In this document: piece by piece, positions 1 through 64,000 of the stretch
How positions within the stretch are numbered: position 1 is the first letter of the stretch
Layout of the letters: the number at the start of each line of letters is the position of its first letter
Assembly: GCA_029204225.1 (NCBI GenBank)
Contig: CM055104.1
Span: 40,639,929-40,703,928, forward strand
DNA from: Diphasiastrum complanatum
Taxonomy: Eukaryota; Streptophyta; Lycopodiopsida; Lycopodiales; Lycopodiaceae
Direction: 5' to 3'
Length of the DNA stretch: 64,000 nt
The notes under the pieces: generated by a model
Databases searched by the model: none
Told to the model about the DNA's origin: nothing
The model's input: the letters and a program-made list of their open reading frames with translations, nothing else
Position numbers and translations under genes: made by a program

Positions 1-139
1 CATGACTTTGACGAGCCTTAGTTGTGTAGTTTTCATTATGTTCATGGAACATCATTGTACTCCATTTTGGTGCCATGTGGCCCGATATTATATATTACGA
101 TGATCCTATTCACAGCAGTGTAACGATTTAGTACTGTTC

Positions 140-142
<3 letters not shown>

Positions 143-216
<74 letters not shown>
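143..216. repeat. (GA)n microsatellite
   Basis: Uninterrupted GA dinucleotide run of about 37 units. It yields spurious serine/leucine or arginine/glutamate reading frames. Confidence 0.97.
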
Positions 217-219
<3 letters not shown>

Positions 220-354
220 GTTGAAAAACGATTCCATATGGTTGAAAAATGCTTCAGTACGATTCAGGACGATGCAATATGGTGATTGGTTTAGAACACT
301 TAGCATGGTTTTTGTTTAGCATGATTCAGCATTTTTGTTTAGTTTGTTGGATCT

Positions 355-402
355 GAGAGAGAGAGAGCGAGAGAGCGAGAGAGCGAGAGAGAGACAGAGG
401 GA
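355..402. repeat. Interrupted GA/GAGC microsatellite
   Basis: GA-rich tract broken by regular GAGC interruptions and ending in GACAGAGGG. It lies about 140 bp from the (GA)n tract and may be a decayed copy of it. Confidence 0.85.
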
Positions 403-1167
403 GTTAAATTTTGGGGCATCATGTTTTTTTATCAATGCACCTGGGAGTTAAAGCGTAAACCTAGGAGTTAATGCACCTAAACTAGACCATCCTGCACCCG
501 AAATGTTCGGCAAAATACACAGTAATTATGCTCTTAATTAGAGCTTTCACCTGATACCCATATTGCAAAAAAAAAAACCAATTTTTTTTTTTAAAAAAAA
601 AACGTTTCTGGAAAAATATTCCATATTTCCGAAACGCGTTTCAGAAACACAGTGCAACTATGGTACAAATGCACTTAGAATATAAGAAAAACTAAGGTAT
701 AACCATCCATCCTACCAGAATCTCTAGGAGATCCACCAAGATAAGACGACTGTAACTCAACTCTATGTACCCTGGATACTCTCTTGAGTTAAGTGCTCTA
801 TTCTTAGCATTTCATGCCAGAAAATAGTAACCATTCAATCTCGATAGATTTGTCTCTCTCCCAATTAACTGGAGATCTAGGCTGAAAATCGTACACAAGC
901 ATCTATAGACTACAAAATGTAGTAGAGCTTCATCCACTAAGATAAGCAAGTTCCTCATAAATAAAAAAATAAATTACCTTTATGAGAATGCCTGTGAGAC
1001 CCACACAATCTCAATTATGCACTAGAGTAAAAAAATTTAGATTTTCAAGTAACGGATCTAAATTCCTGAGTCTTTCAATAGATCGAGAATTACTTATCAT
1101 TTTAAGAATCATCACATTTGTTATGATCTTCTAATGACAATTAAATATCAATTCATGATTCGTCCAA

Positions 1168-1366
1168 AGTTCCAGGTGCCGTGGTACGACACGGGTGAGT
1201 GCCGTACAGGTGCCGTTCACGGCACCTGTTTTTTTTTTAATTTTTTTTTAAGTCATTTTTAGTGGAAAAAACTTGAAAAAAAAAAGGTGTCGTACAACGA
1301 CACGTGTGCCGTGGTACGGCACCTGGACCCCACGACACCTGTGCCGTGGGGTACTTTGGATCCGTC
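1168..1366. mobile_element. MITE-like inverted-repeat element (GGTGCCGTGGTAC type)
   Basis: A short non-coding element whose two ends are inverted, internally repeated blocks built on GGTGCCGTGGTACGGCACC-like palindromes. The ends flank a T-rich/A-rich centre (about 1229-1285). Outside the palindromic blocks, TCCAAAGT on the left matches ACTTTGGA on the right, so the inverted termini reach about 1168 and 1366. No reading frame. A second element with the same CCGTGGTAC core is at about 35.07-35.68 kb. No clean target duplication was seen, so the superfamily is unassigned. Confidence 0.75.
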
Positions 1367-1868
1367 AATCATAAATATTTAAGAATCTTATGATTCGTCG
1401 ATCATAATTTATAGGATTCCAAAACAATACTTATTCATTGAAAGATACTAGAGTATATGTACACATACCACTCAGGAAATATAAGAATTAATTCAAAATC
1501 TTTTCCCGCAAGGAAAATTACTGGATTTCAAGAATATTCTTCCAACCTGATCCATAACAAGATTATGAGTTATCCAAACTCTGCGATCAATCAAATAATT
1601 GAAGACAGAAGGCATACCAAAACCCACTTTAACATCCGTCTTCATACAAACCTCTAGAACGAAATCTAGAGCTTAAAAAGTTCCGCTGAATTCAATGGTT
1701 ATCCTTGATATTTGTTAAACTCTGTCATCCATTATGAGCTCACTAGGATACAGTCAATAACTTAGAGTCTATTACCCATTCGAGAAATATTTTTTTCCAA
1801 GAATTTCGTATATTCTACGCTAACAACCCATAACCATGGCATGCAATCATTAGAATCAATCATAATGA
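1367..1868. other. Non-coding, probably decayed element interior
   Basis: AT-rich, with no supported gene. It sits on the internal side of the minus-strand primer-binding site at 2150-2166, so it may be the untranslated leader of a lost copia element. Confidence 0.4.
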
Positions 1869-2306
1869 TTGGAAAACAGCAAGTACAATTCTGAAAAACG
1901 TTCAAGATCGGTAGCTTTGACAAATTTCAAGCCAAAAAAAATTGCAAAAAATCGTCAAAAATCCATAAATTTCCATCATTTTCTATGGAAAATTTCCATA
2001 ATCATGATCAATAGGCTGAAAGCAACCAAACTCAGAGCAGCCACACTTACTTGGAGGTCAATTCCACCACCAGGAAGTAAAAAGCAAGGAGGAAATACCA
2101 GAAAGCTAGGAAAAAGCAAAAAGCAACTCCACCTTCTGATCAATGCAAAGCCTTGCTCTGATACCATTGTAAGAATTGACACGTGAAGAATAGATCCTGT
2201 TGCATGCAACCAAAAGGACACCTGTGGAGGACCAACAGGAAACGGATAGTCAAATCCCTAACCGCTTCACCCCCGAGCTATGGTGATTGAATGCAAGAGA
2301 GGAGAG
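1869..2306 (-). mobile_element. Copia LTR edge with primer-binding site (fragment)
   Basis: Read on the minus strand, positions 2166-2150 give TGGTATCAGAGCAAGGC, the usual plant copia primer site complementary to initiator-Met tRNA. An LTR end (CA) lies just upstream at about 2168. The LTR would occupy higher coordinates and is cut by the plus-strand LTR element beginning near 2307. Sequence below the site is leader or early gag with no long frame. Only a fragment remains. Confidence 0.6.
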
Positions 2307-3457
2307 GCAATAGTTAATCGTTTGTAATCATCTATCAGTACTTACAAGTAGTAGATCACTTCTATAAAGATAAACAAGTGCGCATCAACTTTCAAGGTCA
2401 ATTATGTACTCTGATCTTTTTCAAGATCACTATTGCTTAATCTAAAGTACTCAGTTCTTGTCTCATATCATTGATTGTATTTCCATTATTGTTATGCAAA
2501 TACATTTACTTCCTTCATCATTCTTGTTTGTTGACTGCCGCACTACACATCTTGGACAAGTTTTTCCTTTCGCTGCCATTGTCTATACTCAGTCTATCTG
2601 TTTCATTTTGATTTCTGACATGGTATCAAAGCTGGTTCTCTAATTTAGAGTGAATATCATAGTGAATTAGTTATTTTCTTGTTTCTACCAAGACATCAAC
2701 TGGAAGTGCACATTCAGAAGGCTGATATCACGCAGTCTTTCATTTCTATCAAAGATCGACCTTCCAAGATGGATTCTAATTCTAGTCCATCTCTCACTAA
2801 GAAATTCGATTGAGACAACTGCCATCTCTGAAAGTTGAAGGTAAAGGTAGTTCTTCTTGCAAAAGAACTCATGAGACATAGTTAGCGGCACTGAGGTCAA
2901 GCCAGAGGTCGATGTAGCAAACTACATCAGAATACATTGCTGCCACAAATGCTACCAAAGAGGCAATCTGATTCGAAAATCTGCTTGCAGACATCAACCT
3001 TTCTAAACAACAACCTATTGTTCTTTATTGTGACCTAGGTCGAGATCTCATTTCAAGCCAAGGAAGCGACGACAGTTATTTACTATGTACATAGCAATTA
3101 AGCTTCAAAGCGATGGATATCTAACATAGGATGGATCAGGTAGCAATAGTTGATCGTTTGTAATAATCTGTTAGTAATTACAGATGGTAGATCACTTCTA
3201 TAAAGACAAGACAAGTGCCCATCAATTTTCAAGGCCAATTCAAGGCAGATCATTCTGTGTACTCTAATCTTTTTCAAGATCACTTTCGCTTAATCTAAAG
3301 TACTCAGTTGTCTCATATCACTGATCGTATTTCCATTACTACTATTATGCAATTACATTTATCCTCATCATTCTTGTTTGGTGATTGCCGCACTACAAAT
3401 CTTGGACCGCTGCCACTTTTTATCCTCACTCTATTTGTTTCATTCTGATTTCTGACA
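2307..3457 (+). mobile_element. Internally deleted copia-type LTR retrotransposon
   Basis: Two direct repeats are clearly the same LTR: about 2307-2620 and about 3143-3457. Both run from a GCAATAGTT start to an ATTTCTGACA end. The first is followed at once by TGGTATCAAAGCTGG (2621 on), a primer-binding site. Only about 520 bp separate the LTRs; they include the start of a gag-like frame but no protease, integrase or RT. The copy is therefore non-autonomous. The two LTRs differ by several indels, so the insertion is old. Outer LTR starts are approximate. Confidence 0.75.
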
Positions 3458-3611
3458 TCATTGACATCAAATTTGAATCTACCTAACTCAAACTCGCTAT
3501 TCTAGAAGGTTATGTGCTCAATTCACATACCTCTATGTACAACATAGTTTACAATGGAAATAATCATGGACATGGCCCCAAAACTCGAGATAGGAAGATA
3601 TTTTTTACTAA

Positions 3612-3875
3612 TCTTCACACTCCTCCTTAAAATACATGTTCCTATCCAACATAGACTTCAAAATTAGGCCAAGTTTAGACCTCATCTTGATAAAGACATT
3701 CTTGAGTAATGGCTTGGTGAGAAGATCTGCAACACAATTTGAAGATCCAACATGCTCCAATAAGATCTCTCTCCCAATGACTTCTTGTCTTGCAAAATGA
3801 TGTGCTACCTCAATGTGTTTGCTCCTTGAATGGAAAACATGATTGTTTACTTGCGCATCTCACACTAGCCTACCA
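3612..3875 (-). pseudogene. Copia RNase H C-terminal fragment with polypurine tract
   Basis: Minus-strand translation shows the typical end of a copia pol: FHSRSKHIEVAHHFARQ followed by CVADLLTKPL and a K/R-rich tail. Next comes a purine tract (AAGGAGGAG) and the TG start of a 3' LTR near 3619. Everything upstream of about 3875 (RT, integrase, gag) is missing. The frame has stops and is not functional. Confidence 0.8.
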
Positions 3876-4581
3876 TGACGTGTGCACCATGAACACTACA
3901 ACAGTGAATATTCCATCAACCACTTCACCTACTGTTACGTCGACGTCCTGTTTATAGGATTCGGCATAATCCTAGACTTGGATATCCGGTACTCCAGTGT
4001 ACGAGATTATTAGTTACGCCACGTCATTCCGAACTAGGCCAGAAATGTAATTAATAACCTTGTGAGGGCCCAAGTGCTCTAATTGGACCTAGGGAGCTTT
4101 TGCATGGTGATTGACAGCTTCTATGCAAGAATAGGAGGTCAAATGCTTTTGATAGAAATGGAGGGATCCTAGAGCTATCTTATTTCCACTTTCATCCGTC
4201 CAATGTTAGATAACCACTTAATCGCTATTTAAATAGTAGAACGTCGCATTCTTGGTTCGAAATGAGATTGTGACCTGGGTCGAAAACAGACACAGGGTTG
4301 AAGTAGACATTCGGAAATAGACATTGGAATTGAAATAGACACTTGGGTTGAAATAGACACAGGGGTCGAATAGATTAGGGGCGAAATAAGAACTGGGATC
4401 GAAATAGAGTCCGAGTCGATTCGACTCGTCGATCCAATCTAGGAATCGAAATAGATTTCGATTCTCATTTTAGTGTCCAGAACTTGCAGGTTTCAAAACC
4501 AAGTATTTACACTTGTGGGAAACACATTAACAAGCGGATTTCCACTTGATCTTTGAAATCCAACAGTAGATGTGTGAAAAA

Positions 4582-4584
<3 letters not shown>
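3876..4584. other. Non-coding with degenerate tandem repeat
   Basis: No gene seen. From about 4255 to 4460 there is a degenerate tandem array of roughly 20-25-bp units built around GGNTNGAAATAGACA, with several diverged copies. Above it is unrecognised sequence. Confidence 0.55.

Positions 4585-4634
<50 letters not shown>
4585..4634. repeat. (GA)n microsatellite
   Basis: Pure GA run of about 25 units, flanked by unrelated AT-rich DNA. Confidence 0.97.
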
Positions 4635-4638
<4 letters not shown>

Positions 4639-4796
4639 TATAGTGGGAACAATTTGTATCTGATTGTTGAATTTAATTAGATTGATATGTTTTTGTTAGT
4701 TTAATATGACGTCATATTTATCAGAAACATAGTTTATCTCTTAAAACCATTGTTGAATGATCCATGCATGATTGAGAAACCTATTAGCTGTAGAAA

Positions 4797-5190
4797 ATCA
4801 AAGTGCCAAGATCCTTCTAACATTCAATCTCCATATACAAGAAGAAGGAGAAGAAGAAGAGGGAGAGGGTTAGGCGCCCTCAAGGAGAGAGAAAGTAGTA
4901 GCAATGCTTGAAAGGGAATGAATTACAAATGAACAATGAGTACATATAAATAGGCCTTCCAAGGGCCTAGGCTCTTCCAAACCCTAAGTTCTAGAACCTA
5001 TTGATTATAGGGCACCCCCAAAAGTCAAGATAGGGCCCCTTAACATAATTAGACTTTATTTGGACCCACGAGTTTTTACTAGACCAAAATTGGGTCCAAC
5101 TTAGCTAAAGCTAACTAACATGGTCTAAATAATAAACCTAACCCATGGTTACACAAGTCTCGACCTTTTGGGTCAAAGCTACTTTAGAGA
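4797..5190. mobile_element. LTR fragment of the 29.1-kb copia family
   Basis: Shares its end region with the LTR at 29121-29622. Both contain a stretch reading GTTACACAA, then TCTCGACCTTTTGGGTC and AAAGC, preceded by an AATAATAAA-type segment. No paired LTR or coding region lies beside it, so it is a solo or truncated LTR. Boundaries are approximate. Confidence 0.5.
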
Positions 5191-6175
5191 CCATAATTCT
5201 ATAATAAAACGTTTAAAAAACATTATTGGACGCAACCAAAGCTTGTTGTCATTTATAGGCTTCAAAAAGTCAAGACTATCATCTTTCTTTAATGGCGAGA
5301 AGAGCATTTTGAGACCAATGTTCTACCAAGTGCCAAGTTGGAGTGTGCGATTGACAACATGTACATATCATACTTGCATAATGCATTCTAGAATGCGATC
5401 TACAAGGCATTTGGGAACATATTCCAAGAAATATCATTCGGATTTCTTGGAACACAGTTGTTTTGAATTATTTGTTTTTTTGGTTAATTTGTTAGCTAAA
5501 AAGATGAATTAAAAATTTTGTTGCACTTATGGTCCCTATATATGAAATCATGGACTTGCTAGGTCATATTGATAATATTAAGGGCCTTCTTTATTTGGAC
5601 CCCCCATAGCATTATTAGTTGCATGCATCTATTTATAATTTTGTTGGTCCTTGGGCCCTCTTTGTTTTTAGCGGTATAGTGATTGTTGGGGCATGGGCCG
5701 TTTGTGGAGCACAAGAGGCATAGGCATGTGCTATGGTAATGCACCCTCTAATCCTCTAAAAAGCATTCAAAAGTAGAAGCTTTTGGGAAGCCTATGAGGG
5801 CTCCGAATGGTATAAGTAGGATTGTTCTCTTGTGATTTGATAATTCATTTTTTGGAGACTTGAGACTTCATTGTAGGAGACTTTAATGGCCAACATCCTT
5901 TGGAGGTCTTGTTTGATGCACTTTGGACATCTTAGTGATGATTTTAATAAAATTTTATTTGTAGATATTTGATTGAGTTTGCTGACTTCTACTCGTTCTA
6001 TTCTTAACTTGGTAGTAGAGCATCCTTGGGCAAGGAGGAATTTTTAATGTTAAGGGAACACAGTTTCAGCTTGTTGTGCATGTTTTTCATGTCATGATCC
6101 TAAAGTGCTAATTGGTTGCAAGCACGCACTCTAGCAACTTCACATAATCATTGTAGCAAGAACGATACAAAGTAG
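5191..6175. other. Non-coding stretch
   Basis: Short frames (for example 5168-5512) have no recognisable domain and no splice-linked neighbours. I see no repeat family in it beyond the possible LTR fragment to its left. Confidence 0.45.
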
Positions 6176-6180
6176 CAAGT

Positions 6181-6947
6181 TTACACAATCAATGTAGCAA
6201 CAAGAAGCATAGAAGGAAAACCAAAGCTACCACACTCTTGACTCGGCCCTGCTTCAACATCAACAATTTCAATGGAGCTAAGATCGATTTGCTGTGGTGC
6301 TGCAAGTGTGGTCTTCCTCCCCTCGAGCAACACCAACTCCCCTGCTGATTCCATAGTGTACGCACAGGTGGGAGATGTGTGCTGCATAGGCTGCATACTT
6401 GCCATGCTGCATTGACCTGTGGAAGGCTTTGAAGGCGATGGCTGCAAAGTTGATATGTTCTCCTTTGATAGCTGAGAGCAGATATCCAATGTTAGTTACT
6501 ATAATTGTTGCATCCGCGTCCGTTGCAAATAGGATTTGGTTGCAATACTTGCAGAAGTTCCTGAGCGCCACATCTCTGATCATTGAGATCTTATACCCTT
6601 TACTTGGCATGTAAAAATTCCCTTGAAACAGATTTGTTTCGTCGACGTCCTCCCTAGATAATGCTGGAGGTGCGGTTCCTTCTGTAGGCAGATGAAGTGC
6701 AGCTGCAAAGGTAGCTTCTGAAATGTCCATCCTTACACCTCGGACCTGCGATGAAACTGGAACGTCCGTGACCTCGATTAGCCCCTGTATAAATTCATTG
6801 CTTTTCAATCAGAACTGAAGACAGATCGACTGTTAGAGTATAGCCGAGTCCGCAGCGTCCAGCCAGCATTTGGAATTCCTCCGGATTCAGTTTGCTACGC
6901 ACTTTCCAATTCATGTTCGCTGGTATCGCGGACTGAGTGGAAGCCAT
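6181..6947 (-). pseudogene. Frame-broken unknown protein gene, plant-transposon-protein-like
   Basis: A minus-strand ATG at 6947 opens a frame beginning MASTQSAIPANMNWKVRSKL that runs about 45 codons and stops within LIEKQ near 6800. One base out of register, the reading continues as NEFIQGLIEVTDVPVSSQ for about 170 residues to 6278. The second part has the layout of the 'putative plant transposon protein' region found in transposon-linked plant genes: a GVRMDISEATFAAALHLP element followed by a helical segment. That assignment is from general pattern only. One frameshift separates the halves, so it is a pseudogene unless a tiny intron is missed. It is flanked by LINE and LTR debris. Confidence 0.45.
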
Positions 6948-7308
6948 TGCTTAGGATCACAAAACAATAGCTTGGTTGATCGCAAGATAGTAGCAATTGA
7001 TCGCTGAGAATGATGATAGCGCACCGTGAGCAAGTAAGCAAGCATAACACTTGGAAGCTTGATTTTTGCCGTTAGCATAATGAAAGAGGCTTACAAGAGA
7101 AGACCCTTATTAGGGCTTATGACAAAAGTAACCAGTTATCTAAAAGTAGAGTTTATACTATATACAGTACTAAATAGAATAACTAAAGAATGAAAATCGA
7201 ACATGGATTTCTACACTCTCCCTTGATCAACATACATTCTACTATTCCTAATAATGTATGAAGTTTTCAAATTTACTCTTTTCTAAGGATTTAGTGAACA
7301 TGTCAGTG
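6948..7308. other. Non-coding stretch
   Basis: AT-rich, with no gene. It separates the broken gene at 6.2-6.9 kb from the microsatellite tail of a LINE fragment. Confidence 0.5.
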
Positions 7309-7313
7309 TCTTT

Positions 7314-7377
<64 letters not shown>

Positions 7378-7415
7378 AGAAGGAGAAGGAGAAGGAGAAG
7401 GAGAAGAAGAAGAAG
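7309..7415. repeat. Compound (TG)n-(GA)n-(GGA)n-(GAA)n microsatellite
   Basis: Contiguous (TG)n to about 7328, (GA)n to about 7373, then GGA/GAA triplets to about 7415. On the minus strand it directly follows the LINE 3' end motif at 7432-7452, so it is best read as the LINE tail rather than an independent microsatellite. Confidence 0.9.
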
Positions 7416-7429
7416 CAGCTTTATTAATG

Positions 7430-8610
7430 TCTTTTCCATGCCAAAAGGCGTATAAGATGAACAAGTACATCAGATAAAGTGGAACCAAGACGGAGCAATG
7501 CCGTCAAACAACATAACTAAAACCAAACTAACTAAGAAGAGGATAATGTCTATGATTATATGGTACGAAGACCATTTACAGATTCAGCTGGCATCTCTTC
7601 GGTGCTCTAACTCTCTCACTAACTCTGAACAATCTCAGATATCTCATTAATAGCAACAGGTTTAATATCTACAAAACGAATGATACCATCCCTATAGTTC
7701 AACCGCTTTCCATTCGTTAGAGCCTCCTGTTTTGCTTTGTTCCATTCTTGAGCCTGAATGAAAGTAAGGTCTTCCAGGTATATCGTGGTGCCCTGCAGTG
7801 TAGATCTCCTTCCCTAGCACTTCATGACGACCAATTGCAGATGCAAAGCGTATGACAAGAGTACCTAGGTCTTTCTTAGGCCGCCATGCAATATCCATAT
7901 CCTTGTGGTGGTGTTGAAGACTCTCTTCAAGAAACTTTTTAGCTTCACCAACAGCATCATGGGAGTTCGTAATACCTTTGACTCAGACATTAAGAGCCTT
8001 TTGCTCTCGCAAATGGCTCTCGGTGAACGTAGCTGAGATAAATGAAGGTGGAGGTGGTAGAACAACAATATTAGGACCTTTAAGCACATCTGCCCAGGAT
8101 CACATCATTATGATGTTATTCCACTTGGCTTTCAAGTTGTTGGATATTAGCTGATATAGTCGAATGAGAGGAAGCTTAGATTTTGATAGCTGTAATTTCT
8201 TTCTTGAGATCATTGATAGATTAATCTAGTTTTTTGAAGATGAGATTGCACAACTTGGAGAAAGAAGTTTTTTTCGATGGTCATTTAGATATTCATAGGA
8301 ATGTAACTGATCTGCACGAATGACGGAGATCATAAAGGCTGGAGGCAAAAGTGATTCCTCTTCTGGGCCCTGGGGTATTTGGGGTCAAAGGGTCGGCTAT
8401 AGTGGATTCACTATTAGCAATAGGGTTTGATGGAGGGATGGGGATTGCAAATGGCAGAGAAGGAGAAGGAGAAGGTGAAGGTGAAGGTGAAGGTGAAGAT
8501 GGAGAAGTTTGTTGAGGCGTAGCAGGTGCAACCTGAGGTGTAGCAGGTGTAGATGCCCCCCTTTTCGATTTTTTGCCATTGCTTCTTTGTTCGCTGGGTA
8601 GTAGCCACTA
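7430..8610 (-). pseudogene. LINE copy B: ORF1 fragment plus 3' terminus
   Basis: The minus strand from about 8600 to 7680 reads as a decayed version of the ORF1 protein of the longer LINE at 15.8-16.7 kb. Both share an EQKA-(L/H)-N segment, then D-A-(V/I)-x-EAK-(K/R)-FLE and the D-x-AWR block. Stops and shifts are frequent. Below it, at 7432-7452, is the conserved LINE 3' end (GGCATGG-type hairpin) running into a purine tail. Endonuclease and RT are absent, so ORF1 is joined almost directly to the 3' end by deletion. Confidence 0.65.
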
Positions 8611-8886
8611 CCATTTTCAATAAAATAAAATACGCTCTCTTTCAACTATTGGAAGATCTACTAAGATCGCTAGTTGGATGGCTGATTCCGTGGAAAGGAG
8701 CGATGGTGCTCAGCTGGAGAGGAGCGCTTGATTTTGGCAGGCAGCTATCATTGGCAGCAATGGAGGGAGCCATCAGACCAGCAGCGCCATCCCCGAGGTG
8801 GTTTAGGATGCAGTCATGGTGTAGCAGCAACGTGCACTAGAAATCAGGGGCAGCGCACACCAACAGCAGCCGCAATGGCGCGTGCG

Positions 8887-9103
8887 AGAGAGAAGAAGAA
8901 GAAGAAGAAGAAGAAGAAGAGGAAGAGGAAGAGGAAGAAGAAGAGGAAGGTGAAGGAGAAGGAGAAGGAGAAGGAGAAGGGGGAGGAGGAGCAGAAGGAG
9001 AAGGAGAAGGAAAAGGAGGAGGAGGAGGAGCAGAAGAAGAAACAGAAGAAGAAGGAGGAGGAGGAGAAGGAGCAGGAGGAGAAGAAGAGGAAGAAGAAGA
9101 AGT
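8887..9103. repeat. GAA/GGA purine triplet tract
   Basis: About 215 bp of imperfect GAA/GGA/GAG triplets on the plus strand, giving meaningless lysine/glutamate or serine/proline frames. It ends at the LINE 3'-end motif at 9104-9144 and so looks like a microsatellite tail. Confidence 0.9.
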
Positions 9104-9294
9104 CATTTCCATGCCAAAAGGCATATAAGACAGATAAAAAGTAGATGTCAAGTGTGAGAAGAAGAGGAAGAAGGAGAAGGAGAAGGAGGAGGAGGAGGAG
9201 GAGGAGGCGGAGGAGGAGGAGAAGGAGAAGACGAAGAAGAAGAAGAAGAAGAAGTCATTTCCATGCCAAAAGGCATATAAGACAGATAAAAAGT
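9104..9294 (-). repeat. Duplicated LINE 3'-end unit with purine tail
   Basis: The roughly 40-bp unit TCATTTCCATGCCAAAAGG + CATATAAGACAGATAAAAAG occurs at 9104-9144 and again at 9255-9294, separated by a purine triplet tract (9155-9254). A diverged copy is at 7432-7472. Read on the minus strand, each copy is the end of a LINE followed by (TTC)n. The core CATGCC-AAAA-GGCATA can form a stem-loop. Confidence 0.8.
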
Positions 9295-10886
9295 ACATGT
9301 CAAGTATGTGGTAACCATGGGAGCGTATATAAACGTCTCCAAGACAAAACTATGCATAAAAGATGAACAACATAATTGTAAACTACAAAATGTTAGTAAG
9401 TAGGAGCAAAATAACTGCCAAGTATAAAATCATATCATTTGGCACTGCTGCTGAAAAAGAATGTGATGTGAGCTGTAGCAGGAGGTAATATTGATCGTCA
9501 CTGATGTTGTCTAGGAGGGTGAGAACTGTGTGCTCTCATGATAGGACGGGTAGTGCGAGCTGCTACATGAATGTGAGTGGTGCACTGTCTCCGATATCTG
9601 TGAGGTGGTGTATTGTCGTCGTCATCATCAGACTCGATGTCTCGGCGTGGTTGTCTCCTAGGGAAAAATGAGGTAATCTGAGCCTGAGAGCTAGGATGTG
9701 GCTGATGAGCTAACTGGTACATATCATGTCGTAGCAAGACCATCTCTCGTATCATAAGTGCAACACAACGAGGGTCCTCATATACAATGAGCAATCGAAA
9801 GGGTGAGAATGGTGTCAAAAAGTTTACACTTACTTGGGGCATGTCGAATGGACGTACCGAAGCAAAATTTCTCCAACTGAACAAGGGAAGAGTGACCTTT
9901 GCCGAGTCTAGAAGTAGCCGCTTGTCTCATACTGAATGTAGGACCGGTGAAGAGCACACCTAGGTAAGTGTATGAAGGAACCACATCTAGAGGCTGTCTA
10001 TCGAAAATAAGCTCTTGGCGCTGCATGAAAGCTCGAGAAGTGTTGAAGACCATTATTGTGGTCTTTTAATGTTCACCCCTAAGCCCCAATGGGTACAAAA
10101 AGTGTGTAAGCAATCCAATTGTCTTTGTAATCCCTCTCTGGTGTGAGAGACTAGTACCACATCATCCACATAGAGGAGGATAGCGATAAGAATATCACCA
10201 AGTCTAGAACCGTCCTCGCCACACTGAGAAATGACCCTCTCCAACTCATCAATGTAAAGAGAACCGGTGAAAGAGAGCACCGCTGCTTAACCCCAATAGT
10301 ACTCCAGATCTGCTCAGAAATACCACTACTATGACGAAAGCAACCCAAAACCCTCTCATAGAGAGCCATGACAACTAGAATAATATTAGTCGAGAAACCC
10401 AGGTCGCGGAGTCTCTGGATAAGCAGTGAGCGTGGGACAGAGTCAAAGGCTTCAATTTCCTGGACTCTGCCTCCGTACTAACCGTAGACTGAAGGATGGT
10501 GCCATATAACTTTGCGAGAACATGCCCAATCATGATAGTGCGGTAATTACCAGGTAGCATGGGGTCACCGTCTTTATGGATAGGGTGTATGATGTTAGTG
10601 CATCAAGAGGATGGGAATCCTTGACAACAACTCGGGCAACTTGAATCAATAGCTCAGATTCAAGATCTTCAGTGTCTCTGGTTCGATGGGTTTTCAGTCT
10701 TTTGATTGCCGCAAGGACCAAATCGGGGGTGAAGAAGGTGACGTCCAAAGGTTGGGAGAGATGGAGATGGGCGTATCGGTGGGTATTGTGTAGCTGAGTA
10801 GCATAATCAATCCAAATACGGAGGTGATCCAGGAGAGGGGGTGGGGCACGGGGGATAAACTCACACCAAAAGGTAGTGATTCTCAA
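9295..10886 (-). pseudogene. LINE copy A: reverse transcriptase and 3' part
   Basis: Non-LTR retrotransposon RT, the enzyme for target-primed reverse transcription. Minus-strand pieces in order: an NYRTIMIGHVLAKLYGTIL block (10.56 kb), a GVKQ-x-CSLSPVLFTL block (about 10.3 kb), YIDELE, and the catalytic LLYVDDVVL block (about 10.15 kb). Then come a SYTYLGVLF segment (about 9.96 kb) and a C-terminal region to 9498. It is split over several frames with stops, so not functional. Its upstream half (endonuclease, ORF1) is at 14.8-16.7 kb, beyond an inserted copia element. The 3' end runs to about 9295 and the duplicated hairpin units. Confidence 0.85.
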
Positions 10887-11229
10887 ATCGGAGTAGACTA
10901 ATCTTATTAGTACTCACGCAAAACATCAATCACAATCTAAAGAAGAGAGACTGCAAGAAGCTATGCTTCATAAACTGAAAACTGAGATAGTAATGGAGGT
11001 GGGCGCCCATCTGCTCTTATAGAGACTGCCCATACTCAAAAGCAAAAGCTATCTTTCTACAATAGCAATTTGAATGCTAATTATGAAGAAATCTATGCTA
11101 TCTTAGTTAAAATAAATTTCTATCCTATTCTAGCAAAATTGGTACTAACTTAGGTACTTATACTAAAAATAGATAGTACCTATACTAAAAATCGAAATCG
11201 GCCTTCTAGCACACAGGCTGGCCTCTACA
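10873..11229 (-). repeat. 3' LTR of nested copia element
   Basis: Matches 14439-14826 along its length with scattered substitutions and small indels. In element orientation it begins TGTAGAGGCCAGCCTG. Its far end stops about 10 bases short of the partner LTR. Its divergence from the partner implies an insertion that is not recent. Confidence 0.92.
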
Positions 11230-11239
11230 ACTGACACTC

Positions 11240-11773
11240 CCCCTTAATGGATATTTGATTATCAATAAAACCTAGGAGTGTCTTGAACTTCTCAAACTTT
11301 TCACGACCAAGTTTTGAAGATATCTGCAAATTGATCACTGGTGTCGCAATAGATCAACCAGCTTCATACCTATCTATAGAACCATCAGACTTAAACTTGG
11401 TTCTATACATCCACTTGCGACCTGCTGGAAGTACAACAAGATCCCATGTCTCGTTTTTCATGATAGAACTGTACTCCTCATCCATAGCAGTCTTCCAAAC
11501 TTGTTCCTTTGTAGCATCTTCATAAAATAAAGGATCCTCAGAATCCAATACTGAAGCCATAAACGCATAATGTGTTTCTTCACCACCTTCATGATAGTGT
11601 CCACTTGACCGTGTCAATCTCTTAGCTCCTTGTTGACTCGATCCTCCCTCATCCAAAATTTGACTATCCTGTATAGTCTCACAATACCATCTTGGTAACT
11701 TCTTTGTAGGTGACGTAGAAGGAGAATATGTATCAAATACTCTTGACCTTTCCTTCCGTTTACCAAGATCCAC
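11240..11773 (-). pseudogene. Copia pol remnant: RT start fused to RNase H tail
   Basis: From 11773 the minus strand reads the pre-RT region and RT entry: EQVWKTAMDEEYSSIMKN, then TWDLVVLPAGRK and W-x-YRTKFKSDG. This is the usual start of copia RT. At about 11354 it breaks and within 30 bases becomes DQFADIF plus the terminal RNase H tail, ending at the polypurine tract. The catalytic RT and RNase H motifs are absent, consistent with one internal deletion. Confidence 0.8.
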
Positions 11774-11833
11774 CTATGTACTTACCCTTGGTACAATTTT
11801 GTGTAGAAGCTGTATCACATGGACCTGTATCTT

Positions 11834-12850
11834 TCAGAATATCATGACAGGAGTTTTTGATGTAGGAGAAAAGACATCCTCCTCATGATCTTCTAGGTTA
11901 GAAGACTCACTTTTTTCAAACACAAAATCCCTGCTCATAATCACCTTCTTACTGGTAAGATTATAAAGGTGATATGCCTTCTCTTGCTCATCATAACCAA
12001 GGAATAAACACTTGACTGCCTTTGAATCAAGTTTTTGACGATTATCTTTAGGAATATGAGCAGAATTCCTGGAACTCTGTAGATATGAACTCACCTCCCT
12101 TATCTGAACGTAGATTCTTGATTTACTTTCCTGTCTGCTTCTCAACAAGTGATTTGAACTGAGTCAAGAACTTAAAAGCTTGACTCTTATACTTAAGCAA
12201 GTATATCGATACTTTCCTGGAAAAATCATCCACAAATACCATGAAGTAGGATGCTTTGTAGACTCAGTTTGCATGGGACCACATAAGTCTGTATGAACAA
12301 GCTCCAAGGTCTCCTTGGCTCTACATACGATGGTGCTTGCCCATAACACATCCTTCACAGATTTTTTCCGAAGATACAATATTAGGTAATCCTATTATCA
12401 TGTTATTGTCTTTTAGAAGTTGTAAGCTTTTATAGTTCAGTTGTCCAAACCTTTCATGCCAAATTTTGCTCTCCATACTATCAGAAGCTGCACAAACCTA
12501 ATGATCCGATGTAGACGCATAAGCCACTTCTGATCATCAAACTCAACTTTCATGTTCTGTTTAATGATAGCAGAAACTGAAAGTAAATTCTTCTTTAAAC
12601 TTGGAACATAGAGAACATTCTTAATTTCTCCTATATCCCCTGAAGGTAAATGTACTCTCACTGTACCTCGACCTTTCATGTCGTAAGAAGAATTGTCTCC
12701 AAGCTTGACATGTGCATTTACACCACTGTCCTCAAACTGTGTAAACCACTCACGATGTGGTGTCATATGTTGCGTTGCTCCAGAATCAATGTACCAACAG
12801 TCTTCAGAGATCTCTAATGTTGAAGCTGAGAATAACTCATAGCATCCCAC
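11834..12850 (-). pseudogene. Copia protease and integrase (fragmented)
   Basis: The protease active site WYIDSGATQHMT is at about 12795, followed by the conserved LYVPSLKKNLLSVS block. Integrase pieces follow: ELVHTDLCGPMQTES (about 12300) and the C-terminal CLFLGYDEQEKAYHL segment (about 12000). Stops and frame changes separate the pieces; no intact polyprotein remains. Confidence 0.85.
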
Positions 12851-12889
12851 AGCTTTACTTTTGTCTTCGTCTTCAATGACATTGCGTGA

Positions 12890-13600
12890 CTACTTCTTCT
12901 TGTCTTGGATTGCCTTCTTTTTCTTACACTCAAACGCAAAATGACCATATTTACGACAAAAGTTACAATTACCATTTCTCTTTGGATTGGATTTGGACCT
13001 GTCTCCTTTTTCCGTATTGTCCTTGCCTTCCTGCTTCGGATCCTTTTTGCCTCCTTTCTTCTTGCCTTGATTCGTGGTGAAGAAACCTAGCTCCTTGAAA
13101 TCTTCCCTAGACATCAAGTTTTGTCTTCGTAACTCTTTTTGAAGTAGCAAACCATTCATCTCGTCGAATGTCGGCGATCTCTCCTTCAAGCTCAGTGTCA
13201 TAACAAAGTTTTGATATTGAAATGGTAAGCTATTCAAAACAATTTGTACAAGAGTATCGTCAAGTACAATTTCCCCTATAGAAGACAACTGATCTCTTAG
13301 ATCCTTCACCCTGGTAATAAAATCCATAATGGATTCTTCTGATTCCATTTTCAAGGTATGAAGTTTATTATTCAAGAACAAAGCTCGAGATTTAGTCACT
13401 GTTTCATATGTATTCCTCATATGTATTCCTAAGAATATCCCATGCATCCTTAGGACCAACTGCATTCCTGATCAAAGGAATAACCTTATCCTTCACAGAT
13501 AAATTGATGATATGGTGTGCACGTTGCATCCACTTCTCAAATGTCCTTCTATCTTGATCATTGAGACCGTGAGCGATGCATCACCTCGTCCCGTGACAAT
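12890..13600 (-). pseudogene. Copia gag with zinc knuckle
   Basis: Gag capsid/nucleocapsid protein. The long part (13465-12890) has the typical SIMDFITRVKDLRDQLSSIG and IVLNSLPFQYQNFVMTL blocks, a lysine-rich linker, and the CX2CX4HX4C knuckle CNFCRKYGHFAFEC. The N-terminal part above 13465 is in other frames. This is the best preserved part of the element. Confidence 0.88.
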
Positions 13601-13789
13601 TTTCCAATAATCTCTATTCTGAAGTATATTATGAAGTTTGAACTTCCACAAGCTGTATTTAGATCCTCTAACTTGCTTGACTCCGGTAAAACAGATTCAT
13701 GCAGACTTTCCATCTTTGTCATACAAAAATGATAGGATTTCTACGAGGGATATGACTGCATGCAACAATCTATTAATTGTCACCTTTCG

Positions 13790-14400
13790 TTGGATACCAC
13801 CTGTCCAGTACTGCTGCCCTTAGTTGCTGCCTGTTTGGATAACACCTGCCTGGATCTTGTCTATCTGGTTGCAGCTTGTTCCAGATACAACCTGCCTCAG
13901 ATTTGCCTGTCTGATTGCTGCCTGTTCCAAATAAAACCTGTCTGGATCTGATCTGACTTGTCCTGGTTCTGACTTCCTCAATAACGCCTGTTTTGGTCGA
14001 TACCTCTGAACTGACCTCCCTCAGATGATGCCTGTCCTAAATCTGATCTTGACCTTTGCAGATGTTGCTGTCCCCAAGTAGAACCTGCACTGGTTGTTGT
14101 CGTTCTCAGCTGTTGCCTTCACCAGCTGCTGCTGTTCTCAGATGATGCTGATCTTAGTTGTTGCCTCCTTTGCTGCAGATATGACCTGCACCAGTTGCTG
14201 CCTGTCCTGACCCTGCCGCCCTCAGATGCGCCGTTCTGAATGATCTCTGATGCTGTCCTAAATGCTGCCTTCCTTAGCTACACATGTCTTAGGTGCTACC
14301 CTCAGAACTGCTTGTGCCAGATGCTGCCTCCACCAGGACTGCCTGCGCCAGATGCTGCCTCCACCAGAACTGCCTGCGATGAACTTCTCCATCCTTTCTT
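13790..14400. repeat. Degenerate TGCTGCCT-type repeats in copia leader
   Basis: About 600 bp in which GCTGCCT, ACCTGCC, CCAGATGCTG and similar short units recur at irregular 20-40-bp spacing (for example CCAGATGCTGCCTCCACCAG twice at 14307-14370). It lies between primer site and gag, in the untranslated leader, with no conserved frame. Confidence 0.7.
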
Positions 14401-14438
14401 CCGTAGATGCCAATCTTAATGAGCTGGCTCTGATACCA

Positions 14439-14826
14439 TGTTAGAATCGTAGTGATTCTCAAATCGGAGTAGACTAATCTTATTTGTACTCATGCAAAAA
14501 CATCAATCACAATCTGAAGAAGAGAGACTGCAAGAAGCTATGCTTCATAAACTGAAAACCGAGATAACAATGGAGGTGGGCGCCCATCTGCCATTTGTCT
14601 CTTATAGAGACTGCCCAGACTCAAAAGCAAAAGCTATCCTTCTACAGTAGCAATTGGAATGCTAATTATGAAGTCTAAACAGTAGAAATCTATGCTATCT
14701 TAGTTAAAATAGATTTCTATACTATTCTAGCAAAATTGATACTAACTTAGGTACCTATACTAAAAAAAGATAGTAGCTATACTAAAAATAGAAATAGGAC
14801 TTCTAGCACGCAGGCTGGCCTCTACA
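14439..14826 (-). repeat. 5' LTR of nested copia element
   Basis: 388 bp, starting TGTAGAGG and ending CTAACA in element orientation, directly followed by the initiator-Met primer-binding site. This complete LTR defines the family. Confidence 0.93.
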
Positions 14827-14835
14827 ATCAATTAA

Positions 14836-15792
14836 TTAACCATTAATTCCTAACAGGATGGAAAGGTCGAGGTGATCACCAATGAGATAGGTGGCAAGGA
14901 AGACAGCTTGAGACTCCAATGGTTTGTTGTGTGGGAAAGAGTGAAGTAGGGAGGCAAAGGATTCTTGGTAGAGTGGTATGTAGAGGGGATGGAAAGTGTA
15001 TTTGGGTGCACGGGGTAGTGTGGATTGTGATGGAGGTCGCGGTGATGGAAGGCGGCCAATAGCGAAGGAAAGGAACGAATGATCAAAGAGAGTGGTGGGA
15101 GAGATATGGAAACTGTGAATGAGGGGAATGGAGGATGGTGACCCCATGAGGTAATCAACAACACTATGACCGCCACTGTGAGGGTGACAAGTATAGCTGC
15201 AAGAATCAGGCCAGTGAGATAGGCCATTATAAATGGCTAACTCATGTGCCTTACCAAATCATATCAGATACTCACCATATGATGTAATAGGTCTTGGTCC
15301 ATCCTCAAAAATCCCGGTGATCCCCATACTATCATTGTCTAGGGCATGAACTCGGAGCTGGTCTGTAGTATCATGGAACTCAGTTTGCCGTGAAGCAGTC
15401 CGGGCATTAAAATCCCCAGTGAGGAAAATATGCCCCCGCTCTGCAAATCTGATGATGTCCAATGAGAGGTCTAGGTAAGGTGATCCGACACCGTCAACAA
15501 AAGAAGAGGACTTCGGAGGAAAATACCATGCAGCAATGAAAATATCCCTGTCCAAGCCAATATCCCGTCCTATAATACGAATCCAGATATATCGTGCAGG
15601 CTCATCGTGCATGATAAACTCAATCACCTGATGAAGGGACTCTCTGTAGAGACAAGCCACGGCCACCAGCTGATCTAGTCTCAGGTCTGTATATTGAATC
15701 CCATCTGTATCCCGGGAAGGTCGATAGCCTGTGCTCTTGACTCTCATGAGTCTCCATGAAAAACAATAGGTCTCGTCCAATAATAAAGTCAA
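14836..15792 (-). pseudogene. LINE copy A: apurinic-type endonuclease domain
   Basis: Endonuclease/exonuclease/phosphatase-fold domain of LINE ORF2, which nicks target DNA. Minus-strand blocks seen: FIAAWYFPP, then the GDFNART metal/active-site motif (about 15410), and near the end HSVVDYLMGS with a downstream DHS in place of the usual SDH. Reading frames change at about 15250. The domain stops at the copia insertion; RT continues at 10.88 kb. Confidence 0.85.
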
Positions 15793-15801
15793 TCATGTCA
15801 C

Positions 15802-16709
15802 CTATTGTAGAGGATGAATGGATGCCATCACAGTTTTATACCCCAATCTGAAGACGGTATGGATGGGGCCTCGGGATGCTCCCAAACCCGGGGGCCCCAA
15901 TTCCCTAGCTCTGGGAGTGCCAGCAACAAATCGTACCTGACCATCATGATAGATGACCTGTCTACCAGACTCTCGGGCCTCCTGGAAAGCTTTACGCCTC
16001 TCCTCAACCTGAATGTAAGTGAGATCATTATCCATATATATGGTAGTGGCGCGTAATTTGGCTCTACACTGTAAAGCCTCTCTACGATTGGTCAAGGATG
16101 TGAAGCGAATGATCAATGTAGCTGCATGATAGTCCTCCAGGCTGTGTCTAACCCATCTGTCACATGTCCTAGGGTAGTCTCGAGAAACCTCTTAGCTTCT
16201 GCAATGGCATCCTGTGTGTCCAGTATCCTATGGACCCTAATGTTATGGGCCTTTTGTTCCCCTGATCGTTCTTTCAAAATGGTGGCTGAGATGATTAAGG
16301 AAATGGGAGCGCTAGGCTTGGTGCCTTTCTTCAATACTGCTGCCCAAGAAAGGAATTCTTCTTTTTGCTGCTCAATCTTGTGTTCTAGTTCTTGTATCAT
16401 GGTGGTAGTCGATTCCGAGGTTGCAACTTGTTTAGTGCTCATCACTTGCTCCAATGAGGCAACTTTGGACTGCAAGAAGTTGTTCTTTTGGATTAAAGAG
16501 ACCACTATTCCCTACAGCTGTGAAAGTTCTTGTTTCATGAGCTGGAAATCTACTTTCGTTTGGTCAACTTTCCAAGAAGAGAAAAGCTCGGTTGATTTGG
16601 ACGGAGTGTATGGGATGAGTGTTGTAGATGGAGGTACTATAGTTTCTTGGGAGATAGGAGTAGGGAGGAGGCCGGTATGAATGGGCAGATTAGTATGATT
16701 GGAGTTCAA
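15802..16709 (-). pseudogene. LINE copy A: ORF1 protein
   Basis: Upstream frame of the LINE. It begins at about 16709 with a proline/threonine-rich segment, then a predicted coiled coil (16505-16330, heptad-like LEQVMSTKQV and ELEHKIEQQKEEF). Next is an RNA-binding-like region (EQKAHNIRVHRILDTQDAIA) and a TNRREALQCRAKLRATTIY segment. This matches the general L1-type ORF1 layout of coiled coil then nucleic-acid-binding domain. Several frames; decayed. A second copy of the same protein is at 7.7-8.6 kb. Confidence 0.7.
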
Positions 16710-16919
16710 AGAAGAAGAAGAAGAAGAAGAAGAAATTGAAGAAGGAAGAGAAGAAGAAGAGGAGGGCGGAGCAGTAAGTTTGGAGGTGGGATGGAGCGGA
16801 GGGGGAGGGGGCAGCGCACTGCCACATTTGCTTCTGATGTGGCATCCAGCGTGGCAGGGGGAAGGGGTGACGTGGCGTGAATGGTGGCCTGTCTGCTAGG
16901 GCTGCGGCGGCGGGGAGGC

Positions 16920-16964
<45 letters not shown>
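16706..16964. repeat. GAA tract and (GA)n microsatellite
   Basis: GAA/GGA triplets at 16709-16765 and a pure (GA)n run at 16920-16964, separated by about 150 bp of G-rich sequence. It lies between the 5' end of LINE A and the 3' end of a third LINE copy, consistent with LINE A having inserted in or beside a LINE tail. Confidence 0.85.
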
Positions 16965-16966
<2 letters not shown>

Positions 16967-17520
16967 CAAGGTACATTTGAAAAGTACATTGTAAGTATGT
17001 TCCATGTTGTGGGAGTATAAGTTGTCTTTGGTAAGAAGTAATAATTTGAACTACAGTGAAATTTGAATTGTGAAGATGCAATCAATACTGAAACTGAATA
17101 AGAAATTGAACCTAGAATTGACTCTCACTTGATAAACAACATCTAGCCATAAAAAATCATATCTTTGTCTTTGGATACATTAAATCTTGATATTTGCTGA
17201 TAGTGGAGTTGTATGGTGTGGGGAGTGTAATGTCCAAGGGGAGTGTGGTGCCCTAGACGAAGGTTGACGTGAGACGCCAGAGGGTCTCGTAATGTGTAGG
17301 CATCATCTCTGATCTTCTTCTGTGCCTTGTCCTTTGAATTTGACTGTGCAATTGATCAGGGGTGTGGCGTAGAAAAGGAAAGAAGTGATCCACATTTGGC
17401 GACTAGTATTGGATCTGGAGTTCTAACAAAGGTCACTTCTCAAGTGGAATATCTCTCGCATCATCAAAGCAACACACCTCTCTTCACATTATATGATAGA
17501 GTGGAATAGGCTGATCTTGA
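16965..17520 (-). pseudogene. LINE copy C: 3' end fragment
   Basis: Compared with copy A, sequence at about 17450-17510 (ATCTCTCGCATCATC, then GCAACACACC) matches 9735-9785 (ATCTCTCGTATCATA, then GCAACACAACG) in the same orientation. The lower part ends in the (GA)n tract. It is a 5'-truncated third LINE lying head-to-tail with copies A and B. Confidence 0.5.
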
Positions 17521-17879
17521 AAAAGACATTAGTGCCTCCCTCTAATTTCATATTCTATTGGGCATTTGAAGGTAAACTGTTCCTTTGTCTCTGCCTCCTC
17601 CAATAGAACACATACGAAAAATCATGCTCTTTGAGAAATCCTTGGAAACGATTTACTTTCATTGTGGCTATTGGGAGAAAACTCTGAACCACCCCAAGGT
17701 AAGATGAAGACCGTAAGATAAACCTATGTCCAAGTAGCACGGTGGGACAATATCTCCATGTGCCCGATATTGAGAAAATCGGGCTTGACCTTTATAGTGT
17801 CCTACCATATTGACCAAACATATGATCTACGTGTTGAGTTCATGCATGTATTCTCTTTGGAGGTTGAGATATAGAGATG

Positions 17880-18660
17880 CCAAGTGAAAGTAATAAACAT
17901 GATGTTTGAGACTTCTCAGAGAGAAGATGCTTGCTATCTTCACAAGAGACTAAGCCAAGTCTCAATGAATTGAATGGTATACTACTTCAGTAAGATTAAA
18001 TATTTCAAAGAGCAAGTGCTCATTGCCAAGAAGTAGGGACAAAATTACAGGAAAATAAAAAATGGACAAAGGGAAGCAAAAGCAACAATACCCACAAGAG
18101 AAAGGAGTGAAGACAACTAAGCGGAATGATAATTGTCTCTATTGTGGTAAGTTTGGTCATTTTGCATTGAGTGTGAAAAGATGCTGTTCAACAAGAGGAA
18201 ACAATCAGGCAATTATGCAGAGGGTGAAGAGACTTCTAATGGAAAGGTAAATGGTTTGGTACTTGACCAAGTTGAGTAATTTTCAGCATGAACATTATTC
18301 GATGACACTTTAGAGAAAGATTGTTGGTATTTAGATTCAGTGGTATCTTATGAGAGTGCCAAGGGAATTGAAATGGATTCAACTCAGGAATTAAAACAAG
18401 TGGATCCAGCTACTTATGAAGTATAGGGTGTTAAGAAATTTGTTGACGCAGGAGAGTTGGTGAAGATGACATTTGTAGATCCATTTCATACATATGATTG
18501 TTATGATGATGAAGATGTAAAAGTAGTTTCTTGCAATAGACTGGAAGTTGAGCAACAATCAGCTACAGTGGTTATAATAGCCACATCCACAGCTAAAGGA
18601 GAAGACCATGTCAATCAAGAAAGGGCTGAAGGAGTCTTTATATCAAGTTGTTAGCAAGGA
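17880..18660 (+). pseudogene. Decayed copia gag-protease relic
   Basis: The plus strand shows a basic stretch followed by the knuckle remnant CLYCGKFGHFAL (the last Cys is lost). About 160 bp on is DCWYLDS, the copia protease active-site region with its Gly-Ala lost. Many stops; no LTR identified. Confidence 0.6.
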
Positions 18661-19074
18661 TGGCTCATAGGATGAGGCAGATGTTTGCACTCGACAACGT
18701 ACTTAGAGACAATGCAGAGAGTCTACACTTCACACCACAGACTACACTCTTCATCGTGTCCCTATGGTCCACATCCAACATGTCCAAGAGCTCAACTGCA
18801 GTTACCCTAGACATACTACATCATTGACAGGCACTTCCACTTCAGCCAACATCACGTCATTCTTCAGTCCTCATGGATTTACCTCTTCAGCTAATTTGTA
18901 ATACTGAGGAATATTGATCTTTATAAAGTTTTACAGCTTTTAATTTTGAGATGAAGATGATTATGGAAGGGTTACTAGTAATTTGTGTCACTTTCTTAAG
19001 CTAGTTCCCTTGCGACACAAGATCCTGCTTATGCTAGGAATGAGAAGAGAGTTTTTCCTTGTGCTTTTCTGCAG
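18661..19074. other. Non-coding, probably intron of the E3 ligase gene
   Basis: No coding similarity. It directly precedes the first identified exon (splice acceptor CTGCAG at 19069-19074). An exon encoding the N-terminal membrane segments would be expected upstream but was not found here. Confidence 0.5.
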
Positions 19075-22000
19075 GCAATCTTCTTTGGGAGGTTGACTTT
19101 ATTCGAGACTCAGAAGGTTGTGGAGCGCATGATCAACTATGTCCTTTTCAAAGTTGGTTCTTGGAGCCTTTCTGTTTTCTAGTTTTAGCCTGTGGTGTTT
19201 TTTTTTTGCTATGATTGGGAACGCAGGCTTTGTGTTTAAGAGAGTCGAAGCATGAATTGCATTTTGTCAAAGTGTTGTGAAGCATGTGGAGCAGTGCAGA
19301 TTCATGCTTTTGATATTTAGATGCGTAGTGCAAATGATCAGGTATATATACAGTGGGTTGAGTTTTGACTTTGTCAACAGTTTCCTTTGGAAGTTGAGAA
19401 GCTTGCCTGGCAGTTAAGGTCTTGAACTTTGTGGGCTTCTTTTCCATGTCTACCTTGTATGTTACACCAACTGTTTCAAATCACCTATCTGTTGGCGATG
19501 AACAGGGGATGTTTCTGACATGGGTAGTGCAACCAGAAATGATGCAAGTAGCTCTTTGGCTTGTATGGTTTGCAGTTCTTGGCTTCTTGAAGGTACATAA
19601 CCTATGGGCTTGATTGTTATGCTCAAATGATAGGGTACAAGTAGATTTTCATGTTTCTCAAGCTGATTTTTGCAGTTTATAGAAGTGAAATCCTTACTAG
19701 TGTCCTTTTTGTCATGAATAAGTGTACTTCTTGAAATCTGGATGCTGAAACCTCCTGATGTTTTCCTAGATGTTCCAAGGACTAGCAAGGGACCGTCTGG
19801 AACGTCTTAATGCCTCGCCCACAGCAACTTTGTTTACGCATGGTCGGGTGTTTTCAGTTCTTATGCTTGTGCTGCTATCTGACATTTTCTGGTAAATTCT
19901 GTGCCTCTAGATCATTCATACAAAATACCTTGTCTATGAAGTTATTGTACATCTCTGTCAAAACAATTGGATGTGATGCACTTGTCTTTAATTTTTTTTT
20001 TCAAAAGCATTAACTAAGGAAATATGAATCTGCATTTGGGCCTATGGTGTAAAGACCACTAGGGAAAACCCCTAAGATGAGGATAGGAAAACACAACAAG
20101 AGAGACTATGGAGCCCAACCGCCCAACCAAACCTAGATCAAAACTGGATCTAGCCCCCAAGCCATGCCATGTGATAGCAAGAGGAGAAGAGAGCAACTGG
20201 TGACCTGAACCCAAGTTGTCAACAAGAGAATCACTATGTCAATATATAGAGAGTAGTTTTCTGTGCATGAACCCATGCAATCTCCACGCAGTCCAACTAT
20301 AAATAGATCACATCTCTTCATGCAATTCTCTTGCCTATATCTATCACACGTGCATGAACTACAAATGTCTCAATTAGAGTGTCTGGGTCCTCTTAAGGTT
20401 ATTAGTCACAAACAGGCCTTGACGTGGAATTAAATCTAGGCGTGACCAATAATCTCGAACACTGGAGGGCCGGTCTACCATATTAGGACTATTCCATGTC
20501 CTTAGCTGAATATGGCCATAACGTATGGCCACCTCCATCATATGATTTGTTCTAAAAGTGAGACTTTTTGGCACTTATTGGAGTGCTGGCTTGTTGTACC
20601 CGTTAATAGTCGGAACTTTTTTACATTGTATTTCCTCAATACTTTGACTTGTTCTCATTGTTGTGTTCTTCATGACCATTCGCAAGACATGTGAGAATGG
20701 CTGCTTGTGCAGTAGTTTGGATTGTCTTCTGCCCTTCTTGACTGGTTGTTTGAAACCATGAGAGAGGATTATTTCTGATAAGCTACACTACTTCTGCAGG
20801 ATGCAAATATGCGTGATGGTCTCTAAAGACACAGGGATGAGCACTTTCTTGTTGCTACTTTATGAGCCTCTCACCATTGCATTTGACACGCTGCAGGTTG
20901 CTACAACTTATTTGGTTCATGTTAGCATTTGAGCTTTCACATAACAAACTGCACTATATAAAATCACTTCTCTAAAGTTCAGATTTCCTAGTTTGCTGCA
21001 TTGCTGCTATAGACATTGTTAATGTTAGCTGTTTCTATTTCAATTTTCAATTCTTGATGGGCTCTGATGTTGAGCCTTTCAGGCGCTTGTGGTGCATGGC
21101 TTGCAATTGTTAGATGTGTGGCAGCGTCACACTTCTGATGCAGTTTCAGGAGATACGGAGTTGCAGCCTTCTGAAAGGTCAGCAGCAGGTGGGCAAGATG
21201 GATGATATTTAATCATGGATACTGTATATATGTTATATAGTAGTCTGATATCAGTTTGGAGGTTTTTTCTTAACAGGTTGAAATTGATCTGAAGACGTTG
21301 CTTTTCATCTGAAGTTTGTTTATATCTTGTTTTGGGATTGGAGAGCTCACAAGTGATCCAGCTGCGAAATGATTCGATCATATTTCCATATTCCAGGAAA
21401 TTTTTAATGGATTGTTCTGAATAGAATGTGTTCTGTACATTTGGAACATTGTAAAAAAATAAGCAGGACATTTCTTAATGCCTTCAGATCTGGTACAGAA
21501 TGAAATCAGTTTGTGTGCAGCAGGGAGAGATTGGAAACATTAGATAGAGAGGAGATTGATGCCAATTGTTGATCAAAATGCTTTTGTCATGTTGTATGAA
21601 TTTACAAGGATATAATTTTCCAGGTAAACGAATTGTGTGTGAAGAGTAGGCTTACTTTTTTTGTTTCAGCCCCTTTTTTACACGATTCTTTATTTGCTTG
21701 TAGATCAGGCTATGCACACCCGCTTTGTTTGTTCATGTGTCGTTGTTGTGTTCATTATTTGACATCTGTCTAAGAGTCATATGCACTTTGCTTCAGTTGC
21801 ATTGCATCTGTTGATAGATTTATTGGGATGCGCCTTCTCTAATTCCTTCTACTTGCTTGCCTTGTTTTTGCTTTTTCTGCTTCATATTGCCTGTGCATTG
21901 CATGTACGCCATTGCTTCCTAGTTGAGTTCCTGCATCTATTAGCAAGCACTTCCCCACATCCTTTATATAGCTAAACTGAGATTTTGTAGTTTTTGGCTG

Positions 22001-25000
22001 TTTAGGTTTTTTTGTCCATTTTGTATTCCGTAATCACAGCTCTTGCCAGGGCCAGTGTATGTTTAAATGGTACGTATGCTAATCGCTATGGCAGCTCAGG
22101 AGCAAGTAGTTTGCAGGCTGCCTTTGAGCACTCTTACAAGGCTCAAGACACCCTTGTTAGACTCACAAGACTTGATGGATGGATGCTTGGCATCATGACG
22201 TGCAGCTGGATTGGGGAAGATGTGCTGTCTCATCTCATTTACTTTTAGGGCTTGCATTGTACCTCAGATTACTGAGGCATTAAGGCCTAGTACACAGCCA
22301 GTAGGGGCTTCTAGGCCTAGAAGAGCAGATGTGCATACAACATCAGGCATCTAGTCCATTCTGGCCAGGGTACGACCCGAGGGTACCGGTGTTTTCGACT
22401 TTTTCAGACAACACAGTTCAGCTGCTATTTCATCTAGCGCCTTTCCAGGGCCTTCCAGGCAACTGCTAATGATGTTGCTGCACCCACCAAGAATCTTGGC
22501 TCTTCCAAGGATGATGCATAGGCTGATGAGGGAGCGTGAATTGGAGGGGTTGGAGTACATGAGATGCAGGGATGGGAGTGCACGCAGATGAGACTGAATG
22601 CTACTCCTGAGGGTGCCTAAAGGTCCACAAAGAAAGTAAGAAGCATCTACTTTGCTAGGCGTGTGGAAAAGTGGAGAACAGCATTCCTCCTTTCTATTGT
22701 TAACTTTTCTGTTATGGATTGGATCGTCAGAAGTTTAGCAAATTGAAAAGATACTCAAGACACCCTAGAATGAAATATAGTAAGGTCAGAACAGACTACT
22801 TTTTATAAATAATTCTTTACAACTAATTGTCAATCTCTAATTCTGAATTTTTATGCCAACTTTAAGTCGTATTTACAGACATAATCTATTGAACTGGATC
22901 GATCCATCGTTTAGAACTTAGGTGGTCCAATAAGGATCATTTCATCTTCTTGACTGCCCTGGATCATATCACCTTGTCATTCAGATCTTAGTTCTACCAC
23001 CAAGGAATCTAATTTTTACAAAACAGGACTTGCCTCAAGTGGCATGTAGTTGGAGGGTCAAATCCTCTACGATTGGCTTGATGTTTGGAATATGTCGTGG
23101 GAAAATTAATCTCCCAATTACCTGACCCTTTCTGCACTAAAAGGGAGAATGGTTGGTTTTTTAATGTGAAAATCTAAGAACTAGCAATCTACTATTTGGA
23201 AGACTTCTGATACTGATAAAACTTAAGAGACAATGCTGACGAGGCTCTTGTGGCAATTCCATATAGTAATACTAACTTCAGAAAACTGTCAATTCACACA
23301 GATGTTACTACTATTTGAATTCTTCTTTACTGGTTGAGTTTGTGGATAAATAAGTTACTATTACAGCATTCTATTTATCTATTTACATTGGTAAATTGGT
23401 TCTTGATAGCCTGAGTCATAGGCCTTTATAAAACGGTTTTGGAAGCTCAAGTCAAGGATTGTTTACAGGCTGTGTATGAGTTTCACCCACATGTTGGATC
23501 CAAGTTTCAAAGAAAAGAATCAGCTCATTTCTTCATGTCATGGTTGCCAAATTATTGACAGTTTTTCCGTAAAGTAGGCCATTAAATTGTCTTTCACAAG
23601 TTCATCCTTATTCTCACGCACTATTCATGAGTTTGGGACCCAACTAGAATAAAGACTGATAATTACTTGCTATAGCTCATGATTCCAAAAGTGCTTCCCT
23701 CAGTTTGTAATTGTTTAACCGTCTCCTGCTGATAAAGCAGCATACTTCCACCCTTTTATACAATTCCCCTGAAATTTTTCAAGGAAAAGCAATTAATTCG
23801 AATGAGATCTTGTTGATATGTTGTCTTGGTCTATGCCCCTAGCTTGGAAAGTTATTCCTGGGCCCGCTTGCATGATTTTCATCAGGAAAAACTTGTGGCA
23901 ATACTGAACAGCATCTTCTATCTGTCCTCAGTAACTTCCCTCCACATCTTCAATACATTGTTGCTGCTTTAATCATTATGGTATCTTTGATTGTGCTACA
24001 TTCATCATAGTGTTGCACAATTTTTTTTCCTGCATTTTTGGAACTTCCTGCTGTGAACCAAGGGGAGTTCTGTACAATCATTTGGATCAAAGGGATCCAT
24101 AATTCAAGTCAAATAACTTAAACCCTGTATTCTCAAGAATTCTCAATTTGATTGGGAGAGATAATACAATTGGCATATGGACCAAGATGTAGGCACCCAA
24201 CTTCAAGAGACAGCTGGCAATGCTGTGGACATGGTGTCGGAATATAAGTAAGAGTTTTTTTTGGCTAAGTGGTTAACAGCTCAGAAGCATAGACTAGCTT
24301 CAGGTAGTTCGTGGTTCTTCTTAGAGAAATCCTTAGCCTGACTAGCTTACTCCTGCTTGGAATACTTGGATCTGAATGAAGCTTTCTGTTTAATCAGAAC
24401 TGCTGCTGATTCTGAAAGTTGGTCAGCATCACTTCTATTCTTTCGTGCAATTATCTGTGCGAACAAGGTTCATACCTTGATCTGTGTGAATAAAGAGAAG
24501 GTTTTCTGGATCAATGCTGTCTGTCTGCATTTTTCAGACCTTGGCTTTGAATGCATTTTAAAAGATTTTTTTTTATAATCCCTTTTCACCTTATTGTCTC
24601 TGACAAGCAGTTACTTTATAGTCTTTATATACAAGTTTTCTCTTTGAGGGCTTGCTTGTGTCTCGTAGATGTACTCCTTGCAGTCACTAAAACTTAAGGC
24701 CGTTCTGTGTTACCCGGAACTTTATATCTGTATGTGACCACTGCTGTATTGCCTAAGCATTCCATACATAAGACTTTCTTGGACCCTTCGTCATCAGGAT
24801 AGCTAAGACTTCAGATATTTGCTCTATCATCACATTCTATTCGATTCTTATTGGTGTTTGAAGCGTTTTGAGGATGCCAGGTGTGATCCTACAACTTGAG
24901 AGTTTTGTAAGTATAGATTTTTAGTTATTGGGTTTGATGAACTTTGATCTAAGGATCCTAGGTATTGTGTTTATTGTAAAATCCCTAGGTATTGTGTTTA

Positions 25001-28000
25001 TTGTAAAATTTCTGTTTATGCCTTACAAAATCAAGTAGAACGCATTACAAATCCGATAATTACTCGCTATCACTTTTGTTTGATTGCAAGTGTTTACTTA
25101 TAATCTTGGAAACCGTTGATAACTCAATATGTCATTTCGAGGATTGAAACGTCCAATCCTATGCCCATATATAAGCTGACGACTCAACCTAGAGTGTAAC
25201 ATTAAAACTGCCTGTAGCGCATCAGTAAAAGGTTTGTTCTTGTTAAAAGCACTTGACACTCAGCCAAGTTGCTGGACTCCCAACTCAGTTGGGGAAGCAG
25301 CAACAAACTTTACCTTCTTAATTTTGATCTCCTTGAAGCTCTCCAGTTCAACCCTTAACATTTTTTCTCTGCCTTGCTGATTTCCAGCCAATTAAAATTG
25401 CCCTCAGATTTTTTTGAACAAGTAAGAAGGTCCAAGAAAATATGTGTCGGAAGATGACACAATGGCTTAAAGAAATGCCTGTTTGCTCCAAATATTGTTT
25501 TGGGGAGGACGTCCTTTCCTCTCCTCAAGGTCTGGAGTATGCAGGTGGGTCACAAAGACTGCTATTTGACTTTTTTTTGTAAATTACTGCCCTATTAGAA
25601 AGAGATAATTCTTTGGAAGGGTGGAAATGCTGGAAAACCTTCTACAGAGAAAATCAGCCAGATTCCTTAATGGGAAGCTTAATGCCGCGAAGTCCAGGAA
25701 GTCCACGTTTCACTCTTTGGAAAGTGCTCATATTATGAGGTTATTTTTTAAGCTACTTATCAAGCATTGGCAGGAGCATGACTAATATTGCCAAAAATTG
25801 TAAATTCTACATGTATATTTATTAGTGCTGAGTGAGCTGTATTGTCACTATTTCTAATAAGAAGCACTAAGTTACGGTTCTATGCTTATAAGTCGATGAT
25901 GAGCAGCTGGTTTCAAGTTTGGACATTGACTTAACCTGCTCATGAACACATCTGAGTACATGTACCTTACTAGTTTAGCTAAAGTGCCATGTCCCCTTAT
26001 TATAGTTGCTAGTTATGTTGCTTATGACTGTTGTCTCTTTATGCAACTGGTGCTTTTTATCTTTTACAGGTCAAGGTTATCTTTTAGGGTTTAATTCTCA
26101 CAAGAACGATAGATGTAGTTGATTCTGCTTTTAGCAGACAAAAGAAGCTCGTAGCAGGTGCATTGAGATTGACTACTTATTGAAAATGAGCTGATCAATC
26201 AATACGCATAAATGTGTGGAACGCTCCAATTGTGGTTCAGGTGTCGCATGGGAATGGAGGGGTGCACTCACTCGGAATTTCAGCTTTTTAATGGATCTTT
26301 TAAGCTTATTGCTGGCACTTGGACACTGTTTCCACATATGGTGGCTTCGAGGTCTTGCTTTTCAGGTCGTTGATGCTGTCTTGTTTCTTAACCTCAGGGT
26401 AAGTTCGTGCTTTTATGATCAATTTCGTTGTTCCTATTTTTCCTGATGCAAAGCCATATGAGGCAGGGGTTTACAGCTTTATGATGTGTGGAGCAGGTTA
26501 TATTCCAATGAATGTTTGTCAATTTTTAACTCTATTTCACTAGAAACATTCTTTTCTTTGAGTCACTGTGTCAACTCCGAACTTGCTTGATACAATTTTA
26601 TCAATGCAGTTAATGAAAGATCCACTTTCTTTTGATGCAATTGTATCCACTTTCTAGTTATAGTTATGAAAGCTTTTTTGGCTGCAGGCTTTATTGAGTG
26701 CAATTTTGAAACGAATAAAGGGTTTTATGCGGGTGCGAAAGGCACTGAATATCCTTCAAGGAGCACTTCCAGATGCAACACATGATGAGCTACGGACATA
26801 TGATGATGACTGCGCTATTTGCAAGGCATGTAGTTTCTAGAAACTGTTCCTTGTATGGTTGGATGATAGTCTTTAAACTTGTTTATCTATATTTTACTTT
26901 CAAGGACTTGGTTTATTTTCTGATATGGTACTTAGAATTTCATTTTTAAGATTGCAGGAACCAATGGCTAGAGCGAAGAGATTGCCCTGCGCCCACCTTT
27001 TTCATCTTCCATGTTTACTTTCTTGGTAAGAGCCCTATTCCATATTTATGCCTTGATGTCATGCCCTCCAGCCTTACAAGTGTTGCAATCTAGTTTTTAA
27101 ACAGCTGCTGTTGAAAACCAATAAGAAGATCTCTGTGCCATTCTGTTATCATGTTTGTGTAGTTTTCAGCTAGTACCGTATAGTAGAAGTGAGTTCAGAT
27201 GGTGTCATGTACCCATGACCTACCCTGGCTGGTTACAAATCAACTAAAGGATCAAAACATTTATCACACAATCTGGTCAGATTGAAGTACCAATGAATGG
27301 GGAATATACGAATCACATTCTTTTGAATCGAAATTAATGTTAATGTGTGAAGTGAATTGGACATTATACGAGTCACATTCAATTTTAATTGAAATCAATG
27401 TTAATGTATGGAAGCTAATTGGGCATATGTCATGCATGCACCTACTGTAGGGTGCTGATGATGTGAGTAGGGATGTCATAGCATTTGGCCCATGCTATTT
27501 AGGATGAAGTTGATGGTCTAGTACTTTGTGGTTGGACTCCATAGGGTTGAAGGTTGCATGTTTCCTTTGCCACATAACATTGATATATTGAATCAAAGTC
27601 AATCACAATGAAGACATTCAAATGAATTGATCTAAACATAGAGCTTGGCCATCGATATCGATTAAATCCATACTGACCAAATGGAAGCTGTTTCTAGAGG
27701 CTTGATTGCTGAAAAAATGACTATGAGAAGATCCTACCTCCAAAAAATCCCAAAGATTGACTATGGCTCTAGTGAATGCAAGGAATTGCATGCCACTAGA
27801 TGAAAGTGACTGTCAAGCAGCAATGGGCCACAAAAATGTGATGGGAAGTGAAACAGACAGATGTCGTGCATAAAAACGCTTAAAGAAATGTGTTGCAACC
27901 AAAACAAAGCATCTAGTACTGGGAAAATCAGTATCTCAAAAAGATTGAAAATGAAACACTCCAAAATCTTTGATCTGATTTTTAAGGTAGATGCCAAGAT

Positions 28001-31000
28001 CTACATAGTACATACTTAGAGATAAAATTTGCCATGCTGCTGGTTGGTAGGAGAAGCTCTAGGAGCATGGCACATGGTTGGTTGCACATGCAGGGTTAGG
28101 GTGTAGGAACACTATACTATGTAGTTGCTAGTATCGATTAGCTAGACATCTTTGTGGATGTCCGATAAGCATCTAATAATAAAGCTTGAATGTGATAGCA
28201 TGATTAACAAAGACAAAGAGGTTGCCAAATGTTTCGGGTACAATGTGGTCCAGTTTAGGTGCATCAATGTGCTTGTGCATCTCGTCGATTCCACTTCTTT
28301 TGCTCATCGGAAGACACTTCCGTAGATGATGAAGTAGTTGTTCTAGATGGTGTAATAGGTGCCAAGGTAGGCGGCCTCTCTTCGTCACCATTAACTACTT
28401 TCCACAAACCTTTAGCAATTATAAGGTTCTTTATCGTGTAGCACCACAAGGAATAGTTTGTGCCATCCAGCCTATCTTCATTAAATAAAGAACCAATAGA
28501 CTCCGATTCTTTAGCCATAACAGAAAAATCAGCTTGTAATAGATAGGAAATAGACTTTCCAAGACAAAATCTACTCAAAGGGCAGCAACCTCAAAGCTGA
28601 AATTATGAACACAATAGATTGCAATACTCCATATGCAATTTGCTCAACAAGTAATGAAATAGGTGGCTGATTTTTGCACAAAAAACAGAATGCTCACAAA
28701 TAGGTAGACTTCGAATGAAGCCAAAACCAAAACCAAAAATTTGTGGCTAAAAAGAGTGCACACTATGTGCATATAGAGCTGATGGTAGCGCCCTACTCCA
28801 AGCTCACCAACAGGGAAATTTCAGCAAGAAATGTGTTCAAAACACATGTATCTTCATTTAAGAAGTAAATCTGAAATTTTCAGCATGTAATTGAGTCAAG
28901 ATCACATGCAATTGGTTTGAGCATGGGCGCCCTACTGCTAGCTCTCAAATAGGTGAAGGTGCCCTGCAATTTCCTGCAAAAAAGCTATAAGAAGATGAAC
29001 AAATTCTTCTCCTGCAAAAATCCGCAGCTTGATGATTATCTGCAACCAAAAGGGGAAGAAGATAGCTTCCTATTGGGCGCCCTCCTGAAAGAATATGATC
29101 ACCTAAAGACTCTGATACCATGTAGGAAATAGAACCCTAAGGATCCAGGATCTTAACTATTCAATCACACAAAGCATTCTCAAAAGAAAGAGAGAGATGG
29201 CTAGAAACCCTCTTGTAGAAACTCGTGGACAGCCAAGGAGAATAGTTAGCATTGCTTACAAAAGTATCTCATACAAATGGGATGCACACATATATATAGT
29301 CCAAGATGACTATCTAACTTCATGACTATTGGCTATCCAACTACTTGACTATTGGCTTTCCAACTACTTGACTATTGACTATCCAACTTTCTATAAGTTA
29401 CATAGAAAGAATAAGGTACCTCCAATATGTCAAGTTGGGGTACTTAATGTCACAATTAGGCCTAGTGGACCCATGAGTCCCTACCAAGTTAATTTCATAC
29501 TAACTTTGCTAACTCTAAGTTTAGTAGGCCTAATATAATAAATGACCATAGTTACACAACTCTCGACCTTTTGGGTCAAAGCAATCTATGGTAATGTAAG
29601 CAATTCCATTTACATTCCAACAGTCATTAGGGCTGGAAGTTGGATCCCACTTGTTGCCTAGTCATTGGGCTCAAAGGCATGGAGGGTGGATCTAGATTGG
29701 ATCCTACGGCGGGGTGGATCATGAGCATTTGGTTTCTTGTGTTGATTGGCAATTGGCGGTTTCCAATTAGTGTGGTCGTAACACCTTCCTTACCTAATAC
29801 CTCTCCTCCTCTCCTCATCTCCTATTATCTCTTCTCTCTCCTTTCTTCTGTCCTTTCTCCTTTCAAGCTTGCTCTCCTTCTGTCCTTCGAACTTCTCCCT
29901 TGCAAAGTGGCACAAAATAGTCGCAAACTGATTTTTAGGAATTGAGATTCATGATGGTTTAAAAAAATTCACATTCTTGATTCTTTCTGATTCAAATCTG
30001 GACCAATCTATTCATTGCTGAATCGCAATTCTCAGCGAACTATTCGTGATTCATGGAAACTTCAGGTGCTATATTCATTATAAGTTATTATTGATTCCTT
30101 ACACATCATTACGAACATGCCTCTTCTTAGACTCCATGTCTAAGATGCTCTATCTTCACATTGTAGATCTTAAGACTTAGAATTCTAGCATAGTTCACCT
30201 TCTTGCACTTTCCCAAAGTGATTCACGTACTTCTCTCTTTGAAAATATTGACAATTAGTCATTTTACTTTTTCTATAAACAAAGCATGAAAGAACCCATT
30301 CACAAAAGTGAGTAAACTTACTAGCTTTTGACTTACAAAATACTTTTAGTATGACTTATTATTGACCATCTGTAGAGTCGTGAACACAATCATATATGAC
30401 ATCACATGAGAACAATAGACTTCAAATGATGCACAATAGTAATGTCTAACTAAGAATAATGAGTGGACATTAATGACGATCTATGGCAAAAACCTTACAA
30501 GCACTGCAAATAAGTCACCTGCAATGAACTCAAGAGTAGACCAAATTATAAGCTCCAGAATTACAGATATGTGCATCATATAAGAACAATAGATTGTAAA
30601 TGATGCAAAATACTGAATGGCAATGGCAGAACCTTACAAGCATTGCAAACGAGTCATGTACAATATGTACATAAGCTTCAGAATGACTAGCAAAGTCTAC
30701 TCTTCATGTACAAATTGGAGGTCCATAGAGGAACATTCCATTAAGCTACTCAACAGGGTCCCAAGATGGTCTCTGCTCTAAATGTGGGCAATTGGCCCAG
30801 GTCCATAAGGTTCTCTATATACGTTTGTAACATTTGCCAGACAAAAACATTGCTCTCAGTGTGGGCTATATAAAAAAGAAAATATCAAAATGAAAACTAA
30901 ACTGATATAGTTGTAAATATGTTGGAGATGCCATCAAGAAACTTGACGTTGTATATAAGCTGCAAAAGCACATAGCAACTGCAAGAAGTATCCGTGCTGG

Positions 31001-34000
31001 CTACAAAGCCTCCACCATATATAGTGTAATCTACTGAATAGAATCATGAAGCTTGGCCAAGGTACACGAAAGGCTTAAGAATGCCCAATAAAGGCAGCAT
31101 GATAAAGGGCTCCAACTAAGCTGCTACAAACAAGTATATAACATATGGAAGAAGAGTACCACATGAAAGCATCGGTTGGATCACAAGGATACAAAATCTG
31201 CAGGAGAAATTGTACCATCAGGAATACTGCTGGTGGGAGTAAACCGTAGAGTGGCACCTGTGGACCAAGGAGCAATACACAATGGAAACCAGTAATGTCA
31301 TATCAAGGCATCAAGATGCACAATGCTAAGAAATTATGATGCCATAAATCTGACTCATAAAAATGGACACCGTGCTGGCCTGTCAAATCCCGAGTGCTCT
31401 ATGAATATAAGAGACCCAACATCCAGATGCAGAGCAAGGAATATAGAAATTAGCACCACGTATGCCATCGAAATGTAACTAATACCAATCTGAGAGACCA
31501 AGCCTGCTGTCTGGAGAATATTTCATAGACCGACACATTGATCTGAAGTCATATATCAAGGCACGAGTAATTGAAGGTGGATACATTACATGTGAACCGA
31601 GTTGAAGATGTCAGGCTAAAAAGGATTTGCACATCACCCAAAAATGAAATGGAGGTAGATTTGAAACCAGATGCTCTGATACTAGAATTGTTATTTGCTC
31701 AACGATCTACACTAGTTGTCTAGAGATTTATAGACGACTAGAAGTTTACGCAGATCCAAGCATCCTCTGAATGACATGCAATAAATAGCACTGACTGGTC
31801 ATGATTTCTTAGATAGCTGGTGCTTAGCAACAGCATTTCCATTTCCATACTCCGTAACTGGCTAGGCAACACATCGCCATCTCGCTGCCCCGCCAATAAA
31901 TACATCAAGGCAAGGCTGAAGCTTCTCTGTAGATCGAATTGCACTGGCAGGCATTTGACGTTCCAGCCAGTGAGTAAAGTAGCACCCTCATCACATAATT
32001 CAGCAAGATGAAAGTACAACAAATACAAATCACATTTAATCTGTATAAAACTTATCAAAATAGATGTCAATCAAATGAGTAGGGCTGCATTTAGAACTTG
32101 AAAAGTTGTCAGGTGATTGTCGACAGATAAACCAAGGAGGATCCCAATGCTCAAAGAAAGAGGAGGGAATTCCAAATTCCAAAAATGTACAATGAGCAAA
32201 AAGGTGCTGATCTCCACAAGTTCTTGGTCTTTATATCTTATGAATCAAAATCCAAACTGCTAATGAGTCTTGTTAAAACTTAACTTGTTAGCATCCTAAC
32301 TGGTTCTTAATTAATAAAATATCTAAGTGATACCGATCTCCAAGCTTAGTTCGGTCCTGTCAGATTGAGCGATCAATTGGAACTCCTGATCTCTGTTTAC
32401 TGCTATATGTATTTGAAATTTTCTGTACATGGCAGATGTTGGACGTATGTTCTCAATAGATGCTCATGTTTCTAAAGGTAGATAGAATCTTCAAGTTCCT
32501 GTTAATCCTAGTTAGACATGGTTGGCATTGGATAAATGCAATGATTATTGTCCCCCTTTGGGTGGCAAGATGGAAGGGAGTGTTGTACGTGTACATTAAA
32601 CTTGGTTAAAATTTTATAGAGCTGGATTCTTAGTTTTGCAACACGCATCTCTCTTTTCATGTACCTTTTTTGGGTAGCTTCATCTCTAAGGTTGATAAAC
32701 TATTGAAGTGCAGGTTGGATCAAGGACTTGCAGAAACATACTCTTGCCCTACATGTAGAAGACCACTGTTTATGGGGAGCTCAAGAATGACATCCGCTAG
32801 CTCACCAATTAGTGGACAGTTTGTTGATAGCACAGGTATTGGATCTTTAGATGCAGATTTAAGCAGACTACCTCATGGTCAACAGAATCCGCTTGTAAAT
32901 TCATCATATCAGCAGACGGACATCCCTTTTACTAGTCCAGGCCCTCTCACACAAGACCGTTGGAATGCAGCTGTTACAAGCTCTTGGAGGTTAGATCTTC
33001 TACTTTCTGAACTATCAGTTTTGGATTCACCTTATGGAAGGTTTCTCATGTCTTCTATTATTTGTCTTAGGCTTGAAGTGTCTTTGATTTTCTTAGTCCT
33101 GATGCTTGATGTTTTGCAAAGCTGGGGTTTCTTTGGCCTTCAAATCGTTCATCAATATGTCTAATTTGTGAAAAATTGTCAAAATTGGCAATTTTAGCTT
33201 GATTAAACCTTGTAAAATTCATCCTACAGGCACGTTTGCATTATACAACAAAATAGCCTTACAACTTGCACTAAATTCTAAATTCTATTGACTTTATAAT
33301 TTTACACCATTAAAGATCAATCATTAAGCTATAGGCTACACTATACTGGTGTACGGGGCCGAGGCTACACACACTGACAAATTTCAAGGCCTAGCTATGT
33401 GATATCTTACTCACTTTGAGGCACAACCATGAACACAAGAGAACCTAGCTATGAGAGGTTGGAGAAAGACCATAAACACATAGGAATGGCATAAGCTCCT
33501 TACGCCAAGATTGTGGAAACTGAATTGCCGAGAGAGAGGGGTGTGGAGCCTCCTAACCTCTTTCGGGAAAGCTCCTTAATTACATGCTTGGGAAAGGGTG
33601 TCACCATAACCTTGAGCTACTTGGTCACGTGGGCCCATTTGCACTAACTTTTAGCTAAAGTTACAGAAGGTGAGTCACAATATTTTACAGCAGATTGTTG
33701 CCATTACATTTATACAACTTGCATTAGTAGCCATCAGGGGTGAAATAAGCATTATATTTCAACATGCACTTGAAAGTTGTCAAGCATTTACTAGTTTTTA
33801 CATTAAAATTGACATGGAAATTCGTACTTGTTTTCACATTGAACCTTTTGCAAAAACTAGCAAACGCGCTCGCTGGTACATGTCTCATGTGGCCACTTGT
33901 GGGAATTAGGCCCACTTGTTTGAGGTAAGGTCTTTATTTTAGAATTCAGGAGAGTGTTCCATCAACCTTTTTGGACTTGATGTGCCATCAGCAAAACAAA

Positions 34001-35783
34001 TACACCACCAATTTCAATAATTTATCCGTTTAGTGAATATCTCATGGCCTATGTTCCACTAGGCTCATTGTTCTCTTTACTATTGCTTTGTGGGACTGAT
34101 TGTGGGAACCATAGGTCATCAAATTAACCACATCTTCCCTGATTATCAAGCAACCAGTGTCTCTGCGTCAGAGTCTTACTGTTGGCTTCATGGAGCCATC
34201 AGGACAACATCTAAAACGATGTCTTAACCATCATTGGGGTGCACAGCAGAACCTAACACTGGTTTGAAGGTGCTGTTTTGGATAATCTCTAATCCCTAAA
34301 TTAGTGGCCTATGGATCTTATATTGAAGTAAGGAGCTATCCCAGTTCTATTAGCATAGAGTCCTGCAACTATATCTAGTTGAAAGCTGGGTTTTCAATGT
34401 TAGGTCTGCATGTTTTGGCAACCTTAATACTCATTTTTTGTCTTGTTCAGGTGTGAAATGAATTGATTGCACTGGTATGAATATGCAATTTGTCAAGTCA
34501 ATTTTGTTCTCCAAAATGCACAGATCTCTCTTGAAGTTCTATAGTATAATTCTTGTCCACATACATCTGATATGGATAATGACGGTTTTTGCAGGGGCTC
34601 AGGAGCTGATTCAGACTGGACCACTCGGATGCATCCTGTAGCTAGAGATGCAGCAGGGGTAGGCACATCTATACAGGGACATTCCAGAGGACTGAATCGT
34701 TTGCAGCTTATGATGAGACGGCTTTCGGGAACAACCCACGAACACGAGCAGAGGTCATCAGATGAAAATGGGTGGAGCTGGTGGCCATTTTCACGCTCTA
34801 CAGGAACAAACAACTCTGGGCAAGCAGACCAGCCAGGCAGGCGAAGATTTGACAACAGTAGTTTGAGGAGAAGGAACGTAAACACATCCAGGTTAGGCTT
34901 AGGGAGGACTGAGAATGGTAATCTGCGTATGACAGGCATGGTCAGCATGGTGAGGGAGGTTTTACCACATATTCCTGATGAAGTTGTTATAGAGGTAAAC
35001 TTTATGACCTCTTTGACCCTTCAGATTTTAAGTATCAATCATAAATTGACCGTTCCTTAATACCATAGAATTAATGAACCGTTATCTGTTCACCACGGTT
35101 CTGAGAACCGTACAGTGAACCGTACGGTTCTTAAATTTTTTTGCCCAGAACCGTGGTGAACCATACTGATTAATTAATTAATTTTGTTTTAGTTTCCCCC
35201 CCAAAAATAACCCAAAAATATGCAAAAAAAGGCCAAAAAATTCTGTGAAATCTGTGCATTTTGTGAAATCTGTCAATCATCTGTGAATCTGTATCATCTG
35301 TACCATCTGTGAATCTGTGTATCATCTGTGAAATCTGTATCATCTGTGAAATCTGTCAATCATCTGTCAAATGATGATTGACAGATTAATGATATCACAG
35401 ATTCACAGATGATTTGAGTATCATTAATCTGTGAATCTGTGTATCATTTGTGAAATAATCTGTCGAATGAAATCATCTGTGAATATGTGTATCATCTGTG
35501 AAATCATCTTTATCGTCTGTCTCATCTGTGAAATCTGTGAATTTGGTAACTAGTTAATTAATTAACTAATTAATTAATTATTTAGATGAACCGTACCACG
35601 GTTCAAGGAACCGTGGTACAGTTCCTTCCACGGTTCCCAGGACCCACGGTTCTGGGAACCGTGGGTTCTATGCGTAATACTTTCTTTGAGTGAAGTAAGT
35701 TTATCAACATGCAAGTCTGAAATGTGCCGCAGGATCTACGAAGAACAAATTCAGTTACTGCTACAGTCAATAATCTTCTGTGA
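19075..35783 (+). CDS. RIN2/RIN3-type membrane RING + CUE E3 ubiquitin ligase (5' end missing)
   Basis: Multi-pass E3 ligase of the plant RIN2/RIN3 family, related to animal gp78/AMFR; in Arabidopsis RIN2/RIN3 interact with RPM1. Eleven exons join in one frame (526 codons + stop): 19075-19152, 19506-19592, 19770-19891, 20800-20896, 21083-21188, 26241-26398, 26688-26825, 26958-27025, 32714-32989, 34595-34994, 35733-35783. Exons 1-6 encode hydrophobic membrane segments, including MFQGLARDRLERLNAS and LGHCFHIWWLRGLAF. The RING (C3H2C3: CAIC, CAHLFHLPC, CPTC) spans exons 7-9; the CUE domain (MVREVLPHIPDE, then TNSVTATVNNLL) spans exons 10-11. All splice sites are GT-AG except 26826-26957, which starts GC. 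The exon for about the first 75-80 residues was not found; it may lie left of the window. Confidence 0.93.
21189..26240. other. 5.05-kb intron 5 of the E3 ligase gene
   Basis: No gene supported on either strand; short frames lack domains. It contains a direct duplication of CTAGGTATTGTGTTTATTG plus TAAAAT at about 24958-25008. No LTR, LINE or MITE boundary is obvious, so any transposon content is too decayed to recognise by eye. Confidence 0.7.
26826..26957 (+). other. GC-AG intron inside the RING coding region
   Basis: Exon 7 ends TGC AAG, and the next bases are GCATGT rather than GT. The acceptor is ATTGCAG at 26951-26957. Only this junction gives the uninterrupted RING reading CAICK-EPMARAKRLPC. 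GC-AG introns are a known minor class spliced by the normal spliceosome. Confidence 0.85.
27301..27422. repeat. Tandem duplication of a ~55-bp unit
   Basis: Two diverged copies of ATACGA(A/G)TCACATTC + TTGAA(T/A)... + TTAATG-type sequence, at about 27307-27360 and 27367-27421, lie inside intron 8. Divergence suggests an old duplication. Confidence 0.6.
28264..29622 (-). mobile_element. Truncated copia element: 5' LTR, primer site, gag start
   Basis: Minus-strand LTR 29622-29121 starts TGTTGGAATG and ends CCTACA, followed at 29120 by TGGTATCAGAGTC (primer site). After a leader, the gag frame (about 28578 downward) carries LDGTNYSLWCYTIKNLIIAK and LWKVVNGDEE, the classic copia gag N-terminus. 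Recognisable coding ends near 28264; no protease, integrase, RT or 3' LTR follows. It lies antisense within intron 8 of the E3 ligase gene. Confidence 0.85.
31666..32300 (-). mobile_element. Possible copia LTR edge with primer-site-like sequence
   Basis: The reverse strand near 31690-31670 reads CTAGTATCAGAGCATCTGG, one base off the usual TGGTATCAGAGC. This suggests an LTR on its upstream side (higher coordinates). No paired LTR and no coding region support it. Right edge arbitrary. Confidence 0.3.
32990..34594. other. Intron 9 of the E3 ligase gene
   Basis: GT-AG intron of 1605 bp. It contains short frames without domains and a possible LTR-like segment around 33340-33670 with no partner. 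Nothing else is supported. Confidence 0.6.
35067..35680. mobile_element. MITE-like element (GAACCGTGGTACGGTTC type) with internal minisatellite
   Basis: The ends are inverted, internally repeated blocks made of AACCGTGGTAC/GTACGGTTC units: left about 35078-35135, right about 35586-35670. They are followed inward by TTAATTAATTAA-rich stretches. The centre (35244-35545) is a minisatellite of ATCATCTGTGAA(ATCTGT) units in both orientations. Non-coding. It sits in the last intron of the E3 ligase gene, about 50 bp before the acceptor of the final CUE exon. Confidence 0.8.
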
Positions 35784-37368
35784 TTTTGCAAAAAAGGTTA
35801 CAATTGGAGTCGAATAGTCCAGCAGAACTGGCAATTGCAAACATGTGAATGTATTTTGCATCCATTGCCATCCGAAGGGTTTGCCTCAAAGGCGTAAGCG
35901 GCATATATGGCATCCTGTTCCTGATAACACAATCGTTTACTAGGAGCATTAGAATTTATCATCTCATACTGCTTTCGTACGTATTTCAGCTCCAGTGCTG
36001 ATAGAGTCTACAAGGCTGGAACCTTTCAGAGATGGTGGTTCGAACGTGTTTGGCTCCTTTCAGTTTTAAGTGTCCCTGGCCACGTCAGCAACACCTCTTG
36101 TTGACATCATCTGATATGATTACTTCCTGAAGGCGCTGTTGAGTCACCTATTTCTAAAGCTGAGAAAGCTTATGTAATTGTAAATTTTGTAGTCTGGCGC
36201 CTGGTGTTTATTATATGCATCTATTCTCAAATCATAACAGCTGTAGCTTATATCATTCTTTTAGCTGTGTGCAAATTATACATAGAAGAAAGTGCCCTTG
36301 TAGAGCCGAAAAGTTGTTATAGAAAGTATTTGTTCGTAGCTGGCAGCAACAGCATAATCAAGTTGCAAATCTTTAACTTGATCTAGGTGTTTTATTTATG
36401 GAGTTACTAAGGTATTGCACTAAAAAATGTTTCAACTTACTTCACTCTTTAGGTATATGAAAGGTCAAAGGTTTTTTATTGTGGGTTAATCGTAATTGCA
36501 ACAGACTTTAAGATGTGTTCATGTTTTACTGCTTTTGGGCAATCTCTTATAAATATCTTCAGAATCTTTGTATCTCTTTAATCCTTCAGATACAGCTACT
36601 TTTCTGTCAATCAGCATTGATATAAATCAAAACACGCACTTGGCCTCCAAGTTCTTAAGTCTGGTGTCCTATTCCTAGTTCCTATTCATTTGAACGTTAC
36701 TGGAGACATTCTACCGAATGTTCCATAATATCATGTTTTTGGGTTAAAAGGAACCTAAATTTTTTGCTAAGCCTGAGATAAAATCTTCTTTTGGATGAGC
36801 AATTGTATCAAACATTTTGTCAGAAAATTTGTGATGAGCATGCTCTTAATGTGTTTGGGGAAAGCAAGACTGCAATAATGCTCATTGTGGCTCATTATGC
36901 AGGCGACCCTAAAATTATGTGCATGAGCTAGAGCTCACAATGCCCATTCTTGTTGGTAGAAACATTAATGTCCAGAAGATTGGCTATATCTGTGGTTCCG
37001 AAGATCACACCTAAAATGTTAGAATAGAGCACAATCATCAATTGAATATCAGTTTCCATAGCATGACAATCAACAATAGATAACAGCCACAAGTGTTATT
37101 TTCTCTTCTATGACCCATTTATGGGGCTCATGGCAGTTGACTCCTGACCTCGATCAGAGGATAGGAGACTTCACCAGCATGCACAACATACCAACTTGCT
37201 TCTTCCCTGCAGCTCACTTTTTCTCAGGAATTTCTCTTGTAGAGAGGTTGACCAAAATTTAGATGGAACGCCATCATTGCATCATAGGCTAAATATTGAA
37301 ATTGCATCACAAGTGGTCTCTGAAAGGAAGAGGAACTAGAGAAGAGTTACAAATGTCCATACTTTCAA

Positions 37369-37484
37369 TTTTAGGGAAGTGTGAACATGCTCTATTTAAG
37401 TCCATTGAGACCCAACATGATCTTTTCGATTTTAGGGAAGTGTGAACATGCTCTATTTAAGTCCATTGAGACCCAACATGATCT
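37369..37484. repeat. Near-perfect 55-bp tandem duplication
   Basis: 37369-37423 and 37430-37484 are identical by eye (TTTTAGGGAAGTGTGAACAT ... CCAACATGATCT), period 61. High identity implies a recent event. Confidence 0.92.
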
Positions 37485-38946
37485 ATGGGACTGAAATTGT
37501 ACAAGTTGATTTATTTATAGCTGCTCTGGAAAGCTGCCTTTTATTCTGAAGTTTTTACAAGAGAAAAAAAATGATACACTTGGTAAAGGACTTAACAAGG
37601 CATCTGTAAAACTTTTTCGCATATGTTTCTTGATTTTTCTGATCAATTGATTCCAAAATTGTGTTGTGGTCTGAGATATTGCATGTTGTATCATGCCTTG
37701 ATGTGTTTATATCTTTGACAACGAAGTAGAGTATCCACTTATTTTGTGCTGTACACTCAAAATATTGCACCCTCTTTCTCTATATTCCACCATTTGTCAG
37801 TTTCTGTCTAGATCAAAAGTGCCTACTCTCATGTGGCATATCATTTACCACTCGAAGGTCTATAAATGCAGTTTGATGGTCCTACAAATTCATCGATATC
37901 ATAAATCTAGACAAAACTATAATCATGGTGGAGGTAATTACCACTTTCGAAGATGGGAGTTTACCAAATGTGGTTTTTCACTAGTATGTATGCCAAAAAG
38001 ACTCTTTGTTTTTAGGGGGGTGGGTGGGTGTTTCAAAGCCCTCTTGCAAAGCAAAATAGGCACTCATATATTCATCTATGGAACTGGACGATCATCTCAT
38101 TAGGCCAACCAGTACATTATGGTAGCAAACAATGGGGACCAAGGAATGGCAAGGCATGCATGGAAGAGAATAAAGTATACAAATAAAAAGGTTTCTATTG
38201 GAGGAGCTAATGTGAAGCTACAAAACCCATGCCCAATCAGCAAATATGGGAATGCTCCCGGTGGAAGGGGTTGTCTTACGCCACTTCGAACATTATATTA
38301 ACAAGGTCAAACAAGATGAATGGAGAAAGTATCTCTCAAAGAGCGTGCTCATTGCAAAGAAAAAACGATGGTACAAAGCAGCAATAGATTAGCTTCATAG
38401 ATGGGGCTTGAGTGATTGAACTTGCTCAAATGCAACTTGGCCAGATGAGATTGTATTAGCAAAGCTCTGAAAAAAATCCTTAAAAAAAAGGATGAACTTT
38501 AAACAAAACAAAATTCAGTTTGATTCACATATATGGAGAGCAAAAATATCTTGAGAATCCTATAATACTTAAATTTGTTTTTTTCAATAAATGAACATCC
38601 ATCAACAAGTGTTCTTGCCAGTTCCGCTATCACCTCCTCATAGATATTAAGTGTCACTTATTGTAAGTTATCGAATTTTTTTAGCATTCTCACTCTCTCA
38701 CATAGCTTTTTCCTTGGATTGTTTGGATTTCTTTCTTAAACTCTATAGAATAACAATAAAGAGCTTTACCTTGTTCATTATGCTCCCTTCGACTCGTCAT
38801 TTTTTTGATCACAAGATCAAAAATTGCCTCTTTAGGTCCTTTGCATATTGCTTAACATCCTCCTTTGTAAATATGGATCACTTTGTTCACTTGCTAGTCT
38901 TTTGGAAATGCTAATTCAATGATATGTTGGTTATGTATTTTACAAG

Positions 38947-39010
38947 TGTTTGTTGTGTTGTGCCAACCCCCTTAAAACTGTTTGTTGTGTTGTGCCAACC
39001 CCCTTAAAAC
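38947..39010. repeat. Perfect 32-bp tandem duplication
   Basis: Units 38947-38978 and 38979-39010 are identical (TGTTTGTTGTGTTGTGCC followed by AACCCCCTTAAAAC). Confidence 0.92.
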
Positions 39011-39949
39011 ATATTTCCCCCTCAAACCTTAGATTTACTTTCATCATTGGATACTCATTTCTACATCTTTTGGTTTAACTACTTAATACTCACTCTTGGA
39101 AAGATTAATCAATTTTTTGTATACCTCTCTAAAAAACTTCACAATGTCTTCAGTCCATGTGTTTAAATTTTCCTTAAATGTTGTTTATTTCTCCCAAAAA
39201 ACTTCAGGTGAGAGATCAAATCCTTGTACAAGGCTTCTTGTTCTTAAAAGAATCTTCACTTATATATTTCCTACTAGTGCCTTATAGGCTTTGTTCCACA
39301 TTGCTATATCCTCATTATGGGCTTTCTTCCATTTTCTTTTACATTCAGAGCCACATACTACTATAGATGATGAGACTTTCACTGTCCATATTAAATGACG
39401 CTCATTATGAGTATGTGAGTTCAAAGGTAATATACATGAACTTATGCATATGCTCATTTTTAATACACACGTTGGGCATGTGAGGAAATTACAATGAATA
39501 AAATTTAGTTATACCACATAATTCATGCTACCTTTTATGTTTGCTTTGTTGAGGTGAAAAATCATTTTATTCTAGCCATGTTTTGATCATAATGTGTATG
39601 CAATTACAACATAATTCATGTAAGAATTGTCTTTATTGTAGTCACATTTTTAACAAGTCAATTGAAAAGTTTTTTGAAGCATTGCTATCAAGAGAGACCT
39701 TTGTGAGTTTCTAGGATCAAATCAAAACCAATTTTCTTGAGCATTGTTTTGTAGAATCCTTCCTAAAAGTTCTTGTGAATCAAGATCAAGGGGATCTTGC
39801 CACTTGTGGCTTTGTGAACATCAAGTGAGTTGCTAGTGAGGCAAATTTTGGAAAAGAATTTAGGGAGAGTGAAGAAGTACAATCTAGTACAAGTCATTAG
39901 GACGATGAGAACCATTGGTGGATACCTTCTTGGATCTAGTGAGAGGTTA

Positions 39950-41323
39950 AATCTACAAACTACTCAATATGGAAAGTGAGGATGGAGTCACGTGCTCCAA
40001 GACCTCTTTGATATTGTCCTAGATGAAGAGGATGAGCCTCTTGGAGGACAAGAGCTGGTTAGATACAAGAAGAAGGCAAGACTAGCACTCCATTGCATCA
40101 AAATGAATGTTAGTGAGGACCTCTTGAAGGAAGTAGCCTCTTGCACATCGGCCAAGGAAGCTTGAGATTCTTTAAAAGCTATATATGAATCCAAAAACAC
40201 TTCAAGAGTACTTATGCTAAGAAACCAAATCTTACAAAGCATGAGAAGAAGTGAGGAAATGCACAAAATTGTGTGCTAAGAATTACATCCTATTGGGGAG
40301 AAGATTAAAGATAATGAACTTGTACAAGTGATCCTAAATGGCTTAGGAGATGACTTCTCTAATTTGGTTCAAAGTTTTGTCATCCAAGACACTTTGCCAT
40401 CAATTGATAAGCTCCATAGTGTGCTAGTGGCTGAAGAGTGTAGGATGCTCCATGCAAAGTCTAGGATGAGTTCCTTATCATTGCAAGATGGAGATGAGAA
40501 AGCAAATTTTACATTCAAGAGCAAGAAGAAGACCAAGGATCCAAGAAGGATAAAGCAAAGGAGGCCAAGGAGGAGGATTAGGCATCAATTTCAAAGGCAA
40601 AGGACAAGTCAAAGCAAAAATGCTTCTTTTGTAGAAAGAAGGGGCATTTTGCATCCGAATGCTACAAGAGGCAAAGATCACAAGAGGAGGAGAACAAACA
40701 AGGAAATCTTGCACATGAGGAGGAGGAGGATGAAGGAGATATATTCTTGATGGCATCTACATCCTCACCAACAAGAAATGGCAATTCAAGAGACACTTGG
40801 TGGATTGATAGTGGGGCAAGTTCCCACATGACTTATGAAAAGGACTTTTTTTCAACTTTACACTCATTCAACGATGCTAAAAAGTTTGTCTTTATTGCAA
40901 GTGATGAAGAGTGTAGGATAGATGGTGTTGGTACCATCTCTTGGTGCCTAGAATCCTCAAAATATATGGATCTAGAAAATGTTCTTTATGTACCATCAAT
41001 CACCAAAAACATGCTAAGTGCTGGTCAACTTATGGATAGTGATTTGGATGTCCACTTCAAACATGGTGTTTGTTCCATTTTGAAGAATGATGTTTGCATA
41101 ACAAAGGGATTTAAACATGGAAGATTGTTTAAAATGGAAGCTAATGTTGCCTTTGAGAGTGTGAACTTGTCAAAGGAGGAGATCACTCAAGTGGAGACCT
41201 TGTCAAAGTGGGATCTTGCTAGCATTGAGGAGGAGCATCAAAGAGAGGAATATCTTGAGGATCAGCCTCAAAACATGAGAGTTTCAAGGAGGTCCTCAAT
41301 GACAAAGGCCGAGTCATCAAATT
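39950..41323 (+). pseudogene. Copia gag-protease, cut by a foldback element
   Basis: Plus-strand gag begins near 39970 and reads through several frames: SKNTSRVLMLRNQILQSM, then LVQVILNGLGDDFSNLVQ. A lysine-rich linker and the knuckle CFFCRKKGHFASEC (about 40618-40659) follow. Then comes the protease WWIDSGASSHMT (about 40798) with LENVLYVPSITKNMLSAG. The long open part is 40747-41323. Downstream the frame runs directly into the foldback element, and no integrase or RT follows. No LTR found. Confidence 0.85.
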
Positions 41324-42749
41324 GGGGGTTTGGCATTGTGCGAGTAAATCATCTGCGAGTTTTTCAAGTTTAGTGTTTTAAACTACGTCAAATTGATAGC
41401 ACATGGCATGCTAAATTGTTTTTAGGTTTTTAAAAATTATTCTACTTCACTTTTGGGGGTGAAATCTATTTGTATACTTCATTATCATGTTGTTTATTTC
41501 TTACTAGCTAAAAGATATGTCTGCACATCATGTTGTCTACAGATTATACATAGTATGCTACATCATTGAGGATGCAGAAAACTTAATCACTTTAATTTTA
41601 CATTTATCAAGCTAAAACGTTTTTGTCTACTGCCAAGGATTGATGTACGACCATACATTAAAAGACATGATGGTATGTGCCAAGCCTATGATAGGTATCA
41701 TAAAATCAATGTTGGTAAAAAAGAAATATTTTTATTGTATGTTCTAGATGGAGGCTATAACTTAACTAATAAGCTTATAATGAGATGATGAAATAATAAA
41801 ATACTTTCATTTTTTTTTTATCAAATTTGATTAAAGCAATGTATTCTACATAAAAATGGAGCGTTTGAATAATCTCAATTCGAGCAATATTAAGAAAGTT
41901 ATCGCCCTTCAAAGCTTTTTAGGCTAATTTTTTTTTTCTTGGAGCTTGAAAGGGATGAATTTTACATAAAAAATGGAGCACTTTTGCCTTTTGGACCATC
42001 TCAATCCGAGCAATAGTAAGAAAGTTATGACAGTTCAATGTTTTTTAGACTATAAAACATTTTCCCCTTGGAACCTAAAAGGGGTAGCATGCCGGCGTGC
42101 TATCAATTTGAGTTAAAGACTAAAAGCTTAAATTGGTAGCACGCCGGCATGCTACTCCTTTCAAGCTCCAAGAAATAAATAAATAGCCTAAAATTTTTTG
42201 AAGGGCAATAGGTTTCTTAATATTGCTCGAATTGAGATGATCCAAAAAGCAAAAATGCTCCATTTTTCATGTATAATACATTGCTTTAATCAAATTTGGT
42301 AAACAGAAAAAATGAAAATATTTTATTATTTCATCATCTCAACATGAGCTTAATAGTTAAGTTATAGCCTCCATCTAGAACATACAATAAAAATGTTTTT
42401 TTTTTTACCAACGTTGATTTTATGATACTATCATAGGCTTGGCCACATACTTGGCAGTAGACAAAAATGTTTTAGCTTGATAAATGTAAAATTAATTGCG
42501 TTAATGATATAGCATACTATGTACAATTTGTAAACAACATGATTTACAGACATATCTTATAGCTAGAAAGAAAATAAACAACATGATAATGAAGTATACA
42601 AACAGATTTCACCCCCAAAAGTGATGTAGAATAAATTTTAAAAACCTAAAAACAATGTAGCTTGCCATGTGCTATGAATTTTACATAATTAAAAAAACAC
42701 TAAACTCGCAAAACTTGCAGATGATTTACTCACAAAATGCCAAACCCCC
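41324..42749. mobile_element. 1.4-kb foldback (long inverted repeat) element
   Basis: The whole segment is one long hairpin. The left end GGGGGTTTGGCATTGTG pairs with the right end CAAAATGCCAAACCCCC. Matching continues inward to a centre at about 42112-42131, flanked by GTAGCATGCCGGCGTGCTA and its complement. The left arm (about 790 bp) is longer than the right (about 620 bp), because a roughly 115-bp block (41849-41955 / 41966-42070) is duplicated in it. No coding capacity. It inserted into copia gag-protease sequence. No clear target duplication. Confidence 0.9.
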
Positions 42750-45700
42750 ATAGAAAGGATGATCTTGATTCTAGAGATCAATTGGACCTAGTGAGAATAA
42801 TCATCAAGTAGGACCATCTTTTGACCTGAAAAGATACTTGATTCACAAACTAAATGAAAGGAAATCATATAGTTGAGTGGGTGTCTGGTTTGAGAAGGGT
42901 CATATACATGATTTTAGGATGGACTATCTTAACTTTAAGTTCTGAGGTCAGAACTTAAATAAGGGGAGAAGAATGTCATGGCTGTGACCCTATATTTATA
43001 TCCCATAAGGGGGTCAGAAGGCCTACCTATGATTATGGCAAAAAGTCATAATTGATGGTTGGAGGCCTAAAGCCCAAGATGGTGAATTATATGGAACTAG
43101 CAGTGACACATTCGTAAGTAGTTGATGTGGTAGATACTGATGTATCTTAGTGAGGTGTCAATCTACTCCTAGTCTAGGGAGGGCCTTGCAGGGTATAAGT
43201 ATACTCATAGGCATTCCTTTCGAGAGAGTTGAGATTAGAGGACAATAGCTACATGTTGTTGATGCTGCTAGAGTGCGCTCTCATTCCTTCCACTATTGAG
43301 ACATGGCAAGCATTCCATAGCTTGGGGATTAGATCCGATCAATCTAGGTTTGGTTGGATTGGATTGATCCACCATCTGTTCCCCATATGTCTCTTTGTTT
43401 CGGCATCCTAGTGTTGATCTTGGATTAAGTCTTGAAAGTCATAGCTGTAATATTTTTGTACTCTTCAAGCTAATTCTGGCAAGTGCATGCATGACTATAT
43501 TTTGACTGAGATAAGATCCTTTCATATCGATGAATTTTTATGATTGTTTACAAATTTTCTTAACTTTCTTTGAAGTTCAAATCTTCCAAGTATGAGCTCG
43601 GATTCAAGTGACATAGAAGGTAATATTGCTCTATTTTTTGAGCTCTTTTTGCATTGACTATTCACATGGTTAGTTTTAGAGTAATTTCATAATGTCAACC
43701 TCAAATATATTTTTGATATGAACTCAAATTGAAATAAGACAAAGCAAATTTTCTCAGTTTTATGAGTTTACCCAAAAACTATATGGTCGTTCAAATTCTA
43801 GCAATTGTTTTAAATTTGATTTAAAAGATCTGAATTAGGCTTGTCAATGCATTGCTATCTTTTTTATTCATTTAAATGTCTTCTCTATGTGAATTCTGAT
43901 TCTTAAGCTACCTAACTTTTACTATAATGTGTTTTGATTTTCGGATTTTTTATTGAGGTCACATTATATAGGTTCTCACTACTGCAAACCATTTTTACTA
44001 TATATTAAATTTAGTGCATTTATTAGGGTATATTTTTTCAAGAATAGATTTATTATACACAAGAAATATAATAAACCACATAAAAAGATGATAGCAAAGA
44101 ACTGTACATCAATGTTGCTTTTTAGCTTATCTCCATCGGAGTTCAAATAAGAATGTTATGGTAAAAGATTTATATAGTACTTGCACAAGATAAACATTTG
44201 ATGACGTGGAATATCTCCTCCATGTGAGGATATGCATTTTGGTAAAGAGATCTTGTCTATTCTCGCATCATGGCGATATGCCACATCATCAAAATCTTTG
44301 ATTTATCATAACTTTCTTATTTGAGCTCGGATCAAGATGAGGTAAAAAGCAAAAAGGATCTACTTCTTGCATAGAATCCGATGGAATGATCATATCTTGC
44401 ATATGATTCTATTAAAATATCAACAATGTCTAGAAAATTATTGTTGTTCTACTCATCCTTGGATTAATGGCTGATGTTGTTGTAGATGATGTTTTGAAGC
44501 TTCTTGCAGGCTGGCTCATGTACATAGATCAATGGCTATTGCTGTTGAACATTGGTCTACTTGTACAATGTATCTTTGCAAAAACATTTATGTTTCACTT
44601 TGTTACAAATGTTTATATATCATATTGACCACCTTTTTGTGTAGAAGTAAGGCTTGGAAGACAAGGCTAAACCTTGTAGAGGTTCAATTCCTCTCCCTTA
44701 AACTGTAGAAATCAAAACTGGAAGCTGGATTTGCATTTTGCTTTTATGGTTTTTTCATCTTTGAAAATCAAATTAAAAAATTGTAGTTTCACTATACTTG
44801 GCATAACCATATGAAATCCAAACTACTCCAAAATTGAACCAAATTAGAAGCTCATTAATAGATTTTTAAATCTGCAATGACATATCCTACCAAAAATAAT
44901 ATAAAACAAATGGGAATTTAGTTTGAAAAGTGCCTAAGAAATCTGCAATGAAAAATCACAAATTAAAGAGGATTGGACTAAATAAAACTAGAAAACTTCA
45001 AAAGTAGAAATTCAAAGTTATTTTGAATTATTACTAATATATGCAAACTTAATGCCTATACAAAAATCATTGCTCTAAAGTAATATTGCACCTACACAAC
45101 AAATCTCAAAACTAAAGAGGATGAATCGTAAAGAAAATAAAAACTAATATTTAATGAATGTTGAACCACATAAGTTTGTTTAACTATAATTTGTTCAAAA
45201 TAGATTGCTATTAGGCATAAGTTTTGAGAGTCGAGTAGTTAGGAGTCTTGCGGGCAACAAGCATTGTCGAATCACAAGTCCAGACCCTACTAGCAAGAGC
45301 TTCGAAATGTACAAAAATATGACAAAAAAACTCCAAACTTTTACAAACCGACAAACAACATTACGTTCATTCACAATTGTAAAAACATTATTGGGCCATG
45401 TGTACATCAAATAGTTAAATAGTAGACAAAAGTATCTTGACAAAAGGCCCTTTTGGTGCTCGGACTACCTCTAATCATCTCAAAAGTTAAAGGATTGTCA
45501 AAAGATTTGTGTTGGGTCGTTGGAAGCAACAAAATGTAACAAGATGTAGCATCAAGTAGCTTTAAGAAATCTCATTTTGCAAGTGAGTTATAAACACAAT
45601 GTTTTATTTTGATGAGGAGATTGTAAGTAGCTAGTCAATCTAAGAAATGCTAGACATTATAGGTTGTTTTTCATAGTACTAAACCCAAGTTCAAAGGCTA

Positions 45701-46460
45701 TGTATAGCAATAACTTGGGCACCATAGGACACACTTGTAATTTTGTACATGTTAATTATTAGTGCAAGATTATATTATTTTATGAAAGGAAAAATATGTA
45801 CAATCTTGTACATTTGGATTTGTATATAGTTTAAAAGTTGTACCTATTGCCTTTGCAAAGGTACTTTGAGGTCACTAAAGTAGCATGAATAATTGCCACG
45901 TCTATATTAAAAACCATTATACTCTCTTCAATTTGCCACGTTTTTATAACACAAGTGGACCCTCTTAGATCTCTATACCTATCTAAAGAAGAAATTTGCA
46001 TGATATCTATTGAATTTTCCAAGAACATAAAAACAATGCAATTGGACCCTCTTAGATCTATATACCTATCTAATTAAAGAAGAAATTTGCATGATATCTT
46101 TTGAATTTTCCAAGAACATAAAAACAATGTTGTGACATGAAACTCTAGTGAGGTTGATGAATGATTCAAATCTATTATGATAATAAGTAGACAGCAAATA
46201 GTGAAATTGATATGTCATGAATGGTCAATGATGACAAATTACTTTGAGACATAAAGGCACCTTATACAACATGGAAGAGGTAAAGTTCTATTTAAGGACT
46301 GAAAGGCATCATAGAAAAGAAGAAAATACCAAGCTTAAAAATAATAGAAGCACATAGGTGGGGTTAATTAAAGACTTTGTTGTTGAGAGATAACAAAGAA
46401 AATCAAAGACTTCGTCAAGCTAAAGGGAGTATACATATGTCTCGGTTAGCCCTTCACCAG
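42750..46460. other. Intergenic stretch
   Basis: No gene supported. At 42962-42976 a purine run (AAGGGGAGAAGAA) precedes TGTCATGG, which could be a polypurine tract and LTR start, but no second LTR or pol is visible. A tandem duplication lies at 45956-46129. The remainder is AT-rich and carries the promoter/5' region of the permease gene at its right end. Confidence 0.5.
45956..46129. repeat. Tandem duplication of an ~85-bp unit
   Basis: 45956-46038 and 46043-46129 share TGGACCCTCTTAGATCT, then TATACCTATCTAA through to AAGAACATAAAAACAATG. They differ by a few substitutions and a short insertion. Confidence 0.85.
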
Positions 46461-46464
46461 TGTC

Positions 46465-46468
<4 letters not shown>

Positions 46469-46512
<44 letters not shown>
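46469..46512. repeat. (TC)n tract in the permease 5' leader
   Basis: Pure CT/TC dinucleotide run ending about 37 bp before the permease start codon. Pyrimidine-rich patches are common in plant core promoters/5' UTRs; whether it regulates here is inference. Confidence 0.9.
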
Positions 46513-46514
<2 letters not shown>

Positions 46515-46548
46515 TTGTGGGTAGCAATCCTAGGAAGAACATCTTCCT

Positions 46549-48804
46549 ATGATGGCACCCAATCTGCAAAAAGCTGTGGAGAACCCTCCTGCACCTGCTG
46601 ACCATGAAGAGGCTGTAGGAAAGAATGAGGACGTCATTGGCAAAGATGAGAAGCTCCTCAACGAGCTTGGATACAAGCAAGAGTACAAAAGGGTGATGAG
46701 CTCATTCCAGCAATGGGCTTACACCTTTGATTATACTGCTCCCCTTGGATTTGTTACAGGCTACTATGGGTACATGTACACCTATGGAGGGCCTGTCACC
46801 ATCTTCTGGGCCTTCATCGCCACCTCCTTTGGAACACTGTGCATGGCATTTGCCATGTCTGAGATTGCTTCTGCTTTTCCCACCCTGGGAAGTGTCTATT
46901 TCTGGGTGGCAAAACTTGTGCCTAGTAAACATGCGCCAATTATATCTTGGTTTGTGGGTTGGGCTTATCTGATCGGATCCTTCAGTGGCACAGCTCTCAA
47001 TGAATATCTTCTGGCTCAGTTGATTGCAACGTCAATCCTTATTGGCACCGGGGGTGCACACGGTGGAGGATATCAAACATCCAACTCTGGAGTAAGCATA
47101 TTATCAGATGATGTCCTGAATTAATATTCATGCTATATTGTAGTTACGAGCAACATGTCTTTGTAGATGAAAGTATATATCTGATCATGGTACGCTGCTG
47201 GAATTATGTGATTAAGATGAGAAGGTTTGCTGCCTTTACTGCAGATCGTGGGAATCACTGCAGCCTTATTCTTAGTGCATTTCTTTGTTTCCATCGTGAA
47301 TACAAAATGGTTGGGATATCTAAGCGACATCGGTGCAGCATTCCAGATCTTGTCCATAGCTGTTATCTGTATTACTTTGCTGGCTGTTGCTCCTAAGTAT
47401 CAAAGTGCCAAGTTTGTATTCACGCATTTCATCCATGCTCCGGATAAAGGCATCCATAGCGGTGTGTTGGTTGTGCTGCTAGGCCTTCCCTGGTTCCAGT
47501 CCATTCTTACTGGATTCGAAGTGGGCTCTCACGTTGTGGAGGAAGTTGTTGATGCTGCCACAGCTTCCCCTCGCGCCATGGTGAACAGCATGTATGCCAC
47601 CGCGGGAACGGAGCTCGCATTACTGCTTTCTATGACATTCTGCATCCAGAACCCCGAGAATCTTTTAAGCCCAAATACTGCCACAGGTAACTAATCCCAA
47701 CATTGATCCAACCAAATTAAGTCAACATCAACGTTGGGATATAATCTCACCGAGTACATAAAGAAAACGAGCAAATTGTCCGGACATTAATTTTTTCCAT
47801 GTGTCTAAATGTGTTTCTCATATAGATTTTGGTAGCTTGAATCTGAAGAATGTATTCGCAGGTGGTGGTGAAATAACAGCTGGTGTACAGATCTTTTACG
47901 ACGTGTTTCAAGCCAGATACAAACACGGAGCTGCTGGTGCCATTGCATTCACCTTGCTGGCTGCTAGCTCCCTCTTTTTTGGCAACATCACCAATGTCAC
48001 GCTAACAGCAAGGATGGTGAGTAAAGCCTGATAATCACTCTGTGATCAAACTAATCGAGATCCAAAGCTTACGAGAGGATTTGAATAGTCAACTACCTAC
48101 TGAATATTGACACTGTTATTACTTGCTATGGCTTTCTCACTGAATGTGATCAATCAAGCTGAAAGTATAGTAAGCTAAGAGCAAATCTATTGTGTGGTAT
48201 CTAAACACATGTACTTTTTTGCATGCTTGCAACGTAATCGTTTTATATATCTGCTCACTGTTCTTGTTGATGTTGCCATCTGTAGGCTTATGCAATGGCT
48301 AGAGATCAGGGATTGCCAGGCTACAAATTATTGGTAAAGCTAACAAGTGGAGAGCGCATTCCCGTGGTAGCCACCATTGTAACAGTGGTGGGCTCATTTG
48401 TCTGCACGCTCCCAGCCATGGGCAGCAGCGTTGCCTTCGAGGCCATCACAGCCATGTCCACCATCACAGCATACCTCCCCTACACTGCAGTGCTGCTATG
48501 CCGTCACATATTTGACAACGACTTCAAGCCAGGGCCATACTCACTGGGGAGGTGGGCAGTGTGGGTGGGAGGCATAGGCTCAGCATGGGGGCTTCTCATG
48601 TCCCTCCTCTTCTGTCTCCCACCAGTATTCCCCATCACAGGCAGCAATTTCAACTACGCAGCTCCCAGCTTGGTGGGCTGCATGGTGGCAGGCGCCATTT
48701 ACTGGTACACTTCTGGAAAGTATACTTTCCATGGGCCAAGGCGCACGGTTGATGACCCGCCACCTGCTGACATTGAGAATTACAACAGAGCAGGCGCCCA
48801 GTAG
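46549..48804 (+). CDS. BAT1-like amino-acid permease (APC superfamily), intact four-exon gene
   Basis: Membrane transporter of amino acids or GABA, closest in pattern to plant BAT1 (bidirectional amino acid transporter). Exons 46549-47091, 47245-47686, 47862-48016 and 48286-48804 join in phase with GT-AG sites to give 552 residues, close to the usual ~520. The start follows the TC tract; a second ATG is adjacent. Seen: cytosolic LNELGYKQEYKRVMSSF, first membrane helices, the MSEIASAFPTLGSVYFWVA motif typical of the family, an acidic EVGSHVVEEVVDAA segment corresponding to the conserved glutamate region, NVTLTARM-AYAMARDQGLP across intron 3, and a final pair of helices. About 12 hydrophobic segments. 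No disruption; likely functional. Substrate is not deducible from sequence. Symbol withheld because BAT1 orthology is not demonstrated. Confidence 0.93.
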
Positions 48805-49985
48805 TAAATATGACATCTGTGTAAGTTTATGCATAGCTGGAATCATCAAAAAGCTGATTCATATATAGTAGCAGTTGCAGCAGCATATGTAGCTAGTCAT
48901 AATAATAAATCAATGTGGCACGGTTTTCTGATGCTTCCAGCATTTTATTTGCAACTATTCCCAAGAATAACTTCAGCACTGAGCATATTTAGTATTTGCA
49001 ACCCTTCTGAATATCTCATTTTTAATCTACTTCAGTATCCTATTTTGAGCTCCTTGTACAAGTATGGTAGAAGATGTAGCCTCCGACTAACAATTTCATA
49101 GCATGGCTCAACATTGAACCATAATCTATTTAGCACACACACTTTGGGCATGAAATTGAAGAAAACAAAATATTCAGGAGGTGGGAGGGGCTTTGCGCAC
49201 CGGCGCACAGCCTTCCAAGGTGGAAGGGCCGAGGAGCCGGCCCTTGCTCAAGGTGGAAGGGCCGAGGAGCCGGCCCTTGCTCAGCATGAATTCTGTTTTA
49301 ATTTTTTTTTTAAATTTTGTCATAAAAAAAATTTGCCCCACAGATTAAGCTATGTGAGGCTGGTCCATTTTCTTTGTAAAACTGTGAAAACTGATTTTAC
49401 AGCAATGAAAGACAAGGCATATTGACGTAATTGATCAACAAAACAATAGGCTACGTACAGGTAAGGGTTAAATCACACTTTCATCACACTATTCTGTACT
49501 GAAATTAGTCACACATGTCAAGTCTTTCAAAAATGAAATAGAGCGCACTTCACATGTCAAAACAACGGTATTGATGCAAACTAGATGTTAACTAGCTAAC
49601 TAATTATTCACAAAATTTTCACGCTCAAGCTGCAATAAGTCTGACTTCTATGTTTCGGTTAAAGTGTGATGTGCACAAAGAACAATCACAAACCTCTCCC
49701 ACTAAAGAGATAGAAAGGTATTTTGATATTTACAAGGTACGTGTTTGAGCTTGGCTCAAAGCTTTTTGTACACATCTTGGAAGAGAACGACTGAAGCTAT
49801 ATTTGATGAATAGCTCTTCACCACATATAAAGGCTAAAAGAGCCTTTGATTTAGTAATCTTGAACATTCAAGATTCATTGCTTATTCATGTAAGCAAAGC
49901 TCAAATTTCCAAGAAGTATGAGATATCCTAGACACTCTCTACAATGTAAGAGATTTTTTTTTTTTGAAATATTTTCATGTAATTA
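48805..49985. other. Downstream intergenic stretch
   Basis: Includes the probable permease 3' UTR. It also holds a short GC-rich patch (49175-49285) with a perfect 33-bp tandem repeat, and homopolymer runs. No gene. Confidence 0.55.
49217..49282. repeat. Perfect 33-bp GC-rich tandem repeat
   Basis: Units 49217-49249 and 49250-49282 are identical. Each contains the palindrome-like GGGCCGAGGAGCCGGCCC. It lies in a GC-rich island unlike its AT-rich surroundings, possibly part of a small MITE. Confidence 0.9.
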
Positions 49986-49989
49986 AATT

Positions 49990-50693
49990 TTTCTCACTAC
50001 AAATGTCAAAAATGAATCGGTAACTGATCATCTCAACAACTTCAAAATTTCGCTTGAACAAATGGTTGCAATGGTCTCTACAATCCAAGGCTTAGATGTA
50101 GTAATGATCTTACTGTCAAGCTTACTTGATTCATATTGTGTCTACACAAGCAAAATAGCTCTTTCAAGAGTTATAACAATGCTAATCTAAGAAAAAGCCA
50201 GAAGAAGAGATTTGGCAACCAATACCAGTTCAGCGATTGAAGTCCTATTCTGAAAGAAATACCTGAAGAAGCAAAAGAAGAAGAAAAGAATCAAAAGAAG
50301 AACCATCAGAATCATCAACAAATGGATAAGCATACATCATCCACAAAGACCAAAAATTCTACAAAGTATAACTACAAGTGCACCAACCATGATATTCAGG
50401 ATACATCATCCACTTGTTTACTACAAAGTACTACAAGTGCACCAACCATGATATTCAGGATTGTAGAATGTTGTAATATAAGAAGCAGTAGTACAAGCAT
50501 GTAGATGAATAGCAAATGAATGTTGTAGAGACAACACAAGTTGCAAATATTGAAGATGATCAATTTGCCTTCATGGCAAAATTAGACGAAGCAACTGGAG
50601 ACAACTCATGGTACATGGGCTCTAGAGCTACACAACATATGACCTTTCACAAGGCCCTGGTTCCAACAATTCAATAGAATGTCACCAACAAAC
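49990..50693 (+). pseudogene. Copia gag-protease fragment
   Basis: Plus-strand gag remnant (FKISLEQMVAMVSTIQGLDVV, about 50040) degrades through a lysine-rich stretch to a protease remnant: DNSWYMGSRATQHMTFHK at about 50605. The usual DSGA is changed to GSRA. It stops exactly where the next copia LTR begins (50694), so that element inserted into it. Confidence 0.7.
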
Positions 50694-51815
50694 TGTTGGA
50701 TTATTCTCCTACTAATTGACTAATCGACATTTTAATCTTCGTCCAACTTTTATCCAGACCTGCAGTTTTCTTCGTGTTTTTACACAGTCTACATAACTAC
50801 TCGAAAATGGCTCACAGTGTCAGCTTTTTCGCAAAATGCCAAATGCCCTAAAAGTTAAGGAAATGACTTTAGCGAAGATTGTCGCATTTTTCGCTTGTGG
50901 CAGTTTACGTTCATTTCTGTAGAGTGTCGTAGTTTTCGCCTGTGGCAGTTTACGTTCATTTTTGTAGATTGTCACATTTTTCACTTGTGGCAGTTTACAT
51001 TCATTTCTGCAAAGTGTCGCATTTTTCGCCTATGGCACTTTACATTCATTTTTGTAGAGTGACAGTTTACGTTCATTTATGCAGATAGACTGTTTACGAC
51101 CAAAGCCACTGACTTGCATTAATCCATCAGCAAGTAGTTTCTGAAAAGTCCTAACTAGATGGATGCCAGCACATCACAGCCAACTAGATGACGCTTTGAC
51201 GACCTAATTGCTTAGTATAAATAGTTGTTCATATTTCAACATATAATTATCAAATGATATCAGGTATTGAATAGTTAGCTCTCTCTCAAGCCTGCGAGCT
51301 TGAACACTCTTGAGCATTCTAGCTCAATTCTTTAGAGTTGATTAGAGATTGCTATTGCGCTTACTACTTATATCAGTAGTTGCGCTTAATTCAAACCTTT
51401 ATTTAGTTACTCAAAAATAGCTTTGAGTACGCAGGTTCGATCCGCAAACTTGTTGTACTCATTTACTTTTGTTTCGTTTCATACTGAATCAATACTATCT
51501 TTTATTGCGTTCAGGTTTGTCTCAGAATGTATGCGTTTCTGTGAGTCTTTGAGACAGATTATTTGTCTGATAATTCAATGCTTAAATATTTGCCTACATA
51601 ATCATTGTAGTACTGATGATTTCAAAGTTAGTTACTATAAGATTGAACATGATTTTTATCACTATTGTTCTGTTCGAAATTGATAGGCGTAGTCATGCAT
51701 GAAGAAAGAGGAAGATAGTTTATTTTGCTATGCACGATAAGTTTTCTTTCTTGTCGTTTGAATTATTTTTTATTCGATTCTTTTAGACCTATCTTTTACA
51801 CACATCTTTCCGACA
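50694..51815 (+). repeat. 5' LTR (1122 bp) of a copia element
   Basis: Begins TGTTGGATTATTCTCC, ends CCGACA, and is followed at once by TGATATCAGAGC, a one-base variant of the initiator-Met primer site. It contains an internal tandem array (50879-51088). Its first bases resemble the LTR at 61.03-61.63 kb, so the two families are related. Confidence 0.85.
50879..51088. repeat. ~50-bp tandem array inside the LTR
   Basis: About four units of GTCGCATTTTTCGC(T/C)TGTGG + CAGTTTACGTTCATTTNTGTAGA, period near 50 bp, diverged, with a partial fifth. LTR-internal arrays of this kind often overlap enhancer-like sequence; here that is inference. Confidence 0.85.
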
Positions 51816-52900
51816 TGATATCAGAGCGTTGATTCTTCTTCAAGGCCTAATACTATATTAGAGCACAAGCTCTTGTACTTGATATCTTTCGCGATATCAA
51901 ATTATTCTTCAGTTTGAATCAATTTATTTCAGTATCAGAGAATTGATTTCTAATTGTAGTGCAGCACAGTATCTCTCTTAACATAGTCAAACTAAAATTC
52001 CAAATATATTCTCAAAGTAAAGTCGGCCTTATCACAGACAAGCTGAATGGATCCAAGTATCATTTATGGAATAAGATGAAGACCTTGCTAATCGCCAACG
52101 AGTTGTGGGATGTTGTTACAGGTATCGAAGTGAAACCTAAAGACGACACAAAAGTCTCAAAGTGGAAATCAAAGGATGTTAAAGCTTTCGCGCTTATTAT
52201 TCTCAAAATATCAGATACTCAAATTGGCCACATAGCTGAAGCTAAGACTTCGAAAGAAGTTTGGGACATCCTGAGCTCACTATATGATGTGAGAGACGTA
52301 ACTACCAAGTTACATCTTCGAAGAAAATTCTTCACACTCAAGATGTTGAATAATGATTCTCTTCAGAATCATATTAACCAGTTTTAGAATCTCTTGCAAC
52401 AGATGGCCGATGTCGGATCAGTCATAGGCGATCAAGACACAATAATGGCATTGCTTTCAAGCCTGCCCTCTACATATGAGAACTAGGTAATGATCATCAC
52501 GACACACTCAGATTTAACTCTTACCAAAGTTATCACTATGTTGCTGCAAGAAGATAATTGAAGAAGTCAAGACACTTCGTCTACCTCTTCATCTCATGCT
52601 CTATATGTCAACAAGGGCTCGAAACAACAGAAGCAGAAAAGCTCCAAGCAGTCTACATCGAATCAGAAACAGACTCAAAGTCAAGAATAATCATCAAACC
52701 CACATTCGTCGAAGAAGAAGATGTTTTGTAGGTATTGCAAGCGCAATAACCATGAGATCCAGAATTGCCAAGAACAAGCAAATACAGTTATAGCATCTCC
52801 TGAAGTCGCATTAGGGGATATTAGAACTCAAAATGGGCCCTTTGTCAAGATGTTGTTTTTGACTTCGCACGCTTTCAACGCTTATGTGTCCCAATGAATG
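51816..52900 (+). pseudogene. Copia gag following the 50.7-kb LTR
   Basis: After the primer site and leader, gag runs from about 51959: KLNGSKYHLWNKMKTLLIAN, LWDVVTGIEVKP, TTKLHLRRKFFTLKM, a stop, then MALLSSLPSTYEN and the knuckle CRYCKRNNHEIQNC (about 52730-52770). There are at least four in-frame stops. Recognisable copia sequence ends near 52900, with no protease or pol. The unknown gene cluster starts just beyond. Confidence 0.85.
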
Positions 52901-53258
52901 GTGTCCATCTGTGACGAACTGTAATAGTGGTTGACGGACGGAAATTGTATTTAACTTTCCCGGCCAAATTTTCGTGATTTTCGAATATACCGTCGGGTAG
53001 AACAAACAATTGTGATTGGACTACAGTTATCGCCCGAATACTCTTATGCTATCCATCATTGTTCACTCGAGGTTGATTTGACGTCAATATTCATAAACTG
53101 TGGTTAACTAATCCTTGTAGTTAAGGAGCTTCTTGTCATTCATAGGTATACTTCTCATTTTCTTCATTCTATCTCTCATTTTCTTGTCATTCTTAAGTTT
53201 ACCTCGCAATCTCTACATTCTCTCCGATCTCAGCTTGTGTACTCGTATTTTTGAATAA
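52901..53258. other. Non-coding, probable promoter/leader of the cluster's left gene
   Basis: No gene. From 53110 the sequence is pyrimidine-rich (CATTCT, TCTCAT and similar repeats), like a plant 5' leader, ending at an ATG at 53259. It may also hold the left junction of the unknown cluster. Confidence 0.4.
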
Positions 53259-53923
53259 TGGCTACACATAATCGGAGACCAAGAGGAACCATTGATGCAC
53301 TCAATATTTGTAATGACAAAAAATGCAGAAGATCAATGGATACCAAGAATATATCGAAAATATCAATGGATCTTGATGCATCCCTCTACAAAAGGCTCAT
53401 TCCGAAAAAGAAAAAGATCGGACAACATATATAGAAGCCCTTGGAAAGGCAGGATAATGGATTTTAAAGTATCACCTGCCAGTCAATCTATCACGAAAGT
53501 TTTAGTTCAGCATGCTTATCTTCACAATGAGCTCAACATTCATGATCTGAATCCAAATGATAGAAGGAAATGCAATTGTAAGTTTTCAGATTCAATTTCT
53601 TTATATTTATCATTGTCTGTAAATTATATTTTTCTTGAGATGTTTTTGTTGGTTTTGCAGATTTGTATCCATCAAATTTCTTTGAATGGGAATCAGTTCA
53701 TTCGATTGTAGGAATAATCGATGTCATACATTCGGATATCGGTATTTTACAATATAAAGGTCGTTCTCCAAAATCACTTTTAGAGTCAGGAGTTTTTTAT
53801 TATGATGACATATATTTTCCTGATAAAATTGGTTTAGTTGGTAGATTAGAACCATATCCTCTACCAGATTTTTTGAGTGACGAATGGATTTCTCCTGATG
53901 CAGCAATTTCAGAAAGTTTTTGA
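53259..53923 (+). CDS. Unknown gene U1a (left gene of cluster, frame-broken near the start)
   Basis: I do not recognise this gene. ATG 53259 opens a basic N-terminus beginning MATHNRRPRGTIDALNIC that runs 58 codons to a stop. An overlapping frame continues as SPWKGRIMDFKVSPASQS to a GT donor at 53578. After a 83-bp intron (acceptor TTTTGCAG, 53660) the frame resumes as YPSNFFEWESVHSIVG with an acidic/aromatic region and a stop at 53921. Spliced-gene structure and protein-like composition support real coding. The frame break in the first exon suggests decay or a sequence error. Possibly the 5' part of one gene with the 54.0-54.6 kb frame, because the sequence after the stop still reads as protein-like for about 45 codons. 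Confidence 0.5.
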
Positions 53924-54033
53924 TCTAGGCTATATATTGATATTCAGAGTATATTAAAATGTAGCACTGGATCAAAGAATAATAGATTAAGTTGGTATCT
54001 ACCTTTTACAATTTTTGTTGATTTTTTTTCCAA

Positions 54034-54589
54034 ATGCAATGTTCGGAGAACGAAAACAATGTTTTGAGTGCTGATATAATCGCCGAGTTGTTGGATGATG
54101 GTTGGGATACAAAACAAAATCAGCAAGTTGAGTGCAGAGTATGTTACTCATCCATGACATTTAGATATCACATCGAAAAGCAACTGCTCACTTTGCTGTT
54201 GTATTATAGAAGATGGAATAAATGCAAAAATGTTTGGAAGCCACTTGATCAAGATTTTGGTATAAACCCTCAAGAGCAACTTCAGATAACAGTGAAAAGA
54301 AATGACAACATTCTTGCAATGGTTGAAGTTGAGGAAGATTGGTGTCTCAGTCACATTCGATCAGAACTAGACATGTTGCAATTCAATCTACCTCAATACT
54401 ATCAATTTCGATTGAATGGTGTAAAGGTACGTTATGCCATATAAAAATATTTCTTTTTTCTATTTCTAGGTGAATCAGTTTCATACAATATATAACTAAA
54501 CGATTTCTCTTGTGCAGGTAAGAGTAAGGCAGGAAGAGAATATAAAATGCAAAGACATTGGAACATCCATCGAAATTGAAGATCCATAG
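54034..54589 (+). CDS. Unknown gene U1b with ubiquitin-like-sized C-terminus
   Basis: Unrecognised family. Exons 54034-54426 and 54518-54589 join across a GT-AG intron (donor AAG|GTACGT, acceptor TGTGCAG) and end at TAG 54587-54589, about 154 residues. The first half has CRVCYSSMTFRYHIEKQL and a YYRRWNKCKNVWKP segment. The last ~75 residues alternate strand-like and helical stretches: ILAMVEVEEDW, LSHIRSELDML, YYQFRLNGVKVRVRQEE. That spacing is compatible with a beta-grasp (ubiquitin-like/doublecortin-like) fold; this is pattern inference only. It could be a separate gene or the 3' half of U1a. Confidence 0.5.
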
Positions 54590-54734
54590 ATTATGAACTC
54601 TGGAATTTTGTATTATGTAATACACTTTTTTGTATACATCATTTAAGAATATATATGAACCACTTTTTCTATGAGGCTCATTCATTTCTATGATCTCCAT
54701 TTCCATGGTGAAAAACACAATGTAATTGTAACTG

Positions 54735-55420
54735 GATAATATGAGTTTTCGATAGCAAGATTCATTGTCTCCTGCAGGAAATACACTATCTCCATTGGGA
54801 AGATCTTCAGTCACTTGAACTCCAGTTGAACACTTGCCCTTGTTGAAGTCTCGTATATATCGGTTGTATTTTTGGTCTTCATTCCCTTGGTCTGTATTGT
54901 CCTTGTCTTGGCATATTTGGATATGTTCAGATGATGATCTGATCAAAGCTTTGCTGTGACAAATCTAAGTGAACTAATGTCGCATGTTTGGATTGGTTGT
55001 GGCAAAGGTTCGATCAGATCATCATTATGAACTTATCCAAAAAAAGACCATGGTAAAGACAAGGCAAACCAAGGCTATGAAACACAAACATGTCAAAAAA
55101 TAGTAGAAATTGAAAATGAATGAATCATAACCTGAATTGATGAGGAAAAAAAAACATGTAAGAACAACTATAGAAAAACTGTAAGTATATTTCTATTAAA
55201 AAATTTTGTACATGTGTCTCATCCACATAAAGTGAGACGAATATTTAAATAGAATCAACTATTTATAATCTCTAAATCCATTTCTCCAGTTGGAAGTAGC
55301 TTGGGTGGAGAACACTAGGCCACTGCAATTGGATATGAATTTTTGATCACAATCTTTATGGTCTCCTGTCTGAAGTGCATTATCTCCATTGGGGAGACCT
55401 TCGGGCATTTAAACTAAAAA
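54735..55420 (-). repeat. Duplicated terminal exon of the protease gene and inverted repeat
   Basis: The minus strand at about 54735-54860 and 55285-55420 holds two diverged copies of the same segment, both translating to PMEI-x-x-F-x-QET. Between them, 54893-54962 and 54996-55075 form an imperfect inverted repeat around GATGATCTGATC. This indicates local duplication and inversion at the 3' end of the protease gene. Confidence 0.65.
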
Positions 55421-55919
55421 AAAAAAACATAAACACAATTAAATGTAATTAATCAAAGATCAGTTAATAGAAGTTTGTATATGAAAAAAATAAAAACACA
55501 ATTAAAAGTAATTAATCGAGTATTACCTCTTCCATATTTGGAAGTCCATCTTGTAATGCAAGCCAATCAAAAAAGTGTTTGGCATTGCATACGGTATACC
55601 AGCCACAGCTGACAGAATCAGCCTGCTGGGAGGACTGCAGAATCCAAATTTGAACATTATGAGATATAGGATCAACGCGCAGGATGTAAGAATAAAATCT
55701 ACAACAAAAACAAGCGCGCGTCGATCGGATATCAAAAAAATTTGATTGAATATCAGATCAGCGTGCACGTTGGAAAAGTAAACCAATCAATAACTACAAG
55801 GGTGCATCGAACCGATATTGAAAAATTTATACCTCTACATCAACCATTTTCAGCTTCGAGTATGCTTTTGCATTTGGTACTGGAAATAGTTCCAGTATTT
55901 TCTACATATGGTTCCTGGC

Positions 55920-55956
<37 letters not shown>

Positions 55957-56463
55957 GAGTTCATCTTCAAACAAACTGGATTACACACACCCTCATCATT
56001 GACATACATGGACAACATATATAAGCTCCAATGATCACTGAAATCAAAAAACAAGAAATTTTTGAGAATCAATGTGAAATCAAAATTCATATGAAAAATT
56101 CAATAAAATAAAATCTGAAAAATAGTCACTTACTTTGTTATGTATGGCAGCACGAGAATTGGAATCCCCAGTATGGCGTATTGGAGCATATCATCATGCA
56201 GACTTTTGAAATCAGGGAAATCAAATGCTGCCATGAATTGAAGGGGAAACAATGCAACATCTATAAACAATGGGGTCTGGAAGAACTCCATCCAGTACTG
56301 AATGGCCCCACCTCCTACATTGTCCCCTAGCATTTTATCCCTACTTTTTAATTCAGCAATATCTAAACTAGAAAAGGGGAGACAAGCATCGGACTTCGGC
56401 ATCCTAAAACTGTATCGAGGACCTAAACCTTTAAGATACGTATTTAACAATTGGTCATACTAT
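55315..56463 (-). CDS. Adenain/Ulp1-like cysteine protease gene
   Basis: Minus-strand gene with plausible GT-AG exons: about 56459-56134, 56037 to about 55990, about 55705-55527, and 55413-55315 (stop). The 56134/56037 splice rebuilds ...ITNDHWSLYML, whose HW is the catalytic-His motif of CE-clan proteases. The third exon reads WILQSSQQADSVSCGW, then YTVCNAKHFFDW: a Gln a few residues before a Ser-x-x-Cys-Gly, the oxyanion Gln and nucleophile Cys. An Asp/Glu third residue is not certain. Such proteases cut SUMO-type or polyprotein substrates and occur in Ulp1 enzymes, several DNA transposons and DNA viruses. Upstream, to about 56960, is a proline-rich, NLS-like region (SERRKRKQ, KKRRS). The middle exon/intron limits are uncertain. 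Confidence 0.65.
55927..55952. repeat. (GT)n microsatellite
   Basis: About 13 GT units lying in the protease gene region just after the HW exon. It may have disturbed local splicing or coding. Confidence 0.95.
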
Positions 56464-56962
56464 ACATATTGAGGACTATTTACAAAGGCAAGTGCAGGGG
56501 GTGTCGGAAGTAACACAGATAAACCACATAAAAAATTGTCATTCAAAATTGATTCTACCTTTACACTAACAAAATCATCTAAATCGCTTCCAACAATAGG
56601 AGGAGAGGAACTAATATTAATGGGTTTAGGAGGAGGAGGAGATTTAGGAGGTGGAGATTTATTAGGAGAGGAAGATTTATCAGGAGAAGTTAAAGATGGA
56701 GTGGAAGGAAAGAAGGAGACTTAGGAGGAGAAGAAGGAGAATTAGGAGGAAAATTAGGAGGGGAATGAATAGAAGAAAGAATATTATTCAGAGGAGTTGG
56801 CTTGGAAAAATTCCTCGCTTTAGATGGAGGGTCAAGAGACCTCCTCTTCTTTGAAACACTCCCGCTCTGTATATGAATAACAAGCCGGGTTGGTTGGGAT
56901 TGCTTGCGTTTTCTCCTCTCTGAATCTTGTTTTGGAGGAGAGGAGGGAGCAGGTCTAAAGTA
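56464..56962 (-). other. Proline-rich, NLS-like linker region between histone-like and protease frames
   Basis: In the same frame as the histone fold, past its TAA, the minus strand reads a basic/proline-rich stretch (SSPPKQDSERRKRKQ, then SVSKKRRSLDPPSKA). After one frame change it becomes repeats of SPP/PPK. It has the composition of a disordered nuclear protein region. It could be the N-terminus of the protease, reached through an intron acceptor (TTTAG just after the TAA). Confidence 0.5.
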
Positions 56963-57378
56963 TTAAGCAAACTTGTCATATGTGTCTTGAAGCCTGAACA
57001 CTATGTTGAAATCCTTGGGCATGCTGGTCACCCTCTTGGCATGGACAGCTGCAACAACAACATCAAAAAAAAATTTCACCTGGAAATCCTCATATGTTGT
57101 GTGCAGTGTCTCAATTGTCATTATCGTCCATCTTACATCTGCAGATAGACTTCTTGTCACCTGCCTGATGGACCTTTGTATGTGAGATTTCGGAATCAGA
57201 AGATTATTTGTCTTCTGAAGCTTCTGAATATCCTTGAGCCATGGAGGGTCTCTTCTTCTGCCCCTTGGCCTAGGAGGAGGTGCTGGTGGACGAGGTGGCG
57301 GTTGTAGATTTCCTGACCCGCACCTGAAATTGGTATTCCAACTGAATGCCCACGTGCTGTGTGCTTGGTCTGCGCCAT
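56963..57378 (-). pseudogene. CENH3-like histone H3 variant (frame break after the N-terminus)
   Basis: Centromeric-histone-like frame. The ATG at 57378 starts MAQTKHTAR, as in CENH3 tails. About 20 codons later the register changes, and an Arg/Pro-rich linker leads into a complete histone fold. This has alpha-N LKDIQKLQ, then QKTNNLLIP, a loop 1/alpha-2 start with VRWT, and alpha-3 VHAKRVTSMPKDF. It ends FRLQDTYDKFA-TAA, near the normal H3 C-terminus. By eye the fold aligns to canonical H3 without gaps, with roughly 30 of 80 positions identical. NLLIP, RW and KDF point to CENH3 rather than H3.1/H3.3, but loop 1 lacks the usual CENH3 two-residue insertion. The frame break means pseudogene, an assembly error or a missed splice. 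The motif array lies directly upstream. Confidence 0.75.
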
Positions 57379-58773
57379 TAATGTGTAGTAGTGGATCAGT
57401 GCGCGATAATGTTGATTACGGGATCAGACCTCAGGTCGGACGCGTCGAAGCGATACTGGAGCTCAACAATTACGTAAGTTGGTAGCAGATGGGCGCGCGC
57501 GAGTAGTAACAGATTGAAGGAAGTTGGTTTTGAGCGTGCTCAATCGATATCGCATGGATGCAATTAACTATAAGCAAACAAATTTCAACGTCGTCGATCA
57601 GTTTATATAGAGAAAATCAGAAATGATTGCAAACGTGGTGATTTGCAAACGTGGTGGCTTGTATTACGATGATGATTACTTAAAGGCTTGTCAATAATCC
57701 ATCAGTCTTCAAAATGATTAGTCCATATCGAATTAAACAGATTTAATTTCAAATAAAGTATGGTCACATCTACAATTAATGCTACAAAAGTATAATATCA
57801 CACTTCTACCATTTAATGCTGAATTTGACAACGTTAAGCTTTAAATATAAGACCTTTTTTATATCCAATAATTATAATTTTTGAAAATACCAAAAGCCAA
57901 ATTTTCACCCGATAGCTAATCAACGCGCATATGAAGCATTTGACAACCATAGTATGTATTCTCGCGCGCTCATCTGATATTGAATGCAATAAGAATGATC
58001 AGAACTTGATTCGATAGATTCTGCATAACTTTGGCCATTATGAAGAGTCTTCCGAATCAAGCTTTGATCATGCATATAGGGTCTACGTTCCAGTAATATT
58101 TTTCTTCATATGGGATATCAGATAAGCACGCCTAGCAGACGTGCTGATCCGAAAAGAAAATTTTTTGTCTTTACGGTGCTTAAATAGAGCGAGAGATTGT
58201 AATAATTCTCCTTGTTCATGTTTTTCAATGATATCCATTAATCAATTGTTTATAATTTTTGTAATGATTATTCTAGGAGGCTAGTGATTTTCTATTTAAT
58301 GCATTCCGGTGCAGGTACAGATTCTAGGGTCAGGGCTAATGATGATTAGTTGAATCTAGTACTAGACTAGTCAATGTATTTCAGCTTAGGTACAAATTAG
58401 TCTCATTCTGATTGGTGGATAAATATAGGCTGTAAATCACAATTCGTTATTTGACATATGTATGACTGTGATCAGCAGGAATTGGCTATAAATATGTGTA
58501 CCACTTGTCTTATTTCAATTTTGTAATCTTTTATTCTGAACTCTCTAGCCTTTTTGTTTTTCTTCATTCTCCCGATATCGAATCGACGCACGCCAACCCT
58601 TTCTGTGCATGCTCGTATTCATTCTAGCGCGCTGAATCGATATCAGCCACTGCCGACCAATTTTTTTTTTTAAATTTCATTCTCGGCCTTACCATATCGG
58701 ATCAGCGCGCGTACTTTGCTTTATTCTTCTACCGATATTTATCTGTTGCGTTGAACCGATATCAGATTCAATA
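57379..58773. promoter_or_regulatory. Divergent intergenic region between the CENH3-like gene and gene U3
   Basis: About 1.4 kb with no coding frame, lying between the minus-strand ATG (57378) and the plus-strand ATG (58774). It holds about ten of the GATATC/CGCGCG motifs in three groups (57.39-57.55, 57.91-58.15, 58.57-58.76 kb). A pyrimidine-rich leader (58540-58580) precedes U3. The arrangement suggests a bidirectional promoter; this is inference. Confidence 0.5.
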
Positions 58774-60298
58774 TGGCTAGTTCCTCCATGGCCTCAGATG
58801 ACAAACTTATGGATTTTTTTATGCTAGTGATATTTCATCTGACAAATTAGAGTATTTTGCTAGTATTTTTTTTGCTCCCTTCGATATCGATGAGCTAGTT
58901 TATGAGAATTGTTATAATTTAATTTCTTATCTTGATAATTTTTCTCAAATTATTAGTACTCCTGTCATGGATATGGATAATTTTTGTTTCGTTCATTTTC
59001 AGGACCTTGTACATTTCCAACCATCCTCTAAGCATAAACACAATAGAAAGTACTCTAATATGCATGACCATTTCAAAAGAAATATATATTGTGATATCCA
59101 CAAAAGAATATGTCTCCTTATAATCAAATGAATGGCTTTTGTGTTCTACATATCTGCTGAAATTCCAGATGATGAGTCTGTTAAATCTTCAACTGTTCCA
59201 TTGATCGAAGCATCTGCACCTGCTCCAGTTGATGTAAATGATGCAGATAGTGATATAGGGGTTGAAGCTGAAGCTTCTATGGCTTCAGATTATCAAAAAA
59301 CTCTCCCTTGTTCTATAATCCTCTCTGATCCTCTTCTATCTGCATCTTCCGTTAATCAATTAATTCTACTTGATGTTCCTTTATATTTTATAAATGATGA
59401 ATGTTATATTTCATTTAATGATATAGAAGATGTATTGAATCTAAGAGAGGATGAAATCCTCTCAATTTTTGTTCAAAATTTATCAGAATTTTTTCACATT
59501 GTTGATTACTCAAATGATGACCTTGAAAGTGAGATAGATTATGATAAAGATGGCAATTGGAAATATGGCAATGAGGCCTTGGAGGCCATGATTGAAAAAT
59601 CTAAAGCCTATGAAAAGACTTTGCCTACAGAGGAGGAATTTTTGGAATTTCAAAAAGGATATCCTCCTAGGGCTAGATATATCCCCTCCAAAAATGCAGA
59701 GGCCATTAGAGGACATGACATCAGTAGAGCAAACGTGATTGATTACGATGATTATGATCTGGTAAGTAGATATTATATTGGTATTGATATTGTTCAGTTT
59801 TCTTATTGAGTTTGCAGTGTTATGTATCGTTCTAAATTTATTTTCTTTTCTCATTTAAAGGGTGCTATTGAAATAGATGCCTTTGGTATGAGACATGGAG
59901 GCGTCCGAGGTGTATCAGCCGAGAGAAAAGATGTTTCTCTATCTCATTATTTGAAAAACTTTCAAAATATTGAGATTTGTATATATCATTCATCTTATAT
60001 ACCATATGCAACCACTTTTATTATGGCCATCAAATCATTATCAGTTTGTTTAGGAGGCCATAAGTACGCAAGAGAAACATATAAAATAATTTTTGTGAAG
60101 AGAGATTTGGCTATCAAGATATTGGGTTATACACCCAATGAGACTACCAAAAGATCATCTGCAATGGCCCTTTATTCGGGTTACATTGATATGAACAAGA
60201 GGAAAAAATTAGAATTTTTGGATCCATATGAAAGGAGATTATTCCTTCATGACAATACCATCCGTCTGAATCTTGAAGAGGATGATGATGATAATTAA
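58774..60298 (+). CDS. Unknown gene U3 (acidic, spliced, right gene of cluster)
   Basis: Unrecognised family. ATG 58774 begins MASSSMASDDKLMDFF; a T-run then shifts the frame, and an acidic/aromatic stretch continues (LEYFASIFFAPFDIDEL). A long exon (about 59132-59761) reads a Pro/Ala/Asp-rich part. Then come PLYFINDECYISFNDIEDV and a helical EEEFLEFQKGYPPRARYIP segment. It is joined by a clean GT-AG intron (59762-59860) to the last exon, 59861-60298. That exon has AFGMRHGGVRGVSAERKD, TFIMAIKSLSVCLGGHKYA and an acidic tail LEEDDDDN. The intron is phase 0 and preserves the frame. Other exon limits between 58774 and 59132 are uncertain. No catalytic motif seen. Confidence 0.55.
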
Positions 60299-61030
60299 AT
60301 AATTTTCTGTAATAGAGATTTGATATATTACAAGGATCTCTCTTTTGTAATGAATTTGAATGCCTTTCGAAATATCGTAATACTTGGCGAGTTTTTAGCT
60401 TGATATCTAAACTGTGCTCTTCTGTAAAATCACTGAAAAAGTTGAACTAAATATTTATTTTTTGAATTGTGTCCTCCATGATTTGTTGTTCTATGAAATG
60501 CTCTCTTTGCTTGCCAATGAGATTTTTCCATGCCTTGTGATGACCACATACTTAAGCTCCCATATTCCTTTGCAAAATAAGTTGCATGATGAAGAAGGAT
60601 GTGCTGCAAACAATAGTTTTGATTAGTCACATCAGTAGAAAAAAATATAAGCCTGAATGAGAAAAGTACCAGATAATGATATAGATTAGCACCATGTAAT
60701 GAGTAACGTTGTCTTTTCCCCAATAATCATGTACAGATTTTACAAATGTGGTGCAATGATTTTGCAAAGTCCTCATATTTCTGATGATAGGTTTTCTTTC
60801 CTGATAACACCTATGAGTTTGTCTAAGTTGGTCCACACTTGTCTCTTTTTCACTCGATTACTTCCTTCCAATGTTCGTGTCGCTTGAACAATTTCTCTCC
60901 AAATTTTGTATCTGACACTTGATTTATTGCATGTGTGATTGGATCAAAATCTTCTTGCTTTAGCACCTCCAATTGATGGCTTATTAGGAACGTTTCCTTT
61001 TTTCCCTGAGAGTCTGTCACTTTTTTTAAT
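60299..61030. other. Non-coding with possible decayed minus-strand frames
   Basis: The first part is probably the 3' UTR of U3. On the minus strand, 61017-60780 reads protein-like pieces in shifting frames (DPITHAINQVSDTKFGEKLF; IWREIVQATRTLEGSNRVKK, then VWTNLDKLIGVI). This might be the relic of another cluster gene; no domain identified. Confidence 0.35.
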
Positions 61031-61631
61031 TGTCGCGTGCTCTACAAAGCTAATTCAATCCGTAAAGGAATAAAACCTTATTACTAACAATAAAGAATCA
61101 ATACACAAAGCATCTACTTCATCTATCTCTCCGATGACACACACTTGATCTTCAATCTCTTGATCAATGATCAGGTTGAATACGCAAATGATATTCAATA
61201 TATATACACATTGTTATATGTGTGCAGATGAAGAAAGTACAAAGTGGATGTGTTGTCTGTAGGAGATCGTGGGTGACTACAATCATTGTCAAGTCTGTTA
61301 GCACAGTTATGATGGGGTGAGCGTGAAGAGGCCGCGACGTCAACCTTCGCTGAAATGAACGTTGGTGAAGATGCAAAAAATGCGACACTCTGACGAAATG
61401 CATTAGGATTGATTTACAAGGTGCCTTCAGCATTTTTGTAAGACAGTATCGTCTTTTTTGCCTGTCACAAATCACGTGTAAAAATACAAGGTGGCATTCT
61501 TTGTCTTTTCTTCACCTGTGAGAATTTTTCTGTAAATATGCAGACTGCGCGACAACATGAGTAAATATGCAGCATGAGTGGAGGCATATTAAAAATGAGA
61601 TTTAGGAGAGTAGAGGAGATAAATCCAACAC
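61031..61631 (-). repeat. 3' LTR of a copia element
   Basis: In element orientation it begins TGTTGGATTTATCTCC immediately after the polypurine tract AAGGAGGAGGGG (61632-61645) and ends GCGACA at 61031, about 601 bp. The start resembles the 50694 LTR (TGTTGGATTATTCTCC). No 5' partner is in the window. Confidence 0.82.
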
Positions 61632-61640
61632 CCCTCCTCC

Positions 61641-62890
61641 TTAATCTGGATCTGTGAATGCCTTGATCTTCAGACTAAGCAATGCACAAAATTTGTTGTG
61701 TGCATTAACACTGAGAGCTTTCGTGAATATGTCTGCAACCATGTCTTGCATTCTACAGTACGTTAAGCTTACCTCCTTGTTGAGAACCTTGCCCCTGATG
61801 TAGTGATATCTGATTTCAATGTGCTTACTCCTAGAGTGAAATCTAGGATTGGCCAATAAAGAAATAGCACTCTGATTATCACAGAATAAAATTGTAGGGT
61901 TGTACTGATGCAGATTAACATCTGACAGTAAATTTCTCAACCAAAACGCTTCCTTAATAGATTGAGAAGCAGCAATGTATTCTGCTTCTGTAGAAGAAAG
62001 TGCGATAGAGGTTTGCTAACTATTGTTCCATGAGATAGGACCGTCGTTGAAGAATAATGTAAATCCAGATGTGGACTTACGATTGTCTACATATCCTCCC
62101 TAGATTGCATCAGAATAACCACTGAGATGATGAAGATTGTCGTTGTTGACATCTCCATAGCAGATGCACTGGTCCATGGTAGCTCGAATATATCTCATGA
62201 CTCGTATGAGAGCCTTCCAATGGGTAATGCCAGGATTAGTCATATATTGGTTGAGTGACCTTACAACAAAAGTGATACCTGGTCTTGTACAGAGCATTGT
62301 GTACATGAGAGATCCAAGTATCGATCGATAGGGATTCTCTCTCATATGCTCCTCTTCCTGCTTAGTCTGGGGACATTGGTCCTTCAACAAGTGCAGGCCT
62401 GGATCCATCGGTGAGTGAGCTAATTTACAATTCATTAGATTGTATCTATTAAGAACATTATGAAGATACCTTTGTTGAGTGATGTAGATCAATCATCTCG
62501 CTCTGTCTCTGTGGATCTGAATTCCCAAACAGAAGTGAGCTTCGTCCAGATCAGTCATGTCGAACTCTGAAAATAGCATCTGCTTAGAATCCTTGACCAA
62601 ATTGGTATTGTTGCTGAAGAGCAACGTATCATCCACGTATAAGGTGATGATGATGAAGGATTGTTGCACTGACTTGGAATAGACATTGCAATCAGCAGTG
62701 CTTGGTTTGAATCCTTGTTCGATGAGGAATGTGTTGATCCTCTGAAACCAAGCTCTGGTAGACTGTTTCAGGCCGTAAAGTGCTTTGTGGAGTTTACAGA
62801 TATGATTCTTCATACCTTCCAGAAACTCTCCTTCGAGCTGGATCATGTAGATGTCTTCTTGTATAACTCCATTCGAATAAGCTATTTGTA
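61641..62890 (-). pseudogene. Copia reverse transcriptase-RNase H, 5'-truncated
   Basis: The minus strand carries the second half of copia pol: KLHKALYGLKQSTRAWFQ, the catalytic block LYVDDTLLF (about 62640), FCLGIQI, then RSILGSLMYTMLCTRPGI. RNase H follows (SSTEAEYIAA, then CDNQSAISLLANP and KHIEIRYHYIRGKV), ending at the polypurine tract. There are two or more in-frame stops (about 62490, 62103, 62020). Sequence similarity ends abruptly at about 62890, inside RT, so the 5' half is missing. Confidence 0.92.
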
Positions 62891-64000
62891 ACAAATGTGA
62901 AATTTTAAAGAAATAAAGACCAAGAATGGATCTAGATCAGATCCTCAAGAGGTGTTGAAAGCTAGATTACTTGATCTACTAATCAACCAATGATTAGATC
63001 TGGAATTAGATCAATTTCCCATCAAAAATCTAGCAAGAACAACAAGCAAATGATTAAACTTGAGACCCACTGCCTTCACACGTGTGAAGAACAGTACCTG
63101 TATGGACTTACAATAGAGAGTGAAGTACACAAGTGCTAGAAAGCAATAGAACCATAAAATCACAACACAAATATGAGAATACTCAAGATATGCCTCCAAA
63201 ACCAAGATCTTGTTTCATTGATTTCTCAAGGTGGATCCATCATGGATTAAATACAAAAATCATCATACTCTCTCTCTCTAAGCCACTTCCAGCACGTGTG
63301 AGACAGGTCATAGTGCTTATCCATATCCACTTTGGCTAAGATTCAATGAATTTGCCACATCATCATTGGTGGCTAGTGTTGACCTTCTAGATTCCTACAA
63401 ATTAGGAGATAGGTCCTACAATCTAGGAGATTTGACATTTGACTTGTGTGAAAACTATATACAATGGATTTGAACTTTTAACATGATATTCCACATGTGG
63501 GAGACCACTCATACCTATGTGATATAGCATTTTCTACCACTAGAATTGTGCCAATAATGCTACTAAACTAGTTTTTGACCAATTTAGCCACTAGTTTCCA
63601 AATTAAATGATATGTACAACCCATATGATCTATCTAAATGACTTAGGCATATATTTCAACGTGGGAACAGGCTCCACACATGTCTAATGCTGATAGGTAC
63701 AAGTCATTATGGTATTTACAAGATTTAACCAAGTTAGCTTTTGCCAAATTTAACATCAAATTGAATTCTTCATGTGAAAGCTGTATTTCCAGCAAGCATG
63801 CTAGAACTCCACTCATAATGTTCATGAAGTAATGTAAAAAAATATTGTAATATATAATGTGTGTGAAGTAATGCAATTTATAATGTGCATGAAAAATGTA
63901 TAAATAGAATGTAATTCATGCTTAGTTTGCTATTTGATCCAAATGTCCAATGCAATCCAAAAATATTTCCAAAAGCAATCCAAGGACTGGTCCTCTCCAA
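62891..64000. other. Non-coding right end
   Basis: AT-rich; no gene or complete repeat recognised. It may include LTR sequence of another family (CACAACACAAATATGAGAAT-type leader), but I see no primer site or paired copy. Confidence 0.45.

What the first reader, a model, noticed from the sequence alone, without database searches (positions are those of the whole stretch)
56963..57378. Divergent CENH3-like histone next to a protease inside transposon-rich DNA
A minus-strand frame carries a full H3 fold, alignable to canonical H3 without gaps, plus CENH3-type features: MAQTKH start, NLLIP after alpha-N, RW at the start of alpha-2, and KDF in alpha-3. Yet loop 1 has canonical H3 length, and many core residues are changed (for example FFFDVVVAAVHAKRV). 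CENH3 is normally a single-copy host gene, so a divergent copy in a cluster of unknown genes suggests capture, neofunctionalisation or a relic of centromere-related DNA.
Basis: partly seen in the sequence, partly recalled or inferred. Interest (0 to 1): 0.92.

Follow-up and report, generated by a model that had tools for sequence, protein, structure and literature searches.

The report
Transposons carrying a histone H3-like gene
The odd histone is not a stray centromere gene but one decayed copy of a jumping-gene group, present at well over a thousand places in this plant genome, whose members carry their own altered histone H3, in at least two families joined to a SUMO-protease-like domain, which suggests these elements may act on the packaging of the DNA they sit in.

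Summary
The histone frame is real (PF00125 E=9.9e-15), but the CENH3 reading is not supported. Searching the window's own 1.74-Gb genome showed a decayed copy of a high-copy, multi-gene DNA element. A copy of the same subfamily (L037) is one open 417-aa frame: H3-like tail, histone fold, linker, start of a cysteine protease. Family B (9.3 kb, 35-bp inverted ends) has the same plan; its protease exons match Peptidase_C48/Ulp1 (E=5.2e-11). The four genes of B have counterparts in order around the window histone, the transposase as a remnant. 1,772 exact sites encode the motif KRVTIMPKD(F/L), none in the reversed control. Representatives of four families (A-D) share 20 residues with host H3. No tail seen has lysine 9; those of A, B, D keep lysine 4. 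The window's 'TKH' is private. Best reading: transposon-encoded H3 variants, fused to an Ulp1-type protease in B and D, acting at chromatin, perhaps against K9-based silencing. Identity is strong; function is inferred. Plant transposons with Ulp1 domains are known; I found none with a histone.

The parts
57290..57378 (-). H3-like N-terminal tail (MAQTKHTARG...), out of frame with the fold in this copy
   Evidence: 0 of 3000 shuffles reach its score; in frame with the fold, by the script's test, in 19 of 23 other subfamily D copies
56963..57319 (-). H3-like histone-fold domain, open frame
   Evidence: PF00125 E=9.9e-15; 150 scored genomic matches of 78-100% identity, itself included
56463..56962 (-). 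basic/Pro-Ser-rich linker of the fusion, broken here by stops and a frame shift
   Evidence: the linker is open in L037 and L039; frames
56133..56459 (-). first exon of the Ulp1/C48-like protease part
   Evidence: in one open frame with the histone in L037 and L039; Pfam does not recognise it alone
55953..56039 (-). protease exon with catalytic-His motif NDHW
   Evidence: matches the family B exon weakly (E=0.003); GT-AG intron before it
55527..55634 (-). protease exon with catalytic-Cys motif QQADSVSCGWYT
   Evidence: tblastn with family B exon E=2.2e-9; family B exons of one copy joined are PF02902 E=5.2e-11
55315..55413 (-). probable last exon FKCPKVSPMEIMHFRQETIKIVIKNSYPIAVA
   Evidence: read by eye; similar frames in L037 and L039; family B match not significant
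53304..54429 (+). element gene 1 (unknown; no Pfam family)
   Evidence: tblastn with family B gene 1, E=3e-33 and 4e-67
58838..60259 (+). element gene 3 (unknown, acidic)
   Evidence: tblastn with family B gene 3, E=3e-23 and 3e-30
60684..61039 (-). remnant of the transposase-like gene (last part only)
   Evidence: tblastn with the third family B piece E=2.5e-25 and family A gene E=1.6e-13; the first two B pieces found nothing
50876..51029 (.). possible left end of the window element (tandem repeats, inverted match to 61373-61403); tentative
   Evidence: inverted repeats I2 and I5; no family B type end with fewer than 12 of 35 mismatches in the window

Best explanation
The window holds a decayed copy of a multi-gene DNA transposon whose standing gene set includes a histone H3 variant fused to an Ulp1/C48-type cysteine protease. 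The fusion is shown for subfamily D (L037, L039) and family B (several copies); family C shows the histone, linker and the start of the same C-terminal part; family A carries the H3-like domain and no protease was found in its fetched sequence. The H3-like part keeps residues that, by general knowledge, pair H3 with H3' and touch DNA (identity shown), so it probably folds with H4 and enters, or docks on, nucleosomes (inferred). Tails keep the block around K4 in A, B and D but have no K9, and in B and D almost no lysine other than K4 (shown for the tails read). Most likely mechanism (inferred): the element places an H3 that cannot carry K9 methylation on its own chromatin, and the attached protease removes SUMO or another ubiquitin-like tag from silencing factors there, countering silencing. 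Probability of the identity part about 0.93; of this mechanism about 0.35; the figure below is for the statement as a whole.
For: Own-genome searches: 6,325 and 6,849 loose first-look candidates, 150 scored in each; every listed match has E at or below 2.3e-20 (13 of them canonical H3) and 4.6e-59. 1,772 exact KRVTIMPKD(F/L) sites, reversed-pattern control 0. Fusion open frames in the window's subfamily. Peptidase_C48 from one family B copy. Shared outer limits and 35-bp inverted ends in 3 copies. Gene-for-gene homology window-B and A-B. K4 in 22 of 22 readable D tails and K9 in 0 of 22; one lysine only in 15 of 18 D and 4 of 5 B tails measured. 20 residues identical in host H3 and one representative each of A-D. 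dN/dS 0.34, 0.22, 0.43 within A, B, D; pN/pS 0.36-0.56 between families and host H3.
Against: No expression, localisation or binding data. Copies were found by protein similarity, which lowers dN/dS. The transposase-like gene and genes 1 and 3 match no Pfam family, and no target-site duplication was seen in the 3 copies checked. The one family C copy has lost K4 as well. Family A shows no protease in 8 loci of 9.9 kb. The structure model is weak (pLDDT 47.7 alone, 64.6 with an H3 alignment, pTM 0.23 and 0.27). 7 of 24 D copies and 2 of 7 B copies have a stop inside the fold.
Confidence: 0.5

Rival explanations
1. The histone part was taken from host CENH3 and steers the element or its chromatin to centromeres (integration address or segregation help).
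For: Ten residues of the window copy shared with plant CENH3 only, 4.7 expected, 65 of 5000 draws reach it; window copy beside plant CENH3 with 97/98; grouping with H3 weakly rejected, p=0.037, in an earlier tree; B-D share A98D and I124F; element copies plus plant CENH3 side by side in the best later tree, 56/86. A crowd of ARTKQT(A/T)R sites at C3:18.5-20 Mb is unexplained.
Against: Tail has Q, not H, at position 5; loop 1 has canonical length in A, C, D; 117 of the best-scoring subfamily D copies show no significant departure from uniform along contigs (KS p=0.14); element copies plus H3 not rejected (p=0.27, p=0.13).
Confidence: 0.2
2. The H3-like domain is a mimic or decoy: its ARTKQTAR tail and fold bind H3 chaperones, K4 readers or demethylases without entering nucleosomes, bringing the protease to them.
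For: Tail block H3 1-8 kept in A and D, partly in B, and cut off just before K9; direct fusion to a protease.
Against: DNA-contact and H3-H3' residues (R69, R83, H113, K115, R116, T118, D123; roles recalled) are kept too, which a mere tail mimic would not need.
Confidence: 0.2
3. Passive cargo: a captured gene fragment amplified by hitch-hiking (Pack-type element), with no role for the element.
For: Capture of host gene pieces, Ulp1 included, is common in plant transposons (passages of PMC13317346; PMC2528002). Some copies have stops in the fold.
Against: Four families only 36-62% identical in the fold (31-53 of 86) keep it with pN/pS 0.38-0.56 against high pS and matching splice sites in three B copies; long open frames in many listed copies.
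Confidence: 0.08
4. Host CENH3 paralogue or relic near a protease.
For: LLIP, RW and KDF present.
Against: Copy number, element structure, private TKH.
Confidence: 0.02

Closest known systems
KAONASHI/KI-MULE and KIU (Vandal) elements of Arabidopsis; ULP-carrying MULEs and CACTAs of grape, melon, rice
   Same: Plant DNA transposons with an Ulp1/C48 protease domain as a standing part (passages of PMC2528002, and PMC13317346)
   Different: The passages I saw mention no histone domain. Here the protease is C-terminal to an H3-like histone, lies on the same strand as the transposase-like gene, and no MULE or CACTA transposase family is found
Plant CENH3 / CENP-A
   Same: Histone fold of the H3 type; LLIP; F84W in subfamily D; I124F in B-D
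   Different: Canonical loop-1 length in A, C, D; Q at position 5; over a thousand sites; fused to a protease in B and D
Divergent plant H3-like variants (for example Lotus P0121)
   Same: NLLIPK and canonical loop 1
   Different: P0121 keeps K9 and is a tandem H3-like protein with no protease part in its 291 aa
Viral histones (bracovirus H4, giant-virus histones; recalled, not tested)
   Same: A selfish element carrying a core histone
   Different: No relative in IMG/VR by four scans that reach close relatives only; here a transposon-like gene set

Membership tests
Histone H3 (fold) | Match to core histone profile and to H3 | tested here: met
   PF00125 E=9.9e-15 window, 3.1e-20 L037, 4.7e-28 L019
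Histone H3 (fold) | Residues of the H3-H3' bundle and DNA contacts (H113, R116, D123, R83, K115, T118; roles recalled) | tested here: met
   identical in host H3 and one representative of each of families A-D
Canonical H3 | Tail lysine 9 | tested here: not met
   0 of 22 readable D tails; D (4) or G (1) there in 5 A tails found among 8 loci; D in 5 B tails found among 7 loci; A in the one C copy
Plant CENH3 | MARTKH start (recalled) | tested here: not met
   H only in the window copy; of 22 others 21 Q, one stop
Plant CENH3 | Longer loop 1 (recalled references) | tested here: not met
   canonical length in A, C, D; one residue more in B
Plant CENH3 | W in place of F84 | tested here: inconclusive
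   W in subfamily D only; F in B and C, V in A
Plant CENH3 | Groups with CENH3 in a tree | tested here: inconclusive
   window copy with plant CENH3 97/98; unresolved; with families A-D included 56/86, and with H3 not rejected p=0.27
Plant CENH3 | Centromere localisation | not testable with these tools
   needs microscopy or ChIP
Peptidase C48 (Ulp1) | Profile match with His and Cys motifs | tested here: met
   family B copy C7 exons, PF02902 E=5.2e-11, cut-off passed; window exons no hit
MULE (KI-MULE) or CACTA | Superfamily transposase domain | tested here: not met
   no Pfam family for the transposase-like gene of A or B
CACTA | CACTA ends and 3-bp target duplication (recalled) | tested here: not met
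   ends begin CATTAGAGG; no duplication seen in 3 copies

The most novel reading that the evidence does not exclude
A group of DNA transposons, perhaps an undescribed superfamily, carries its own nucleosomal histone: an H3 variant that in most families keeps the K4 end of the tail but cannot be methylated at K9, in at least two families fused to a SUMO-type protease, kept by selection across at least four families in one plant genome, and used to hold the element's chromatin open against silencing.
Probability: 0.33. Interest if true: 0.97.

Novelty: new variant of a known kind. Interest (0 to 1): 0.9.

Why it matters
Histones belong to the host, and transposons are silenced by marks placed on them, H3K9 methylation above all in plants (general knowledge). 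A transposon group that brings its own H3, keeping the tail up to K4 but not K9 and in two families joined to an Ulp1-type protease, would be a direct genetic weapon in that conflict. It would make 'can a selfish element rewrite the histone it is wrapped in' testable with one gene. It also warns that H3-like or CENH3-like hits in plant genomes may be transposon genes.

Tried and rejected
Chance match: rejected. Recent ordinary H3 pseudogene: made unlikely by divergence without stops or indels in the fold (simulated neutral decay to about this identity leaves no stop in about 4-6% of runs, indels not counted), then rejected by the family. CENH3 by marks: my first test favoured it (14 shared states, 3 of 5000 draws); after adding the Lotus H3-like protein it weakened (10 states, 65 of 5000; 8 states shared with the H3 side only), and the family tails removed TKH. 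Trees with the window copy alone have a branch of 2.4-2.7 and gave shifting answers: unresolved, H3 grouping p=0.037 and CENH3 grouping p=0.375; beside plant CENH3 with 97/98, H3 grouping p=0.13. Mini-intron in the FFF stretch: rejected by eye from the gapless alignment. Viral origin: no relative in four IMG/VR scans, which reach close relatives only. Protein database: P0001 and the C48 part of a read-through gave nothing, but the word filter makes these weak tests and families A-C were never searched there. One search (an alignment of typed H3 and CENH3 with P0001) listed 120 of 7,987 hits; the five I read were tandem H3 or H3-like proteins. Gene 1 as a BAH domain: my guess by eye, no Pfam support, not claimed. 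Protease exons beside the family C copy look like part of a nested family B-like element, so no protease is claimed for C. Structure prediction: too weak to search with. Literature: search 23 (two papers, passages of one read), 27, 93 and 96 (none) showed no transposon with a histone gene; three later searches failed, so absence from print is not shown.

Full report
What was checked. The minus-strand frame 56963-57319 encodes an H3 fold: PF00125 E=9.9e-15, PDB H3 variants and H3 E=2.6e-14 to 1e-13 for the best, 31 of 89 residues identical to H3.1 without gaps. The start MAQTKHTARG lies at 57378 in another frame; none of 3000 dinucleotide shuffles of the 662 bases 57239-57900 gives a start as good. 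Downstream on the same strand lie a basic, Pro-rich linker and exons with the motifs DHW and QQADSVSCGWYT.

The locus is one of many. The window is G000:C13:40639929-40703928 of a 1.74-Gb assembly. A histone-profile search of that genome gave 6,325 loose candidates; 150 were scored and 153 matches counted: 13 at about 164 bits (8 of them fetched and read as canonical H3), then a plateau near 100 bits. A search with the window's own domain gave 6,849 candidates; the 150 scored are 78-100% identical to it, the window included. First-look numbers are loose and are not copy counts. A degenerate pattern for KRVTIMPKD plus F or L (it also lets S stand for R) has 1,772 exact sites and none in its reversed control. 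A pattern for ARTKQT(A/T)R (S again allowed for R) has 695 and none in its control, host H3 genes included.

It is a fusion gene. I fetched 16 copies of about 10 kb, flanks of six, three subfamily D copies of 3.2 kb and 20 short D copies. In L037 a single 417-aa frame runs from MVQTKQTARGHSGG (after 13 residues upstream) through the fold and linker to the protease part ending at an intron; L039 has a 426-aa frame of the same plan. L038 has the H3-like domain followed by copia sequence, read as a nested insertion. Against these the window copy is broken by a frame break in the tail, a stop just after the fold, and a shift and a stop in the linker; open copies exist. Family B (L011, L014, L018, L019 and others) has the plan too. 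Its exons from one copy match Peptidase_C48 with E=5.2e-11, with GT-AG introns at matching places in the three copies compared. Family A (8 loci) has MARTKQTAR, a long disordered stretch and the fold at the C-terminus, with no protease found in the fetched sequence. Family C is one copy, L013: histone, linker and the start of the same C-terminal part; the protease exons further on look like part of a nested B-like element, so its protease is not shown.

It is a transposon. Copies C2, C7 and C3 of family B share outer limits (9,306 bases in C2; C3 holds an insertion) with 35-bp inverted ends starting CATTAGAG, different flanks, and no visible target-site duplication. Four genes lie between: a transposase-like gene with 'GDLKTLK...HPCLYC', an acidic gene 3, the H3-protease gene, and gene 1. 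Only the histone and protease parts match a Pfam family. The four genes have counterparts in order in the window: gene 1 at 53304-54429 (E=3e-33, 4e-67), fusion (9e-19), gene 3 at 58838-60259 (3e-23, 3e-30), and a transposase remnant at 60684-61039 (2.5e-25; the first two of three B pieces found nothing). Transposase, gene 1 and gene 3 of family A match those of B (best E=9e-36, 5e-28, 5e-13). Copia pieces lie on both sides in the window (gag PF14223 E=2e-25 at 51959-52384; copia-type frames at 61641-62936 by eye).

What is kept. Twenty fold residues are identical in host H3 and one representative of each of families A-D (one loop residue of B taken out): L48 I51 R52 Q55 L61 I62 R69 R83 E97 F104 D106 H113 K115 R116 V117 T118 I119 K122 D123 R129. 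From general knowledge these include the H3-H3' bundle and DNA contacts. Within families dN/dS is 0.34 (A, 8 copies), 0.22 (B, 7) and 0.43 (D, 24 with the window); between families and host H3 pN/pS is 0.36-0.56 with pS 0.67-0.92, at or near saturation. The copies were chosen by protein similarity, which biases these values down. Seven of 24 D copies and two of 7 B copies have a stop in the fold.

The tail. In 22 readable D tails (of 23 other copies; the window and L049 left out) K4 is kept in 22, R8 in 20, and position 9 is G 20, L 1, R 1. In A the start is ARTKQTAR followed by D (4) or G (1) in 5 of 8 loci, one of them with M for T6; in B RRKQTRRD or KRKQTRRD in 5 of 7; in C ARTESTARA. By a pattern that caught 18 D, 5 B and the C tail, the tail up to the fold has one lysine in 15 of 18 D, in 4 of 5 B and in C. 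The host's canonical H3 has K9 (8 of 8 loci read). So TKH in the window is private.

Origin. With families included, B, C and D form a clade (95/92) and all six element rows fall on one side (75/75). Joining them with plant CENH3 has 56/86, and joining them with H3 is not rejected (p=0.27). With the window copy alone, one search put it beside plant CENH3 with 97/98 (H3 grouping p=0.13) and one search left it open (H3 grouping p=0.037). A CENH3-like origin is therefore possible but not shown. Residues shared with CENH3 exceeded a simple null (3 of 5000) and did so more weakly after adding the Lotus H3-like protein (65 of 5000).

Mechanism. Shown: the sequence facts above. Inferred: folding with H4, chromatin entry, protease activity, action on silencing. 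I prefer the anti-silencing reading because plant transposons are silenced through H3K9 methylation (general knowledge), because Vandal elements with an Ulp1-carrying VANC-type gene are reported to induce hypomethylation of related elements (passages of PMC13317346), and because every tail read lacks K9 while K4 stays in A, B and D. Centromere targeting is less likely: of the 150 best subfamily D matches 120 lie on the large contigs C1-C23, and the 117 with known contig length show no significant departure from uniform (KS p=0.14); these are the best-scoring copies only.

Known and new. Ulp1 domains in MULE and CACTA elements are known (passages of PMC2528002; PMC13317346). A histone in such a gene I did not find in searches; three more searches failed. 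The host looks like a plant by its genes and retroelements; 1.74 Gb with 23 large contigs recalls a clubmoss such as Diphasiastrum, but that is a guess from memory.

Noticed in passing
G000:C3:18.5-20.0 Mb: 27 of the listed ARTKQT(A/T)R sites (the list stops at C3:19.95 Mb) crowd here, most with a codon version that is neither that of the 8 host H3 genes read nor family A's; perhaps a further family or a local array.
   Followed up: no
window 46549-48801 (+): Exons of an amino-acid permease (AA_permease_2, best E=4e-14).
   Followed up: partly
window 32634-35057 (+): RING-like and CUE-like exons by eye, resembling RIN2/3-type E3 ligases (recalled); only a weak CUE hit, below cut-off.
   Followed up: partly
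L038:657-2330: H3-like domain in one open frame with copia polymerase, probably by a nested insertion.
   Followed up: partly
merged C13b (L033+L022+L032) about 3.9-4.8 kb, and L013:7634-7921: Further diverged protease exons and a further H3-like fragment, pointing to more families than A-D.
   Followed up: partly
window 54739-54821 and 55333-55415: Two 83-base copies, 76% alike, one of them over the probable last protease exon; perhaps a duplicated end exon.
   Followed up: no
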